The notes under the pieces: model-generated
The model's database searches: none
What the model saw: only the letters and a program-made list of their open reading frames with translations
Told to the model about the DNA's origin: nothing
DNA from: a virus
Direction: 5' to 3' (one strand)
Virus record (IMG/VR): IMGVR_UViG_3300020450_001517
Span: 1 to 45,561 of that record
DNA length: 45,561 nt
In this document: piece after piece, positions 1 through 45,561 of the stretch
How the letters are laid out: every line of letters starts with the position of its first letter
Position numbering within the stretch: the first letter of the stretch is position 1
Made by a program: the position numbers and the translations under genes

Positions 1-62
1 AAATGCTCCATTTCAAGTTCAAAAGCATCAACATCTTCAAATTTTACTGTTTGGTCAAGCAT
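1..62 (-). CDS. Hypothetical protein, 3' end outside window
   Basis: Only the first 20 codons are visible; the frame is open to the left edge. The start is an ATG preceded by AAGGAG about 7 bases upstream. The visible peptide is acidic (MLDQTVKFEDVDAFELE...). A sigma70-like promoter lies just upstream (96-124). Function cannot be assigned from so short a fragment. Confidence 0.7.
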   Translation of the reverse strand, partial: MLDQTVKFEDVDAFELEMEH

Positions 63-95
63 AAAGTTCTCCTTGTTTTTTTAGCTTATGTATAC

Positions 96-124
96 ATATT
101 AGCACCAAGAAGTCTTACTGTCAA
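96..124 (-). promoter_or_regulatory. Sigma70-type promoter
   Basis: On the minus strand TTGACA (119-124) is followed after 17 bases by TAATAT (96-101). The -35 is perfect and the -10 matches 4 of 6 consensus bases. It sits in the intergenic gap and points at the partial gene at the left edge, so it is a plausible early, host-polymerase promoter. Confidence 0.6.
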
Positions 125-142
125 CCTTTTTCTGCATCTTTT

Positions 143-490
143 TTAAAGATTTTCTTCCATATGCTGGATAAAATTTTCCCATTCTTTTCCATACATTTTG
201 TAAAATATTCTATCTTCTGTACTGAATAATACCAGCCATTTCTTTTCAAAATAGTATGGATATTGCATATATCTATCCAATAACAGTCTTACTCTAGGAG
301 TAATTTTTATATTTGGTAACCTAAATTCTTCACGTTCTATATTCATACTGCAAATAATATGAAGACCCAGCTTAGTTAAGCTGAGCCCTGTGTCATTTCT
401 ATAATTTTTGAATAAGTCGTGTATTGTAGTTTCAGGTCTGGTACGTTGTGCATGAGTTAGTATTTTGTTATACCATTCCTTGTTCACCAT
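143..490 (-). CDS. Hypothetical protein (115 aa)
   Basis: A 115-residue soluble, mildly basic protein with many aromatic residues (LLDRYMQYPYYFEKKW in the middle). No catalytic motif is recognised. It overlaps the gene upstream by 23 bases, suggesting translational coupling. From memory it resembles small conserved proteins of unknown function in marine T4-like phages; that is an impression, not a search result. Confidence 0.75.
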   Translation of the reverse strand: MVNKEWYNKILTHAQRTRPETTIHDLFKNYRNDTGLSLTKLGLHIICSMNIEREEFRLPNIKITPRVRLLLDRYMQYPYYFEKKWLVLFSTEDRIFYKMYGKEWENFIQHMEENL

Positions 491-779
491 TGTCTTCTAC
501 TATTTTTTCACCTTGTAATAATTTTACTACCGAAAATTTATCTGTTTTAAATAACTTATTTAATCTTGTTGCCAAATTAAATGCATGTCCACTGTTTGAA
601 AAACTAACTTTTTTATACTTAGGTCCTGGAAAATTTACTAGACTATTTAAACTACGTAAGTTAATAGGTTTATCGTCATGAAATACTGCATAGATAGCAT
701 CAGCATCTAGTATTTGTTCACTCCTGTATGTTTTAGGATCTGTAAACTCCATTAGTATCTTTGGTTTAGGTCTAGCCAT
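468..779 (-). CDS. Conserved hypothetical protein (103 aa)
   Basis: A 103-residue basic protein. The core SLVNFPGPKYKKVSFSNSGHA and the following NLATRLNKLF look like a compact conserved fold, but no function is recognised. It overlaps both neighbours (23 bases downstream, 8 bases upstream). I recall similar proteins in marine T4-like phages, with no known role. Confidence 0.75.
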   Translation of the reverse strand: MARPKPKILMEFTDPKTYRSEQILDADAIYAVFHDDKPINLRSLNSLVNFPGPKYKKVSFSNSGHAFNLATRLNKLFKTDKFSVVKLLQGEKIVEDNGEQGMV

Positions 780-1014
780 CGTTTTGTTCTTTATGTTCTT
801 CTTCGCTTATTTGTGCTGACTCTGGCATGCAATCCATTTTAATACTATAATAATCGTTTGTTAGATGTAAAGACCAAGCATTGTCTTTATCAATTAGTTG
901 TTCACATTGTTCTTTAGGCATTGGAGTATTGTACACATATTGATTGCCGATATAAATCCATTCGCCTTGTGCTGTCAATCCCCACATACTTAAAATTAGT
1001 ACATATAGTTCCAT
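772..1014 (-). CDS. Small putative exported protein (80 aa)
   Basis: An 80-residue protein with a short hydrophobic N-terminus (MELYVLILSMWGLTAQG) that could be a signal sequence, two Cys residues later on, and an acidic C-terminus. It is the first gene of the leftward unit that starts opposite the plus-strand His-rich gene. A late-promoter-like AATAAATA lies 34 bases upstream of its start. Function unknown. Confidence 0.65.
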   Translation of the reverse strand: MELYVLILSMWGLTAQGEWIYIGNQYVYNTPMPKEQCEQLIDKDNAWSLHLTNDYYSIKMDCMPESAQISEEEHKEQNDG

Positions 1015-1047
1015 TTTATTATTCTTTCATTCTCTACTGCTTTAATG

Positions 1048-1055
1048 TATTTATT
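1048..1055 (-). promoter_or_regulatory. T4-like late promoter candidate (AATAAATA)
   Basis: AATAAATA on the minus strand, one base from the T4 late consensus TATAAATA, in the 91-base divergent intergenic region and upstream of the gene starting at 1014. It pairs with the perfect plus-strand motif at 1079-1086. Confidence 0.4.
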
Positions 1056-1078
1056 AAATATGTACAGAATGGGCTGTT

Positions 1079-1086
1079 TATAAATA
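1079..1086 (+). promoter_or_regulatory. T4-like late promoter (TATAAATA)
   Basis: A perfect TATAAATA on the plus strand, 20 bases before the ATG at 1106 and just ahead of a strong Shine-Dalgarno (GGAAGGAG, 1091-1098). In T4 this octamer is the sole promoter element for gp55/gp33/gp45-dependent late transcription. Here it would start RNA right at the ribosome site, giving a very short leader. Confidence 0.7.
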
Positions 1087-1105
1087 TATAGGAAGGAGAT
1101 ACGAT

Positions 1106-1564
1106 ATGTACGTAACAGAAGCAATGATCCAAAGCATGGAAGAAATGATGAGAAATGCCTCGGATATGGAAAAATCTATCAAAATGATGATGGAATCAGA
1201 AGGAAGAATGCACGGAATAGAATTGGACAGACGGCACGGAGCAAGAGATATGTGGAAACAATTAATGGACCATATGTCAAATGCATCAGCACAAAGTTCA
1301 ATGATGACTGAAATGTCTGATCCTATGATGCATACACATAGCGATGGAATGGAGCATTCACATCCTGGTGGAGATGATGAACATCATCATCACGAAGATG
1401 GCACTATGCATAATCACGATGGTGGAGATATGCAACATACACATGACGATGGAGCACCTAGTAGTGTAGAACCTGCACCAATGACTGAAGGAATGAGTGA
1501 AGCTGAGCAAGTAGCAGAAGAACGCAGAGCGGCTCACGCACAAGAAGACAACGAAGAAAAGTAA
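1106..1564 (+). CDS. His/Met-rich putative metal-binding protein
   Basis: A 152-residue protein and the only convincing plus-strand gene in the window. The N-terminal half is a Met-rich helix (about residues 1-70). Residues about 77-116 form a low-complexity His/Asp/Gly tract with repeated HxHxDG-type units and a run of four His. The tail is acidic and helical. Such tracts bind Ni, Zn, Cu or Co in chaperones and metal stores, so metal binding is likely but untested. It has a strong GGAAGGAG ribosome site, a perfect late promoter upstream and a hairpin downstream, making it a self-contained late gene. It could be a minor virion protein, a metal buffer or a lysis-stage protein; no homologue is recognised. 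Confidence 0.85.
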   Translation: MYVTEAMIQSMEEMMRNASDMEKSIKMMMESEGRMHGIELDRRHGARDMWKQLMDHMSNASAQSSMMTEMSDPMMHTHSDGMEHSHPGGDDEHHHHEDGTMHNHDGGDMQHTHDDGAPSSVEPAPMTEGMSEAEQVAEERRAAHAQEDNEEK

Positions 1565-1570
1565 ATATTT

Positions 1571-1594
1571 GGAAGTAGCTTAAATGCTACTTCC
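1571..1594. terminator. Convergent hairpin terminator
   Basis: A perfect 9-bp inverted repeat (GGAAGTAGC / GCTACTTCC) with a 6-base loop between the plus-strand His-rich gene and the end of the leftward 1580-1888 gene, whose stop codon lies in the loop. There is no long T tract on either side, so it may be a weak or RNA-stabilising bidirectional hairpin. Confidence 0.6.
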
Positions 1595-1888
1595 TGTATA
1601 TAAAGGAACTCTCATAGTAACGATTGCATTCCTTTCTTCACCTTCAGGTAATACAACATCAAAGTCGCTGACTGCATGAGCACACCCTAATTCAGTCAAA
1701 TGCATTGGCTGACCATATTCTTTTTGTGCATGGTTTTTAACACCAGCCAATAATTCTTTGTTATTTTGATTATAAAACTCCATACATTTCTCATGACTAG
1801 GAAATGTAAGACCCCAACTTATAACTTCTTTTTTGTCTACAGACCCTATTAGGGTAAAAACTGCGTAAAATAAAATTGCAAATTTCAT
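1580..1888 (-). CDS. Small putative exported protein (102 aa)
   Basis: A 102-residue protein with a hydrophobic N-terminus (MKFAILFYAVFTLIGSV) resembling a signal peptide, followed by a soluble domain with two Cys residues (one in HEKC, one in LGCAHA) that could form a disulfide. Last gene of the operon led by the exonuclease; it overlaps the upstream gene by 4 bases (ATGA). Similar in size and layout to the two exported-looking genes upstream. Function unknown. Confidence 0.7.
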   Translation of the reverse strand: MKFAILFYAVFTLIGSVDKKEVISWGLTFPSHEKCMEFYNQNNKELLAGVKNHAQKEYGQPMHLTELGCAHAVSDFDVVLPEGEERNAIVTMRVPLYTGSSI

Positions 1889-2145
1889 ATGCTTTTCGCC
1901 TCCGGATGATTAATCATCTTATCTATTTTATCTATTGTTTCTTGATTAATACAATTAATACTTTTTATTGCTGGTGTTTTACCAAACTCTTGTATCAGTT
2001 TGTTTACAAATATAGGAATAGTACTTGGGTTTACTACTGCTACTGCACATTGTTGTTGTGTGTCAAAAGTTGGTGTAGTAAACAAATAAGCATTGGGCTC
2101 ACCAGGCTCATTGGTTAAAAACAATACAAATATAAACCATTTCAT
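1885..2145 (-). CDS. Small putative exported protein (86 aa)
   Basis: An 86-residue protein with a short hydrophobic start (MKWFIFVLFLT) and two Cys residues. It overlaps the genes on both sides by 4 bases. With its neighbours it forms a tandem of three small proteins with hydrophobic N-termini, perhaps directed to the host envelope. No family recognised. Confidence 0.7.
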   Translation of the reverse strand: MKWFIFVLFLTNEPGEPNAYLFTTPTFDTQQQCAVAVVNPSTIPIFVNKLIQEFGKTPAIKSINCINQETIDKIDKMINHPEAKSI

Positions 2146-2555
2146 TGTTTATCTCCATACGGTTGTTCACCTGTGTAAGGGTTGAAATTTTTTCCGTTCA
2201 TAATCATGCAAGCCATTCCATCTCCAAATGCTTGCAATAGTGTCCAAGATCCTGTATCTTGATTAGTAAAGAAAAACATACCTCCACGATATGGTTGATT
2301 TGTTTGAGCACTAAATGTTAAACCAGTTCCAGAAAAAAGTAATTCTTCTTTGTATTTTTTAATTGTTTCTGTCATTTTCACAAATGAGTCACATGGTGTT
2401 TTTAGAAATAGGCTAGGTATTTGTGTTGGGTCAGGTACTGTAGGTATTTTTTCAATGTTGGGTGTTTGCTCACCAGGTATTTGTGGAAACCAATCATTTG
2501 CCCAACTAGGTTGTGCTATCAATAGTGCCAGCACCAAACATATTATTCTTTTCAT
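2142..2555 (-). CDS. Secreted/periplasmic hypothetical protein
   Basis: The start was placed at the internal ATG at 2555, because it opens a textbook signal peptide (MKRIICLVLALLIAQPSWA, cleavage after about residue 19) and has a purine-rich site upstream. The mature part is about 118 residues, Pro-rich at first, then a domain with two Cys. Longer in-frame starts would bury the signal. It overlaps the upstream gene by about 50 bases. Predicted periplasmic; role unknown, possibly envelope alteration or exclusion. Confidence 0.7.
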   Translation of the reverse strand: MKRIICLVLALLIAQPSWANDWFPQIPGEQTPNIEKIPTVPDPTQIPSLFLKTPCDSFVKMTETIKKYKEELLFSGTGLTFSAQTNQPYRGGMFFFTNQDTGSWTLLQAFGDGMACMIMNGKNFNPYTGEQPYGDKQ

Positions 2556-3012
2556 CTTCTTGCCCTCGTCGTTTAATGGCAAGATACATATCTGCTTCGT
2601 TTGTATACGGTCCCAAATGTGTATAATCTTGCAATGTTTTATACCTAGGACAGAAACTCGGTCTCCATCCATGCGGAAATAGTATTCCCCAGTAACCAGC
2701 CGCAAAATGTTGTGTACTTGTGGCAGTTTTTGTGTAAACTGGTACACTATCTTGTAGCTGTTCGTTGTACACAGTATCAACGTTAGTGGGATAGCCGTTA
2801 GTAGATGCGTTTACAGTCTTTTTAGATTTTTGTTTTTCAAAACGAAATCTATCTAGGTTATCAATTGTAGTTTCTGTGTGACTATTGTTCTCATAAAAAA
2901 CATAGCCATCTGCTTTGTGTCTAAGTGTACCAACTTTGGTACCTTTGGATTCAACTATCCAGAAACTATTTTTTACAACTTCTTTAGCTAATAAGTATTT
3001 ACCCATTATCAA
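2506..3012 (-). CDS. Hypothetical protein (168 aa)
   Basis: A 168-residue soluble protein with no recognised family. The start overlaps the exonuclease stop (ATGA). The N-terminal half is charged (KGTKVGTLRHKADGYVFYEN); the C-terminal half has an aromatic Gly-rich stretch (AAGYWGILFPHGWRPSF) reminiscent of a small ligand or peptide-binding fold. The second ATG two codons in is an alternative start. Function unknown. Confidence 0.7.
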   Translation of the reverse strand: MIMGKYLLAKEVVKNSFWIVESKGTKVGTLRHKADGYVFYENNSHTETTIDNLDRFRFEKQKSKKTVNASTNGYPTNVDTVYNEQLQDSVPVYTKTATSTQHFAAGYWGILFPHGWRPSFCPRYKTLQDYTHLGPYTNEADMYLAIKRRGQEDEKNNMFGAGTIDSTT

Positions 3013-3989
3013 TATGCACTATTCAAATAGTTGCTATGCGCCTCTGCAGATGTGCTGATTCGTTGCAGGTCCCACTTACCACAAAAACGTAGAAAATGTA
3101 CACCTACCTGACTTGCAGGAATTTTTTGCACTTGTTTTGTTATTGCTTCATCTAACACTGACTTAATATCATCAGGTTGTAGTGTAAGATCAATCAATGT
3201 CTGATTGCGTTGATAGTCATCTAACACCCTATGTTCTTCGCCATTATGATCTGTCCAACGTTGTAGCATAAAGTTATTCCAATTAAAGCCTTTGCTATCT
3301 CTATCCGCAAATGCTTCTAGCATACCTATTTTATTTTTAGTACCCTTCTTTCTAGCACCAGGAAATGCACTAAACACATTGTCACTAGTATCACCTCTGA
3401 TACACTTCTCAAATAACAACCATTTCGGATCGCCTATTTGTTTTTGCTCGCCTGTTTTGTTATCCATAACAGGTTTACCTTTGTCGTTGTATATACCATC
3501 TATTTTTATGTGTTGATTAGTAATACCATTGTATTGTGTAACTTTGTCAGTAAGTAACTGGTAAAAGTCACTATCACTACTAACAATTACATGTTCATCA
3601 TCAGGATGATTTTGTATCCAGCGAGCAATGAAATCATCTGCTTCACACTGTCCATCTTGTAATACTGTACAATTTGTTCGCTTGTCCATAAACTGATGTA
3701 GTTCATCAAATGCTTTCCAAAATGCTTCGTCTTCTTCTTTTTCTTTTGGAGTTAGTGCATCTCTGCTTGCTTGTCTATTCTTTTTGTAAGGTTCATAATA
3801 GTCTTTACGCCAACTACGTCCCTCCAAACAAAATACTACATGGCTACCATTGAAATCTCTATATGCTTTCAATATACTAGAAAACATAATATGATATGCC
3901 ATACCAATTTTAGTTTCTATACTGTCTCCACGCACTACATGTCTAGCACGAAAGAACATATTTGCTGTATCTACAAGAATATAAGTCAT
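3009..3989 (-). CDS. 5'-3' exonuclease / RNase H (FEN-like)
   Basis: A 326-residue member of the 5'-nuclease (FEN1/T4 RNase H/T5 exonuclease) superfamily, which removes RNA primers and 5' flaps during replication. Visible acidic metal ligands: D7 in ILVDTAN, the WRKDYYEPYKKNR arch region, the EADDF pair, SSDSDF, and RGDTSDN at the start of the helix-hairpin-helix region. Length agrees with T4 RNase H (about 305 aa). A near-consensus sigma70 promoter lies directly upstream (4016-4044), so it is probably early and leads a five-gene unit with the small genes downstream. Confidence 0.9.
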   Translation of the reverse strand: MTYILVDTANMFFRARHVVRGDSIETKIGMAYHIMFSSILKAYRDFNGSHVVFCLEGRSWRKDYYEPYKKNRQASRDALTPKEKEEDEAFWKAFDELHQFMDKRTNCTVLQDGQCEADDFIARWIQNHPDDEHVIVSSDSDFYQLLTDKVTQYNGITNQHIKIDGIYNDKGKPVMDNKTGEQKQIGDPKWLLFEKCIRGDTSDNVFSAFPGARKKGTKNKIGMLEAFADRDSKGFNWNNFMLQRWTDHNGEEHRVLDDYQRNQTLIDLTLQPDDIKSVLDEAITKQVQKIPASQVGVHFLRFCGKWDLQRISTSAEAHSNYLNSAY

Positions 3990-4015
3990 GTTTACTCGCT
4001 CTATAATTTTGTTTT

Positions 4016-4044
4016 ATTATAGCTGAATCAGACTCTAAAGTCAA
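4016..4044 (-). promoter_or_regulatory. Strong sigma70-type promoter
   Basis: TTGACT (4039-4044), a 17-base spacer and a perfect TATAAT (4016-4021) on the minus strand, 27 bases before the exonuclease ATG. This is close to the bacterial housekeeping consensus and fits an early phage promoter. Confidence 0.8.
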
Positions 4045-4052
4045 TGTTTTTA

Positions 4053-4373
4053 TTAGTAATTAGGATCCCACGAACCATATGCACCATCATCTGCACTGTA
4101 GTATGGATTATTGTAATTAGGATCATCCATACCGTCAACGGCAGTAACTTCTGGCACATAATGTTTGAGCATATTTTCTACACCCATTTTGAGTGTAATT
4201 GTACTGCTAGCACAACCACTACATCCACCTTGCAATAGCACAAGTACACGACCTGATTCTACATCAAAGTCTTGTAGTTCAATCATTCCTCCGTGTCCTG
4301 CAACTGCTGGATTGATATTTTCATCAATAATTTTGCCAATCTGTTCTAATATTTCTTGTTTAGATCGTTCCAT
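4053..4373 (-). CDS. NifU C-terminal-like Fe-S scaffold protein
   Basis: A 106-residue NifU C-terminal domain (Nfu/NfuA-like) protein. The CxxC pair (C51, C54 in GGCSGCASS) that bridges a 4Fe-4S cluster between two subunits is intact, as is the INPAVAGHGG element near residue 20. The last 30 residues are an Asp/Asn/Tyr-rich tail absent from most Nfu proteins. Its start overlaps the DUF1289 stop (TAATG), so two cysteine cluster proteins are co-translated. A possible role is delivering clusters to phage Fe-S enzymes such as the radical-SAM QueE encoded at 8380-9324; this is an inference. Confidence 0.88.
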   Translation of the reverse strand: MERSKQEILEQIGKIIDENINPAVAGHGGMIELQDFDVESGRVLVLLQGGCSGCASSTITLKMGVENMLKHYVPEVTAVDGMDDPNYNNPYYSADDGAYGSWDPNY

Positions 4374-4555
4374 TAAATTTGCCTTTTTAATATGTTTCTT
4401 CTTGTATTTAACTCTTGTATTACAGAGCTACGTTGTTCATCTGTATATTTTGTCCACATTCCTATTTCCGTAAGTGAACGAAAACACCCTGTGCAATGTT
4501 TCAACACAGGGTGTATTTTACATACTTTAATACATGGACTTTCAATTACTTTCAT
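4373..4555 (-). CDS. DUF1289 family Cys-rich protein
   Basis: A 60-residue DUF1289-like protein with four conserved Cys residues (C8, C12, C21, C24; pattern SPCxxVC...HCTGC) and a helical C-terminus. The family is common in proteobacteria, with four Cys that probably hold a metal or Fe-S centre; its function is not established. It is tightly coupled to the NifU-like gene. A perfect late motif (4562-4569) lies 6 bases before its ATG, which would leave almost no leader. Confidence 0.82.
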   Translation of the reverse strand: MKVIESPCIKVCKIHPVLKHCTGCFRSLTEIGMWTKYTDEQRSSVIQELNTRRNILKRQI

Positions 4556-4561
4556 AGAAAG

Positions 4562-4569
4562 TATTTATA
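4562..4569 (-). promoter_or_regulatory. T4-like late promoter (TATAAATA)
   Basis: A perfect TATAAATA on the minus strand, between the tRNA 3' end (CCA ends at 4571) and the DUF1289 ATG at 4555. The short distance implies a leaderless or nearly leaderless late transcript for the DUF1289-NifU pair, or the motif may be fortuitous in this AT-rich DNA. Confidence 0.5.
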
Positions 4570-4570
4570 T

Positions 4571-4679
4571 TGGCTTTGGGGGGAGGATTCGAACCTCCAC
4601 GAAGTAAATAGTTTGTAAGAACTTTTTATACTTCACACGATAAACAGTCGTGCATGTCTACCATTTCCATCACCCCAAA
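4571..4679 (-). tRNA. tRNA-Asn(GUU)-like with long variable arm
   Basis: A 109-nt cloverleaf ending in an encoded CCA. Acceptor TTTGGGG/CCCCAAA (7 bp) with discriminator G; D arm with a 3-bp stem ATG/CAT; anticodon stem CACGA/TCGTG closing the 7-base loop CTGTTTA (anticodon GTT, U33 present); T arm GGAGG-TTCGAAT-CCTCC. The loop and G73 match Asn identity, but the variable region is about 37 nt and folds as a long hairpin (GAAGTA/TACTTC outer stem, AGTT/AACT inner). This class II feature is normal for Leu/Ser/Tyr, not Asn. Position 37 is U where a purine is usual. It begins 7 bases after the stop of an AsnRS-like gene. Only tRNA found in the window. Confidence 0.85.
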
Positions 4680-4686
4680 CTGTTTG

Positions 4687-5529
4687 TTACGCCGCCTCTT
4701 GAGCTATTACTTGTAGCTTATCCAACGCCGCAATCATTCTGGTCATGCCTATGCCTCCGCCCACTCTTGGGAAGAAGTCATGTTGCAAGAATTCTTCTAA
4801 TTCGCCTTGTACTCTATCTTTGCTGAACAAATCAAATAGTAAACTTGAATATGCACCTTCAGTGATAGTGTGAAATGTTTCTCTCATTTGGTCAATGTCT
4901 GTACTGCGTTCAGCACTTCCTATTGTTTCCATGCCTCCTAAGATAACATCTATTTTTCTACTTGTGCCATCTCCGTTACGTGACATATTCCAAAATGGTG
5001 ATGTCATCTCTGGAAACTCTGTAATCATTGTTTGTCCAAACTCGTTCATCATGTTAGTTTCTTCTTCAGCAGTCATTTCATAATCTTCTGCGAGTCCGTA
5101 GTGCTTCTGCCATTCAGCATATGTTTTTTCAGTTATCTCACCAAAACCTAAGTATTCACATAGTTCGTATTCCATTGCTTTAAGGTCATCTATTGTACCT
5201 GGCATTTCAAATTCAAACATTGGAAAGATAATATCATGTCTGCCTGGGATAGCATTTGGCTCTTGTCTATAAGACGTAGAGAGACAAAAAAAGCCCTTCG
5301 ATGAGGGCTTTGTTAGTAATTCATATTCGAGCCACATCTGGCCCGTCTGGGGTAACGGCCATACCTGCCCTGCATAATTGTATGTCGCTACGTTAAATGG
5401 ATCTTCACATGCCGCTAGTATTGACAATCTGTTTTGAGTATGTACTTCTTCAAAACCTTTATCCAAAAAAAATGACCTAAGAAGGCCTGTTGCGTGTGTG
5501 AATTTATGTGGATTTATTAGTTGTGTCAT
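4687..5529 (-). CDS. AsnRS-like class II aminoacyl-tRNA synthetase core
   Basis: A 280-residue class IIb synthetase catalytic domain (AsnRS/AspRS/AsnA superfamily) with no N-terminal OB-fold anticodon-binding domain; normal AsnRS is about 430-470 aa. Visible: PQTGQ (60-64, matching the AsnRS SGQ element), motif 2 YRQE...GRHDIIFPMFEFE (87-108, with R88, E90), GGMETIGSAER (198-208) and motif 3 GGGIGMTRM (257-265, R264). ATP and amino-acid activation should be intact. Candidates are charging the adjacent tRNA(GUU), an AsnA-type asparagine synthetase (archaeal AsnRS paralogues do this), or aminoacylation of something else. A late-promoter-like CATAAATA (5606-5613) lies upstream and the tRNA follows 7 bases downstream. 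Confidence 0.85.
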   Translation of the reverse strand: MTQLINPHKFTHATGLLRSFFLDKGFEEVHTQNRLSILAACEDPFNVATYNYAGQVWPLPQTGQMWLEYELLTKPSSKGFFCLSTSYRQEPNAIPGRHDIIFPMFEFEMPGTIDDLKAMEYELCEYLGFGEITEKTYAEWQKHYGLAEDYEMTAEEETNMMNEFGQTMITEFPEMTSPFWNMSRNGDGTSRKIDVILGGMETIGSAERSTDIDQMRETFHTITEGAYSSLLFDLFSKDRVQGELEEFLQHDFFPRVGGGIGMTRMIAALDKLQVIAQEAA

Positions 5530-5569
5530 TTGTTTTTCCTTTTTTAAAATTCAACCTAAAAAAAAATTT

Positions 5570-5586
5570 GCTCAAAAAAAATGAGC
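5570..5586 (-). terminator. Rho-independent terminator
   Basis: On the minus strand a GCTCA/TGAGC hairpin with a T-rich loop is followed by a run of nine T residues, 29 bases after the stop of the 5615-5785 gene. It would end the long purine/deazapurine unit before the AsnRS-like gene. The stem is only 5 bp, so termination may be partial. Confidence 0.6.
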
Positions 5587-5605
5587 GTTTATTTTTCCAT
5601 CTTTT

Positions 5606-5613
5606 TATTTATG
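5606..5613 (-). promoter_or_regulatory. Late promoter candidate (CATAAATA)
   Basis: CATAAATA on the minus strand just after the stop of the 5615-5785 gene and upstream of the AsnRS-like gene. It is one base from the T4 late consensus; the terminator hairpin lies between it and the gene. Confidence 0.3.
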
Positions 5614-5614
5614 C

Positions 5615-5785
5615 CTAGCGTCTACGCCTTGCATTCTTTTTTGCTTCTTCAGCTAATCTTTTTGCAATAATTTTGTCCTGCTCTATTTCACGTTCTAGTC
5701 TGCGTCCAGCTACCAAACCTATAATATACATTACAAACATGACTGTGCAAATGAATATCAAAGATATCAGTGGATCAGAAGTCAT
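5615..5785 (-). CDS. Small membrane protein (56 aa)
   Basis: A 56-residue protein: one transmembrane helix near the N-terminus (about residues 5-26) followed by a strongly basic helix ending in RRRR. The start overlaps the upstream stop within ATGACTTCTGA. It is the last of a chain of tiny overlapping membrane or helical genes, followed by a terminator. Topology suggests an anchored, positively charged cytoplasmic tail. Function unknown. Confidence 0.7.
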   Translation of the reverse strand: MTSDPLISLIFICTVMFVMYIIGLVAGRRLEREIEQDKIIAKRLAEEAKKNARRRR

Positions 5786-5954
5786 ATTCTATACCGTTAA
5801 TCACATAAGTTTTACCATTGAACCCTTTGTCCATTTTTTCTTTGTCTGTCATTTTCTCACTATCCTTACGTACTTTATGATTGAATTTTGGCGGAGGTTT
5901 CTTTTGCTCTTCGTCTATTTTAGCAAATAATTTTTTTAATGCTTTGGGTATCAT
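5775..5954 (-). CDS. Small charged protein (59 aa)
   Basis: A 59-residue soluble protein, Lys-rich with a KKPPPKF stretch, ending NGKTYVINGIEYDF. It overlaps the gene downstream by 11 bases and the gene upstream by 4 bases (ATGA), strong evidence that it is translated. No family recognised. Confidence 0.7.
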   Translation of the reverse strand: MIPKALKKLFAKIDEEQKKPPPKFNHKVRKDSEKMTDKEKMDKGFNGKTYVINGIEYDF

Positions 5955-6043
5955 TTGTATTTTCTATGCATAATAATTGCCATAAGAATCATGCCAATTA
6001 GATATCCATAAACAACAGTAAAAAATATTATAGCTTCAATCAT
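5951..6043 (-). CDS. Tiny membrane protein (30 aa)
   Basis: A 30-residue single-helix membrane peptide (MIEAIIFFTVVYGYLIGM...) with a short basic tail (HRKYK). Its start and stop both overlap neighbouring genes (ATGATTGA upstream, ATGA downstream), the main support for it being real. Role unknown. Confidence 0.6.
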   Translation of the reverse strand: MIEAIIFFTVVYGYLIGMILMAIIMHRKYK

Positions 6044-6218
6044 CTCTCTTATTATATATCATTGCATCATTCCATTTTACCCAAATGTATAAAAGTATTA
6101 ATACAACCCAGGCTGTATTTAAAAAACTCCAAGTTTCAAACATGGCTATCCAAAAATCATAGTGCCAAGGATGCATTGTAGTATAATCTGTACCTGTGTA
6201 ATAATAATGTTTGTCCAT
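6036..6218 (-). CDS. Small membrane protein (60 aa)
   Basis: A 60-residue protein with an aromatic, His/Trp-rich N-terminus and one transmembrane helix (about residues 31-48, TAWVVLILLYIWVKW). It abuts the lipoprotein gene upstream (shared base at 6218) and overlaps the 30-aa gene downstream. Function unknown. Confidence 0.7.
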   Translation of the reverse strand: MDKHYYYTGTDYTTMHPWHYDFWIAMFETWSFLNTAWVVLILLYIWVKWNDAMIYNKRDD

Positions 6219-6487
6219 TATCTCAAATCACAGAACACCATATTAGGACACATGTTGCTCTCTCCAACTGTTACAACGTCATGCACATCTGACTTTGGAT
6301 GGTCATATATACAACTCCATGCACCTTGTAAATCTTGACTGCGTTCTACTTTTACAAGTCGACATTGCATTTTACGTTCGTTGAGAGTGCCATGTATCTT
6401 ACCCTTGCCCGTTGGTACTTTGGACTTGGCTTCTTCATTATTACAACCTACTAAACTGAGTAGTAGCACTAAAAATATCACTCTCAT
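6218..6487 (-). CDS. Small lipoprotein (89 aa)
   Basis: An 89-residue protein with a lipoprotein signal (MRVIFLVLLLSLVGC, lipobox LVGC, lipidated Cys at 15), then a basic linker and a small domain with four further Cys residues that may form disulfides. Predicted to be attached to a host membrane leaflet. Phage lipoproteins of this size often act in superinfection exclusion or lysis; neither role can be shown here. It overlaps the YkuK-like gene by 4 bases. Confidence 0.75.
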   Translation of the reverse strand: MRVIFLVLLLSLVGCNNEEAKSKVPTGKGKIHGTLNERKMQCRLVKVERSQDLQGAWSCIYDHPKSDVHDVVTVGESNMCPNMVFCDLR

Positions 6488-6978
6488 GCATATGTATTTA
6501 CACGATTTTGGTCTCTACCATGTGCTATTCCATCAGCACCATGACTAGCCGCAAATCCGTCTGGCTTTAGTTTTGGTTCAATACCTGTCACACCAAGCAC
6601 ATAACCTGCGGCTTGTTGGGCAACACAACTGCTACCTTCCATTGGATCAGTATTTATATCCAAGTGTATTTCTACATCATATCCATCTATCCAAGGAATA
6701 AGTTGTGTATATGCTTCACAGACTTTCATAGTTTCGTTCATTAGACGTAGACTAGGTCTGTTCATTCTTACATCATAGTCTGGCTCTACAGTTTCATTAC
6801 TGAATATTCGGCAACCATTGTTACCATTTTTGTGTACAATAACACAAGTTGCATAACGGGCAAACCAAACATCATTGACTATTTTTCTTACACTATCACA
6901 GCCAAAGTAAATCTTTGTATTGTTGTTAAGAGTTGTTAATAGATTAACTAGGTCGTTGATTTGTGTTTCCTGGAACAT
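6484..6978 (-). CDS. YkuK/DUF458-like RNase H-fold protein
   Basis: A 164-residue protein resembling the YkuK (DUF458) family, predicted RNase H-like nucleases. Visible: IYFGCDSV near residue 25 (first acidic residue), EIHLDINTDP in the middle, and KPDGFAASHGADGIAHGR at the C-terminus, a family hallmark. Substrate is unknown. It sits between a lipoprotein and a 105-aa protein with short overlaps, within the long leftward unit. A TATAAATA octamer inside it (6651-6658) is probably incidental. Confidence 0.75.
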   Translation of the reverse strand: MFQETQINDLVNLLTTLNNNTKIYFGCDSVRKIVNDVWFARYATCVIVHKNGNNGCRIFSNETVEPDYDVRMNRPSLRLMNETMKVCEAYTQLIPWIDGYDVEIHLDINTDPMEGSSCVAQQAAGYVLGVTGIEPKLKPDGFAASHGADGIAHGRDQNRVNTYA

Positions 6979-7261
6979 TTTGTCTGCCTTCTAGTTCTTG
7001 TTCAAGTACAATACTACGACACAAATCATTAAACCATAGGTCTACAATTGCTTCAGGACCAGATCCACTATAACCTGCTTCTCCTAATAATCCTACAAAA
7101 TCATCGTTCCAGTCTAATTCAAAATAACCTCTACCTGGATTGTCTTTATCAAAATGTACTTCAATAACTTTTACCCAAGGTCCAATTGCAGTTTCTTTTG
7201 TAACTTCTTTTGATGCTTTTTTAAAAGGATTTAAATTTTTGAGTTTATCTAATGCTTTCAT
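6944..7261 (-). CDS. Hypothetical protein (105 aa)
   Basis: A 105-residue protein with a basic N-terminus (KALDKLKNLNPFKKASK) and an acidic soluble C-terminal domain (GYFELDWNDDFVGLLGEAGYSG). No family recognised. It overlaps the YkuK-like gene by 35 bases, and a late-promoter-like motif (7277-7284) lies 16 bases before its ATG. Confidence 0.7.
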   Translation of the reverse strand: MKALDKLKNLNPFKKASKEVTKETAIGPWVKVIEVHFDKDNPGRGYFELDWNDDFVGLLGEAGYSGSGPEAIVDLWFNDLCRSIVLEQELEGRQNVPGNTNQRPS

Positions 7262-7276
7262 AGTATTTCTCTCTAA

Positions 7277-7284
7277 TATTTATT
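7277..7284 (-). promoter_or_regulatory. Late promoter candidate (AATAAATA)
   Basis: AATAAATA on the minus strand in the 23-base gap between two genes, 16 bases before the ATG at 7261. It differs from the T4 late octamer at the first base only. Confidence 0.35.
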
Positions 7285-7533
7285 TTAACTAATTACCCAA
7301 TTTATTACAGCTCTTACACTCAATAACAAATACATTACTTCCATAAGGGCTCTTGGAGTATCACCATCTTTCCAACCAAAGTATACCCAAATAGTACAAC
7401 TTATACAACCTAATGCCCAACCAATCCATTGTGTATCTACATCAGCATTGCTTAATATACCAGTGGCAATGATTGCAATTAGAAAACCAGTCCAACGCCA
7501 ACCATCGATATCTTTGTAAAAACGTATCTTCAT
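7285..7533 (-). CDS. Membrane protein (82 aa)
   Basis: An 82-residue protein. The start was set at the ATG at 7533 because it overlaps the upstream stop (ATGA) and opens MKIRFYKDIDGWRW. It has two or three hydrophobic segments (about 14-30, 35-53, 60-80). Probably an inner-membrane protein paired with the DUF2061-like gene upstream. Function unknown. Confidence 0.7.
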   Translation of the reverse strand: MKIRFYKDIDGWRWTGFLIAIIATGILSNADVDTQWIGWALGCISCTIWVYFGWKDGDTPRALMEVMYLLLSVRAVINWVIS

Positions 7534-7745
7534 TTTTGAAATCTTTTCCATGTGTTGTGTAGTACATAAAACCAAACACCATTGATTAAAGGTTCTACTA
7601 TTGCATCTATTGTAGCCAGTTCTAGGCTTGCTCCAGTAATAATCATTACACATGCAATAGCTATAAGCATGTGTCCTATCGTATATACGATAGCTAGTGT
7701 AAGACTACTACCACCTATTAACCATTTTATTATATCATTTGCCAT
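7530..7745 (-). CDS. DUF2061-like membrane protein
   Basis: A 71-residue membrane protein with two transmembrane helices. The layout (SLTLAIVYTIGHM, then LELATIDAIVEPLINGVWFYVLHNTW) resembles DUF2061, a family of small inner-membrane proteins of unknown function. It overlaps neighbours on both sides. Not assigned to lysis, since the endolysin cluster is far away. Confidence 0.7.
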   Translation of the reverse strand: MANDIIKWLIGGSSLTLAIVYTIGHMLIAIACVMIITGASLELATIDAIVEPLINGVWFYVLHNTWKRFQK

Positions 7746-8166
7746 TTGATACCTCCGGCATTGTGAATAGAGCTTTTACTCCGTCATTTTCTGGTATTGG
7801 CTTACGGGCAAACACTACCCATTTGTGTGCCCACATAGTGTCTTTTGTAGTACAAAACTCTCTAAAACTTGTACCAGTTGTGTATACATCATCACATACC
7901 AACCAAGGATGATCTCCTTTTGTTACGTATTGTTCTAATGCAAATTGTAATGGCAAACCACCTCTTGGTATACCAACTACTCTACTAAAAGGTTCCGTTT
8001 GATAATCCATTATCATAGTTGCAAAACAATCCCATTCTTCAGGCTTGATTGCATCACATTCAATTTTCCATTTTAGTGGTATTCCTGCATGTGATATAAA
8101 GTCTATCTTTTGAAATAGATTTACAGGAACACCATACTCTAATGCATTTTTATTCCAATCTGTCAA
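7735..8166 (-). CDS. Phosphoribosyltransferase-like protein
   Basis: A 143-residue type I phosphoribosyltransferase fold protein. The PRPP-binding loop VCDDVYTTGTS (two Asp then TTGTS) is clear, and VVGIPRGGLPLQ is the upstream pyrophosphate loop. Closest in feel to orotate or adenine PRTases, but the hood that sets base specificity is too short to tell. It is one of three PRTase-like genes here (with 11018-11563 and 13418-13894), suggesting salvage of bases freed from host nucleic acid. Confidence 0.75.
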   Translation of the reverse strand: MTDWNKNALEYGVPVNLFQKIDFISHAGIPLKWKIECDAIKPEEWDCFATMIMDYQTEPFSRVVGIPRGGLPLQFALEQYVTKGDHPWLVCDDVYTTGTSFREFCTTKDTMWAHKWVVFARKPIPENDGVKALFTMPEVSNGK

Positions 8167-8378
8167 AGTCCAAATCCTCTTAGTTTATCAATATCCAATG
8201 GACTTTTTGAATCTTGTTTACTTTTTTCTTTAATTACTTTGTCTAGTTCTCCAGGCATTTCTGCATAAACTGTACTTGATTCCTGTTGTAAATTTTTAGG
8301 TTCAGTGTATGGATATGGATGATAAAATGGTTCCTTGTTTATTTTCTTTCCAAATAAATTTTTTATAAATTTAAGCAT
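8163..8378 (-). CDS. Small hypothetical protein (71 aa)
   Basis: A 71-residue, mostly disordered-looking protein with a basic amphipathic N-terminus (MLKFIKNLFGKKINK) and a Lys/Ser/Asp-rich tail. It overlaps the PRTase-like gene by 4 bases and follows QueE by one base. No function recognised. Confidence 0.65.
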   Translation of the reverse strand: MLKFIKNLFGKKINKEPFYHPYPYTEPKNLQQESSTVYAEMPGELDKVIKEKSKQDSKSPLDIDKLRGFGL

Positions 8379-8379
8379 A

Positions 8380-9324
8380 TTAAGTTCCTATTGCATTGCC
8401 AAACAAGTATACGTGTACTCTTGCCGCTACGTTGTAGCCTCTTTGAAATGCTCTAGCCGCCACATCACCAGCAGTTGCTTCCTGCTCCTCACTTCTAGCA
8501 CCAACAGGCATAACCCATACGGGCCATTTTACACCTGCACTACGCATCTTTGCAATTACACCTTCCATCTCTTCCCATTGTTCATCATCGTTACCAACAA
8601 CAAACTTTAGTTGTCCTTTTTGACTGAGATCATAATATTCGCCTACATGTTCTGGCTTTATTGCTCTTTCAGCTTTCTCGCCTGCTACTGTCCATAGTTT
8701 AGGCGATACACTAAAAAACAATTCTGTATCAATACTGTTCGCCCAATCTATAAATTCTGGACGTAATTTTTGTGTACCATTTGTTTCAAATGTCATACTG
8801 CCGGGCAAGTTACCCTGCCTTTGTAATTCTTCATATATTCCTACTGTAGCTTGTTGTCCTGTAGTCATCAACGGTTCGCCACCTGTTATACACAAGTGTT
8901 GTCTAAACTGAGATATAGGATGCAAAAATTGTCCTGTTGGATTGCTATCATTCTTCAATATATCTACAATTTTCTTTGCAATAATTGCAGGAGTTTCATG
9001 TCCCATAAGTCCTTTAAACTTCTTTGCCCAAGTGTAACTGCTATCACATCCTTTATCCCAAACAGGCAAGTCTTCAACTCTGTTAACACTCATTACATCA
9101 AATTCTTCAAACGGCAGTTGATACGTATCTGGATTAGTTGGATCAATTTGCCCAAAGCCGTTGCATTGCAAGTTACATAAAAAGTAACGTATCCAAGCAG
9201 TGGGAACACCTGTGTAATGTCCTTCTCCTTGTATACTGTAAAATATTTCACTGTAATAGTACTTGCGTTCTTTAGCAGTAGCAACTCCACGTTGTCTACC
9301 TCTATTCTCAACCAAGTGCATCAT
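8380..9324 (-). CDS. queE: QueE-like radical SAM 7-carboxy-7-deazaguanine synthase
   Basis: A 314-residue QueE homologue, which rearranges 6-carboxytetrahydropterin to 7-carboxy-7-deazaguanine (CDG), a precursor of preQ0, queuosine and DNA deazaguanines. Visible: SEIFYSIQGEG (25-35), the cluster region RYFLCNLQC (46-54) and TGGEP (SAM binding). Odd: the usual CxxxCxxC has only C50 and C54; position 57 is Phe. An insertion of about 40 residues brings C93 (KGCDSSYTW), which may supply the third Fe-S ligand. It overlaps the flavodoxin gene by 4 bases; flavodoxin is a known QueE electron donor in Bacillus. Acts with FolE and the QueD-like protein encoded at 18-21 kb. Confidence 0.88.
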   Translation of the reverse strand: MMHLVENRGRQRGVATAKERKYYYSEIFYSIQGEGHYTGVPTAWIRYFLCNLQCNGFGQIDPTNPDTYQLPFEEFDVMSVNRVEDLPVWDKGCDSSYTWAKKFKGLMGHETPAIIAKKIVDILKNDSNPTGQFLHPISQFRQHLCITGGEPLMTTGQQATVGIYEELQRQGNLPGSMTFETNGTQKLRPEFIDWANSIDTELFFSVSPKLWTVAGEKAERAIKPEHVGEYYDLSQKGQLKFVVGNDDEQWEEMEGVIAKMRSAGVKWPVWVMPVGARSEEQEATAGDVAARAFQRGYNVAARVHVYLFGNAIGT

Positions 9325-9827
9325 GTTTCACTCCAGCTTGATCGAATTTCTTCTATCCAACTATTTAAACGATTTTCAGTCATATCACGTTGACAGTCTT
9401 CATCTATAGCAAGCCCAATAAATTTATTGTCTATCACTGCTTTACTTTTTTTGTAATTGTGTCCTTGTGTACTAGTAAAGCCAACAAACTTTGCGCCTAG
9501 TGGTTCAAGAACATTATATATTTCTGCTAGTGCGTCTTGATATAATTCTCCATAACCAACTTGATCACCTAATCCAACAAGTGCAACACTTTTATTAGTC
9601 CAATTTACATTTTGCAAATTATCCCAATGTTCTATATAATGCTCTTGCAAAGCACCATAGTCCCATGTAGGAGCAACCAATATAATGTGTTCATATTGTT
9701 CTAAAACTTCAACTCCATCTTGTATATCATGCAGTTCAGTTTCTTGCATTTTGTTCCAGATAAGTTCTGCCACACGTTCACTGTTCATTGTAGTAGAGCC
9801 ATACATAAGACCTATGCGTTGTGTCAT
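9321..9827 (-). CDS. Flavodoxin
   Basis: A 168-residue long-chain flavodoxin. The FMN phosphate loop GSTTMNSE (10-17), the tryptophan-side loop PTWDYGALQEH and the GLGDQVGY loop are all present. It carries one or two electrons to radical-SAM or reductive enzymes. Its stop overlaps the QueE start (ATGA), which argues that it reduces QueE. A matching reductase is encoded at 31577-32275. Confidence 0.9.
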   Translation of the reverse strand: MTQRIGLMYGSTTMNSERVAELIWNKMQETELHDIQDGVEVLEQYEHIILVAPTWDYGALQEHYIEHWDNLQNVNWTNKSVALVGLGDQVGYGELYQDALAEIYNVLEPLGAKFVGFTSTQGHNYKKSKAVIDNKFIGLAIDEDCQRDMTENRLNSWIEEIRSSWSET

Positions 9828-10027
9828 CCAAAGAACCTGTCAATTACTGCAATTACAAAATGATATGAAAAAAATGCAAATATACAGAACAAACAAAATT
9901 TTAAAAATTTATTCATGCCATCATCACTCATTTTTTCCCAATCAGGTCTATTATCTTCTTTGAGGTATGCTTTGATTCCAAGATAATCAAAGTTCCATGC
10001 ATCTCTTCTGGTATCTTTCTTGTTCAT
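9824..10027 (-). CDS. Small membrane protein (67 aa)
   Basis: A 67-residue protein. The start at 10027 was chosen because AGAGGA precedes it and it overlaps the upstream stop by 4 bases. Charged soluble N-terminus (MNKKDTRRDAWNFDY) and one C-terminal transmembrane helix (about 46-65, KFCLFCIFAFFSYHFVIAV). Tail-anchored topology; function unknown. Confidence 0.65.
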   Translation of the reverse strand: MNKKDTRRDAWNFDYLGIKAYLKEDNRPDWEKMSDDGMNKFLKFCLFCIFAFFSYHFVIAVIDRFFG

Positions 10028-10182
10028 AGTTCCTCTAATATTCCTAAAAGCTCTGCACCAATTAAAAGTAATCCTGCTACTAATAAACTGCCTGTACAAA
10101 GTGCAATACCTGCACAAATTCTTACACCACTTTTAACAAGACTAATGTAAAAATGTTTTTTACTTGGATCTACTGGTTCCAT
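10024..10182 (-). CDS. Small membrane protein (52 aa)
   Basis: A 52-residue, Leu/Gly-rich, hydrophobic protein (SGVRICAGIALCTGSLLVAG) with one long or two short membrane helices. It overlaps the sugar dehydrogenase gene by 23 bases and the next gene by 4 bases (ATGA). Function unknown. Confidence 0.65.
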   Translation of the reverse strand: MEPVDPSKKHFYISLVKSGVRICAGIALCTGSLLVAGLLLIGAELLGILEEL

Positions 10183-10915
10183 TTTTCAATCCTTCATTTG
10201 TTTCGATAAGTTGTTTTAATATACTATGATCTGTTAAGTTTGTCAAGGCTTTTACGTCTTTAGGAAAACAATGCCCTCCATATCCAAATGTACCTTCAAA
10301 GTTTGGTGCAATCATATGACTTGGCCCTATGTTTTTCATTTGACCTAATGTACTTGTTAAGTCACTGTAATTCATATCCTTTGGGCCATTTAGAAATATT
10401 TCATGAAAGAATGCAACTTTTGTGGCTAACCATGCGTTATGAACATATTTTATCATACTTGCTGTTGTCCTGTTTGTTTGAACTACATTTGTATTTAGGT
10501 GGTTAAACAAATTTTTCCAAAAAGTTAAGTGTTCTTGATTATCACCACCTAGTATAAAAACTTCTTGGTTTGCAAAATCTTTTTTTGCATGTATTGCTCT
10601 TAAAAATTCAGGATTGTATGTAACATTTGCAGGATATTCTTGCATTAATTCAGCGGTTACTGTACTTTTTAATAATATAGGCTTGTCTGTATCTAATTGT
10701 TCAATAACTTTTCTTACTATGCTATCATCACAATCACCATTTTCATTACTAGGTGTTGGCACACATACTATAAAGGCTTCACATAGATCTCTAACATCAA
10801 ACACAGTAGTAGAATACCATTTAGGATCTATTTTAAAAACATCTACTAAATGATTTTCTAAAAATTCAGCAACTGCACTGCCTACAAATCCTACGCCAAT
10901 GACTGCAACTTTCAT
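10160..10915 (-). CDS. UDP-glucose/GDP-mannose dehydrogenase-like protein
   Basis: A 251-residue NAD-dependent sugar-nucleotide dehydrogenase. N-terminal Rossmann motif GVGFVGSA (7-14), CVPTPSNENG in the middle, dimerisation helix IKYVHNAWLATKVAFFHE, and catalytic-Cys motif GGHCFPKD. The family is normally about 400 aa; here the C-terminal UDP-sugar domain is missing, so the substrate may differ. The reaction would oxidise a nucleotide sugar at C6 to a uronate. It may supply the glycosyltransferase at 18890-19975. It overlaps small membrane genes on both sides. Confidence 0.85.
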   Translation of the reverse strand: MKVAVIGVGFVGSAVAEFLENHLVDVFKIDPKWYSTTVFDVRDLCEAFIVCVPTPSNENGDCDDSIVRKVIEQLDTDKPILLKSTVTAELMQEYPANVTYNPEFLRAIHAKKDFANQEVFILGGDNQEHLTFWKNLFNHLNTNVVQTNRTTASMIKYVHNAWLATKVAFFHEIFLNGPKDMNYSDLTSTLGQMKNIGPSHMIAPNFEGTFGYGGHCFPKDVKALTNLTDHSILKQLIETNEGLKNGTSRSK

Positions 10916-11025
10916 GCTTTGTCAATCACTTTTTGCATCAGTATTTGTGGTAAAGCACACAAGTAACCATACAAGGGCCAAAAAAGCAAATTGCCAATAA
11001 TTATATCTATGTATTCATTAAACAT
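10912..11025 (-). CDS. Tiny membrane protein (37 aa)
   Basis: A 37-residue hydrophobic protein (MFNEYIDIIIGNLLFWPLYG...) with one membrane helix. It overlaps the downstream dehydrogenase start by 4 bases (ATGA) and the upstream apt stop by 8 bases, which supports it as a real gene. Function unknown. Confidence 0.6.
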   Translation of the reverse strand: MFNEYIDIIIGNLLFWPLYGYLCALPQILMQKVIDKA

Positions 11026-11563
11026 TGTTTGTAACCCTAGCCAAATATGCCATGTCGATATGTAAGGAACCTTCTCTTACATACTTTAAATCTATAATAG
11101 TACTTACTCCAAGTACACTGGCACCGGTCTTTTCAACAAGTCTTTTGGTAGCTAAAATACTTCCTCCGGTTGCAACCAGATCATCAGCTAGAACACATCT
11201 ATCTGTATGTCCTAATAATCCTGTCTGCAATGTTAATGTTGATTCTCCGTATTCTAAAAAATACTTTTCTTCTAACAAATCGCCTGGATATTTTGCTCCA
11301 GCTTTTCTTACCATTATAAAAGGCAAATCCATTGCGTAGGCTATTGCACTTCCTACTACAAAACCTCTGCTTTCTATACCAACAATATGTGTTACTGCTC
11401 TATGTTCATATCTGCATTTTGTTTTGATGATTAATTCGTCCATTGCACTTTTAAAACTTGAACTTGCAAATAAGCTATTCAAGTCATAAAAATTAATACC
11501 TTTGATTGGATAATTAGGTACTGTTCTAATTAGTTCCAAATAATTTGTTTTAGGATTTTCCAT
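11018..11563 (-). CDS. apt: Adenine phosphoribosyltransferase-like
   Basis: A 181-residue protein matching bacterial adenine PRTases in length and motifs: IVGIESRGFVVGSAIAYAM (61-79), VRKAGAKYPG, and the PRPP loop VLADDLVATGGS. It converts adenine and PRPP to AMP. Beside PurA and a second PRTase it fits adenine recovery from degraded host DNA. It overlaps the small genes on both sides. Confidence 0.88.
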   Translation of the reverse strand: MENPKTNYLELIRTVPNYPIKGINFYDLNSLFASSSFKSAMDELIIKTKCRYEHRAVTHIVGIESRGFVVGSAIAYAMDLPFIMVRKAGAKYPGDLLEEKYFLEYGESTLTLQTGLLGHTDRCVLADDLVATGGSILATKRLVEKTGASVLGVSTIIDLKYVREGSLHIDMAYLARVTNNV

Positions 11564-11739
11564 TAATAATTTTCTTCTCTATTCATATCATCACTGTGTA
11601 GATATTCATGATACTCATAATCATATGCCATCATATCTAATTCCATTCCCATATATGCCAGCGATCCTAACATATATAGTATTATTAATAAGCCTGCAAT
11701 GCAAGCTTCTATACCTAATATTATTTTTATAATTTTCAT
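11563..11739 (-). CDS. Small membrane protein (58 aa)
   Basis: A 58-residue protein: N-terminal transmembrane helix (about 3-30, with EACIAGLLIILYM) then an acidic, Tyr/Met/His-rich tail (MAYDYEYHEYLHSDD). It shares TAATG with the apt start and overlaps the upstream stop by 4 bases. Function unknown. Confidence 0.65.
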   Translation of the reverse strand: MKIIKIILGIEACIAGLLIILYMLGSLAYMGMELDMMAYDYEYHEYLHSDDMNREENY

Positions 11740-11969
11740 AATCTTGTTTTCCTTTTAATGTAAGAACCTTCAGGACTACGTAATGCTTCTAACATTTCAT
11801 CCCATTGTTCTGGCGTGATGCGTATGTTTTGTTCTTGATTAAGAACACTATTGAATTGTGAAATATAAACAGCATCACTTTCTATTTCAACTCGTAAATC
11901 ATCTTCTCTACCTTGGTCGTCTAAAACAACAACTTCAAACGTATCATGTTCGAATTCAACTGTGTACAT
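11736..11969 (-). CDS. Hypothetical protein (77 aa)
   Basis: A 77-residue soluble acidic protein, apparently beta-rich at the N-terminus (MYTVEFEHDTFEVVVLDD) with a helical end (TPEQWDEMLEAL). It abuts thymidine kinase by one shared base. No family recognised. Confidence 0.7.
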   Translation of the reverse strand: MYTVEFEHDTFEVVVLDDQGREDDLRVEIESDAVYISQFNSVLNQEQNIRITPEQWDEMLEALRSPEGSYIKRKTRL

Positions 11970-12523
11970 TATTTAGGTTCCCAATGTTCAAGACATCTTG
12001 GTTCATACATACCCATGCTACCCACTTGTACTCTACTGCCTGTTGCTTTAATCCTATATGTTTTTGTTGCTTCTTTTCCACATGTTGTACAAATGGCTTT
12101 TATCTTTTGTACACAGTCAGCTAATCCTAGCAATTGACTTGTAGTTTCAAAAGGTATGCCTCTGCTATCTTGATCCAATCCTGCGGCGATTACATTTACA
12201 CCGTTACGCAACCACATTTCAACACTACTCAATGTATCTTTTGTTTCCATAAATTGTATTTCGTCTAAGCATACTGTATTAAAATTATATGGCATAATAT
12301 TGTAGTTGTCTTCTATTTCGCTAAATTCGCTAAAACTAATACAAGGATAGCTCAACTGATTGTGTGTAACAATCGTATCTTCGTTATATCTATTGTCTTT
12401 TGCAGGTTTAATAACCAGTATCTTTTTTTGCTGATGATCAAGCCACAGAACCCGTTGTAAAAGTTTACTGGTTTTGCCAGCATACATAGGTCCTGCATAT
12501 ACATCAAGTGTTCCTCTAGGCAT
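11969..12523 (-). CDS. tdk: Thymidine kinase
   Basis: A 184-residue type II thymidine kinase making dTMP from thymidine and ATP. P-loop GPMYAGKTSK (11-20), DEIQFM lid/Mg motif, substrate loop GLDQDSRG, and a zinc site from CTTC plus a C-terminal Cys/His pair (PRCLEHW). Length is typical. It belongs to the nucleotide-salvage group of this region and overlaps the acidic gene upstream by 8 bases. Confidence 0.93.
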   Translation of the reverse strand: MPRGTLDVYAGPMYAGKTSKLLQRVLWLDHQQKKILVIKPAKDNRYNEDTIVTHNQLSYPCISFSEFSEIEDNYNIMPYNFNTVCLDEIQFMETKDTLSSVEMWLRNGVNVIAAGLDQDSRGIPFETTSQLLGLADCVQKIKAICTTCGKEATKTYRIKATGSRVQVGSMGMYEPRCLEHWEPK

Positions 12524-12980
12524 AAACTTCGTGATCCGATTCTACGCATTCGATGCCACCATGTATTTGCCAGTTACACCCCCAACTGTCAAAACCACGT
12601 TCTGTTAACCATTCGTTGCGACCCATCCAGTCATCACCTTCTAGTTGTTCTTCGTAGTCTTCGTTGAGTTGATCTTGCTCTTCTTCAGTAAAGTGATCAC
12701 CATAGTGTACAAAATCTTCACTACAGCCATCAAAGCAACTTTCCATTTCTATTTCTTCGTAGGTTTCAAAATCCCATATACCGCCATCTTCGCCTATACA
12801 ACTTTGTAGTTCTTCAGCTTCGTCTTCATTGCACACTTTAATAAAAAAAGTACCATTACGCCAACAAATTTCTGTGTTTAGCATTTGTCCAGTTTCTTCG
12901 TTTTTGTACTGTTCTATTTCAAACAAACTCTTTTTGAAATATGCATTTACTTCATAAGTTTTACCAACTTCAATTTTCAT
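12516..12980 (-). CDS. Highly acidic hypothetical protein (154 aa)
   Basis: A 154-residue protein with 42 Asp/Glu against 9 Lys/Arg (net about -33), seven Cys and many Trp/Tyr/Phe. Dense acidic runs such as NEDEAEELQ and FTEEEQDQLNEDYEEQLEGDD occur. Such charge is seen in DNA-mimic inhibitors of restriction or nucleoid proteins, but no homologue is recognised and simple acidity is not proof. It overlaps tdk by 8 bases. Confidence 0.75.
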   Translation of the reverse strand: MKIEVGKTYEVNAYFKKSLFEIEQYKNEETGQMLNTEICWRNGTFFIKVCNEDEAEELQSCIGEDGGIWDFETYEEIEMESCFDGCSEDFVHYGDHFTEEEQDQLNEDYEEQLEGDDWMGRNEWLTERGFDSWGCNWQIHGGIECVESDHEVYA

Positions 12981-12996
12981 ATTATTACCTCCATTA

Positions 12997-13245
12997 TTAT
13001 TTGCAAAAATTCCTAAAAATTTTACATTCAGCTAGTTTAGCATCTTCTTCTGGATATCTACATACTCGTTCATGTTTACTGTTTTCCCAACAATCTCCTG
13101 TTGCACCTCGCATCTCCCAAAACTTTGCAAAGCCATTGTCTATGCTTAGTATCATTAAACCTGGCAATACTAATGTAAATATTATAATTGTTAAAAATGC
13201 TATGCCAAAGCCTTCGTTATGATATGGTTGGTTAGGGTCACTCAT
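12997..13245 (-). CDS. Membrane protein with Cys-rich tail (82 aa)
   Basis: An 82-residue protein with one transmembrane helix (about 13-36, IAFLTIIIFTLVLPGLMIL) and a C-terminal domain with four Cys residues (GDCWENSKHERVCRYPEE...AECKIFRNFCK). The Cys pattern suggests two disulfides in the periplasm. A clean GGAGG ribosome site precedes the ATG. Function unknown. Confidence 0.7.
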   Translation of the reverse strand: MSDPNQPYHNEGFGIAFLTIIIFTLVLPGLMILSIDNGFAKFWEMRGATGDCWENSKHERVCRYPEEDAKLAECKIFRNFCK

Positions 13246-13254
13246 GTTTCCTCC

Positions 13255-13434
13255 TTAACTTGGTGTTGGGTTATGAAATTCGTCTTCTATTGCAACTATA
13301 GTATGAAATGTTGCCGCTCTAGGTCTTTTTTGTTTTATAACTTCCATATATGCTTCAGCTTCACTTAATGTATTAAATGTTGCAACTACTACAGGATCTT
13401 CAATACGTGGCTCATATTCAATTGCGAACATCAT
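13255..13434 (-). CDS. Small hypothetical protein (59 aa)
   Basis: A 59-residue soluble protein; the start at 13434 was chosen because GTAGGAG precedes it. Mixed alpha/beta look (PVVVATFNTLSEAEAYMEV then TFHTIVAIEDEFHNP), resembling a short SPOR- or ferredoxin-fold-sized domain. It overlaps the xanthine-guanine PRTase-like gene by 17 bases. No function recognised. Confidence 0.65.
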   Translation of the reverse strand: MMFAIEYEPRIEDPVVVATFNTLSEAEAYMEVIKQKRPRAATFHTIVAIEDEFHNPTPS

Positions 13435-13894
13435 AGTCTCCTACGTTTTCCCAAGGATAAACTAACCATACATCTTCCTCGGCTTTGTTTACTTCATGCA
13501 CATGATAACTTACTTCACCAAATGTGCTTGCCATATTTTCTGTTAGTGTTGCAAACTTTACACCATGTAGTATATTTTCTAATCCCCAATCTTCCCATAT
13601 CCAATTGAATGTTGCACCTGAGTCATTGATATCATCTACAATGAGTATCTTCTTGTCCATAATTAGTTCACTTAACCAAAAGTTTTTGTCAACTCTATCA
13701 TCGTTCCTAAAACTTACTTTCATTGCTTCGCAAGGGATATCTAACATATTACTAATAATAGAAGCAGGAATATTGCCTCCTCTAGTAAGTCCTACAATAT
13801 AATCTGGTTTAAAATTATCAGCATACATTTGTTTAACAATGCTTGTACACATTGTTTCTATGTCTTGCCAACTGTAAAAATGTTTTTTAATCAT
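13418..13894 (-). CDS. Xanthine/hypoxanthine-guanine PRTase-like protein
   Basis: A 158-residue purine PRTase: YIVGLTRGGNIPASIISN (32-49), PRPP loop ILIVDDINDSGAT (about 83-95), and a C-terminal VWLVYPWE as in Gpt-like enzymes. It would form GMP, XMP or IMP from the free base. Together with Apt and PurA it gives the phage its own purine salvage route and may feed GTP to FolE. It overlaps neighbours by 4 and 17 bases. Confidence 0.85.
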   Translation of the reverse strand: MIKKHFYSWQDIETMCTSIVKQMYADNFKPDYIVGLTRGGNIPASIISNMLDIPCEAMKVSFRNDDRVDKNFWLSELIMDKKILIVDDINDSGATFNWIWEDWGLENILHGVKFATLTENMASTFGEVSYHVHEVNKAEEDVWLVYPWENVGDYDVRN

Positions 13895-14169
13895 GTATTC
13901 CTCATCTTATCTGCTATCATTACACCTCTATACAAGTCTTGATAAGCTTCATATGCTTCTTTAAGTTCGGGATATTTGTCTTGTAATTTTTGATCTCTTG
14001 GTAATAACAACATAGCTTGATGTAGATTGTCAAGTTCATTTAAAATATTCCGTTCCTTAACAAATAATTCTTTGTTTAAGTCAACACTATTATCATTGAC
14101 TTGTATACTTCCTGATGTATCTAAAGTATGATAACTCTTTCCCATATCAGTCATTCCTCCAAATAACAT
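13891..14169 (-). CDS. Hypothetical helical protein (92 aa)
   Basis: A 92-residue mainly helical acidic protein. It could start at the internal ATGs (MTDMGKSYHTL) instead; the first ATG overlaps the purA stop by one base. A central Leu-rich helix (KERNILNELDNLHQAMLLL) suggests a coiled coil. Function unknown. Confidence 0.65.
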   Translation of the reverse strand: MLFGGMTDMGKSYHTLDTSGSIQVNDNSVDLNKELFVKERNILNELDNLHQAMLLLPRDQKLQDKYPELKEAYEAYQDLYRGVMIADKMRNT

Positions 14170-15371
14170 TAAAATAAATCCTTCAGTACTATTGTTTGAT
14201 CTCTTTCTGGTCCAGTTGATATTAGTACAACTTTAGTATAGATGAGTTTTTCAATTTTGTCAACATATAGTTGTGCATTCACTGGTAAGTCACTGTATTC
14301 TGTTATACCAACAGTACTTGTACGCCACCCAGACATTTCTTCATAAACGGGTATGCCGTTGTTGTGATCTACACATATTTTAATAGTGGCAAGATCATCT
14401 AATACATCCATTTTCATTAGTGCAATACCAGTACACCCATTTAGCATACAAGTTTTACGAACTTGAGGTGCATCAAACCAGCCACAGCGTCTATCTCTGC
14501 CAGTAACTGTGCCTTTTTCTCCGCCTTTTTCTGCTAGGTGCCAACCAATATCATCTGTTAGTTCAGTAAGCATTGGACCTTCGCCTACTCTAGTTGTGTA
14601 TGCTTTTGTTATTCCTAGTACGTTTGGTATTTTGTTATGAGGCACGCCACTACCTATACTTGCCATACCAGCCAATGTATTTGAACTTGTAACATACGGA
14701 TAAGTTCCATGATCCACATCTAACATTGAGCCTTGAGCTCCTTCAAACAAAATATTTTTGCCAGCATCGGTTTGTTCATTTAACCATTCAGCTACAGGAC
14801 CAACGTACTGTAGTATCTCATGTCTAATTTCTAATAGTTCAACAAGCAAATCTTGTTGGTCAAAGTCGTGGTGTTCACCTGCTATTTTTAATCTATCTTT
14901 GAGTAGTCTAGTGTCGCTGAGATCACTAACTTTAATTGCACGTCTACCAGCCTTGTCCTCATATGCAGGACCAATACCTCTGCCAGTAGTACCAATCTTT
15001 TTCTTAGTTGCTTGTTCTCTTGATTGATCTAATTGTTTATGATATGGTAAAATTAAACAAGTATTTTCTGCAATCATTAATCTAGTAGAGTCAATTTTTA
15101 TACCTTGCGACTTTACCGATTCAATCTCTTTTAATAGTTCCCACGGATCTAATACAACACCATTTCCAATAACTACAATTTTATCTTCTCTAACAATACC
15201 ACTAGGTAATAAACTTAATTTGAATACCTTATCTTCAATTACTAGTGTGTGTCCTGCATTGTGTCCGCCTTGAAAACGTACAACTATATCTGCTTGTTCA
15301 GCAAGTAAGTCAACTACTTTACCTTTACCTTCGTCACCCCATTGGGTGCCTACAACTACTAAGTTTCCCAT
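14169..15371 (-). CDS. purA: Adenylosuccinate synthetase
   Basis: A 400-residue adenylosuccinate synthetase (IMP + Asp + GTP to adenylosuccinate), slightly shorter than bacterial PurA (about 430). GTQWGDEGKGK (8-18) keeps the catalytic Asp, GGHNAGHT keeps the catalytic His, TTGRGIGP binds IMP, and STGPERDQT binds GTP. Phage PurZ enzymes of the 2-aminoadenine pathway carry Ser in place of that Asp, so this is PurA rather than PurZ. It may boost AMP/dATP synthesis in an AT-rich phage. A structured leader (15392-15423) separates it from yhhQ. Confidence 0.94.
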   Translation of the reverse strand: MGNLVVVGTQWGDEGKGKVVDLLAEQADIVVRFQGGHNAGHTLVIEDKVFKLSLLPSGIVREDKIVVIGNGVVLDPWELLKEIESVKSQGIKIDSTRLMIAENTCLILPYHKQLDQSREQATKKKIGTTGRGIGPAYEDKAGRRAIKVSDLSDTRLLKDRLKIAGEHHDFDQQDLLVELLEIRHEILQYVGPVAEWLNEQTDAGKNILFEGAQGSMLDVDHGTYPYVTSSNTLAGMASIGSGVPHNKIPNVLGITKAYTTRVGEGPMLTELTDDIGWHLAEKGGEKGTVTGRDRRCGWFDAPQVRKTCMLNGCTGIALMKMDVLDDLATIKICVDHNNGIPVYEEMSGWRTSTVGITEYSDLPVNAQLYVDKIEKLIYTKVVLISTGPERDQTIVLKDLF

Positions 15372-15391
15372 GTTTTGTACCTATATTGTAA

Positions 15392-15423
15392 GCTAGGGTT
15401 AGCATTATTATGCCTTCCCTAGC
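15392..15423 (-). promoter_or_regulatory. Stem-loop in purA leader
   Basis: A two-tier hairpin: 7-bp outer stem GCTAGGG/CCCTAGC, a 3x3 internal loop, 4-bp inner stem GCAT/ATGC and a 4-base loop, lying between the yhhQ stop and the purA start. No T tract follows on the minus strand, so it is more likely an RNA-stability, processing or protein-binding element than an intrinsic terminator. Confidence 0.5.
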
Positions 15424-15430
15424 CTAAAAT

Positions 15431-16048
15431 TTATACCTTATCTTCAGAAAGTCTACCGTTTAGATAACGCAGTAATACACCATATGCAGGAAGGAATACA
15501 ATTAGTCCTACTGCAATTTTAAGTACAACTTGGCTTCCTGCAATTTCCATCCAGTTTGCCGCCATATACTCATCTGCACTGTTGTTAAATGCAACCCAAA
15601 AGAATGCATATGTGTCAATGATGTTTGCCGCCACTGTTGATACAGCTGGTGCTAACCACCAATGCTTCATAAAGTTTTCACGAAGCCATTGAAACACATA
15701 CACGTCAAGCATTGTGCCAACTGCATATGCTGTTGCACTAGCAAAACCAATTCTTAGTGCTACACTTTGCGGTGCACCTTCTAGCATTACAACTGCAATA
15801 CTGCCAATGATTGCCAACGGATAAGCCGCCGCAATAGTTGAACGTGCAATGTTCTTACCAAGAAGTCTTACTGTCAAGTCAGTTGCCAGTACTACTAATG
15901 GAAAGGTAAATGCCGCCCATGTAAGTTTAATTCCAAAAATTTCTACTGGAATTGCAACTAGTGCATTACTGACTGTGATGACAACCACATGTAGTGCTAC
16001 TAGTTTTAGCAACATGCTTCTGTCGATATCTTTAAAAATTCCTAACAT
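15431..16048 (-). CDS. yhhQ: YhhQ-family queuosine precursor transporter
   Basis: A 205-residue inner-membrane protein of the YhhQ (VUT) family, which imports preQ0/preQ1. Six hydrophobic segments; signature stretches ITVSNALVAIPV, FPLVVLATDLTVRLLG, WWLAPAVSTVAANIIDTYAFF and the end YGVLLRYLNGRL align with E. coli YhhQ. The start at 16048 has a GGGAG ribosome site and avoids overlapping the oxygenase gene. It would let the phage draw deazapurines from outside the cell, complementing FolE/QueD/QueE and feeding DpdA. Confidence 0.9.
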   Translation of the reverse strand: MLGIFKDIDRSMLLKLVALHVVVITVSNALVAIPVEIFGIKLTWAAFTFPLVVLATDLTVRLLGKNIARSTIAAAYPLAIIGSIAVVMLEGAPQSVALRIGFASATAYAVGTMLDVYVFQWLRENFMKHWWLAPAVSTVAANIIDTYAFFWVAFNNSADEYMAANWMEIAGSQVVLKIAVGLIVFLPAYGVLLRYLNGRLSEDKV

Positions 16049-16068
16049 ATTATATTTCTCCCTGTTAG

Positions 16069-16929
16069 TTAATAGCTTTGTGCTAATCGCCATTTCAAGT
16101 ATTCTAAACTTTCAATGGGTTCGTATTTTGCTGTTTGATCTGTTAAATTTTGTACCATAGTACCTGGTGCAGGATCTACAAAATGTGGCATGCTCCAACG
16201 TTCTTTATGTATATGAGAATTAACAACTCTATGTTTAGTTGATTTGAAATAGTCATTTGTCCAACGTTGTAACAAGTCACCAATATTACAAACTACACCG
16301 TTATCTGCATAAGGTACAGGATGCCATTCTCCCTCAAGGTCTTGTACTTGTAGTCCTGGAACGTCATTGATCTGCCAAAGTAGTGTGATAGTGCCGTAGT
16401 CACTGTGTTCTCCTATTCTCATTTGTTTATTCTGAAGAGGTCCATCATATGCTGGATAATGAATTACTCTTGTTGTACTATAGTTTGTTTTGTGTGCATG
16501 TGTTAAAGGCATATCTGGACGTTTGAGTATCCTGTCAAACATTGTCATTAGTTTAAGTGTAAGTCTATCTGCTATTGTTACAGTTTCTCCTGCAAGACTT
16601 TTAAATCCAGTTATGTCGGGCCATAAATGATCGCCCATTCTATCATTGTTATAATTAAAACTTTCTTTTAAATCTTTAGGAGCAGTAGGATCTACATTTT
16701 CTGCACCCATTACACTATAACCTAAATTAGTATCGCCTTCATATGGATACTTCATTTTGGTTTCCAAATCCATTTCAAAAAACTGTTTCATTGTATCAAA
16801 CCATAAGTTGTAAACACTACGTTCTTGTTCATTAAAATGGTTTGTAAAAACTGCAAACCCAATAGTTGTGTATGCATCTTCTATCTGCTTTAGTGCAGTA
16901 TCATCTTTTAAATCTATTACTGGTATCAT
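16069..16929 (-). CDS. 2OG-Fe(II) oxygenase (isopenicillin N synthase-like)
   Basis: A 286-residue 2-oxoglutarate/Fe(II) dioxygenase of the DIOX/IPNS type. Start at 16929 (MIPVIDL) with AAGGAAA upstream. Iron ligands HxD in GEHSDYGT and the distal His in STKHRVV; the 2OG-binding Arg lies in RWSMPHF. It probably hydroxylates or oxidises a small molecule; substrate unknown. Being first in the unit with yhhQ, purA and queE, it could tailor a purine or deazapurine. A hairpin terminator (16948-16972) separates it from the upstream gene. Confidence 0.88.
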   Translation of the reverse strand: MIPVIDLKDDTALKQIEDAYTTIGFAVFTNHFNEQERSVYNLWFDTMKQFFEMDLETKMKYPYEGDTNLGYSVMGAENVDPTAPKDLKESFNYNNDRMGDHLWPDITGFKSLAGETVTIADRLTLKLMTMFDRILKRPDMPLTHAHKTNYSTTRVIHYPAYDGPLQNKQMRIGEHSDYGTITLLWQINDVPGLQVQDLEGEWHPVPYADNGVVCNIGDLLQRWTNDYFKSTKHRVVNSHIHKERWSMPHFVDPAPGTMVQNLTDQTAKYEPIESLEYLKWRLAQSY

Positions 16930-16947
16930 TTTTATTTCCTTAGATAA

Positions 16948-16972
16948 AAAGTGGCCCAAGAAGGGCCACTTT
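16948..16972 (-). terminator. Rho-independent terminator
   Basis: A perfect 10-bp stem (AAAGTGGCCC / GGGCCACTTT) with a 5-base loop, followed on the minus strand by more T residues. It follows the BMP gene stop by 14 bases and isolates it from the oxygenase unit. Confidence 0.85.
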
Positions 16973-16986
16973 GTTATGAGGTGGTC

Positions 16987-18084
16987 TTAGTTAGGCACAC
17001 TTAAATCAATGCCTTCAACATAGTACATCATACTATCTAGGTGAGCTCTATCTGCAATTTCGCCTGCAGGTATTTGTAACTTGCCTGTGTTGTCGTAAAT
17101 AGGTCCTGTGAAAGCAAAGTATTCGCCGTCTCGGATTGCATCTTTGACTTCTTGTGCTTTTGCTCTTACATCATCTGGCATATTTGTAAATGGAGCCATC
17201 TCAACTGATCCATCATTCATATGTCCAAAGTAACAACCGTCTGGTCCATCACAACCTGGTGTCCATGTACCGTCAAGTACTTGACCAACTTTTGCAATAT
17301 AGTAAGGTCCCCAATTATCAATAGTGGCTGTTAATTGTGCCTTAGGTGCAAATGCATATTGATCACTTGCCTGACCAAAACCATGTAGTCCTTGTTGTTC
17401 TGCAACCTGCATAGGTGCAGGTGAGTCTGTGTGTTGTGCAATTATATCACAACCTTGACTAAACAATGCTTTTGATGCATCTGCTTCTTTACCCGGATCA
17501 TACCAAGTCATTACCCAAACGATGTCAATATCAATATCTGGATTAACACTCTTAGCACCTAAGAAAAAAGTGTTGATCTCTCTGATAACTTCTGGAATTG
17601 GATAAGCGGCAACATAACAAATTTTATTTGTCTTTGTCATCATGCCAGCTATGACACCCTGAACGTGTCTAGCTTGGTATAACCTTAGTCCGTAGTTTGC
17701 AAAGTTTGTGTCATTGCTTTTATAACCAGTAGCATGTTCAAATTTCACATCTGGAAATTCTTCTGCTACTTCTCGCATTGAATCCATGTATCCAAAGCTG
17801 GTTCCAAAAACAATGTCTACACCTTGCAATGCCATTTGGCGGAATACACGAGTAGCATCTGGACCATATTGGACACTTTCTACAAACATTGTTTCGACTT
17901 TATCGCCGTATGCTTCTTCTACTTGTTGACGACCAATATCATGTCTATAAGTCCAACCATGGTCACCTGTTGGTCCAACATATACAAAGCCTACTTTAAC
18001 TTTATCTTTTGGTTCATCTGCATATGCAGAGAAAGCCATTGTAACTGCAAGCATTGTTGCAGTCAGTAATTTAATTAGTTTCAT
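16987..18084 (-). CDS. BMP-family ABC substrate-binding protein
   Basis: A 365-residue periplasmic binding protein of the basic membrane protein family (PnrA/TmpC, Med), whose characterised members bind purine nucleosides. Start at 18084 with AGGAGA upstream. It opens a clear signal peptide (MKLIKLLTATMLAVTMAFSAYA, cleaved after about 22) with no lipobox. VGFVYVGPTGDHGWTYRHD and IVFGTSFGYMDSM are family-typical. No permease or ATPase is visible, so it would work with the host transporter, much as cyanophage PstS does for phosphate. It stands alone between two strong terminators, looking like an inserted host-derived cassette. Ligand is inferred. Confidence 0.9.
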   Translation of the reverse strand: MKLIKLLTATMLAVTMAFSAYADEPKDKVKVGFVYVGPTGDHGWTYRHDIGRQQVEEAYGDKVETMFVESVQYGPDATRVFRQMALQGVDIVFGTSFGYMDSMREVAEEFPDVKFEHATGYKSNDTNFANYGLRLYQARHVQGVIAGMMTKTNKICYVAAYPIPEVIREINTFFLGAKSVNPDIDIDIVWVMTWYDPGKEADASKALFSQGCDIIAQHTDSPAPMQVAEQQGLHGFGQASDQYAFAPKAQLTATIDNWGPYYIAKVGQVLDGTWTPGCDGPDGCYFGHMNDGSVEMAPFTNMPDDVRAKAQEVKDAIRDGEYFAFTGPIYDNTGKLQIPAGEIADRAHLDSMMYYVEGIDLSVPN

Positions 18085-18144
18085 GTTTTTTATCTCCTCT
18101 TGGGTTTTTAGGTGTTCTTTAACTAAAAAATGTTTCACCCTAGT

Positions 18145-18169
18145 AAAAAAGGGCCTAGAGCCCTTTTTT
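18145..18169. terminator. Bidirectional rho-independent terminator
   Basis: AAAAAAGGGC-CTAGA-GCCCTTTTTT: a 10-bp stem (6 A-T, 4 G-C) with a T run on either strand. It lies 11 bases after the folE stop and ends the long replication/modification transcript that starts near 32560. Confidence 0.88.
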
Positions 18170-18179
18170 GTCTTTATAC

Positions 18180-18863
18180 CTATTTGGCATATTCTTGTTG
18201 TAATTTTACATTATCAATAAATTCTTTCCTTACGTCTGGCTCATCTTTAAAAGCACCTCTAAGCACTGTGGTTTGTGTTAAACTACTGTGTGCTTTGATG
18301 CCTCTGTTCTCACAACAACCATGTGTTGCTTGAATATAAACACCTACATGTTCACTGCCTGTAATTTCTTGTATTTTATTTGCAATCATTACATTCAAGT
18401 CTTCTTGTAGTGTGCCTCTTTTTGCTACCCATTGTGCAATTCTTGAGTACTTGCTTAGACCTAATAGTTTTGGACCTGCAATTATACCAATGTATGCTAC
18501 ACCTTTTACTGTTTGGTGATGATGCGAACACAAACTAGTTAGTTCACTACGCACAACCAACATGCCTTCATAACCACCTTCAATGTAGTTGGGAAATGCA
18601 CTAGGGTTGGGCATTGCATCATAACGACCAGACATAATCTCATTGATGTACATCTTTGCCATACGTCTTGCAGTATCCATACTGTTAGGATCAGTCTCAG
18701 TATCAATCACTAGACTTTGTAATACATTTTCAAAAGCTGGCATCGCCTCTTCGATGAGTTGTTGCTTTTCGCCTTCTTCCATGTAATCACTGATGTTGTC
18801 GTTTGCCCATGCTCTCGCACCAGCGGCGTCGACACGCTCTTTAATTTTTTGGGAAATTTTCAT
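18180..18863 (-). CDS. folE: GTP cyclohydrolase I
   Basis: A 227-residue FolE making 7,8-dihydroneopterin triphosphate from GTP, the first step to deazaguanines and folate. Zinc and active-site motifs: SLCSHHHQTVKG (Cys, His), LLGLSKYSRIAQWVAKR, and THGCCENRGIKAHSS (Cys). Last gene of the DpdA/QueD-like/glycosyltransferase block, right before a terminator. The QueE step is supplied by the separate unit at 8380-9324. Confidence 0.94.
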   Translation of the reverse strand: MKISQKIKERVDAAGARAWANDNISDYMEEGEKQQLIEEAMPAFENVLQSLVIDTETDPNSMDTARRMAKMYINEIMSGRYDAMPNPSAFPNYIEGGYEGMLVVRSELTSLCSHHHQTVKGVAYIGIIAGPKLLGLSKYSRIAQWVAKRGTLQEDLNVMIANKIQEITGSEHVGVYIQATHGCCENRGIKAHSSLTQTTVLRGAFKDEPDVRKEFIDNVKLQQEYAK

Positions 18864-18889
18864 TTATTGCTCCGAGTTATAGTGGTGTG

Positions 18890-19975
18890 TCACTTTATAG
18901 TCTTATACATTTCTGCTCCACTAAAAAAATTAGCGGTAAGTTTTGCTGACTCTGTATTTAACTGATTATGATAGTTCTTATGATAAACAACGTAGTTTTT
19001 TAACTTTTCTATTAGCTTACCTTTGTGACGTTTATAGCTATCAAAATCTTCAGTCCATTCACTTGGATACTTGAAGTCGTCATCATACATCTCTGTATAA
19101 CTCAATCTGTCAGGTACCATTGGAATGGCATTTACCAATGCACCTTCGTATGCACTGATGCCTAGTGTCTCTTGCAAGTTTGCACTAAACACTACTTTAG
19201 CTTCCCCAAGTATATTATGATATTCATCTTTTGTCAATTCTTGTTCTTGACAAACTATAAATTCATACTCGGGTAATTCTTTTTGTAAGTCTTTAAATAT
19301 GTCCAACTGTTTTTCAGGTGCTAGCCTGTGTGGGAAAATAATGGTATCCTTTTTCTCCATGTTCTTAAATGGAGTAAGTATATCTTGCATATACTCCATG
19401 GGCCAACCTGTAATAACAATATTGTCGTTTGCATCTTTTAATGTTTCAGCAGGAGTCATACCAAACATGCCTTTGTACTTTAGCAACTCTGTAGCAAACA
19501 AGTTTAGATGAAATTCTGTTGCAAAGTAGTTGTGGTCATAACACCAAAACATACTTTTTTCTGCATTGCGTACCCATGCTTTCTCTCCTATTATTCGTCC
19601 AAGGAAGTCATGCGGATCATAACTACCAGCATGCCACATACCACCAATGCGAATGTCAACACCCAATAGCTCTGCCATATACCGTAGTTGAATAACTGTA
19701 GGATTCCAAGCATCAGTATACAGAAAATAATCTCCGTTTCGTACTTCACCATTACAAAACATCTCTCCAATCTGTTCTAACTGTTTGCTTTTATAAACAT
19801 TTGTACCACCAAAGTTGAGAAAAGCCCCAGGTGTTGTAGCCTGAGGAGTCTCTCCACCACTGATTACTACTACTTCTTGGTCAGTGTTTTTACGCAATTG
19901 CACTGGTAAATGTTTTTTCCATTGTGCGGTATAACGTGTATCAACTGCTTCTAAGTCAATTAGATATACAGTCAT
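18890..19975 (-). CDS. GT-B glycosyltransferase
   Basis: A 361-residue GT-B fold glycosyltransferase, GT4-like. The C-terminal nucleotide-sugar half is clear: FPHRLAPEKQLDIF (about 218-231) and the EX7E motif in NLQETLGISAYEGALVNAIP. The N-terminal acceptor half is not of a known type. It overlaps a 102-aa gene by 4 bases and precedes folE. Because it lies inside the DpdA-FolE operon, its acceptor may be modified DNA rather than cell-surface glycan. Alternatively it modifies a virion protein. Confidence 0.82.
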   Translation of the reverse strand: MTVYLIDLEAVDTRYTAQWKKHLPVQLRKNTDQEVVVISGGETPQATTPGAFLNFGGTNVYKSKQLEQIGEMFCNGEVRNGDYFLYTDAWNPTVIQLRYMAELLGVDIRIGGMWHAGSYDPHDFLGRIIGEKAWVRNAEKSMFWCYDHNYFATEFHLNLFATELLKYKGMFGMTPAETLKDANDNIVITGWPMEYMQDILTPFKNMEKKDTIIFPHRLAPEKQLDIFKDLQKELPEYEFIVCQEQELTKDEYHNILGEAKVVFSANLQETLGISAYEGALVNAIPMVPDRLSYTEMYDDDFKYPSEWTEDFDSYKRHKGKLIEKLKNYVVYHKNYHNQLNTESAKLTANFFSGAEMYKTIK

Positions 19976-20280
19976 GCCGCCTCCTTAGGCTGTACCCAAG
20001 GATGTTGAAATATTCCAACATGGATTTTTAGTTTCTTAGGACTACGATCTGCTGATATTTTCACAGCCACATCATAGGTTATAGCAGTATCACGAATTAT
20101 ACTTGTGATAGTATAATCTTGAATCATACGTGCTTTTATTAAATCTTCAAGATAGCTTTGAAACAAATGTTTCATTGTATCTTCACTTTGTTTATTATTC
20201 TCAAGGATCCCATCATATGGTTCAATTATACGAATAAGGTCCCACTTGATATCATTAATACTGATGCGATTTTGTCGCAT
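19972..20280 (-). CDS. Hypothetical protein (102 aa)
   Basis: A 102-residue basic soluble protein; the start at 20280 was chosen because GAGG precedes it and it begins one base after the QueD-like stop. Helical N-terminus and beta-like C-terminus (IRDTAITYDVAVKISAD). No family recognised. Its position between the T-fold protein and the glycosyltransferase makes a role in base modification possible. Confidence 0.65.
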   Translation of the reverse strand: MRQNRISINDIKWDLIRIIEPYDGILENNKQSEDTMKHLFQSYLEDLIKARMIQDYTITSIIRDTAITYDVAVKISADRSPKKLKIHVGIFQHPWVQPKEAA

Positions 20281-20281
20281 T

Positions 20282-20737
20282 TTATACCTCGTATTCAATT
20301 GTTGCTCCATTTTCACCATCTTCACTGACAGTAAGTTTTATATTACGTGCAGGGTATTTGTTATTGATAGTGCTTGCAAGATCATCACAGATCATCTCAC
20401 AAGATTTGTAATCAAGTTGCAGAGTTCCGTCTGCATAGAGGCTTTCCAACCATCTTTTGAATTGGATAAATTCAATATCTCGATCATCGTGATATACTTC
20501 AATAGCTACTTTGAAGTGGAAAATGTGTCGATGTATGTATCCTAAGAAACTTACATCATCTGCACCACCTGTTGCCAATTTAGGATCTTCAAGTGCCGCT
20601 GGATATTTGTGCAATCCTTCTTTTCGAAAGGTTACCCATATCATAGCTTTTTTGTTTTTTATTTTTCCAGCCATATTTTCTTCCTTAGTACGTCTAAGCA
20701 TGTATTCGTAGTAACGCTCGTCTCGCATGCCGTCCAT
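20282..20737 (-). CDS. QueD/6-pyruvoyltetrahydropterin synthase-like T-fold protein
   Basis: A 151-residue protein with a layout like QueD/PTPS: GLHKYP near residue 42, FLGYIHRHIFHFKVAIEVYHDDRDIEF (HxH zinc-like pair then a strand and acid), a mid-helix with DYKSCEMICDDLA, and SEDGENGATIEYE at the end in the place of the family's pterin-binding Glu. Classical QueD has three His ligands and a catalytic Cys before them; these are not all evident. It would act between FolE and QueE to make 6-carboxytetrahydropterin. Assignment rests on partial motifs and context. Start is TAATG-coupled to the gene upstream. Confidence 0.6.
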   Translation of the reverse strand: MDGMRDERYYEYMLRRTKEENMAGKIKNKKAMIWVTFRKEGLHKYPAALEDPKLATGGADDVSFLGYIHRHIFHFKVAIEVYHDDRDIEFIQFKRWLESLYADGTLQLDYKSCEMICDDLASTINNKYPARNIKLTVSEDGENGATIEYEV

Positions 20738-20919
20738 TACTTTTTCTTTACTGTTATCGATTCTTCAGATTCATCAAATTTCTTTTCAAATCTTTGTAGT
20801 ATCTGTAGCATTTCCCACAGTTTCCAATCCATGGACTTTGCAAGTTCCATTAAATCGTTGTCAGTAGGTTTTTCATCTGCAGATGGAGCTTCATCAATAA
20901 CTCTAATTTTCTTTACCAT
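20737..20919 (-). CDS. Small acidic protein (60 aa)
   Basis: A 60-residue helical protein; the start at 20919 has an AGGAG site and avoids a long overlap with the DUF465-like gene. Acidic middle and Lys-rich end (SITVKKK). It shares TAATG with the QueD-like start. No function recognised. Confidence 0.65.
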   Translation of the reverse strand: MVKKIRVIDEAPSADEKPTDNDLMELAKSMDWKLWEMLQILQRFEKKFDESEESITVKKK

Positions 20920-21088
20920 TATTTTCTCCTGTAAGACGTGTAATCTCATCTTTAAGTTGCAATTTACGTTGTTTTAAATTTTTAAGTGTTTTTTCACTAT
21001 AAGTTGTATTGTATAACCGTTTTATTTCAGTGTCAAGTGTTCTATGCTCACGTTGTAACTTTTTTAATCGGTTTTGTACAGACTTCAT
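20903..21088 (-). CDS. DUF465/YdcH-like coiled-coil protein (61 aa)
   Basis: A 61-residue, nearly all-helical charged protein (LQREHRTLDTEIKRLYN, LKNLKQRKLQLKDEITRL) matching the layout of the DUF465/YdcH family, small helical-hairpin proteins of unknown role. It overlaps the cytidylyltransferase gene by 41 bases and the 60-aa gene by 17 bases. Confidence 0.7.
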   Translation of the reverse strand: MKSVQNRLKKLQREHRTLDTEIKRLYNTTYSEKTLKNLKQRKLQLKDEITRLTGENNGKEN

Positions 21089-21503
21089 TGTTAACTCTTT
21101 CCCTTAGGTCTGTGGTACTAAATCTATGCTCTCTTGTATTAAAGTATAAATCAATACCTCTCTTACGACAAATGTCCTTGCCAGTAAAATCTTTTTCTCT
21201 ATATTCCTCACCAAGAACTCTTACATTTATATGATACATGCTTAGTATATCACATAAGTCTTGTTCAGTTTGGTAAGGGACAATTTCATCTACATACTTT
21301 ACACTTGTAAGTTGACTATATCTTTCAACTAGTGTTTGTACAGGTTTATTTTTGGTATCTGGTCTATCGATTGTTGGATCAGTTTGTAATCCGCACAACA
21401 AGTAATCACAATGTTCTTTTGCTTCTCTGAGCATAGCAATATGTCCTGCATGTAGCAAATCAAAAGTACTACAGGTAAATCCAACTATTTTTTGTCCATT
21501 CAT
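21048..21503 (-). CDS. TagD-like glycerol-3-phosphate cytidylyltransferase
   Basis: A 151-residue HxGH nucleotidyltransferase. CSTFDLLHAGHIAML (about 11-25) holds the signature, VRVLGEEY is the second loop, and RFSTTDLRERV is the ISTTxxR-like nucleotide motif, all as in TagD/GCT. It would make a CDP-alcohol (CDP-glycerol or similar) from CTP and a polyol phosphate. The start at 21503 overlaps the upstream stop (ATGA). It lies among dehydrogenase, glycosyltransferase and DpdA genes, suggesting synthesis of an activated group for attachment to DNA or virion; the product is unknown. Confidence 0.85.
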   Translation of the reverse strand: MNGQKIVGFTCSTFDLLHAGHIAMLREAKEHCDYLLCGLQTDPTIDRPDTKNKPVQTLVERYSQLTSVKYVDEIVPYQTEQDLCDILSMYHINVRVLGEEYREKDFTGKDICRKRGIDLYFNTREHRFSTTDLRERVNNEVCTKPIKKVTT

Positions 21504-21709
21504 TTCAATGCCAATACAAATAAAATTGCTATTAATAATACATTGGTTAAAATCATTTGAATACAAAGTATTAGATGATACCAAACCCATCTATGTTTGT
21601 ATAACGTATGAATATTTACCTTTGGGTCAACCACACTGTCATCTTCTTGTTTTACTTTTTCAACTTGATGTCTCTTTAATCCAAATACTATAGGCCACGG
21701 TAAATGCAT
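21500..21709 (-). CDS. Small membrane protein (69 aa)
   Basis: A 69-residue protein: soluble basic N-terminus, then a C-terminal membrane helix (about 45-68, LILCIQMILTNVLLIAILFVL). It overlaps the cytidylyltransferase start by 4 bases. Function unknown. Confidence 0.65.
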   Translation of the reverse strand: MHLPWPIVFGLKRHQVEKVKQEDDSVVDPKVNIHTLYKHRWVWYHLILCIQMILTNVLLIAILFVLALK

Positions 21710-21718
21710 AGTTCTCCT

Positions 21719-22231
21719 TTATTCAATATTTTCATCACCCTTATAATCTTTCCAGTCTGTGTATACATCACGGCTTTGAAGATCATGTAATGAATGACAC
21801 CATACACCCGAGTTACTGTGTCCCCATGTTGTGTCATCTAGTTTGATTGTTGCATTATAATTAAATTGTTTTATATATGGAAGTTTTACACTTATCATAC
21901 TTATGTAATTATCATATTCATCAAATCCACATTGTAATACTTGTTCTGTGTATTTGACATCAAAGTCTAGTGTACACCAAAACTTTTTATCAAGTAATTC
22001 TTTAATCATCTTTGTCCAAGCACTCCATGCTTGAGGAGTTTTTGGCGTAAAACTTTGACTTGTACCAAAGTACAAATGTCTAATACCGTGTGCCAAACCA
22101 TGTTTTATTATTTCGTGTGTGTCTTTTACTCCTACTATAAAAAGTGTTTTCTCTCCTTTCATAGCAGTGTTTTCAACTTCTTCACCAATAAAGTAATCAG
22201 TTTTTTGACGTTCGTGTGTATCTAGTCCCAT
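21719..22231 (-). CDS. Conserved hypothetical protein in modification cluster (170 aa)
   Basis: A 170-residue soluble protein. Visible stretches are LFIVGVKDTHEIIKHGLAHGI, HLYFGTSQSF, WCTLDFDVKY, and a C-terminal SVKLPYIKQFNYNATIKLDD followed by GVWCHSLHDL. The alternation suggests a small alpha/beta (flavodoxin- or TIM-like) fold, but no family is recognised. It overlaps the dehydrogenase gene by 10 bases. A partner role in the DpdA cluster is inferred from position only. Confidence 0.7.
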   Translation of the reverse strand: MGLDTHERQKTDYFIGEEVENTAMKGEKTLFIVGVKDTHEIIKHGLAHGIRHLYFGTSQSFTPKTPQAWSAWTKMIKELLDKKFWCTLDFDVKYTEQVLQCGFDEYDNYISMISVKLPYIKQFNYNATIKLDDTTWGHSNSGVWCHSLHDLQSRDVYTDWKDYKGDENIE

Positions 22232-23136
22232 TTGATATATCCTCTTTGATAACCTTCAGGTCTGTTATTAGAATCAGCAAAAGCCTGTTGCCATTGATTG
22301 TTTCTATTATAACCTTTTGTCCACACATTGTCAAGCTCTATCTTGCCTTGTGCTACTAATGTTGTTGCAAGTTTCATAGCATCATGAAATGTTTCTGCCC
22401 TCGGACTTGGCATTTTCATTGTAATATTATTCCACAACCAATCAGACTTCAATTGTCCATGTGGTACTGTGCCCATTATAATCAATGCATTTGGATGAGT
22501 CTCAGCTTTCAATACTTGGTCAGTATCTTTTAAGTTTACAACAACATTATATTTTTGACTTGGTTTATGAACTACATCTACAGCCACTTCGTTCCAATAT
22601 TCCAAGTTACTTCTTGTGCATACATCTACACCAAAATTATAGTTCATATGTTCTATGGTTTGATAAAATACTTGTGCTAAAAATCCACCACCAATAATCA
22701 ACATGGTTCCACCATCATGTTGTTGTAATTCTTCGCGACACACTAATGCCATATTCACTGCACAAGCTACAGGTTCAATAATGTAATCTGGATGTGCTTC
22801 TGGTACTACACAGTAGGTACCTTTTTTACAGTTATATACGTCAGCATAACCAGGTTCACCTCTAGTTGCAACATAGTCATTAATTTTACAATCATCTATT
22901 TTGTTGCCTACTGCAATTACTCGACCTAGTCCTTCATGTCCATGCATTTCAGCTGGCAGTAAAGGAAACTTACCATTCATCATATCAATGTCACTACGAC
23001 ATACACCAGTCATTATTGCTTGTACACGTATTTCATCTGATAATAACATGGGTACCAAGTAATCCTTTTCAAAGAACTTACCTTCTCCGTCAGTCACAAG
23101 TTGTCTTACAGGTTGCTCAAGATTTGGTGTATCCAT
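22222..23136 (-). CDS. Zinc-type MDR alcohol/polyol dehydrogenase
   Basis: A 304-residue medium-chain dehydrogenase/reductase. The start at 23136 was chosen because AGGAGA precedes it and it shortens the overlap with the upstream gene to 31 bases. Catalytic-zinc residues are in GVCRSD (Cys), MHGHEGLG (His-Glu) and IIEPVAC (Glu); the Rossmann loop is LIIGGGFLAQVFY. The structural-zinc Cys lobe is absent. Relatives include sorbitol dehydrogenase and the ribulose-5-phosphate reductase TarJ. Beside a TagD-like enzyme, reduction of a ketose phosphate to a polyol phosphate is attractive but unproven. Confidence 0.85.
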   Translation of the reverse strand: MDTPNLEQPVRQLVTDGEGKFFEKDYLVPMLLSDEIRVQAIMTGVCRSDIDMMNGKFPLLPAEMHGHEGLGRVIAVGNKIDDCKINDYVATRGEPGYADVYNCKKGTYCVVPEAHPDYIIEPVACAVNMALVCREELQQHDGGTMLIIGGGFLAQVFYQTIEHMNYNFGVDVCTRSNLEYWNEVAVDVVHKPSQKYNVVVNLKDTDQVLKAETHPNALIIMGTVPHGQLKSDWLWNNITMKMPSPRAETFHDAMKLATTLVAQGKIELDNVWTKGYNRNNQWQQAFADSNNRPEGYQRGYIKWD

Positions 23137-23984
23137 ATATCCATCTCCTGTTGTAATTTCCAATAGTCATCATTTTTATGTTCAAACAATGCAGTCTTTA
23201 TCATTTCTTTGTATGCACTTTCTGGACATAAACCCAGTTCAAAACTTTTTGTTTTTGTATGAACTGCAATATCATCGCCATCTCTACTTGCCCAATCAGC
23301 ACGTAATTCAAAATCTCCAAATTCAATGTAACAAAAATCATCTACATCATATACGCCATCAGGATCAACTTCTCCATAATCACTGTCCGTTAAATCTTCT
23401 AAGTTCCATGATTGTGTTGTGATAATATTTTTAGGTTGTATTTTTCTCCAATTAGGCTCAAACATTTGATATAAACTTAACAAGTGTGGCATCAAATCTC
23501 TGCTCACTCCACCATATGCTAATTGTTTATTTGTAAACCAACTACCTGGTTTAGGAACTCTATTATCATTGATCCAATTAATTTTTGCATATCCTTTTGC
23601 ACAGTTTGCCATTTCAATAATGTTATCTCTGTATTGATTGTTTTTGGTCATCATAATCCTTGTATCATTATGATCTCCAAGTAATTTTACCCATTGTTGT
23701 TGATTGAATACGCCTGGCTTTTCTACGAACATAATATCACAGTGACCTGCATAAAGATATGCAAGTTCTAAATGTGTCCAGTTTGGAGTAGTAATGTGAC
23801 AAGTGTTAAAATAGTGACCACCATGTCCGGTGCCACCTCCAGTTACATGTTCTGGCTTGTTGAAGTCTGCATTAGGATCTGCAATGTCTACTGTTGTAAC
23901 TTGCCAGCCCATACTTTCGTATATACTTTTGTATAGGCTACCAAATCCTGTACCAACTATTAGTGCTTTATTCGAAGAGTGCAT
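23106..23984 (-). CDS. Gfo/Idh/MocA-like oxidoreductase
   Basis: A 292-residue NAD(P)-dependent oxidoreductase of the Gfo/Idh/MocA type. N-terminal Rossmann GTGFGSLY (11-18), FVEKPG with the family's conserved Lys-Pro of the active site, NQYRDN, and a C-terminal substrate domain beginning GGVSRDLMPHLL, where a catalytic His-type residue sits. It would oxidise or reduce a sugar. It overlaps DpdA by 17 bases and the MDR gene by 31 bases, so all three are one translational group. Confidence 0.83.
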   Translation of the reverse strand: MHSSNKALIVGTGFGSLYKSIYESMGWQVTTVDIADPNADFNKPEHVTGGGTGHGGHYFNTCHITTPNWTHLELAYLYAGHCDIMFVEKPGVFNQQQWVKLLGDHNDTRIMMTKNNQYRDNIIEMANCAKGYAKINWINDNRVPKPGSWFTNKQLAYGGVSRDLMPHLLSLYQMFEPNWRKIQPKNIITTQSWNLEDLTDSDYGEVDPDGVYDVDDFCYIEFGDFELRADWASRDGDDIAVHTKTKSFELGLCPESAYKEMIKTALFEHKNDDYWKLQQEMDIWIHQILSNL

Positions 23985-25473
23985 TAAACTGTGCTGAACT
24001 GTTAATTGTTTTCTTTCCTACGGCACCACGTGTGCCAATTACTTTCATCCATAGTTTACGATGATTTTCGATAATAGTCAAGCTCTTTCCTTTATCGCTT
24101 TCAGCAAATACTTCCATAATAACATCTTTAACTTCAGTCTTATCAAAGTTATCATCTACCATCATACTAGGATATGCACCTTTGTCAAAGGATTTGTTTG
24201 CTTCTTGTACACTCATAATATGTTGCCATACATTGTGATTCATTAACAAGCAATAAGCAAAACTATCCCAACTTGTTTTAGTTTCGGTGCCCATTCTACT
24301 TACATCACCAGGAGCATAGTAACAAATATCATCAATGGCTAAACCTTTGCTCATAGGTGAACTTATATAATCTGGATACATCTGTTTTACAACATCATCA
24401 AATGGAACATTACTACCTTTGTATGCTTTATCATCTGGACCTACATTCATCAAGTAACTCCATTTACCACCTTGATCCAATCTCCAGTTTGTGTAAAACT
24501 GTCCATTGGCTGTACACAAGAAAGGACTTGCACAATCATATGTAATGTTGAAACTAGGGTTATGATACTTGCGAACTGCTCTTTGCATTGCAGTTAGCAC
24601 CACTGCCCATTCTAATTTACTTGTACCAAGAAAGTGCATAACATCATGCTTGCCTTCTTCAAGTAGTCCGTCATGTCTAAGTTCAACTAGTCTTTTAAGT
24701 GCTAGTTCAATATCACACATATTTTGACCACCCATAGCCCAACCATTGAAGTGTGCATCTGGATACTGTTTTGGATCACAAAACTTTTTCATTTGTGAAT
24801 ACCAATCATCTGCTTGTGCAAAGTTTTCACCTTGTAGCACATTTAAGAACTTGCAATCGCCACTACGGTTCTTAATAAAGTATTCGTTATTAAAAGCAGT
24901 ACCGTCTACTGCTTCTTGATAACTTCCGATGTTACTAGCTTTTGCACCTTCAGGACTTCTGCTTACCCATGCTGGAATATCCAATATCATTCCATAGTCC
25001 ATAAATGCGTCCATCCATTTGAGAACGCCATCACGTTTTTTCTGTGCTAGACTACAACCACTTCCTGCTCTCCAGTCACCTTCCCATTTGCCTTTACCAA
25101 TCTGAAAGCCTCCGCTATCACCTAATAGCCAACTGTATTGTCTATCACGTTCTCTGTATTGACTTTCTCTGTACATGTCTTTTTGTAAATCAAGACTGGC
25201 ATGACCTGCACTGTGTAAACTCCACTTGTAACGCCACATACCTTCTTTAGCAAGCCAGTTTATACTTTCAACTCCATTTGTGAGGTGCGAGGGAATTCGA
25301 TTGAGTGGGATATAAGGTTCCCCACTACCTTTCTTATTTTCGTCTAATGGTTCTAAGCCTCGTCTTTGCCTACCTACAAACAGAGCATAGAAAGTACTAA
25401 GTGCTGGCAAGAATGTTGCATAGTCACTTTGTCTTGCAGTTAAGTCTGTTTCAGTTGTATAATCTGTTGTCAT
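23968..25473 (-). CDS. dpdA: DpdA-like DNA deazaguanine transglycosylase
   Basis: A 501-residue TGT-superfamily protein best read as DpdA, which swaps guanine in DNA for a 7-deazaguanine. LLGDSGGFQ (117-124) carries the general-base Asp of TGT, NVLQGEN and NGWAMGG match the substrate loops, and ITYDCASP (D313) matches the nucleophile Asp. The zinc site is not obvious. Tail differs from tRNA-guanine transglycosylases, and length (501 versus about 380) favours DpdA. It overlaps the oxidoreductase gene and a 52-aa gene, and shares an operon with folE and the QueD-like gene. Likely effect: protection of phage DNA from host nucleases. Confidence 0.85.
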   Translation of the reverse strand: MTTDYTTETDLTARQSDYATFLPALSTFYALFVGRQRRGLEPLDENKKGSGEPYIPLNRIPSHLTNGVESINWLAKEGMWRYKWSLHSAGHASLDLQKDMYRESQYRERDRQYSWLLGDSGGFQIGKGKWEGDWRAGSGCSLAQKKRDGVLKWMDAFMDYGMILDIPAWVSRSPEGAKASNIGSYQEAVDGTAFNNEYFIKNRSGDCKFLNVLQGENFAQADDWYSQMKKFCDPKQYPDAHFNGWAMGGQNMCDIELALKRLVELRHDGLLEEGKHDVMHFLGTSKLEWAVVLTAMQRAVRKYHNPSFNITYDCASPFLCTANGQFYTNWRLDQGGKWSYLMNVGPDDKAYKGSNVPFDDVVKQMYPDYISSPMSKGLAIDDICYYAPGDVSRMGTETKTSWDSFAYCLLMNHNVWQHIMSVQEANKSFDKGAYPSMMVDDNFDKTEVKDVIMEVFAESDKGKSLTIIENHRKLWMKVIGTRGAVGKKTINSSAQFNALFE

Positions 25474-25628
25474 TTAACTTGTAATACTTTCCTAAGTTCA
25501 GCACCTTCAAAATTTTCCATAGCAAGATATTTTGCAAGTACAGGATTATCTGGATCAAGTTTTAAAACTTCTTTTGCTAGATTATAGATCATTTCATAAT
25601 CCAACGATGTTTTTATATGCTTGCCCAT
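25470..25628 (-). CDS. Small hypothetical protein (52 aa)
   Basis: A 52-residue helical soluble protein (MGKHIKTSLDYEMIYNLAKE...). Its stop overlaps the dpdA start by 4 bases (ATGA) and it begins one base before the clamp stop, so translational coupling to dpdA is likely. A TPR-like feel (LDPDNPVLAKYLA) is noted without confidence. Confidence 0.65.
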   Translation of the reverse strand: MGKHIKTSLDYEMIYNLAKEVLKLDPDNPVLAKYLAMENFEGAELRKVLQVK

Positions 25629-26360
25629 TTACTTGCTTTGTGCTGGAAGGATATAGTCATAAGTTGCCATACCACTATCTACTGTTATCATTGCCGCACC
25701 TGCATCACTAAACTTCATAGTAATATCCCCAGGCAAGTTTAAAATACTTTGCACTTGTGCTACGGGCCAACTCCAACCTGTGTTTAATGCACCTTGTACA
25801 TTTGCTTGGAATACAAAGTTACCAGCATGTGTAGTTGAATCACCAAAGAAAAACTTTAAATCATTACCTTCAGTCTTTGCAACAAACACAGTTTCTTCTC
25901 CGTTAGCTTGACTTTGCATTTTAAATCTTGCAATGCTTGCACTATTGGGTTCCATTTCAATATCCCAACTAACACCTTTAAACTTGACGCTTTTTAGTTT
26001 TTCCTCAACTACTTCTTTACTCATAAATCTGTAGTCATTTTTAAAGTCGCCACTTGCATTTTCAAAATGCAAACCAAACGGAACAGTTTCTCCATTACGT
26101 TCTTGTTCATTAACAGTGATGTTTGCATTTTCTTTGTATTCATCAATGTTAAGTAAAATGTTTAGTTTGCTAAGATTAGGCAAACCAAAAGTACCACTTA
26201 GTCCTGGTACTTGCTCTTTAAATGTTGCTTGTACAATAACTGTACGATCATCATCCATAGCTTCTAGTTGTGTTCCGCCATCTTCATTGACGATTTTTGC
26301 TGACTCGATAAATCCAAGTCCATGTGTATGTTGCACAATATCTTTTAAATAATCTCTCAT
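25629..26360 (-). CDS. 45: Sliding clamp (T4 gp45-like)
   Basis: A 243-residue protein comparable in length to the T4 clamp gp45 (228 aa). The start at 26360 has AGGAT upstream. Two similar halves of mixed strand/helix, with NLSKLNILLNIDEY in the first and GWSWPVAQVQSILNLPGDITMKF in the second, as in phage clamps. It tethers the polymerase and, in T4, activates late transcription with gp33/gp55. It lies in the replication operon after gp43 and the DnaE-like gene. Confidence 0.8.
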   Translation of the reverse strand: MRDYLKDIVQHTHGLGFIESAKIVNEDGGTQLEAMDDDRTVIVQATFKEQVPGLSGTFGLPNLSKLNILLNIDEYKENANITVNEQERNGETVPFGLHFENASGDFKNDYRFMSKEVVEEKLKSVKFKGVSWDIEMEPNSASIARFKMQSQANGEETVFVAKTEGNDLKFFFGDSTTHAGNFVFQANVQGALNTGWSWPVAQVQSILNLPGDITMKFSDAGAAMITVDSGMATYDYILPAQSK

Positions 26361-26596
26361 TTTCGATCCTTTTTCAGTAGTATTATGTTGTAACTGCCTT
26401 GTGTGCGGGTGTTTAATTTGTACTCCCTCACATATGTATTTAGGTGGAGCCAAGTTTCAATCTCTTGTTTAATTAAACCTTGCCCGCAAATAATTTCGCA
26501 CCGTTTATTGTTGTTATAATAGCATTGTTCTACAAACTTGTCAACTGCTTTCCATGCTTCATGTACATGCATTCTATGCAAATCTAAACAAGGCAT
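26357..26596 (-). CDS. Smr-domain protein
   Basis: A 79-residue Smr (small MutS-related) domain with its hallmark LDLHRM (4-9), a helix HEAWKAVDKFVEQC, and ICGQGLIKQEIETWL in the place of the HGKG loop. Smr domains nick or bind branched DNA or RNA. The gene overlaps the clamp start by 4 bases, fitting a replication/recombination role. Confidence 0.78.
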   Translation of the reverse strand: MPCLDLHRMHVHEAWKAVDKFVEQCYYNNNKRCEIICGQGLIKQEIETWLHLNTYVREYKLNTRTQGSYNIILLKKDRK

Positions 26597-26808
26597 CAGT
26601 GGAAAGTATTTGCATTTTTATTGTTTGTATTCATTACTGTAATCATTAAGTCTTCAAATTCTTCATCATCTAGCATAGTTCGATACATTTTAGTTGCACT
26701 AGCTTGTACTATTGAAGCCACAGCCAAAGGTGATAATCCTTCTTCAATTAACTCCATTACAAGATTTTGTTGCCTAATAGTAGCATATTCAAGTTGTTCA
26801 TCATCCAT
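26596..26808 (-). CDS. Hypothetical protein (70 aa)
   Basis: A 70-residue acidic helical protein (ATIRQQNLVMELIEEGLSPLAVASI then an acidic stretch DDEEFEDL). The middle resembles a small helix-turn-helix, but no family is certain. One shared base with the Smr gene. Confidence 0.65.
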   Translation of the reverse strand: MDDEQLEYATIRQQNLVMELIEEGLSPLAVASIVQASATKMYRTMLDDEEFEDLMITVMNTNNKNANTFH

Positions 26809-26810
26809 AA

Positions 26811-27137
26811 CTATTCTTTCGTTTGTTTTGTGTTAAAATAATATTCAAGAGGTTCTAGTTTTTCTTTTGGAACATATACATCTCTTTCTTCATTGAACAT
26901 ATTAGATGTGTACGGAACTTCTAAATTTTCCCAAACTGTATCGTCACCTTCCTTACAAACAATAACATTTGTTTCGTGTCCGTCTCCCGTAAAGATCTTT
27001 GTCATAGCGACTCCTGTACTACTTGCGTGTTGCAATGCATTAGCCAAGTCTAACAAACCATTTTTGTTTGCAACTATAACAATATCTTTGCCAGGTTCTA
27101 CGTGTTCATATATATGAACTAAAGGAGGTTTACGCAT
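26811..27137 (-). CDS. Hypothetical protein (108 aa)
   Basis: A 108-residue soluble protein with alternating strands and helices (KDIVIVANKNGLLDLANALQ, TNVIVCKEGDD). I cannot assign a function; it looks like a small alpha/beta sandwich. It lies 9 bases after the DnaE-like stop. Confidence 0.65.
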   Translation of the reverse strand: MRKPPLVHIYEHVEPGKDIVIVANKNGLLDLANALQHASSTGVAMTKIFTGDGHETNVIVCKEGDDTVWENLEVPYTSNMFNEERDVYVPKEKLEPLEYYFNTKQTKE

Positions 27138-27145
27138 AATTTACT

Positions 27146-28822
27146 TTAACTTAGTTTTTCTAGTTTGTCAACAGTTAATCCTCTGCATTGTTTAGCATCA
27201 ATATACTGTGTTCTGTTGTTCATTTTTAAAAATCCGTGCCCATAAAGTATTGGATATTTTCTTGTGCTGATTGGATCATGCAGTGTTACATCTATGTATT
27301 CACCATTTCCAATACCAAGTGTTACAAATGTTACATACTTGCCACGTTCACTTTTGAATACCCTACTGTTGGCTACTATACCACAAAAAGCGGCTTTACC
27401 ACCTCTGCGTTTTAAAAATGTATTGGGCAAGAACTGACTGCTGGTCCAATAGCCTTTGCGTTTGTATTCGTCTACAGGATCATACAAATCACACACATTG
27501 CCCAATGCATTGTTTAATAGTGCTTCTCTTTTGTATACCCAACGTCTATACGAACCTTGACAGTGTTTGAGTGCCGCCTCCCAAAACTTTTGTGGATTGT
27601 GGGCTTTCTCATATGCTAGACTCCATATAAGCCTACCCAAGTTTATAGCATGAGCTCTACATATACCAAACCCACTTAGTTGTCTTAGATCTTCCATAAT
27701 CTCATCACGTTTGACATGGCTACCAATTAGTTCATAAAACTGCATAACTTTTTCTTCGTTGCGTTTGGCAAATGCTCTACGCCACATATCAGCTTCATAG
27801 TAATTGCAACCTAGTATTTTACTGATGCGTTTGATAGCATCATCTTCGTATACAGTTGTTTCGTTAAATTTGTCTTTGCTCCAATCATTGAAGAAACTGG
27901 CTTTGCGTCTGCCTTGCATTGCTACAGGACGTACCAGTGCAGTTGCAAATGTGCAGTCATCTCTGTTGGTTACGTGCAATGCTCTAAACAGTCTACGCAT
28001 TGCTGGCGACTCCGCTTGTGTAACACCCAATACATCACCACGCTGTAACAGTTGTGCAGTCTTTTCATCATACTGCGGATATTCCATTGGTTGCTTGCCA
28101 TTTATCTCCCATAGTTGACTAAGTCCTCTGTTTGCAAGTATATCAATTTTAAAGTGTTCAAGGTCTTCTATCTCATACTTGTCTAATAGTATTTGATTCT
28201 CACCATTGATAAGACTTTTGGGTACCTTTCTATCAAATATAAGTACACCACCACAGTGTTTGCTGATATAGTTTTTCTTGCCTTCCAGCTTTCTTGCTAT
28301 GCGTTCTGCTTCGCCTTCTTGTCCTGGAATAACTTCTGTAAGTCGAAAGTTTCTGCCCAACTTGTTGTGTGGTACTCCAAGTCGTTTACATGCTTCACGC
28401 AATGCACTTTTGGGTTTGTAAGTTACAAAGTTTGATACTCTTGCACTTTGTCTGGGCCAGTTGTCGTATACACGTTGCATTACTATTGCTTGAGCCCAAT
28501 GTGGAAAGTCCAAGTCAATGTCTGGTAAGTCGTCACGTTTTGGATTAATAAAACGTGCTAGTGGTATTTGTTGTTCAATTGGATCTACATCACTTATGCC
28601 CATAAGGAAACACACAAGACTGCATCCTGCTGATCCTCTAGTTATGTGTGGAAAGTCTTTTGCTAGTTCTAATATCTCATGTACTCTTACAAAATGTTTG
28701 ACGAATCTATGCTTGAGTATTAGTTCTACTTCTTCGGCTAGCCTATCTGTGTATTCTTTTGTTGTTGGTATTTTTCTACAAAAACGTGATGTGAGTTGTT
28801 CTATCTGTTCTAGTTCTGTCAT
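27146..28822 (-). CDS. Truncated family C DNA polymerase (DnaE/ImuC-like)
   Basis: A 558-residue family C polymerase that lacks the PHP domain (DnaE is about 1160 aa). Palm: TRGSAGCSLVCFLMGISDVDP (61-81), LPDIDLDF (D101, D103) and HFKIDILA (D227) keep all three catalytic Asp. Fingers and later conserved blocks are present (KHCGGVLIF, VTQAESPAMRRLF, SGFGICRAHA), followed by an OB-like end (FCGIVANSRVF). It should be active and may be error-prone or a repair polymerase like ImuC. A second polymerase family beside gp43 is unusual in T4-like phages. It lies between gp43 and the clamp. Confidence 0.85.
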   Translation of the reverse strand: MTELEQIEQLTSRFCRKIPTTKEYTDRLAEEVELILKHRFVKHFVRVHEILELAKDFPHITRGSAGCSLVCFLMGISDVDPIEQQIPLARFINPKRDDLPDIDLDFPHWAQAIVMQRVYDNWPRQSARVSNFVTYKPKSALREACKRLGVPHNKLGRNFRLTEVIPGQEGEAERIARKLEGKKNYISKHCGGVLIFDRKVPKSLINGENQILLDKYEIEDLEHFKIDILANRGLSQLWEINGKQPMEYPQYDEKTAQLLQRGDVLGVTQAESPAMRRLFRALHVTNRDDCTFATALVRPVAMQGRRKASFFNDWSKDKFNETTVYEDDAIKRISKILGCNYYEADMWRRAFAKRNEEKVMQFYELIGSHVKRDEIMEDLRQLSGFGICRAHAINLGRLIWSLAYEKAHNPQKFWEAALKHCQGSYRRWVYKREALLNNALGNVCDLYDPVDEYKRKGYWTSSQFLPNTFLKRRGGKAAFCGIVANSRVFKSERGKYVTFVTLGIGNGEYIDVTLHDPISTRKYPILYGHGFLKMNNRTQYIDAKQCRGLTVDKLEKLS

Positions 28823-28847
28823 GCCTAAACGGTCCTAATAAAGCCAA

Positions 28848-28865
28848 ACGTACTATTATGTACGT
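28848..28865. repeat. Inverted repeat between polymerase genes
   Basis: ACGTAC-TATTAT-GTACGT, a 6-bp palindromic stem with a 6-base centre, in the 55-base gap between gp43 and the DnaE-like gene. It could be an operator or an RNA hairpin. T4 gp43 binds a hairpin in its own mRNA, but that lies before gp43, not after it as here. Confidence 0.5.
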
Positions 28866-28869
28866 ACTT

Positions 28870-28877
28870 TATTTATG
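28870..28877 (-). promoter_or_regulatory. Late promoter candidate (CATAAATA)
   Basis: CATAAATA on the minus strand directly after the gp43 stop and about 48 bases before the DnaE-like ATG. One base from the T4 late octamer; weak evidence alone. Confidence 0.3.
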
Positions 28878-31577
28878 TCAGTTCCAGTCAAATAAACTGT
28901 CAAATGTAGTTTTATCTTCTGCTTTAGTTAAGTCCCATTTCATTACACCTAATAGGTTTTCTATCTTCTTTGTAATGATGCCTTGTTCCATTTCTTCACT
29001 ATTGAACGGCAGTTCTTTGTACCATTCTGGAAGTCTTGTTTCATCTGTAGGATAGCCAATACTAGTGAAACCCATTGGGTTTGGCTTTAGTTTACACACA
29101 ATAGTTTTCATACCATCCATAATTTCCATGCTGTATCTGTCACTGTTCATTCTACGCATTCTATTGTAATTGATTGCCGCTCTAACGTGACCTGGCATAT
29201 TAGCTTTGCCTTTGTATATCTCATCACCTGTTTTTGGATCAATCATATATTCACTATTGTAATAGTGTGTAAGTTTGTTCACACGTTTGGGTGTTCCTTT
29301 AAGCCATGCTGGCATGTTTCTGAACTCACTACGAAACTCAATTATACGTTCTATAATTTCTTCTTCATTTGTGCCTGTTAGTGTTTTAAGTAACAGTTCA
29401 TTCAAGAAGTCTTGCATAAATGCTGGTGTGTCTGACCTTTTGAGGTCCAAGCCCATTGCTTTTATTTTGCCTGGTTTATCATCAGTATCTTCTCTATGAC
29501 CTTCATTGTCATACACTAAAATAGCATAACGTTTTTTAGTTATGTATATACCAGCAGTTGCACTTACTTCTCTAGCCGCCGCAATAATTTTACCTTGTTC
29601 TTTGTTTAGAACGTTATGTGCAGTTGCCATATAATCTGGAAATGTTTCGTTAGCTTGTTCACAAACAGTTTCATAAAGTTCTGTAACTTTGTCTTTGTCC
29701 CAAGCAAACTCGCCGTTTTCAATCTGATCTTTGAATACAGGATAAGCACTAAAGTATACACTATCTGTATCACCATAAATTATTGCATCACCTACGTGAT
29801 CATACTTACCAGTAAATAGTTCATTTACTTTTGCACCCATGTGTCTTGCAATAGTTCTACCTGTCAGTGTAGTTGATTGTCCCATACGTGGATCATTGAA
29901 TCTACTGCCTGGATTCAACAATGCACCATACAAACTATTCAAGTTAATTTTTTTAACCAACTGTCTTTTATCCCAATAAGCAGTTTTTTCAACATCACCA
30001 CTTTCCCTTGCTTCACGCATTTCTTTTTGCATAACTTTACGTTCAGCATACCAACGTTCTAACAAGCCTGGAATGATACCTTTTTTGCTTTGGTCAAGTA
30101 TAGTACCATTACTACTCAATACCCAAGGTTGTCCACTTCCAAATATTATTTGATACAGTTCTTTACCTGTACCTTGAAGTTCTTCCCCATTTTCAAAGTC
30201 AATATATAGCAGTGTTTCATCATTTTTTTCAATAACCAATTCATATTCTCTACATGCAAACTTGCCTTCCCATGCACTTGCAACTATCCATTTGTGTTCA
30301 TTTAACATAGGCACAGTTAATGTGTGTCTTATTTGACCAACAATAGTTTCTGTACTCATGTTTAAACTACGTAAGATACTTGGGTATAGACTGTTCAAGT
30401 CCATACTGCCTATCCATTCATGAAAGCCTTTTTTCGGTGTTGCAACATATGCACCAGCCGCTGTACAAGTTTGTGGATAGTGTTTTTGTGTTTTGTCATG
30501 TTGTTTATCAGGAACAATCAATCCTCTACTGTGTGCTTCGTTGAGAATAGCTTGATCTGTTACTGCTACTGCACCCATTGTTGTTTGCACAAGAACTGTG
30601 TTGTCATGTGCAATAACATTTGCCAAGTCGATAAACTGTAGTTTTTTGTCCATACGCACCAGCAAGTCAACATCTTGTCTTGAATATCTAATAAATGTTT
30701 CAAAGTCGTTGTTGTACAGTTGATCCAATGTACCTTGATATTCTGTTTTGCGTTCGCCAAGTTCATATTCACCAATAGCATCTAAACTATAACTGTGCAT
30801 TTCGTGATATGTATACTTGCGATAAAGTTCCATATAATCCAAATGCAGTCTACCTACTGTATCATAAGTTTCTTGTGCTCTACCATAACGTTCAAACTCT
30901 CGCTTGTTTGGATACTTTCCCCACAAACAAAAACGTCTTGTATGTTCTTTGCCCATAGTTCTTGCGATACGATTAACCAAGTATGGAATATCAAATCCCT
31001 CACTGTTCCATCCACTCATTACATCAGCATCATCTATCAGTTGTAAGAATGTATCTAACAGTTCATCTTCAGTATCTAGCAGTATTGTATCTTCAAATCT
31101 ATCCACAATAGTTTGTGCATCAGCTTTTGTGAGTGTTTTGGGTTTGTTAACCAAACATATGGTTTTGCCAATCCAATCCAAGTGTACACTGATTGCAGTT
31201 ACAGGATTGAACGGATCACTAGGATCTGCAAATCCTTTCTCAGGATCAAAGTCAACCTCAATATCAAAAAATGCTTGTTGTAGCTTTGGAGTATCTGCTC
31301 CCAAGTAATTGTCAGCTAAACATCTAAATACAGGATTAACATCACTTTCAAATAGCTTTTGACTGCTATACAGTTTCTTTTCTTTCTTAAACTGTTTACC
31401 ACTAGTAGTTACTACACGGTCTAGTTTATCGCCAAAAATACTTTCATATTTGCCACGAGCATCTTTGTAATAAAACAAGTAACGTGCAGGATATTCTCTG
31501 AACTCACGTTTACCATTTACACGTTCAACAACATGTATTATATCTTTATCTCTATCTATTAATGCATCAACATACAT
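28878..31577 (-). CDS. 43: Family B DNA polymerase (T4 gp43-like)
   Basis: An 899-residue replicative polymerase, the length of T4 gp43 (898). Proofreading exonuclease motifs: FFDIEVD (ExoI), GWNSEGFDIPYL (ExoII), YSRQDVDLL (ExoIII). Polymerase motifs: MDLNSLYPSI (A), KINLNSLYGALLN (B), YGDTDSVY (C). All catalytic Asp residues are intact. It is preceded by the reductase gene with one shared base and driven from the sigma70 promoter at 32562-32590. No intein or intron is seen. Confidence 0.97.
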   Translation of the reverse strand: MYVDALIDRDKDIIHVVERVNGKREFREYPARYLFYYKDARGKYESIFGDKLDRVVTTSGKQFKKEKKLYSSQKLFESDVNPVFRCLADNYLGADTPKLQQAFFDIEVDFDPEKGFADPSDPFNPVTAISVHLDWIGKTICLVNKPKTLTKADAQTIVDRFEDTILLDTEDELLDTFLQLIDDADVMSGWNSEGFDIPYLVNRIARTMGKEHTRRFCLWGKYPNKREFERYGRAQETYDTVGRLHLDYMELYRKYTYHEMHSYSLDAIGEYELGERKTEYQGTLDQLYNNDFETFIRYSRQDVDLLVRMDKKLQFIDLANVIAHDNTVLVQTTMGAVAVTDQAILNEAHSRGLIVPDKQHDKTQKHYPQTCTAAGAYVATPKKGFHEWIGSMDLNSLYPSILRSLNMSTETIVGQIRHTLTVPMLNEHKWIVASAWEGKFACREYELVIEKNDETLLYIDFENGEELQGTGKELYQIIFGSGQPWVLSSNGTILDQSKKGIIPGLLERWYAERKVMQKEMREARESGDVEKTAYWDKRQLVKKINLNSLYGALLNPGSRFNDPRMGQSTTLTGRTIARHMGAKVNELFTGKYDHVGDAIIYGDTDSVYFSAYPVFKDQIENGEFAWDKDKVTELYETVCEQANETFPDYMATAHNVLNKEQGKIIAAAREVSATAGIYITKKRYAILVYDNEGHREDTDDKPGKIKAMGLDLKRSDTPAFMQDFLNELLLKTLTGTNEEEIIERIIEFRSEFRNMPAWLKGTPKRVNKLTHYYNSEYMIDPKTGDEIYKGKANMPGHVRAAINYNRMRRMNSDRYSMEIMDGMKTIVCKLKPNPMGFTSIGYPTDETRLPEWYKELPFNSEEMEQGIITKKIENLLGVMKWDLTKAEDKTTFDSLFDWN

Positions 31578-32275
31578 TAGCCAACAAATGCTTTCTCTTG
31601 TACAAAGGTTCCTTGAGTCTTTTTATTACCTTCATTGAAACCTAGTTTATTAAAACGTTCTTTAAGATCATTATTAAATGACATACTGCCACATATCATT
31701 ATACGTTGTTTATCAGGATTGTCAACAGTTAGTACACCATGATTCAAAAACTTTTGTATTCTGCCTTGATTCTCATAATGTTCTTGTGTAACAGTCGGAA
31801 AAAATTTAATAGGCAAACTGTATAAAAAATCTTTATATGCTTCTAGCTCGACTGCTTGTCTAACGGTCCAGGTGACATGTATATTATCAAAAAGTTCGAA
31901 GGTTTGAGGATCACGTAACAAACTTATAAATGGTGCTATACCTGTACCACTTGCTAATAGCCACAAGTCCCCACCCAATTCTAAGTTTGCTAATATTAAT
32001 GTACCAGTAGGTTTAACTCCTACTTTTAGCATGTCACCTTCTTTGATATGTTGTAGTTTACTAGTAAGTGGTCCATCTTGTACTTTAATACTATAAAACT
32101 CTAGGTAATCATCATAAGGCCCACTTGTCAAACTGTAAGCTCTTTCTGGAGTACCTTCTAGCTTAATCATCACAAATTCTCCAGCAGTAAATCTATAACT
32201 GCTGGGTCTTTGTGTTCGTATTCTAAAAAGTTTATCAGTGTAGTGTTGTACTTCGGTAACTACTAAGTCTAGCAT
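31577..32275 (-). CDS. Ferredoxin/flavodoxin-NADP reductase-like
   Basis: A 232-residue FAD-dependent reductase of the FNR family. FAD site in RAYSLTSGP (RxYSxxS type), phosphate/NADP loop LASGTGIAPFISLLRD, and CGSMSF in the C-terminal NADP domain. It passes electrons from NADPH to flavodoxin or ferredoxin. In this genome the natural partner is the flavodoxin at 9321-9827, which sits beside QueE, giving a phage-encoded reductase-flavodoxin-radical SAM chain. It lies between dsbA and gp43 with single-base overlaps. Confidence 0.9.
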   Translation of the reverse strand: MLDLVVTEVQHYTDKLFRIRTQRPSSYRFTAGEFVMIKLEGTPERAYSLTSGPYDDYLEFYSIKVQDGPLTSKLQHIKEGDMLKVGVKPTGTLILANLELGGDLWLLASGTGIAPFISLLRDPQTFELFDNIHVTWTVRQAVELEAYKDFLYSLPIKFFPTVTQEHYENQGRIQKFLNHGVLTVDNPDKQRIMICGSMSFNNDLKERFNKLGFNEGNKKTQGTFVQEKAFVG

Positions 32276-32535
32276 TAAGTATCTCGGCCCACCGCTTGTA
32301 ATACTTCTTCAACTGCACTAAAGCTATCTTGAACTTGTGCAAACTCATTTTTGTATGCAATTCTAATTGCTTTGTTCAGTGTAGCTGGCTTCATATCCAT
32401 TTCTTCACTGATAGCTTTTACTGTATCTTTAAGACCTTCTCTAAGTGCTTCGACTTCTCCGGTCACTTGAATACCTTCATTCATTAATTGCTTTAGTTTA
32501 GCAATTTCACTTGGTCCAAATGTTCGTATAGGCAT
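32275..32535 (-). CDS. dsbA: DsbA-like late transcription DNA-binding protein
   Basis: An 86-residue helical protein resembling T4 DsbA, a dsDNA-binding helper of late promoters. Similar size and a conserved middle (VEALREGLKDTVKAISEEMDMKPATLNKAI) with a likely helix-turn-helix. First gene after a strong early promoter (32562-32590), with a good AAAGGAGG ribosome site. Its presence supports T4-type control of late genes. Confidence 0.75.
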   Translation of the reverse strand: MPIRTFGPSEIAKLKQLMNEGIQVTGEVEALREGLKDTVKAISEEMDMKPATLNKAIRIAYKNEFAQVQDSFSAVEEVLQAVGRDT

Positions 32536-32561
32536 TGGTACCTCCTTTAGTTATTGTTTTT

Positions 32562-32590
32562 ATAATATAGTAGTTAGTATGGATTGTCAA
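32562..32590 (-). promoter_or_regulatory. Strong sigma70-type promoter
   Basis: TTGACA (32585-32590), a 17-base spacer and TATTAT (32562-32567) on the minus strand, with more A/T after. It drives dsbA and, with no clear terminator until 18145, potentially the whole replication and DNA-modification unit of about 14 kb. Confidence 0.8.
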
Positions 32591-32601
32591 TGGTAATATT
32601 G

Positions 32602-33009
32602 TTATTCATCTAAATTTATTGCTTGATGACCCCATTCTTCCATTATGAACTCTGCAAATGCTTGTCCAAATATCCACATCAATGTGAGAACAACTCCTGC
32701 TACACATATTATTAGCAACCACACTATGATCTTTACTATTATATGTTTGCCTTCTGTCCAATGTGCTACTTGCTTTATTTTGTTTCTGACTCCGCCTAAC
32801 ATATATTTGCCTATGATATAACGTATCACTCGCATTACAATTAGTATAGGCGAACTTAGTACGTCGAATAATATTAAGAACAAGTCTACTGAAGCATCTA
32901 CAATGTTATCTATGTTACACCAATTGCGTAACTTCTCCCATAATCTGCGTACACGTTCCTGGCGTTTGCGTTCTCGTTCAGCCAATTGTTCGTCAGATAG
33001 CCAAAACAT
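32602..33009 (-). CDS. Membrane protein (135 aa)
   Basis: A 135-residue protein: a basic charged N-terminus (ERERKRQERVRRLWEKLRNW), an amphipathic or membrane segment (about 40-60), and a strong transmembrane helix (about 92-118, IIVKIIVWLLIICVAGVVLTLMW). Last gene of the lysis-region unit, ending just before the dsbA promoter. Function unknown. Confidence 0.7.
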   Translation of the reverse strand: MFWLSDEQLAERERKRQERVRRLWEKLRNWCNIDNIVDASVDLFLILFDVLSSPILIVMRVIRYIIGKYMLGGVRNKIKQVAHWTEGKHIIVKIIVWLLIICVAGVVLTLMWIFGQAFAEFIMEEWGHQAINLDE

Positions 33010-33285
33010 TTACTTCTCTAACTGCTTTATACGTTTCTCTAGTTCATCAATTTTTGCTGTTATTTTTGGATAGCGTTGGCGCCAAGCATCTTCTGGTTGT
33101 TCTAACCATGTCCAGCCCCAACGCTTAATTAGATAATCTAAGATACGATCAACTTGTGCATAAAACCATAGACCTATTCTTGTAGTGCTAATATAAGCAA
33201 TAAAAATTGCACCAAACACACTACCAGCTAGAGCTGTGTATATCCATAGTCTATCAGTTGCCATACGTTCAATCATTTCCCACAT
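33010..33285 (-). CDS. Membrane protein with C-terminal coiled coil (91 aa)
   Basis: A 91-residue protein with one transmembrane helix (about 15-33, WIYTALAGSVFGAIFIAYI), an aromatic linker and a C-terminal coiled coil (ITAKIDELEKRIKQLEK). The architecture resembles spanin-like or holin-associated proteins near phage endolysins, but no motif proves this. Confidence 0.7.
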   Translation of the reverse strand: MWEMIERMATDRLWIYTALAGSVFGAIFIAYISTTRIGLWFYAQVDRILDYLIKRWGWTWLEQPEDAWRQRYPKITAKIDELEKRIKQLEK

Positions 33286-33401
33286 TATTTTTTGCCTTTC
33301 TGTTGTTTTGAATCAGCCCATCCTAAAAATCCCATAACCAATAATGAAATTGGTAATGCTATACTTAAAAATAATAATGCTGTCCAAATATCCCACATCA
33401 T
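33285..33401 (-). CDS. Tiny membrane protein (38 aa)
   Basis: A 38-residue single-helix membrane protein (ALLFLSIALPISLLVMGFLGW) with a Lys-rich tail. Begins with ATGATG overlapping the upstream stop, and ends in TAATG shared with the next gene. Part of the small membrane-protein series near the endolysin. Confidence 0.65.
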   Translation of the reverse strand: MMWDIWTALLFLSIALPISLLVMGFLGWADSKQQKGKK

Positions 33402-33631
33402 GCAGTCTTTCTATTTTGTTGTCTAATTTTATTTTCTAAATGTCCAATAAGTATTGCTCTCATAGTCACAGCTCTTTGTTGGTTAGAAAACGAATATTCC
33501 CTAATATCGTCTGCATCAACCCTTATCTGAAATACATAAAAGGCTCCTTGCTTGCTTACATTTGAAGCTGAACCTATTGCAATTCTTTTTGGGTCTAATT
33601 TATGCCCGAAATTAGTTTCTATAATAGACAT
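33398..33631 (-). CDS. Hypothetical soluble protein (77 aa)
   Basis: A 77-residue soluble protein, mixed alpha/beta, with a basic end (ENKIRQQNRKTA). It overlaps neighbours at both ends by one to four bases. No family recognised; it may be unrelated to lysis. Confidence 0.65.
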   Translation of the reverse strand: MSIIETNFGHKLDPKRIAIGSASNVSKQGAFYVFQIRVDADDIREYSFSNQQRAVTMRAILIGHLENKIRQQNRKTA

Positions 33632-33789
33632 TATTCACCTTTCCAAATAGTCCATGCACCGTATGCAATTGCGGCTATGGCGGCGATTTTAATAAGATTT
33701 GTTGCAAACAATGCAATCAATCCCATTGCGATTAGTACGCCTCCGTCCCACGAAGTACGTTCGCTAATTCTACTTTTTATCCATCCCAC
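33631..33789 (-). CDS. Small membrane protein, GTG start (52 aa)
   Basis: A 52-residue protein starting with GTG at 33789, with GGAGAAAA upstream; there is no usable ATG before the membrane helix. The frame (GWIKSRISERTSWDGGVLI) enters one hydrophobic segment rich in Ala/Ile (about 18-45) and ends in KGE. Its stop shares TAATG with the next gene. Small size, helix and closeness to the endolysin make it a holin candidate. Confidence 0.7.
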   Translation of the reverse strand: MGWIKSRISERTSWDGGVLIAMGLIALFATNLIKIAAIAAIAYGAWTIWKGE

Positions 33790-33979
33790 GTCTTTTCTCC
33801 AATATGTTGTTCATAACATTAGTGCCTGTGTGCGTAAATAATCTAGGCACAAATGCATGAATTATAATTGCAGGAACTAATAGTTGTAATTTAACAGCAA
33901 CTTTTAATGCTTGATACATATGTTGAAAAGCAGTTTCATCTACTTCTTTCAAATGTGCTCTGCATTGTTGACTTAGCAT
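33770..33979 (-). CDS. DUF6356-like membrane protein (69 aa)
   Basis: A 69-residue protein resembling DUF6356: HLKEVDETAFQHMYQAL then a membrane segment (LQLLVPAIIIHAFVPRLF). It lies immediately downstream of the endolysin (one shared base) and overlaps the GTG-start gene by 20 bases. The family's role is not established; by position it could act in lysis. Confidence 0.68.
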   Translation of the reverse strand: MLSQQCRAHLKEVDETAFQHMYQALKVAVKLQLLVPAIIIHAFVPRLFTHTGTNVMNNILEKRRGMDKK

Positions 33980-34821
33980 TACTTAATTCCCATTGCGGCA
34001 AGAGTAGCTTTGCCTACTATACCATCAGGTACTAGTCCTCTGCTCTTTTGCCATTGCATAACTGCGGCTTCAGTCCCTGGACCAAAGTCACCGTCTGCTG
34101 ATATGCCCAAGGCTTTTTGAACTGCTTTAACAGTTTCACCTTTGCTTCCTTTTCTAACAGTACTATGTACTACTTTAGGAGGTTCCCATGTACCACCTAG
34201 CACTTCGAGTGCGTGAGCATAATGTTTCTTACGGTCTGCTAATCCAATAGTTCCACCGTTAATACGCTTTGTCATTGTAATAATATCTTGTGCATCACAA
34301 TACTTGTTAATCTTATTTGTTTTCCAATACCAACATGCACTTTCTAATGCACCGGGTTTGGTCTTAATATACTTAATAGCTTGTTCAGCTGTATAGCCAA
34401 GAGTTTTACCAAACTGCGTGTAATTGTATCTACCCGTTAGTTGGATAATACCCCTACCTCTAAAACGCCATCCATCACCACTAGCTGTATCACCATTTTC
34501 CATTCTATTAGCGTACACAATATTTGCAATTTTTTCAGGCTGTCTATGATAAGGTTTGCTGTCTCTGCCAGCCCTTACAAAGTATTTGCCGAAAACTGCG
34601 TCCAATGCTTTACTGCTATAGTTTAGATTTTCTTCGTTGATTCTAAAGTTAGCACTTTCATGACAGCATTGTGCCAAAAAACCTGCTACTCTGTTTACCG
34701 TGTTAATCTCATAGTAAGGCAAGATCTCTTCCATTGCCTCGTACCATTGATTAGCTTCGTTATTACCGTGAAGAAGTTCTATAACCTGATCTTCGGTAAA
34801 ATTAAATTCAAACTTACTCAT
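33979..34821 (-). CDS. GH19 endolysin with peptidoglycan-binding domain
   Basis: A 280-residue lysozyme/chitinase-like (GH19) enzyme. Catalytic region CCHESANFR (Glu in HES) and RGRGIIQLTGRYNY, typical of GH19 phage lysins, up to about residue 200. A PG_binding_1 domain follows at about 215-278 (GSKGETVKAVQKALG, DGDFGPGTEAAV, DGIVGKATLAAMG). It cuts host peptidoglycan at the end of infection. No signal peptide is visible, so it needs a holin. A late-like AATAAATA lies upstream (34846-34853). Confidence 0.92.
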   Translation of the reverse strand: MSKFEFNFTEDQVIELLHGNNEANQWYEAMEEILPYYEINTVNRVAGFLAQCCHESANFRINEENLNYSSKALDAVFGKYFVRAGRDSKPYHRQPEKIANIVYANRMENGDTASGDGWRFRGRGIIQLTGRYNYTQFGKTLGYTAEQAIKYIKTKPGALESACWYWKTNKINKYCDAQDIITMTKRINGGTIGLADRKKHYAHALEVLGGTWEPPKVVHSTVRKGSKGETVKAVQKALGISADGDFGPGTEAAVMQWQKSRGLVPDGIVGKATLAAMGIK

Positions 34822-34840
34822 GTGGAGTTCCTTTTGTTTA

Positions 34841-35263
34841 CTATGTATTTATTGCTCCTAGGATCTCATACCCTTGTATTTTAGATTTATATTCGTGATG
34901 ATCTCCTAGATATAGATATTTGTAGCCTTTTGATTTAAGCCATGCCGGAACATGATGACTAAAACGCCAGCCTATTTCAGCCAGTGGATTATCGTATGTC
35001 CATGCAAATTGGTAACTGTGTGCTATCAAATCCTTGGGATATAGTTTCGTTTGCTCCCAAGCAACAAGTTTTCCGTCTTGGTATAAGCAATTCCAGTCAT
35101 GTAATTCAATATCTCCATAATATAAAGGAATAACACTTGTAAAATTTTTGTATTTGCAATAAGCGTCATATACACCACTTGCCTCTTCGTAAGTTGGCCG
35201 ATGGTGTATAATATCCTTGTCTAGTTTATACTCAACTTTAGATAAATCAACTCTACCGTACAT
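34841..35263 (-). CDS. ATE/GNAT-like transferase
   Basis: A 140-residue protein that resembles the GNAT-type C-terminal half of arginyl/leucyl-tRNA-protein transferases: DGKLVAWEQT, then a helix, and KYLYLGDHHEYKSKIQGYEIL, which has the Y-x-YLG...YK...E-x-L spacing of that family. If correct it would move an acyl or aminoacyl group to a peptide amine. The match is by eye and modest. It overlaps an ATP-grasp-like gene by 11 bases, so the two probably act together. Confidence 0.5.
   Translation of the reverse strand: MYGRVDLSKVEYKLDKDIIHHRPTYEEASGVYDAYCKYKNFTSVIPLYYGDIELHDWNCLYQDGKLVAWEQTKLYPKDLIAHSYQFAWTYDNPLAEIGWRFSHHVPAWLKSKGYKYLYLGDHHEYKSKIQGYEILGAINT
34846..34853 (-). promoter_or_regulatory. 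Late promoter candidate (AATAAATA)
   Basis: AATAAATA on the minus strand, 25 bases before the endolysin ATG, overlapping the 3' end of the upstream gene. One base from the T4 late octamer; placement before a lysis gene is what a late promoter would predict. Confidence 0.45.
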
Positions 35264-35939
35264 AATATCCTAAACGTCTTTCTTGCATATATGGTTGTAT
35301 ATCTTTTTCCCAATCATCAAAAGGATTGTCTAACCATTTATATCCCTGCTCTATTAATTTATCTTTTTCTTCTTGTGTGGTACTTTCCCATATAGGTATG
35401 TATTCGTTCCAAGGACTATCAGAAGTACCGTCAGGATTGCCACTAGGTCTAAAATGTATTTCAAACGGGTTATTGCCTTTGTATTCAACATTTATGTACG
35501 GCACAGCAATTAGATTGATTAATTGATATGGTAATTCTGGTGCATAGTCACTGCGTATCCATTTGTAAAACTTAACTACATTTTCTTTATGATTAAATCC
35601 TTGCCAACAATGTAAAACTTTCCATTCATTGTGAAAATGTCTCTGATATGTTACTGAGTAATGATTGCCTTGTAAATATTCACACCAAAAGTATCCTGGT
35701 GGCACACTTGTTACGTCACCTTTTTGTAGTGTTTTTATAGTTGTACATAAACCCATACCTGCTAGGTTGTATACTGGTCTTATAACATACTCTTTAGTTT
35801 CTGGAATAGGAACAGCACCTGGTCCACATGAATAACCCATAGCTTGTGCTAGATATAATTTATTCCACCATTTATGATATTGAGGATATTTTATCCATAA
35901 TTCGTGTTCATCTAAATCGTACTTAGGATCTATCGACAT
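35253..35939 (-). CDS. ATP-grasp-like protein (228 aa)
   Basis: A 228-residue protein with an ATP-grasp-like middle: EYVIRPVYNLAGMGL (Lys/Arg-Pro...Gly-rich loop) and GYFWCEYLQGNHYSVTYQRH in the place of the ATP-lid and metal strands. The usual acidic metal ligands near the C-terminus are not certain. ATP-grasp enzymes ligate carboxylates to amines or thiols. Pairing with an ATE/GNAT-like gene suggests peptide or protein modification. I recall relatives in marine T4-like phages, function unknown. Confidence 0.5.
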   Translation of the reverse strand: MSIDPKYDLDEHELWIKYPQYHKWWNKLYLAQAMGYSCGPGAVPIPETKEYVIRPVYNLAGMGLCTTIKTLQKGDVTSVPPGYFWCEYLQGNHYSVTYQRHFHNEWKVLHCWQGFNHKENVVKFYKWIRSDYAPELPYQLINLIAVPYINVEYKGNNPFEIHFRPSGNPDGTSDSPWNEYIPIWESTTQEEKDKLIEQGYKWLDNPFDDWEKDIQPYMQERRLGYYVR

Positions 35940-36046
35940 TATTTACAGTGCTTGCATTCACATCCTGTACAAACATCATTAGGACATTGCTGACATTCTT
36001 GACCACAATGACAATCATGTCCACATTTTTCGCATTTACATTCCAT
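35939..36046 (-). CDS. Metallothionein-like Cys-rich peptide (35 aa)
   Basis: A 35-residue peptide with 11 Cys and 3 His, arranged as CxC, CxxC and CxCxxC units (for example ECKCEKC at the start, TGCECKHC at the end), and almost no hydrophobic residues. This is the composition of metallothioneins, which bind Zn, Cu or Cd clusters. It overlaps the ATP-grasp start by one base and the DUF5872-like gene by one base, and AAGGAAA precedes the ATG. No matching named family is certain; a zinc-ribbon-like role is also possible. Confidence 0.75.
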   Translation of the reverse strand: MECKCEKCGHDCHCGQECQQCPNDVCTGCECKHCK

Positions 36047-36450
36047 TACGATTTCCTTGTTTTATTAGAAACGTTTTTGGCTTTTCCTCTACGATTTTTG
36101 TTGGGATCTTCTCTACGTTTTTTGTTTACTGCTTTTGCAATAGCTTTCTTACCGCCTTTAGCTCTTAAACTTGCGGCACGTGATTTGCTTAGGCATTTGG
36201 GTTTGCCTTCGCCTTTTTTACTGTCTCCGCATTTTCCAATACGCTCGCCTTTAGTGTTGTAACGATCCCAGCCTCCACCGCCAGCACCGCCTTTTTTGCC
36301 TTTGCCAAACCAGGCTTTAAGGTCTTCTTCTACATCTGAGATATCTTCTCTTTTAACACAGTTGGGTACACGTTTTCCGAACATGGTTTTCATGCCCTTC
36401 TTTTCGTATCCATCCCAACATTTTTCTGTAAGAATATCTCTTATCAACAT
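36046..36450 (-). CDS. DUF5872-like basic head protein
   Basis: A 134-residue, strongly basic protein. The N-terminus MLIRDILTE ends in an L-T-E site like T4 gp21 cleavage sites. Next is CWDGYEKKGMKTMFGKRVPNC, then a Gly/Lys linker and a Lys/Arg-rich C-terminal part (DUF5872-like). The basic tail suits DNA binding inside a capsid. One-base overlaps with both neighbours. Function in the virion is inferred. Confidence 0.7.
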   Translation of the reverse strand: MLIRDILTEKCWDGYEKKGMKTMFGKRVPNCVKREDISDVEEDLKAWFGKGKKGGAGGGGWDRYNTKGERIGKCGDSKKGEGKPKCLSKSRAASLRAKGGKKAIAKAVNKKRREDPNKNRRGKAKNVSNKTRKS

Positions 36451-37421
36451 TATCTACTTCCTATGTTTTTAAGTTTATTAAGATTTCTCATATTAGAGGC
36501 TGGTGTTGCTTGTGTGCTTACTCTCATTCTATCTCGGTCAGATATCTGATAAGCCGCACTTGTATTTCCTTTGTTATCAACCTTAACACTTGCATCTCCT
36601 GCATTGATTCCAGCACTGGTCATACGACCTGCACCGTCAGTGGTTTTGGTAACATCAACGTCACCTCTATTCAATTTATATGTGTTTTTGACATTATCAA
36701 TACGTGGGCCACCTTTAAACTTTAGTTCTTGGCTAAAACCTTTTATGGTAGGAGTTTTATAACTTGCTTTTGTTCCATCTGGATTATAAGTTGTTGTGCC
36801 TGCATCGCTGGATACGCTTTTAGTACCACCTGGCATCTTAGTTGTAGTAACGCCAGCATCACTTGTAGTAGTGCTTGAATATCTATTAATTTCTTCTAAT
36901 GATTCAGCATAGTATGGATTTTTAGGATCTGCATCATTAGAAGCATCTTCCCACCAATCTAATTCATATCGTTCACCATCTTCAAACATGTCTTTCATAT
37001 CGAGGATACGTTTTTCGTATTCATCTTTTACTGGTTTTACTCTGCCTGCTACTACATCCATAACAAAATTAAGTGTTGTTGCATTTGCTGTAAGGCTACC
37101 ACAACGTGCGCCTACTTCATTCTTCAAATGGTCAATAAGTATACTACCTGAACACTTTGCTAGTTCGTCTGATAAACTTTCTGGAACTTCTAAGTCAATG
37201 TAACAATAAATGAAGTCATAGTGTGGTGCAGGCGAACCATGCAATATGTATTCATCTCTGCATACAATACGTTTGAAGCCATCTTTATTATGCCATACAG
37301 TTTGTTCATCTGTTAACTCATCTGGTTTACCAAATGCATCCTCCAAATGTTTACTATATTCTGCAGGATAATCATGATCCCAATTGCTGTAGTTTTCAGT
37401 TAATAATTCAAATAATCTCAT
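36450..37421 (-). CDS. Putative virion-associated protein (323 aa)
   Basis: A 323-residue protein with N-terminus MRLFELLTEN (L-T-E cleavage-like site), an acidic globular domain (about 10-165), and a Ser/Thr/Gly/Asp-rich low-complexity tail with repeated SDAGxTT units (about 180-215) and a beta-like tail. Composition suggests a structural or packaged protein. It overlaps small genes by one to four bases. No family recognised. Confidence 0.7.
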   Translation of the reverse strand: MRLFELLTENYSNWDHDYPAEYSKHLEDAFGKPDELTDEQTVWHNKDGFKRIVCRDEYILHGSPAPHYDFIYCYIDLEVPESLSDELAKCSGSILIDHLKNEVGARCGSLTANATTLNFVMDVVAGRVKPVKDEYEKRILDMKDMFEDGERYELDWWEDASNDADPKNPYYAESLEEINRYSSTTTSDAGVTTTKMPGGTKSVSSDAGTTTYNPDGTKASYKTPTIKGFSQELKFKGGPRIDNVKNTYKLNRGDVDVTKTTDGAGRMTSAGINAGDASVKVDNKGNTSAAYQISDRDRMRVSTQATPASNMRNLNKLKNIGSR

Positions 37422-37600
37422 TTTTTACTCTTATTTCCCCAGTTCTTAGCGCCTTTCTTACGACACTGAACTAGTGCTCCGCTTGCATATGCACTGGGCC
37501 ATACTTTGTAACGTGATTTTACTTTGTGATAACACGCATCTTTTTTCTCTGCAAGTTTATCAAATTCTTCTTCCGTAATTTTTAATTTTTCGAACCTCAT
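37418..37600 (-). CDS. Small basic head-associated protein (60 aa)
   Basis: A 60-residue basic protein: MRFEKLKITEEEF (contains I-T-E), then CYHKVKSRYKVWPSAYASGA and a Lys/Asn-rich tail. The central block recurs, as I recall, in marine T4-like phages next to internal head proteins. Probably DNA-binding or packaged. Overlaps both neighbours by 4 bases. Confidence 0.7.
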   Translation of the reverse strand: MRFEKLKITEEEFDKLAEKKDACYHKVKSRYKVWPSAYASGALVQCRKKGAKNWGNKSKK

Positions 37601-39345
37601 TTCATTGCTCCGTAAATAAAATCTAATACTTTTAGAAATCCTGCTTTGGTTCTCATCATCTCAGATATTTTCTCTTGATTACGATCTTTCATTTGATCAT
37701 ATGCTTGTAGGAAAATATTTGCTGTAGTCATGTCAATTTTCATTGATCCATCTGCAAACTTCACTGTCTTTGCACTTTTATTTCGAACAATGTCTCTTAA
37801 ACTATCTATGTTCTCACTTACCATAATATCTTCATCTAACTGTGATTGTAAATTTTCTCTAAACACTTTTTCAAATACTTCATCTCCGCTTAGAGCTGTA
37901 GTATCATTTACTTTAGCTAAAATATAATCTACTTGTTTTCTTACTTTGGGCCATGTATCAAAAGTTTCATCTAATGTTGTTTTTACATATTCAGAGACAA
38001 TATCAAGTGGTGTAGTATCTTGATCAAGTTCTAATGCTGTACGCATGTCTTCTAATGTAACTGTTTTTGTTTTTTTAGCTTCATATATATCATCTTCATC
38101 GTCACCTTTACGCATGTCTGCGGCTTTTTGTCTATAAACACTTTTACGTCCATATGGCATGCTTGCCCAGTCATGTCCGTCTTTTTCTGCCATACGCTTT
38201 GCATCTTGTTCAATATACCAAGCATCGCCTTGTGACTTGCTTTCTTCCATCCTAAAACCATCATGTGTTACGCCAGTTTTGTCTGTAATATAATCAGCTA
38301 TAAATTCTTCTGCTCCATCTTGGTCCATTCCACTAGGTACAGGTACCATCATAGTTGTGCTTAAATCACTTACATCATCGTCGCTGTCCCACTTAATATT
38401 AGTAACTTTAACCATGCCCTCGATCATTTTACCCTTGGGTTCTGCACTATTAGCATGCATGGCCGCCATATGTGCTTTGTATTTCTTTGTACCTTTTTTG
38501 TGTGGACTGTATCCTTCTGTTGCAACATCTTTTAATGAACCAGATCCAACTTTTTTAAGTCGGTTGAACATACTGCTTACCGCTTCTTTATCTTGGTCTG
38601 TCATTGCATCCATACCAAATAATGGAGTTACATCATCCATTCTAAATTGTGTTCTATTGCCGTTTTGTAAATTATCAACAGTAAGTATATCACCGTCTAC
38701 TGATACTACTTCGTACTTTTCACCTTCATGTTCCACACGATCACCAACAGCCATTCCTTGAGGACCCATTGGATTTTTATTTTTCTTTCTACTACCTTCA
38801 TCTAGAGCTTTGAACTCGTCATAGGTCATGTACATGTCTGTATCTCTGTCGTAGTATGCACCTTCTTTAGGATCATAGTATACAACTTTGCCTGCTCTTG
38901 TTTGAAATGGCCCTTCTAATCCTGGCATCTCTGTGTAACGGCTTCTATCAATGTCAGGCATTTTATAATGACCTTCGCCTAAATTATCTGCTGGTAATTG
39001 TCCCATTAATCTATCACCTCTACCTTGACTCATTGGTCGTCTTAATTTTACTACCCTACCTGTAATCCCAAGTAAATTATCGCCTCTTGCATTTTGTTCA
39101 GCATCTCTGATATTGGTTGCCATACCCATTACTCTACCATCTTGGTCAAGTACCATATACTCGTATTTAAGTGCTTCATCTATTTTGTTTTCCATTGCTT
39201 TTTTCCTAATAGTAGCATAGTAAACGTTCTTCCAATCATCTCCATACTGTTTTTTCATTGACTTTTTCATGTCACTGTCGTCATACTTTTTCTTAAGACG
39301 CTTTTCTTTAGATTTTTCCTTTTTGGTCATTTCACGTTCTTGCAT
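37597..39345 (-). CDS. Large putative virion protein (582 aa)
   Basis: A 582-residue protein with a very basic start (KKEKSKEKRLKKKYDDSD), a motif SMKKQYGDDWKNVYYATIR common in phage internal proteins, and a first I-D-E site near residue 56. Later come an SH3-like beta region (VGDRVEHEGEKYEVVSVDGD), a second KKGTKKYKAHMAAMHA basic block and a helical C-terminus. A second in-frame ATG five codons in is an alternative start. Likely packaged or structural; no enzyme motif seen. Confidence 0.7.
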   Translation of the reverse strand: MQEREMTKKEKSKEKRLKKKYDDSDMKKSMKKQYGDDWKNVYYATIRKKAMENKIDEALKYEYMVLDQDGRVMGMATNIRDAEQNARGDNLLGITGRVVKLRRPMSQGRGDRLMGQLPADNLGEGHYKMPDIDRSRYTEMPGLEGPFQTRAGKVVYYDPKEGAYYDRDTDMYMTYDEFKALDEGSRKKNKNPMGPQGMAVGDRVEHEGEKYEVVSVDGDILTVDNLQNGNRTQFRMDDVTPLFGMDAMTDQDKEAVSSMFNRLKKVGSGSLKDVATEGYSPHKKGTKKYKAHMAAMHANSAEPKGKMIEGMVKVTNIKWDSDDDVSDLSTTMMVPVPSGMDQDGAEEFIADYITDKTGVTHDGFRMEESKSQGDAWYIEQDAKRMAEKDGHDWASMPYGRKSVYRQKAADMRKGDDEDDIYEAKKTKTVTLEDMRTALELDQDTTPLDIVSEYVKTTLDETFDTWPKVRKQVDYILAKVNDTTALSGDEVFEKVFRENLQSQLDEDIMVSENIDSLRDIVRNKSAKTVKFADGSMKIDMTTANIFLQAYDQMKDRNQEKISEMMRTKAGFLKVLDFIYGAMK

Positions 39346-39363
39346 AACAATATTTACCTATAA

Positions 39364-42300
39364 TTACTTAAACAAACTACCTTGACCGACTGTTTGATAT
39401 GATCCTAGCTTTAACGGATCATCAAATTTTATTGGACTTGCACTTGGTAACGGTCTAGGTTTTTTCTTTTTATCGTCTCCGCCAGGCATACGTTTTGCTA
39501 ATTTTCTCTTGTTAGCAATCTTAGATTTTTGATTAACTTTAGTGTCTTGCTTAGTCTGTGCTTTCTGTTGTGTTTTTGATTTCGGCAATGTTCCTACTGG
39601 TGTTGTACCAAACTCAGTGCCTGCTAGTGTGTCTGTGTCTGTTGACTTAACTTGCTCAGGCGGTGTGGTATCTACCTCAGGATCAACATCTTTTCTATCA
39701 CTTTGTGGTGTTGCAAGATTTGGACCTACCCGGTCTGTCTTTGGTTTATCATCAGTTGGTTCGACTTCTACACCACTTGTAGTATCATCTCCTTGTGTAG
39801 AAACAGTAGGCATACCTGGACCTGTTGTTTTTACTGTTGGTTCTTTTGGCTTTGTATCTATCTCAGGATCAACGTCTTTATCACTTGGTTTAGTTAAAGT
39901 TGGTGCAGTTCTAGAAACTTTTGGTTGTCTAAAATCACTAGGATTTATATCAACAGTTTGAGATGGTGTACCAAACTTAGGAGTAATCGGCGGCTTACCA
40001 ACATTTACTTTATTTGATGGTGTAGTATCTATCTCAGGATCAGCATCTTTATCACTTGGTTTTGGTAGAGTTTGAGATTTAGTAGTTACTGGTTTATCAT
40101 CAATTGGTTTAACTTCTACACCACTTGTAGATGTTGTTGTATCCGTTTGTCCTAGTGCCGCTTGAGTATTTGCACCTACATTTGTGTCTACATTTGGTGG
40201 TTTTGTAGGTTGTACATCAAAATTGCCTTGACCATAATCATATCTTAATTTGCCTGCTTGTTTAGGCGGCAAGCCATTTAAAAATTTGCTTACTTTAATT
40301 GCATTCTTTGTAGCTAGCACATCTGCAAATTTTTGTGATACACTATCAGGAACTGCAATATTTGCAGATTGTGCATCAGCATCACTAGCAGGAGGTACTA
40401 AAAATGGAACCTGGTCATCAACTTCTACTTCACTAGGATCCTCTGGTTTAATAAATGTATTATCTTTAGGCTTAGGTGTTGCAAGTTCTGCATTATTACT
40501 AACCTTTACAGGTTTATCTTGTGGATTTTTGTCTTTTAAAGCGTCCAGTGTTTGATTAGTAGTATCTACAGATGGTAGTGCAGGAGCATTAGTATTAACT
40601 TCAACTGCATTTGGTCCTTCCCCTACATTAGGACTTGTGCCTAAACCTGTAATTTCTGGAAGTTTTGCGTTATCACCTAGTTCAGATTTCTTAACAGCAT
40701 CATCTCTCCAGTTTTTCATTAACTGTTGATGATTTTGATGCCCTGTAGCGCCTAAATCTCCATTTGGTTTCACAGGTGCCCACATACGACCTAAAAATCT
40801 ATATGTAGTGCCATCTAATTCTACTTCAGTACCTCTTGGTGGTCTTGCACTAACATTAATATCTGCACTAATACTACCAGGTTCAACACCAACTTTATTT
40901 TGTACGCTTTCTACATCAGTACCATTTTGAAGTGCGTTTAAATCACTAGGACTAATAATCTCATTGCTTATACCAGGATATGCTTTTTCTAGTGCTTCTA
41001 ATCTTGTTTCTAATTTTGTTGGATCACTGGTGCCACTTGCTATATCAGTTTTTATACTTTGTATAATACGTGTTCTATCTACTTCATTATTACTATCGCC
41101 TGTTGGTGCATGCACTACAACATCTTTAAATCCTTCATTTGGACCCATTGCTTCTCTAGCTCTTGCATCATTATCTATTGATACTTGGTCTTGTATAGCA
41201 CGAAGTTGACTGCTAACTCTACGTTTTTGAATTACTACTACGCCATCACGGGTATGTGTTTCCCCAAACTCTTGGTCCCATTGTTTTTGATCAGCAAGTA
41301 AACTGTCACGTAATTGGTTTTGCTCTCTTTTCAACATACTTACTGAGGCTTCAGCACCAGTAAAGTTGTAAGGATCACCTGGCATGTCTTTACTAGGGCG
41401 TGGACCATATTCCGCTGTGGTTGCTTCTATGCCATTTTTCTTTGCTTCAGCGTCCCAATCAGCTTGATCATCTTTTAACTTCTTACGTGCCATTATCATT
41501 GCAGGACTACTATCAATACTTTGTTGTAGCATATTGATTTCTTTGCCTATGTCTGAATTTTCAAGTGATGGTCTGGCTTCTGTGTTATCAGCTAGGTTTG
41601 CAATATCATCAGGAATATTGTCGTTGTTGCGTCTACTATTATACAGTACTTGATCCCTTGTCCAAGTTTGGTTTCCTCTTTCTGGATCATTATTAAAAGT
41701 AACTTTGCCTTCTTTCCAATACTGAGTACGCTGTCTATCATTTAAATCGCTCCATACAGGAGCTTCTAGTTTACTACGACCTTGAATTCTAATATCAACT
41801 TTACGTACATCTTCTATCTCTGCCATTAGGTCAGATATCTTTGCTTTTTTGGCATTTGGTATATCAAGTAACGATGCGAGATCTCTTACTTGTTGCTCAT
41901 CATCATACATTAAGACAGCAACATTTTCTTTAGGATCAATTTCAATGTTATCCATAAGATTAGCAAGTTTCATTGCTTTATCATTGGCTAGTATTTCTTT
42001 TTTTGAAACTACTATTTGTTGTCCATCTTTTGTAATTTTTATTTTTGTGTTTCCAAAACCTAATCCTAATCTTCTTAATTCTGTTTTTGATAAGTCTTTA
42101 CTAGTTATAAGTCTTTTAGAAAGTATATTAGCAACTTGCAGTTTGCCAAAATTAGGATTAGCAATTTGTTGTCCTGGATTATTAGGATCCTCTATTGTTT
42201 TTCTGTTGTCAGTCATTCTAGTAATAAGCTGTTTTGGATCCATACCCAAAATAGTTACTAGTGATTCTACATCTTTTGATCCACCCATTAAGAATTGACG

Positions 42301-43593
42301 AAGTGCCGCTCTTGCACCTGTAAATCTAGCACCAGCGTCTACTACCGTACTTACTGCACCTGCGGCAGTACCAGCTAGTGCTTCATTGTAGGCGGCATTT
42401 ACAGCGTCTTCTGTTGCATATGTAATTTTACCTGCGCCTGACATAATACCTAAGTTTTCAAAAACTTGCTCTACATATCCGCTTACACCTTCACCTAGCA
42501 CACCTGTAGCGCCTTTAGCCATTGCATTCTTCAAGAATTTTTGACTGATAGGACCACTGTATAAAAGTTTGTTTTGAACACTGGCTATTGCACCACCTGT
42601 GGCGGCAACTTTTAAAAAAGCATGTTTTGTTGAACGGTCAACTGCCATGTCCAAACTCATTGCATCAATTGCTTCTTTTAATTTTTCTCCTTGCAACTCA
42701 GGTTGTTCCTGTGCAAGTTGCATACGAGCGGCTTCAGTATAAATTGTCCATATAGGCTGTGCTTGTAGCTGTCCATCATCAAATGCTTTTTCTATTCTCT
42801 GACGTATACTCTTTGCCGCGGCTCCACCTGCTTCCAATCCGTTTAAAACAGTGCTAAGTGCTACTGTGGCTCCTCCTGTAACTGTTGCTAATTTATATAA
42901 AGTAGCATCTACAATTTCACTGGGCAGTTCACCTACTACAATTCCTGCCATACCTTCTAAATTAAATCCAGTACCACCAAAAAGTAAAGTACCAAAGTCG
43001 TCCCACGTTTTAACGGCACCTGCAGTTTTAGCCATGTTGTCTTTGAAATCTTGGTCTGTATTATCTTCGAACCATTTTTGTGCTTTATCAAAGAGAAATT
43101 CATCAGATGTTGTCTTCTTAGTTAATTTTAATTCTCCACTGTATCCTATATAGTCACCACTAATTACTCCTAAACCATTCATAGCTCTGTCTATAGCATA
43201 TGCTCCACCTCTGGTCCAATTTGCCAGAAGTTCTGCAGAACCAGCCGAGAATTGATATGCTAAGTCTACTGCTATATTGTTTTCAAAATATGGTTTAAGT
43301 TCGCCGTTTTCATCTGGAATCATACCTGGTACAGCACCAGATTCTTTCCAAATTTCATAAGTGTTAGCAACATCAGGCCTCAATTGACCTTGTTCATCAC
43401 CAACTTCTATTGTAATTGGTTCTGCCATTTTAGGGTCAGCCCACACCATTGTACCATTAGGTCCTTCTTTCATTGGTGGGGTTTGCCCATTCATTTCGAA
43501 CAATTCAACCATAGTTAAGGTGACGGTTCTAGGACCTTTTTCGTCACCTGGCGCTTCATTTAGTATAGGTTGAAATAGTTCTTCGAGACGCAT
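39364..43593 (-). CDS. Giant virion-associated protein (1409 aa)
   Basis: A 1409-residue protein, the largest in the window. The N-terminus MRLEELFQPILNEA ends in an L-N-E gp21-like site. About 30-450: alternating helices with many small residues and hydrophobic, glycine-rich segments. About 450-900: charged, helical. From about 1100: Pro/Thr/Asp-rich low complexity with tandem repeats (DPEIDT, SGVEVxP), ending in a Lys-rich tail. Size and hydrophobic core resemble ejected internal virion proteins of other phages; it lacks a recognised RNA polymerase, lytic or protease motif. Role is inferred. Confidence 0.75.
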   Translation of the reverse strand: MRLEELFQPILNEAPGDEKGPRTVTLTMVELFEMNGQTPPMKEGPNGTMVWADPKMAEPITIEVGDEQGQLRPDVANTYEIWKESGAVPGMIPDENGELKPYFENNIAVDLAYQFSAGSAELLANWTRGGAYAIDRAMNGLGVISGDYIGYSGELKLTKKTTSDEFLFDKAQKWFEDNTDQDFKDNMAKTAGAVKTWDDFGTLLFGGTGFNLEGMAGIVVGELPSEIVDATLYKLATVTGGATVALSTVLNGLEAGGAAAKSIRQRIEKAFDDGQLQAQPIWTIYTEAARMQLAQEQPELQGEKLKEAIDAMSLDMAVDRSTKHAFLKVAATGGAIASVQNKLLYSGPISQKFLKNAMAKGATGVLGEGVSGYVEQVFENLGIMSGAGKITYATEDAVNAAYNEALAGTAAGAVSTVVDAGARFTGARAALRQFLMGGSKDVESLVTILGMDPKQLITRMTDNRKTIEDPNNPGQQIANPNFGKLQVANILSKRLITSKDLSKTELRRLGLGFGNTKIKITKDGQQIVVSKKEILANDKAMKLANLMDNIEIDPKENVAVLMYDDEQQVRDLASLLDIPNAKKAKISDLMAEIEDVRKVDIRIQGRSKLEAPVWSDLNDRQRTQYWKEGKVTFNNDPERGNQTWTRDQVLYNSRRNNDNIPDDIANLADNTEARPSLENSDIGKEINMLQQSIDSSPAMIMARKKLKDDQADWDAEAKKNGIEATTAEYGPRPSKDMPGDPYNFTGAEASVSMLKREQNQLRDSLLADQKQWDQEFGETHTRDGVVVIQKRRVSSQLRAIQDQVSIDNDARAREAMGPNEGFKDVVVHAPTGDSNNEVDRTRIIQSIKTDIASGTSDPTKLETRLEALEKAYPGISNEIISPSDLNALQNGTDVESVQNKVGVEPGSISADINVSARPPRGTEVELDGTTYRFLGRMWAPVKPNGDLGATGHQNHQQLMKNWRDDAVKKSELGDNAKLPEITGLGTSPNVGEGPNAVEVNTNAPALPSVDTTNQTLDALKDKNPQDKPVKVSNNAELATPKPKDNTFIKPEDPSEVEVDDQVPFLVPPASDADAQSANIAVPDSVSQKFADVLATKNAIKVSKFLNGLPPKQAGKLRYDYGQGNFDVQPTKPPNVDTNVGANTQAALGQTDTTTSTSGVEVKPIDDKPVTTKSQTLPKPSDKDADPEIDTTPSNKVNVGKPPITPKFGTPSQTVDINPSDFRQPKVSRTAPTLTKPSDKDVDPEIDTKPKEPTVKTTGPGMPTVSTQGDDTTSGVEVEPTDDKPKTDRVGPNLATPQSDRKDVDPEVDTTPPEQVKSTDTDTLAGTEFGTTPVGTLPKSKTQQKAQTKQDTKVNQKSKIANKRKLAKRMPGGDDKKKKPRPLPSASPIKFDDPLKLGSYQTVGQGSLFK
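39655..40135 (-). repeat. Tandem coding repeats in giant protein tail
   Basis: Three copies encode a (K/S)D(K/R)(D)xDPE(I/V)DT unit and two encode a TSGVEVxPxDDKP unit, spaced over about 480 bases. The DNA copies are visibly similar on the plus strand. Repeat-driven expansion of a flexible linker is likely. Confidence 0.65.
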
Positions 43594-43594
43594 T

Positions 43595-44050
43595 TTACAT
43601 CTCTTCAGGCATATCGTCTACTACTACTGGAGGTTGTTCAGGATAATCATTGACATCTAGGTATTCCATGTAGTGTTTTACAGCACCTAAATAGTCTGCC
43701 GCCTTTGTAATTTTTGCTTGTACCCAAGGCTCTAAGTTATCAGTGTCACCTATCATGCCATGTAGTTCTATTGCATACTTGCTCATTCTGTACAGTTGAC
43801 TTTTTGCCATCCAACCATCTTCGTCAGTTGCATCAAGTACACCTTCCATTAACTCACTAGTATAAATTACAGGCTCCTTGCCTTCTCTTAGCTCTGGCAT
43901 GTGTTTTTTCTTCCAAAGTTTTGCTAAATCAATGTCTTCAAATACTTTGCGTTCTACTCCATTGATATCTAAAACTTTGTATTGACCACTGTCCTTCACA
44001 ACCTTAGGCGCAGTGATCTCTGGTGTTGTGTTTATTTTTTCCAATCTCAT
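43595..44050 (-). CDS. Putative head core or packaged protein (151 aa)
   Basis: A 151-residue acidic protein, beginning MRLEKINTTPEIT. The central block DEDGWMAKSQLYRMSKYAIEL and the following WVQAKITKAADYLGAVKHYMEYL form a helical domain seen, as I recall, in prohead-core-like proteins of marine T4-like phages. It overlaps the small gene upstream by 4 bases and ends one base before the giant gene's start. Confidence 0.65.
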   Translation of the reverse strand: MRLEKINTTPEITAPKVVKDSGQYKVLDINGVERKVFEDIDLAKLWKKKHMPELREGKEPVIYTSELMEGVLDATDEDGWMAKSQLYRMSKYAIELHGMIGDTDNLEPWVQAKITKAADYLGAVKHYMEYLDVNDYPEQPPVVVDDMPEEM

Positions 44051-44232
44051 GGTGTTCTCCGGATCATTTTGTTGTATACTGGATCAACAGGTTTTTTCGA
44101 GTCTTTGAGTCCTACTGCTTGTTGTGCCGCTTTTTTGTGTGCTTTACCCTTCTTACCTGTAAACAAAGGCATAGCAACTGTTGCAATTCCACCAGAAGTA
44201 GTTGTTTCCTGTATGATATCAGATACTTTCAT
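44047..44232 (-). CDS. Small basic packaged-protein candidate (61 aa)
   Basis: A 61-residue basic protein: MKVSDIIQETTTSGG (I-Q-E cleavage-like site), then IATVAMPLFTGKKGKAHKKAAQQ and a Lys/Arg end. Resembles T4 internal proteins in having an N-terminal tag and a basic body. A late-like CATAAATA lies 6 bases before the ATG. Confidence 0.65.
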   Translation of the reverse strand: MKVSDIIQETTTSGGIATVAMPLFTGKKGKAHKKAAQQAVGLKDSKKPVDPVYNKMIRRTP

Positions 44233-44237
44233 ATAGT

Positions 44238-44245
44238 TATTTATG
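44238..44245 (-). promoter_or_regulatory. Late promoter candidate (CATAAATA)
   Basis: CATAAATA on the minus strand just before the ATG at 44232 and after the stop of the upstream gene. One base from the T4 late octamer; same spacing to the ATG as the perfect motif at 4562-4569. Confidence 0.4.
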
Positions 44246-44248
44246 TTA

Positions 44249-45561
44249 TTATTTGGATTTGTTTTTGCCAGATTTCATGTTGGCACACCAGTGATACATC
44301 TTAGCTTTCTCCCCACTGGAATTTTTAGCTTTCTTGCGTAGACTTGTAACTGAACCTTTACAACTTGCACCTGCACGTTTTACTCTACCTGGTCTGCTTT
44401 TGCCTTTTTTCTTACCGTCAGCAAAGTTTTCATTTAAAAAATCTTCAAGCTCTGATTCGCCACTTGGACTGATAGCCCATGCTCCGTTGCCACCATAAAT
44501 CATTCCACTGTCATCAAGTTCATCGTATATTCTACTCATTGCAGGTGTTAAACTTTGTGTATCTTCTTCAAAGTCTAATCCTAAATCATCTGCTGTTTTA
44601 ATTGCCGCAAGCAATAGCATTGTGCCGTAACCTTTGTTGCGGTACTCAGGAAAAATCTCTGCTTGATTTCTAACAATATCATCTTCACGTGCATGTGTGT
44701 ATTGCCCAACTTGCTTGCCGTCTACAACTAAATCTATTGTAAACCCATCTGGTTTCTTTTTTGTTTTTATCTCTTTGCCTTCTTCTACTTCATTTACACC
44801 AGGCATTAGTATTTCAGGAAACTTTATATGACTTATATCAGCACCGTATTCTACCATGCTGTCTTTGTATGCTTGTGCTAGTTGTTGTTTTTTGTCTTCA
44901 TCATTGGTTCTGTAAAATTGATTTGCTATAGCCATGTCAGCAACCATACTGCCAGCCGGGGGTGTTACTACTTTAGGTCTATAGTATCCAATTTTTTTGG
45001 TGTCTTTGTTGGTTAAACTATAGTATGTGCCTTTCCAATTGTCAGGGTGTAGTGCATACTGTTTGCCTTTGCGTTCCGGTACTATCTGTTCTAGTTCATC
45101 TGCTCCATTGTGAAACTTTCCTAGTTTGGTCAGCATTACTGCTTGACTAGGTTTAACTTGTTTCTTTAAAACATAATCCAGTTCATTGAATTCTTGATCT
45201 TCTTCTACAGGAACATCATCTCTGTAAGTTAAGTTTTTAGGATCTGCAACAACTACACGCATTTTATCTACGCCTGCTTTTAAACTTGCAAAGTATCTGT
45301 GATGGCCATCTAGTATTAACCATTTACCTTCGTGCTTTGTAATTACAATTGGATTAATTTTTCCACCTGCTTGTATATGTTTGACAAACTGTGATAGATT
45401 GGCGGCAGAATTTTTATCATCCATTTTATCAGCAGGTTCAAAAGGAACAAGTTTATCTATGCCTATTAGTTTAGCTGGTTGTTTGTTATAGTAATCCGTA
45501 TCAACATCTGCACCTTGATATTCTGGATTGGTCCATACAGTAACTTCAGCACCTTCTGTTA
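44249..45561 (-). CDS. ParB-like/GNAT multidomain protein, 5' end outside window
   Basis: The frame is open to the right edge, so the start is missing; at least 436 residues are visible. Upstream codons read into VPFEPADKMDD, so an ATG at 45424 is probably internal. A ParB-type N-terminal nuclease-like domain shows ILDGHHRYFASLKAG. A GNAT acetyltransferase domain follows (acetyl-CoA loop EYRNKGYGTMLL). The end is Lys/Arg-rich with Cys/His (SCKGSVTSLRKKAKN, MYHWCANMK). The basic end resembles neighbouring packaged proteins. Possible roles: DNA handling on injection, or acetylation of host targets. Confidence 0.75.
   Translation of the reverse strand, partial: TEGAEVTVWTNPEYQGADVDTDYYNKQPAKLIGIDKLVPFEPADKMDDKNSAANLSQFVKHIQAGGKINPIVITKHEGKWLILDGHHRYFASLKAGVDKMRVVVADPKNLTYRDDVPVEEDQEFNELDYVLKKQVKPSQAVMLTKLGKFHNGADELEQIVPERKGKQYALHPDNWKGTYYSLTNKDTKKIGYYRPKVVTPPAGSMVADMAIANQFYRTNDEDKKQQLAQAYKDSMVEYGADISHIKFPEILMPGVNEVEEGKEIKTKKKPDGFTIDLVVDGKQVGQYTHAREDDIVRNQAEIFPEYRNKGYGTMLLLAAIKTADDLGLDFEEDTQSLTPAMSRIYDELDDSGMIYGGNGAWAISPSGESELEDFLNENFADGKKKGKSRPGRVKRAGASCKGSVTSLRKKAKNSSGEKAKMYHWCANMKSGKNKSK

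Follow-up and report, generated by a model that had tools for sequence, protein, structure and literature searches.

The locus and its surroundings

The window considered here is a 45,561-nt stretch of viral DNA (positions 1 to 45,561 of IMG/VR record IMGVR_UViG_3300020450_001517, that is, the stretch at its full length). On its minus strand it encodes a synthetase-like protein, referred to below as X, whose stop codon is followed after 7 nt, on the same strand, by a tRNA. The features discussed are:

4687-5529, minus strand: X, a core-only class IIb synthetase paralogue of 280 aa, phrog_29758 (by Pfam, PHROG and AF2 model)
5288-5320, minus strand: terminator-like hairpin and T run inside the X coding sequence, AAAGCCCTCATCGAAGGGCTTTTTTT; its match to Rfam SpF51 is weak and under the cut-off
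4574-4679, minus strand, with an encoded CCA to 4571: class II tRNA with anticodon GUU, U1-A72, G73, U37 and a 37-nt variable region (by Rfam, covariation and conservation)
4056-4373 and 4376-4555, minus strand: NifU-like iron-sulphur carrier and DUF1289, which immediately follow the tRNA downstream
7735-8166, minus strand: small phosphoribosyltransferase-like protein, OPRT' (by identity to Pasteurella and Rickettsiales phosphoribosyltransferases, and a PRPP loop)
11021-11563, 11972-12523, 13421-13894, 14172-15371 and 18183-18863: five nucleotide-metabolism genes (two further phosphoribosyltransferases, thymidine kinase, adenylosuccinate synthetase PurA and GTP cyclohydrolase I FolE)

The OPRT'-like gene is the window's only member of the pyrimidine gene set linked to X elsewhere (see below), and lies amid these other nucleotide genes. 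Taken alone, it has no Pfam match; it belongs to the family that follows X and pyrF in Pasteurella and Rickettsiales, with 39% identity to the phosphoribosyltransferase of the Pasteurella locus L213 and 35-39% to that of Rickettsiales, and the PRPP-loop motif DDVxTTG is conserved in the alignment. NifU-like genes appear to follow the X-tRNA pair in four other loci as well (L002, L004, L031, L041). A connection with an ATE-like gene (34841-35263), proposed in the first-pass annotation, is not supported: that gene has no Pfam or PHROG match.

The enzyme

X matches Pfam PF00152 (tRNA-synt_2; D, K, and N) over residues 12-275, with 60.3 bits (E 2.2e-16), and phrog_29758, a family of “unknown function,” with 410 bits. 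Its 280 aa begin at the catalytic core, and there is no N-terminal OB-fold anticodon-binding domain, here or across the family, as the initial description of a class IIb core without such a domain had it. Motifs 1-3 are present, with conserved R88, E90, R97, H98, and R264; the same catalytic residues occur in all three groups of X (tRNA-linked phages, huge and freshwater phages, and cellular). The pocket motif TGQMWLE, found in 14 of 14 tRNA-linked representatives, agrees with the SGQLYxE of AsnRS and not with the SPQLYKQ of AspRS (in a comparison with AsnRS and AspRS sequences from other genomes that carry X), with the Glu of AsnRS, and no AspRS Lys, at the Asp-binding position. The AsnRS-type motifs noted at first pass are thus borne out.

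Family-specific models do not claim X: it scores 23.9 bits against the NCBIfam AsnRS equivalog NF003037 (cut-off 414) and 21.1 bits against the NCBIfam asparagine synthetase (cut-off 389), and lies far under the NCBIfam AspRS cut-off. Plain phmmer against the PDB gives weak AspRS and LysRS matches only, and profiles are required; by profile search, AsnRS structures come out nearest (E 5e-13). The AF2 model (pLDDT 94.2) has AsnRS and AspRS as its best PDB folds, among the closest an AsnRS with bound Asn-adenylate (1x54, TMq 0.77). With the archaeal/eukaryotic type of AsnRS (class IIb; e.g., 1x54, 2xgt), X therefore has in common the catalytic fold, the three class II motifs, and an SGQLxxE-type pocket with its Glu; it differs in lacking the N-terminal OB domain, in its separate deep clade (about 19% identity), and in its pyrimidine operons. 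In a tree with AsnRS, AspRS, LysRS, and AsnA, a check of the kind suggested at the outset, X forms its own deep clade, not inside AsnRS; where this clade joins AsnA the branches are long and one row (L510) was mis-extracted, so that its placement there is tentative. The tRNA-linked X proteins are acidic (median pI 4.7), but so are E. coli synthetases (5.1-5.5), and charge is hence uninformative. Judging by the AsnRS-like pocket and predicted fold, X likely binds Asn and ATP as its substrates.

The adjacent tRNA

The window tRNA scores 43.2 bits against Rfam RF00005 (gathering score 29), and its 37-nt variable region folds as a hairpin, in agreement with the original report of a tRNA with a long extra arm 7 bases past the enzyme. 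ARAGORN called no tRNA in the window, probably because of this variable region. The Asn features first ascribed to it are correct for the anticodon GUU and G73, but the anticodon loop is not of the ordinary Asn type: it reads CUGUUUA, with U37 where A is expected.

A class II tRNA lies behind X in 156 of 160 related loci (those with at least 160 nt downstream of X), in most cases starting 4-12 nt past the stop codon. Anticodon GTT, U1, and G73 are each found in 156 of 156 (101 distinct sequences), and the U1-A72 pair is invariant. Over 57 distinct aligned homologues, helix cells are 99.8% paired, with 308 double changes vs. 78 in shuffles. This conservation and covariation rule out a chance association. 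The variable region ranges from 11 to 37 nt; the CCA is encoded in tRNAs of the heterotroph-phage group and not in those of the cyanophages. The long arm of the heterotroph-phage tRNAs (e.g., L002, L005, L007) includes a CTGCAAtATATTT-like segment conserved across many phages.

In GUU, G73, and U1-A72 these tRNAs are like bacterial tRNA-Asn, while the body resembles tRNA-Leu, with a D-arm (GTGAAATTGGTAGACAC) identical to that of a phage tRNA-Leu in locus L020. They are unlike elongator tRNA-Asn, with its purine 37 and short class I loop, in having a class II variable arm, a pyrimidine at 37, and sometimes C33. Position 37 of decoding tRNAs is a purine; a pyrimidine (U or C) is found there in 140 of the 156 X-linked tRNAs, as against at most 4 of 111 other tRNAs of the same loci, 3 of those 4 being the X-linked tRNA misread. 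U33 is replaced by C33 or G33 in 12 of the 156 loci (e.g., L007, L041, L095, L128), the tRNA being otherwise intact. Pyrimidine 37 and the lost U33 suggest that the X-linked tRNA is ill suited to ordinary decoding.

To judge from these sequences, the identity set for asparaginylation is kept: G34 U35 U36, G73, and U1-A72 make up the Asn/ND-AspRS anticodon set together with the GatCAB determinant, U1-A72 (PMC9976931, PMC4206432). Since the anticodon is invariant while X has no anticodon-reading domain, loading with Asn by host enzymes would explain the invariance better than reading by X. Hosts without free Asn synthesis make Asn on tRNA (PMC4206432).

Distribution of X with and without the tRNA

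At least 597 relatives were found in one scan of IMG/VR. Among isolates, the pair occurs in the Prochlorococcus phages P-SSM2, P-SSM5, and P-SSM7, with X annotated as “tRNA ligase” and the tRNA as “tRNA-Asn.” In P-SSM2 and P-SSM7 this is T4-GC 194, the same gene family with the same tRNA as the window pair; it is annotated without function, and no pyrimidine link for it was found in the literature searched. P-SSM2 has a single tRNA (PMC3037559). The site annotated for it (7825-7910 in NC_006883.2, L083) holds no tRNA, the real one being at 5814-5899, right behind X; the record therefore seems to be shifted.

Homologues with 48-66% identity occur on genome contigs of Patescibacteria, Pasteurella atlantica, Midichloriaceae, Dependentiae, DPANN archaea, and others, and X is also found in huge and freshwater phages; plasmids yielded none, and the huge-phage X of L086, used as a query, found no further viral relatives. 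Beside cellular, huge-phage, and freshwater-phage X there is no adjacent tRNA, save on contigs resembling marine phage. Nor was a credible class II GUU tRNA pattern found elsewhere in 30 of these cellular X genomes and huge-phage records; four matches to the pattern were not tRNA-like, and were read as chance. In a tree of X, the marine phages with the linked tRNA group together, a few unlinked members included. Co-occurrence in related phages, which the first-pass annotation had offered as a check on the pairing, thus holds in the window's marine clade and not for the family as a whole, which includes CPR bacteria, Rickettsiales, Pasteurella, and huge and freshwater phages that have the enzyme and no such tRNA, the case named there as refuting the idea.

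Single loci have X with a remnant of the tRNA or with none. In L177, just downstream of X (about 5860-5885), the sequence TCCGGGGTCCCCCGGAGCCA consists of two acceptor-stem halves joined directly, followed by G73 and CCA, apparently what is left of a tRNA after deletion of all but the acceptor stem; L381 and L382 keep DHODH and X, and lack the tRNA. These cases suggest that the tRNA is helpful rather than indispensable, and, as cellular X lacks it, it cannot be essential to the chemistry of X.

Association with pyrimidine synthesis genes

In Rickettsiales symbionts (L214, L215, L222; Pfam-verified for L215) X heads an operon X-pyrF-PRTase(OPRT)-DHODH-PRPP synthetase-transketolase, whose gene content covers the whole way to UMP from dihydroorotate and sugar phosphate. 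Similar arrangements are X-pyrF-PRT-DHODH in L200 and X-pyrF-PRT, with pyrD adjoining, in Pasteurella atlantica (L213). In the latter chromosome the PyrF in the X operon is a divergent second copy, another being encoded elsewhere. In phages, the order is X-tRNA-pyrF-DHODH in L412, L413, and L523; DHODH-X-tRNA-OPRT' in L379, L380, and L387/L022; and DHODH-X-tRNA in L393-L396 and L398. The DHODH and PRTase families are the same in phage and Rickettsiales operons. Cyanophages have a different OPRT, which is beside X in L107; P-SSM2, P-SSM5, and P-SSM7 are the only isolate cyanophages with X and the only ones with this OPRT (about 441 cyanomyovirus-like records).

Among the immediate neighbours of cellular X (110 scanned), PRTases are the most frequent (8), followed by OMP decarboxylase and RuvB (6 each). 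Viral loci found by the phage DHODH alone have X within 10 kb in 12 of 44 cases, and those found by the PRTase have it within that distance in 17 of 80. Most phage X loci, being contig fragments, show no pyrimidine gene within 5 kb.

Compared with the de novo UMP pathway (CarAB-PyrB-PyrC-PyrD-PyrE-PyrF), the X operons share homologues of PyrD, PyrE, and PyrF, but the first three steps are absent and X is in their place. The early genes were often not found elsewhere in the genome either: in 24 X genomes, PyrF was found in 20 and a DHODH-family match in 18, while PyrB was over the cut-off in 3, PyrC (of types other than the E. coli-type TIGR00856) in 2, and CarB in 3. Eleven of the 24 (G010-G012, G022, G023, G028-G031, G033, G037) have PyrF and DHODH and none of PyrB, PyrC, or CarB, a number that MAG incompleteness can inflate by mimicking gene absence; G014 and G016 are X genomes that do have these genes. 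Of 240 random Patescibacteria, 5 have X, 3 of these with PyrF and none with PyrB, a trend in the same direction from a sample too small to be significant alone (p = 0.12). With conserved linkage to PyrD, PyrE, and PyrF homologues in unrelated genomes, it seems fairly secure from operon structure that X is a member of the pyrimidine pathway. No literature link between an AsnRS-like protein and pyrimidine synthesis was found in the open-access papers searched.

A possible role in dihydroorotate synthesis

We lean toward the view that X is a metabolic AsnRS paralogue supplying dihydroorotate instead of CarAB-PyrB-PyrC, with the tRNA as its partner in marine phages. X would then head a short UMP route, in which dihydroorotate passes through DHODH, OPRT, and OMP decarboxylase to UMP, and CarAB, PyrB, and PyrC would not be needed. 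Dihydroorotate would be the simplest reading of the product: in mass balance, it equals Asn + CO2 - H2O. X might first adenylate the Asn alpha-carboxyl, as AsnRS does; CO2 on the alpha-amine could then close to an N-carboxyanhydride; and attack of the side-chain amide on the C2 carbonyl of the anhydride would give dihydroorotate with a free carboxylate. Aminoacyl adenylates are known to pass through N-carboxyanhydrides if CO2 is present (PMC6462974), and the proposed chemistry would leave Asn activation by the AsnRS core unchanged. Counting against it, N-carboxylation would need to be compatible with the conserved alpha-amino contacts.

The tRNA could be charged by host AsnRS, or by a non-discriminating AspRS with GatCAB; its invariant set would suit either. 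With its pyrimidine 37 and long arm, the tRNA might be kept off the ribosome and passed to X as an Asn source or carrier, perhaps after charging by host enzymes, and in hosts without free Asn synthesis a dedicated tRNA could feed X. In its most specific form the proposal is more tentative: reduced bacteria and marine phages would make dihydroorotate from Asn, CO2, and ATP in one step, by a synthase derived from AsnRS that takes over from the first three pyrimidine steps, and the phages would feed this enzyme through a dedicated tRNA, not used in decoding, that host enzymes load with Asn or on which they make it.

As a second possibility, X might be a miniature AsnRS for the class II tRNA-GUU, which it would charge by way of the acceptor end and long arm, providing Asn-tRNA for phage translation, e.g., when host tRNA-Asn is cleaved. 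The AsnRS-like pocket and fold, the near-constant adjacency, and the invariant GUU, U1-A72, and G73 would all fit such a translation pair, and phage tRNAs with altered anticodon loops have been proposed to evade tRNA nucleases (PMC10264068). We consider it rather unlikely: many bacteria and phages have X without the tRNA; besides X, a normal AsnRS seems to be encoded in Pasteurella and others; X sits in pyrimidine operons; pyrimidine 37 (90%) and non-U33 (12 of 156) are unsuited to decoding AAY codons; and the anticodon is the part of the tRNA that is invariant, yet X has no domain to bind it. Of the first-pass reading, the same-strand pair of matching identity is supported as a conserved pair with Asn identity elements, and so is the guess that its product may go into something other than ribosomal translation; a role as a translation pair is not supported.

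A more indirect link is a third possibility. X might make Asn-AMP or Asn-tRNA for some amino-acyl transfer, e.g., to a nucleotide, the pyrimidine genes being merely part of a general nucleotide cassette; the window is indeed rich in nucleotide genes (PurA, thymidine kinase, FolE, and three PRTases), and tRNA-dependent pathways, such as the use of Glu-tRNA in haem synthesis, are known. This seems improbable, as the neighbours of X are specifically PyrD, PyrE, and PyrF, of the same families in phages and Rickettsiales.

Finally, the AsnA-type asparagine synthetase named at the outset as the main alternative, in which X, acting as AsnA or the archaeal AS-AR does, would adenylate the Asp beta-carboxyl and use ammonia to form free Asn, with the tRNA profiting from the surplus, remains a rival and a distinctly improbable one: X shares with both a core-only architecture (that of a metabolic synthetase paralogue, about 280-330 aa long), AS-AR 3p8t is among its profile matches (E 2.8e-5), and direct comparison with the E. 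coli protein shows a resemblance to AsnA in motif 3 (GGGIG..R) and in the spacing of motif 2, but the pocket is AsnRS-like and not Asp-binding, with Glu and no Lys, the sequence relation is weak (hhalign E 0.015 to E. coli AsnA vs. 8e-4 to AsnRS), linkage is to pyrimidine genes or the tRNA and not to asparagine metabolism, and the pyrF/OPRT/DHODH operons and missing CarAB, PyrB, and PyrC would be left unexplained.

Implications

The synthetase-tRNA pair singled out at first pass is real, and its centre of interest moves from translation to nucleotide synthesis. Many ocean phages carry X with its odd Asn-type tRNA. To our knowledge, the early part of pyrimidine synthesis is viewed as almost universal; if dihydroorotate synthesis by X is correct, a synthetase-like bypass of this part would be a new metabolic pathway, found both in symbiotic bacteria and in phages abundant in the ocean. 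The long-annotated “tRNA ligase” of P-SSM2 and that phage's single tRNA would gain a function as well. Known uses of aminoacyl-tRNA outside the ribosome are few, and a tRNA devoted to making nucleotides would add one more.

Follow-up and report, generated by a model that had tools for sequence, protein, structure and literature searches.

The window, which is the whole stretch of DNA analysed, is an IMG/VR virus record of 45,561 bases. Its minus strand carries a gene (16987–18084; ATG at 18084, stop codon at 16987) for a 365-residue periplasmic substrate-binding protein of the BMP/PnrA family, here called BMP, which is predicted to be a purine-nucleobase receptor. The ORF is complete and matches the Pfam Bmp domain (PF02608) with an E value of 7e-51 and 173 bits, against a cut-off of 24.1. 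The N-terminus reads, by eye, as a Sec-type signal peptide, MKLIKLLTATMLAVTMAFSAYA|DE, with no lipobox. The domain, a two-lobed fold in the structural model and this export signal together place the protein in the family, and a first-pass annotation of the locus was right in calling it a complete, exported binding protein.

The gene is preceded by a ribosome-binding site, GAGGAG (18094–18099), and by a 31-nt structured leader RNA, here called motif A (18110–18140), which ends 25 nt before the start codon. These elements, and all the genes and hairpins described below with coordinates in this neighbourhood, are on the minus strand. The upstream neighbour is GTP cyclohydrolase I, FolE (18180–18863; PF01227 and synteny). 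Downstream lies a 2OG-Fe(II) oxygenase with DIOX_N and 2OG-FeII_Oxy domains (16069–16929; Pfam). This is followed by a YhhQ-type queuosine-precursor transporter (15431–16093; TIGR00697, 119.5 bits, cut-off 50.95), the adenylosuccinate synthase PurA (14169–15371; 548 bits to PurA and 148 bits to PurZ), a phosphoribosyltransferase (13418–13894; PF00156, with a weak match to xanthine phosphoribosyltransferase at 45.8 bits, below the cut-off), adenine phosphoribosyltransferase, Apt (11018–11563; NF002636, 153.9 bits, cut-off 125), and a protein with the PRPP motif CDDVYTTGTS (7735–8166). The last has no Pfam hit, and its relatives follow the oxygenase in some cassettes. Of 79 distinct loci, 19 have an ORF with a PRPP motif in the 1.5 kb downstream; among 173 control segments the number is 4 (Fisher p 1.5e-7). 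PurA, three phosphoribosyltransferases and YhhQ had been grouped as purine-scavenging genes. This holds for PurA, for Apt, for the phosphoribosyltransferase fold at 13418 and for the PRPP-motif protein at 7735, but not for YhhQ, which is a preQ0/preQ1 transporter according to NCBIfam.

The family-B DNA polymerases closest to the phage's own come from jumbo T4-like phages, e.g. Sinorhizobium phage Phosso and Agrobacterium phage Atu_ph07. The window is therefore probably a piece of a large myophage, with an alphaproteobacterium as a plausible host. The T4 late promoter TATAAATA is rarer than chance, and no copy lies near the BMP gene. In sequenced phages, the BMP was found only in distant unannotated contigs (12 records, nearly all from the human gut, all below 60% identity); a PHROG search with the BMP gave no match, and no close relative of the oxygenase was found among deposited phages.

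By sequence, the closest solved relatives of the BMP are PDB 3s99 (391 bits, 52% identity), the Brucella melitensis BMP, which we take to hold adenine, and 6pi5, AtzT (304 bits, 43% identity). The AlphaFold model (pLDDT 85) gives TMt values of 0.89–0.91 to both using Foldseek. Identity to the nucleoside receptors PnrA, BmpD and Lbp is 16–22%, and these are therefore not its closest relatives. The ligand first suggested was a purine nucleoside; the purine part of that suggestion stands, but these comparisons make a nucleobase more likely.

AtzT was purified with guanine, in a site made up of a Tyr45/Trp194 clamp, Ser97, Phe98, Glu165, Asn218 and Asn220; Asn169 belongs to the second shell (PMC6834077). 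The phage residues aligned to this site are W44, S96, F97, E165, W194, H218 and D220, the same as in 3s99. The features of the AtzT/3s99 subclass, namely the aromatic clamp, Ser-Phe, the Glu and a polar pair at 218/220, are thus all present, and the phage pocket residues are identical to those in 61–63 of 63 cellular homologues. Position 169 is different. The phage rows have Glu here in 55 of 56 cases (the exception, L081_1p, is a distant second hit in its contig), as do the SAR116 cassette and Rhodobacteraceae SB2 (both discussed below); the residue is Gly in 62 of 63 cellular homologues and Asn in AtzT. Because the pocket matches the 3s99 and cellular type save at this position, our best guess for the ligand is a purine base, possibly with shifted specificity; the change from Gly to Glu could alter ligand choice.

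The window also contains a QueE-like gene (8380–9324), YhhQ (15431–16093), FolE (18180–18863) and a 501-aa protein (23968–25473) that lacks Pfam hits but has a transglycosylase-like motif, LLGDSGGFQ; together these suggest a 7-deazaguanine system for DNA or tRNA modification. A link between this system and the BMP, as a receptor for preQ0 or queuine, was considered and rejected: FolE, QueE and YhhQ were not seen flanking many of the BMP-oxygenase pairs, and the cellular relatives of the BMP adjoin xdh genes.

A scan of IMG/VR with the BMP found 180 stretches encoding a relative, of which the best 80 loci (67–85% identity) were kept. A second scan, with the oxygenase as query, increased the number of viral loci to 157, some of whose contigs overlap. 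Both genes are present in 149 of these, always on the same strand; three have only the BMP, at a contig edge, and five only the oxygenase. The gene after the BMP is nearly always the same oxygenase, while the neighbourhoods of the pair are many and different. The BMP therefore does not lie alone, as had been thought, but has a constant partner. No report of such a pair in phages was found in the open-licence literature. Most of the viral contigs are fragments, and their phage identity comes from IMG/VR, from replication genes, and from T4-type capsid genes in three large contigs.

In 118 of the 149 paired loci the two genes overlap or abut (−40 to +10 nt), with no terminator separating them. 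They are 45–194 nt apart in 21, and every distinct gap sequence in this group contains a stable hairpin; in the other 10 the gap is 0.9–3.7 kb. The window, with a gap of 57 nt containing a hairpin (16948–16972; ΔG −18.4 kcal/mol, z −5.9, 0/200 shuffles as good), thus has a minority layout. A second hairpin is found at the 3′ end of folE (18145–18169; ΔG −13.1, z −2.5, 6/200 shuffles as good), 4 nt before motif A. Both were previously described as strong terminators enclosing the BMP. Both are indeed more stable than their shuffles, the downstream one clearly and the upstream one less so, and the latter belongs to FolE. The distance from the folE hairpin to the BMP start codon is 60 nt, half of which is occupied by the conserved leader, an element missed in the first-pass annotation, so that there is little room for an independent BMP promoter.

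The oxygenase has an HxD...H triad (H175/D177/H233) and 2OG-binding residues R244/S246 that are invariant in an alignment of 32 phage copies. Its best solved sequence relative is thymine-7-hydroxylase (T7H), with 135 bits by profile, the next different protein scoring 111. T7H also comes first in Foldseek, whereas VIA-align (Z) ties it with several other members of the subfamily. Six residues contact thymine in T7H (PMC4787775), and four of these are common to the phage oxygenase. The resemblance to the Neurospora crassa enzyme (PDB 5c3p–5c3s) thus extends to the Fe triad, the 2OG-binding Arg/Ser and the equivalents of Arg190, Tyr217, Phe292 and Asn87; identity is about 30%, however, the equivalents of Glu122 and Asn294 differ, and most of the common residues are not T7H-specific. 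Three of them (Arg, Tyr, Phe) are also frequent in distant bacterial homologues. Matching residues were consequently rejected as proof of the substrate, this control having found them common in the wider subfamily, and together with the VIA-align tie it means that the comparison points only weakly to a nucleobase. The role that we prefer is that the enzyme would oxidise an imported base, by hydroxylation or demethylation, before phosphoribosylation. Distant cellular homologues of the oxygenase are divergent to a BMP-ABC operon in 4 of the 25 genomes read (L284, L287, L288 and L289), and an association of oxygenase and BMP-ABC genes is therefore also found outside phages.

It had been noted that no transporter genes accompany the BMP. 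This is confirmed for BMP-type ABC permease and ATPase genes, none of which were seen in the window or in the fetched flanks of the 80 phage loci, the best of the 180 relatives and mostly fragmentary records. Among the cellular BMP loci (80, plus the resident SAR116 loci), permease 1 is present in 66, the ATPase in 62 and xdhB in 27. Single-cell genomes of SAR116 contain chromosomal BMP-oxygenase cassettes with no adjoining BMP-type transporter genes; neighbouring genes include a xanthine phosphoribosyltransferase in L086, and hydantoinase-like and allantoate-amidohydrolase-like genes in L085. The same genomes also encode a resident BMP with permeases (and an ATPase, seen in L285 and L286), so that a phage receptor could use the importer of its host. 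The uptake originally proposed presupposes a matching permease in the host, and SAR116, a plausible host, has one of the ABC type. In Rhodobacteraceae SB2, an ABC operon adjoining xdhA and xdhB has a phage-type BMP as its receptor gene, and no oxygenase partner was found there. Should this operon work, it would be a natural experiment demonstrating that a purine ABC importer can be served by a receptor of the phage type. The cassettes of the SAR116 genomes L083–L086 are near-alike and keep motif A in differing chromosomal surroundings, and look mobile.

In a tree of 50 BMP sequences, all the phage BMPs fall in one group (100/100). Two bacterial lineages belong to it as well, the SAR116 cassette (98/95) and SB2, which groups with two phage sequences (99/97). 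A group of phages only, excluding both lineages, occurs in 0 of 200 bootstrap trees. On this tree, the phage BMPs form a single old clade within which bacteria are nested. The simplest reading would be transfer from phage to bacterium, the alternative being thin sampling of the host lineages. Recent capture from a host, for which a comparison with host BMPs had been suggested as a check, was rejected on the basis of the trees.

Motif A was aligned using 25 distinct sequences, including those of the SAR116 cassettes. It begins 45–59 nt before the BMP start codon, counted from the start of the aligned segment, and is predicted to form a stem, P1, which encloses an internal loop and an inner stem of 3 bp. 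Paired cells make up 98.5% of the alignment, compared to 33–40% when the structure is slid. The covariation comes from one base pair, 9–35 in P1, which occurs as GC, AU, CG and UA and scores above all 500 shuffles. The window itself scores 51.7 bits with the covariance model, of which it is a part. Among 79 distinct leaders, 23 have motif A, nine have a second structure, motif B, and 47 have neither, many of these starting directly after another gene. Of the 16 larger phage contigs searched, 10 have one strong copy according to the model, located at the BMP, as do the four SAR116 genomes; with strict filters, the model finds no copy in 384 other alphaproteobacterial genomes. Rfam 15 gave only chance matches to either motif at permissive thresholds.

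We consider it unlikely, though a serious alternative, that motif A is instead a DNA operator, a phage promoter or an N-terminal coding extension. It is short and close to the start codon, in several phages it comes right after a terminator or tmRNA gene, and in the window an internal GTG opens the same frame as the BMP. An extension starting at this GTG (18138) was nevertheless rejected: differences of 2 and 4 nt in loop length put the frame out of register, so that motif A is not a conserved reading frame. The four versions of pair 9–35 are those of an RNA stem, and a general promoter would not be expected at no more than one strong copy per large phage contig searched. As an RNA, motif A may possibly act as a riboswitch for the same metabolite as the receptor and oxygenase, or a related one.

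Motif B (GGCAGAGTCGATCCTGCC..ACACCCTCGAAAAGGA) is found before the BMP in phages without motif A (L017:7954-7996, L032:7955-7997, L080:7946-7988, L081:5742-5792, L175:3875-3917, L176:2101-2143, L188:3886-3936 and L197:3887-3929). The alignment of eight sequences, with L048 and L050 as weaker probable members, has compensatory changes at two stem pairs and a possible pseudoknot near the ribosome-binding site. A search of 385 alphaproteobacterial genomes gave background scores only (maximum 23 bits, compared to 57–68 in the phages from which the model was built).

Motif A also precedes a phage NMT1-type set of substrate-binding protein (SBP), ATPase and permease, located before the same type of oxygenase, with or without the BMP. 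In L229 and L328, the NMT1-type importer, an ASST-like gene and the oxygenase occur with no BMP. In L334–L336 the importer directly follows FolE and is accompanied by another oxygenase; in L335, PurA and YhhQ then follow. By synteny, the slot downstream of folE is thus an exchange site between uptake modules. The ligands better known for receptors of the NMT1/THI5 type are thiamin-type pyrimidines and sulfonates. The strongest sign that a single metabolite links receptor, oxygenase and leader is that two unrelated importers replace each other under one leader and upstream of one type of oxygenase. PRPP synthetase, PyrF, PyrB, RpiB, GMP reductase and an adenine-PRTase-like protein are additionally encoded in related phage islands. 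In the NMT1-bearing contigs searched there is no T4-type capsid gene, and their phage identity comes from IMG/VR and replication genes. A complete NMT1/THI5-type ABC importer (SBP, ATPase and permease) together with an arylsulfotransferase-like protein and a 2OG oxygenase was observed at L016:9121-13660, at L050:9066-13403 and in L326–L353.

On the basis of these observations, we hypothesise, with a probability slightly better than even (roughly 0.55), that the cassette is a phage module for nucleobase import and oxidation which borrows the permease of its host. The exported phage BMP would capture a purine base in the host periplasm. As the phage supplies no BMP-type permease, we propose that the loaded receptor docks on the BMP-type ABC importer of an alphaproteobacterial host such as SAR116, which would raise the uptake of purine bases. 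In the cytoplasm, the oxygenase would then hydroxylate or oxidatively demethylate the imported base, perhaps doing with one gene the job that xanthine dehydrogenase does beside the cellular transporters. Phosphoribosyltransferases (Apt and others) and PurA would channel the product into phage DNA synthesis, and the leader RNA would adjust BMP expression in cis, possibly as a riboswitch. The ligand, the docking, the oxygenase substrate and the mechanism of regulation are the parts of this scheme that we infer. The presence of the two-gene unit in well over a hundred marine virus contigs indicates that these viruses probably assist infected cells in taking up DNA building blocks from seawater.

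Three other explanations deserve attention. It is rather unlikely that the module imports a vitamin-type ring (a thiamin pyrimidine or B6 vitamer) or another heterocycle, remodelled by the oxygenase, with no purine involved. This would fit the NMT1/THI5-like nature of the alternative importer and the departure of position 169 from the cellular purine type, and the BMP has a match, albeit a weak one (59 bits, cut-off 400), to a putative B6 receptor in NCBIfam. Against it, the clamp and contact residues are those of the 3s99/AtzT class, the cellular relatives adjoin xanthine dehydrogenase, and the phage has purine salvage genes. We think it improbable that the BMP is a simple PstS-like moron, captured recently from a host and acting alone in purine nucleoside uptake beside an unrelated oxygenase. 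It is an orphan receptor with purine genes close by, and cyanophage PstS is a precedent, but the conserved partner, the age of the phage clade with its nested bacteria and a fold closer to nucleobase than to nucleoside receptors all speak against this. The PstS-like layout proposed by the first-pass annotation is thus apt for an orphan receptor but not for a lone moron, the BMP being half of a two-gene unit. Least probable of all, in our opinion, is a cassette that reroutes or blocks purine catabolism, for example by depleting a purine or making an inhibitory oxidised base, rather than supplying DNA synthesis. Ordinary dNTP supply does not need oxygenation of a base, and the cellular homologues occur in catabolic (xdh) contexts; the nearby phosphoribosyltransferases, and PRPP synthetase, PyrF, PyrB and GMP reductase in related islands, point instead to salvage.

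The import-and-oxidation module has parallels in known systems. Cyanophage PstS, which is thought to work with the host importer, is likewise a phage-carried orphan periplasmic ABC receptor that must rely on a host permease; the phage BMP differs in its predicted ligand (an organic nucleobase, not phosphate), in forming a two-gene unit with an oxygenase, in its leader RNA, and in its apparent donation to bacteria by phage lineages. AtzT (from Pseudomonas sp. ADP) and 3s99 have the same fold, clamp, contacts and C-terminal extension, and differ from the phage protein in residue 169, in the BMP-type permease and ATPase genes that the phage lacks, and in its pairing with an oxygenase. The alphaproteobacterial BMP-ABC-xanthine dehydrogenase operons similarly place a receptor of this family beside an enzyme that oxidises purine bases, but in the phage the BMP-type permease and ATPase are absent and a single-gene 2OG oxygenase replaces the molybdenum enzyme.

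If this module is real, lytic phages of the sea do more than recycle the DNA of their hosts: they also cause infected cells to take up nucleobases from seawater and to process these by means of a dedicated enzyme, perhaps with RNA-based control. The module would extend the PstS paradigm from phosphate to nitrogen-rich bases, and a large group of phage 2OG oxygenases, so far uncharacterised, would gain a concrete substrate question that can be tested. It would also provide a candidate new phage regulatory RNA and suggest that a transporter receptor has moved from phages into bacteria. A broader version is more tentative and less likely than not: the island after folE may be exchangeable, holding either the orphan BMP or a full NMT1-type importer, each with a 2OG nucleobase oxygenase, with both under motif A as a new phage-specific class of riboswitch whose sensed ligand would be the base or its oxidised product, and the receptor may have passed to bacteria, where it would now be part of a transporter linked to xanthine dehydrogenase.

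Some further features were observed in the window and in related phages. A 558-aa DNA polymerase III alpha-like protein, with NTPase and finger domains, adjoins the complete T4-type family-B polymerase (27146–31577). A tRNA-like stretch is located at 4580–4680 on the minus strand (GATTCGAACCTCC on the plus strand), for which ARAGORN made no call. A class II (Asp/Asn) tRNA-synthetase-like catalytic domain of 280 aa (4687–5529) recurs near BMP cassettes in many phages. Finally, permuted-type alphaproteobacterial tmRNA genes are found in several phages (L004:674-982, L007:4166-4529, L176:1697-2026, L197:6413-6716 and L208:803-1169), and in at least L004, L007, L176 and L208 they are upstream of the BMP cassette.

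What the first reader, a model, noticed from the sequence alone, without database searches (positions are those of the whole stretch)
18180..25473. DNA-deazaguanine operon with embedded sugar or polyol genes
DpdA, FolE and a QueD-like protein share one overlapping operon with a Gfo/Idh dehydrogenase, an MDR dehydrogenase, a TagD-like cytidylyltransferase and a GT-B glycosyltransferase with an EX7E motif. The MDR plus cytidylyltransferase combination parallels TarJ/TarI and TagD pathways that make CDP-polyols. This suggests that the deazaguanine put into DNA, or another target, is further decorated with a sugar or polyol phosphate, which I do not know to be described.
Basis: inference. Interest (0 to 1): 0.85.

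Follow-up and report, generated by a model that had tools for sequence, protein, structure and literature searches.

The report
Phage operon for sugar-coated deazaguanine DNA
A large group of mostly marine viruses that infect bacteria carries, beside its DNA polymerase, genes that appear to swap guanine in their DNA for a deazaguanine base and then attach a sugar to it, a probable DNA disguise that I did not find described in the papers I could read.

Summary
The minus-strand cluster 18180-25473 encodes a DpdA (predicted structure matches tRNA-guanine transglycosylases, Z 17.6), Gfo/Idh, MDR, an uncharacterised 170-aa protein, a TagD/HldE-type nucleotidyltransferase, a QueD-like protein without the QueD cysteine, a GT-B-type glycosyltransferase with EX7E, and FolE. 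QueE, flavodoxin and a YhhQ transporter lie nearby.

The association is not chance. Two glycosyltransferase-anchored searches found dpdA beside it in 116 of 118 testable viral loci; a Gfo/Idh-anchored search found dpdA in 71 of 71. The pair recurs in unrelated isolates (Pseudomonas PA5oct, Acidovorax ACP17, Xanthomonas X1, Synechococcus BUCT-ZZ01), partly with other DpdA subfamilies, and in alphaproteobacterial chromosomal cassettes. Donor-sugar genes are swapped between viruses while the core stays.

Best reading: DpdA inserts a deazaguanine into DNA and the glycosyltransferase sugars it. Acceptor atom and sugar are unknown; no chemistry was tested; Cui et al. 2023 and the 2024 review could not be read. 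Novelty: new variant of a known kind. PA5oct, ACP17 and X1 make it directly testable by mass spectrometry.

The parts
23968..25473 (-). DpdA: divergent DNA-guanine transglycosylase (501 aa)
   Evidence: TGT fold, Z 17.6, Foldseek 3e-6; D119-SGG-Q124, Q214-G215 and D313 conserved in 176-177 of 177
23106..23984 (-). Gfo/Idh/MocA dehydrogenase, probable donor-sugar tailoring
   Evidence: Family profile hits solved Gfo/Idh enzymes; E88 K89 P90 in 87 of 88, D163 H167 in all
22222..23163 (-). MDR zinc dehydrogenase, probable donor-sugar tailoring (likely start ATG at 23136)
   Evidence: PF08240 2.4e-8; C55 and H76 in 86 of 87, E77 in all
21719..22231 (-). g21719: conserved 170-aa core protein, function unknown; predicted TIM-like alpha/beta fold, weak resemblance to QueE
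   Evidence: A1 alignment; model pLDDT 86; QueE among VIA rows at Z about 6
21048..21590 (-). TagD/HldE-superfamily nucleotidyltransferase (likely start ATG at 21503)
   Evidence: PF01467; HxGH invariant in 46 of 46; HldE-II 79.6 bits versus TagD 62.6 bits
20282..20737 (-). QueD-like T-fold-type protein without the QueD cysteine; possible deazaguanine-processing enzyme
   Evidence: H43, H69 and H71 conserved, L65 at the Cys position in 184 of 184; weak collinear profile match to QueD
19972..20325 (-). small conserved ORF of the window-type operon, unknown
   Evidence: Found only in the closer relatives
18890..19975 (-). GT-B/GT4-like glycosyltransferase, proposed to sugar the inserted base
   Evidence: Glycos_transf_1 in 12 of 17 members; K222, E269 and E277 invariant in 197; dpdA linkage 116 of 118
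18180..18863 (-). FolE, GTP cyclohydrolase I
   Evidence: PF01227 E 1e-37
15431..16093 (-). YhhQ-type preQ0/preQ1 (queuosine precursor) transporter
   Evidence: TIGR00697 119 bits, over cut-off
8380..9324 (-). QueE-like radical SAM 7-carboxy-7-deazaguanine synthase
   Evidence: NCBIfam QueE models, partial N-terminal match, E 1e-9, below cut-off
9321..9827 (-). Flavodoxin, possible electron donor for QueE
   Evidence: TIGR01752 176 bits, over cut-off
10160..10915 (-). UDP-glucose-dehydrogenase-like protein, possible part of the donor pathway
   Evidence: Sequence read by eye; 31% identity to the L017 protein that matches nucleotide sugar dehydrogenases

Best explanation
The cluster is a phage DNA hypermodification system. 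FolE and QueE (with flavodoxin, and a QueD that most larger related records carry elsewhere) make 7-carboxy-7-deazaguanine; no QueC was found in this record or in the three isolate genomes searched for it. The QueD-like protein probably processes that base, perhaps by decarboxylation (inferred; a lead recalled from Cui et al. 2023, not read). DpdA, placed beside the polymerase and clamp, exchanges guanine in replicated DNA for the base. The GT4-like enzyme then transfers a sugar from a nucleotide-sugar donor to the inserted base. In this phage Gfo/Idh, MDR, the nucleotidyltransferase and perhaps the UDP-glucose-dehydrogenase-like protein tailor the donor; relatives use other donor cassettes or the host's sugars. 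The bulky base would block restriction and other DNA-targeting defences. Shown: gene identities at family level, conserved catalytic residues, linkage. Inferred: every reaction, the acceptor atom, the sugar, the DNA target.
For: DpdA fold and active site. GT with invariant EX7E and lysine. dpdA in 116 of 118 GT-anchored viral loci and 71 of 71 Gfo/Idh-anchored loci. Independent contexts: PA5oct, ACP17, X1 with an independently annotated queuine tRNA-ribosyltransferase next to the GT, BUCT-ZZ01. Bacterial transporter-GT-dpdA cassettes. Donor-sugar genes exchanged around a fixed core. Location beside polymerase and clamp, as in phages 9g and CAjan. Queuosine glycosyltransferases QTMAN/QTGAL are a precedent for sugaring an inserted deazaguanine in a nucleic acid (PMC12518689).
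Against: No chemistry measured. If the base is plain 7-deazaguanine it offers no obvious hydroxyl acceptor. PA5oct Gfo/Idh and MDR lack catalytic residues. g21719 has no assigned role. The GT fold was not modelled. Each scan shows only the closest 80 hits.
Confidence: 0.7

Rival explanations
1. The decoration is a polyol phosphate (CDP-glycerol or CDP-ribitol type), made by MDR plus the TagD-like cytidylyltransferase.
For: TagD-superfamily nucleotidyltransferase and MDR occur together in the window and close relatives.
Against: The enzyme scores nearer HldE-II than TagD and below both cut-offs. No CDP-polyol phosphotransferase family was hit in the proteins scanned. Other members pair the nucleotidyltransferase with phosphomannomutase and an NAD epimerase. 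Gfo/Idh + MDR often occur without it.
Confidence: 0.1
2. GT and sugar genes act on another target (virion protein or host surface glycan) and merely travel with dpdA.
For: Phages commonly carry surface-modifying glycosyltransferases (general knowledge); no activity was shown here.
Against: 116 of 118 linkage with dpdA across diverse viruses; replication-module location; linkage with different TGT-like subfamilies and in bacterial cassettes.
Confidence: 0.1
3. The transglycosylase acts on RNA, and the GT sugars a deazaguanine in tRNA or phage RNA, like mannosyl- or galactosyl-queuosine.
For: TGT fold; the known sugared deazaguanines are in tRNA (PMC12518689).
Against: None of 177 sequences has the CxCxxC motif that, by general knowledge, marks tRNA TGTs. 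The gene sits between clamp and polymerase-associated genes as in phages 9g and CAjan, whose class of modification was shown in DNA (PMC6884629).
Confidence: 0.06
4. The GT sugars the free base or a nucleotide before insertion, and DpdA inserts the already sugared base.
For: All the enzymes are encoded together; nothing shown here excludes a small-molecule acceptor.
Against: A bulky C7 group would have to fit the DpdA pocket. Precedents (T4 glucosyl-hmC, PMC13216743; sugared queuosine) glycosylate the polymer.
Confidence: 0.05

Closest known systems
Phage DpdA deazaguanine DNA modification (phages 9g, CAjan; Hutinet et al. 2019, PMC6884629)
   Same: dpdA beside polymerase and clamp with folE and preQ0-pathway genes, and in CAjan a preQ0 transporter.
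   Different: Those pathways include QueC or Gat-QueC and no GT of this family: tblastn of the GT did not hit them. Here a GT, exchangeable sugar genes, a QueD-like paralogue and g21719 are added, and QueC was not found in the isolates searched.
T4 alpha/beta-glucosyltransferases on hydroxymethylcytosine (PMC13216743)
   Same: Phage glycosyltransferase that sugars a modified base after replication.
   Different: Different base, handle and route to the base; by general knowledge T4 uses host UDP-glucose and encodes no donor-sugar pathway.
QTMAN and QTGAL queuosine tRNA glycosyltransferases (PMC12518689)
   Same: Sugar added to a deazaguanine that a transglycosylase put into a nucleic acid.
   Different: tRNA of animals, acceptor is the cyclopentene hydroxyl; no such hydroxyl is expected here. 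Relationship of the enzymes not tested.
Bacterial dpd genomic islands (Thiaville et al. 2016)
   Same: Chromosomal dpdA; deazaguanine host modification (cited in PMC12707154).
   Different: The alphaproteobacterial cassettes here are transporter-GT-dpdA, in four cases plus a 585- to 592-aa protein, with a small tyrosine recombinase nearby in most.
DpdL, CDG decarboxylase (Cui et al. 2023, from memory, not held)
   Same: Would fit the QueD-like protein: an extra step after QueE in phages without QueC.
   Different: Homology not tested; the paper could not be read.

Membership tests
DpdA (DNA guanine transglycosylase) | TGT-type TIM-barrel fold | tested here: met
   All 50 listed VIA rows are TGTs, Z 16.9-17.6; Foldseek 3e-6
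DpdA (DNA guanine transglycosylase) | Catalytic residues of TGTs (DSGGFQ, nucleophile Asp) | tested here: met
   D119, S120, G121, G122, Q124 in 176 of 177 and D313 in 177 of 177; mapping to TGT motifs by eye
DpdA (DNA guanine transglycosylase) | Exchanges guanine in DNA | not testable with these tools
   Needs nucleoside analysis
GT-B / GT4-like glycosyltransferase | Glycos_transf_1 domain | tested here: inconclusive
   12 of 17 members match at E up to 1, best 1.8e-4; the window protein only 0.078, below the cut-off
GT-B / GT4-like glycosyltransferase | EX7E motif and donor-site lysine | tested here: met
   E269, E277 and K222 invariant in 197 sequences
QueD (6-carboxytetrahydropterin synthase), for 20282-20737 | PF01242 match | tested here: not met
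   No match in the window record
QueD (6-carboxytetrahydropterin synthase), for 20282-20737 | Catalytic cysteine before HxH | tested here: not met
   Leucine at that position in 184 of 184
QueD (6-carboxytetrahydropterin synthase), for 20282-20737 | Three zinc-binding histidines | tested here: met
   H43 in 183 of 184, H69 and H71 in 184 of 184; zinc binding itself not tested
TagD glycerol-3-phosphate cytidylyltransferase, for 21048-21590 | TIGR01518 equivalog score | tested here: not met
   62.6 bits against a cut-off of 165.4; HldE-II scores higher, 79.6, also below its cut-off of 181.5
QueE, for 21719-22231 | Radical SAM CxxxCxxC motif | tested here: not met
   Absent from the alignment A1
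QueE, for 21719-22231 | QueE fold | tested here: inconclusive
   VIA Z about 6 over 130 residues; no profile support
DpdL (CDG decarboxylase), for 20282-20737 | Homology to the protein named DpdL | not tested
   The paper is not held; recalled lead only

The most novel reading that the evidence does not exclude
The QueD-like protein decarboxylates CDG to 7-deazaguanine, DpdA puts it into DNA, and the GT forms a carbon-carbon bond between C7 and a phage-tailored sugar: a C-glycosylated guanine analogue in genomic DNA, with the attached sugar varied between viruses by cassette exchange.
Probability: 0.15. Interest if true: 0.95.

Novelty: new variant of a known kind. Interest (0 to 1): 0.77.

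Why it matters
If true, DpdA chemistry joins hydroxymethyl-cytosine and hydroxymethyl-uracil as a handle on which phages build larger DNA decorations. The system is common: two scans each found more than 560 viral contigs encoding a relative of the glycosyltransferase. Exchange of donor-sugar genes around a fixed core suggests an arms race over which sugar the DNA displays. Sequenced isolates carry the core (PA5oct and relatives on P. aeruginosa, ACP17, X1, BUCT-ZZ01); one PA5oct relative, Paride, is known for killing dormant cells (PMC10761892). So the question can be settled by routine nucleoside mass spectrometry. The alphaproteobacterial cassettes suggest that bacteria or their mobile elements use the same pair.

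Tried and rejected
Family libraries did not recognise DpdA, g21719 or most small ORFs. Sequence searches of solved structures gave nothing for DpdA and the GT and only weak, non-credible hits for g21719 and the QueD-like protein. hhalign of DpdA against single 9g DpdA and of the QueD-like protein against single CAjan QueD had no power. g21719 as a QueE relative: no Foldseek match better than E 0.03 and no QueE in the listed rows, VIA Z about 6, no profile support; kept only as a weak lead. QueD-like protein as the pathway's QueD: rejected because it lacks the cysteine and canonical QueD exists elsewhere. The window's own QueD and QueC: not found, but the record is a 45.6-kb fragment. Weak QueC hits in 4 of 23 related records cover only part of the profile and were not pursued. 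Passages found in papers on PA5oct, Paride and jumbo phages say nothing on this modification. A DpdL literature search returned unrelated papers. A scan with the single ACP17 GT found only ACP17 itself.
Full report
OBSERVATION. The window is a 45.6-kb IMG/VR virus fragment with a B-family polymerase at 28878-31577 (read from its sequence) and a likely sliding clamp at 25629-26453 (identified by eye only; no Pfam hit). On the minus strand, downstream of these, lie DpdA, Gfo/Idh, MDR, a 170-aa protein (g21719), a nucleotidyltransferase, small ORFs, a QueD-like protein (20282-20737), a further small ORF, a glycosyltransferase and FolE, with short overlaps between many neighbours. Further down lie a BMP-type binding protein, a 2OG oxygenase and a YhhQ preQ0/preQ1 transporter, then QueE and a flavodoxin. 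The QueD-like one needs a caveat given below.

DPDA. No family library recognises the protein. Its AlphaFold model, built from 14 relatives (mean pLDDT 73), matches tRNA-guanine transglycosylases and nothing else in the 50 listed rows (Z 16.9-17.6; Foldseek 3e-6). The active-site residues are conserved in 176-177 of 177 sequences, and none carries the CxCxxC zinc motif, which by general knowledge belongs to tRNA TGTs. I take it as a divergent DpdA; that it acts on DNA is inference.

LINKAGE. Twenty-six loci found with DpdA mostly keep the order polymerase, clamp, dpdA, (Gfo/Idh, MDR), g21719, (nucleotidyltransferase), QueD-like, GT, with folE usually following where the locus reaches that far. 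All 59 loci with at least 4 kb upstream hold dpdA, g21719 and the QueD-like gene. A second scan seeded with distant GTs gave 57 of 59 with dpdA and 59 of 59 with the QueD-like gene. One of the two exceptions, a 462-kb virus, has dpdA elsewhere; the other gave no match with that query. A Gfo/Idh-anchored scan gave dpdA in 71 of 71. Limits: each scan returns the closest 80 hits, some loci come from near-identical viruses, and the alignments behind the first GT scan and the Gfo/Idh scan came from dpdA loci.

INDEPENDENT CONTEXTS. PA5oct has dpdA, GT and the QueD-like gene contiguous, and Gfo/Idh, MDR and g21719 together about 25 kb away. ACP17 has QueD, FolE, a g21719-like gene, a TGT-like protein of another subfamily, GT, QueD-like and QueE close together in that order. 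X1 has the GT directly beside a protein its authors annotated as queuine tRNA-ribosyltransferase. BUCT-ZZ01 has a TGT-like protein, QueD-like and GT in a row. Sinorhizobium phage Phosso has the GT beside the QueD-like gene, and dpdA some 170 kb away. The QueD-like gene also occurs in phages for which no GT was detected, such as Rhizobium phage RHph_I1_18 and Cellulophaga phages, so it more likely belongs to the base pathway than to the GT.

BACTERIA. In Rhizobiales, Azospirillum, Sulfitobacter (two) and Shimia records, and in one further genome of the Shimia family, the GT lies beside a dpdA and a small VUT-type transporter; in four of the six a conserved 585- to 592-aa protein follows, and a related small tyrosine recombinase was found nearby in five of the six loci. 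The genes are rare: 2 of 393 genomes of that family. This reduces the set to transporter, GT and transglycosylase, which points to the GT acting on what DpdA inserts.

DONOR SUGAR. Relatives carry different donor cassettes: Gfo/Idh + MDR with or without the nucleotidyltransferase, or nucleotidyltransferase + phosphomannomutase (PF03332, 2e-25) + NAD epimerase, with or without a UDP-glucose-dehydrogenase-like protein. A few have none of these. The nucleotidyltransferase scores nearer to HldE domain II than to TagD and below both cut-offs. With a GT4-like transferase carrying an invariant EX7E and lysine, a nucleotide sugar is better supported than a CDP-polyol. The exact sugar cannot be read from sequence. 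In PA5oct the Gfo/Idh and MDR have lost catalytic residues, which I cannot explain.

BASE. FolE and QueE are present. Canonical QueD is in 15 of 23 related records, including ACP17, PA5oct and Phosso, separate from the QueD-like gene; QueC was not found in those three or in the window. The likely product is therefore 7-carboxy-7-deazaguanine. The QueD-like protein keeps three histidines but has leucine where QueD has its cysteine (184 of 184), so it is probably not QueD. From memory, Cui et al. 2023 describe a CDG decarboxylase, DpdL; whether this protein is its homologue I could not check. If it decarboxylates the base, the GT acceptor becomes the central puzzle, and a C-glycoside is possible. 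g21719 remains unassigned; its model weakly resembles QueE without profile support.

VERDICT. A DpdA-based DNA modification with a dedicated glycosyltransferase and exchangeable donor-sugar genes is the best reading (0.7). My searches of the held literature showed no paper that pairs DpdA with such a glycosyltransferase, judged from titles, abstracts and the passages read, but two key sources are not held, so novelty is provisional. All functions are inferred from sequence, structure prediction and neighbourhood; nothing was measured.

Noticed in passing
15431-18138; L001 17249-20559; L004 13584-14876: The slot after folE holds different uptake systems in related phages: BMP-type binding protein, 2OG oxygenase and YhhQ here; by eye an ABC importer set with a 2OG oxygenase in L001 and a purine-permease-like 430-aa protein in L004.
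   Followed up: partly
7735-8166, 11018-12523, 13418-15371: A purine and nucleoside salvage set (adenylosuccinate synthetase by Pfam, phosphoribosyltransferases, thymidine-kinase-like protein by eye) lies next to the modification genes.
   Followed up: no
27146-28822: A 558-aa fragment of DNA polymerase III alpha (NTPase and finger domains) sits beside a complete B-family polymerase.
   Followed up: no
L200 7492-14104, L199, L201, L295: Bacterial cassettes of VUT transporter, GT, dpdA and a conserved 585- to 592-aa protein without any Pfam or NCBIfam hit; a small tyrosine recombinase gene was found near it in L200, L201 and L295. Possible mobile DNA-modification element.
   Followed up: partly
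L108 35870-37638 (PA5oct): The Gfo/Idh and MDR of PA5oct keep the fold-level match but have lost catalytic residues (EKP to DIN; C55 to S, H76 to C), as if they kept another role.
   Followed up: no
L209 4091-5703 (Xanthomonas phage X1): X1 has a PAPS-reductase-family protein with an SGGKDS motif and a 144-aa ORF that looks g21719-like by eye between folE and the GT.
   Followed up: no
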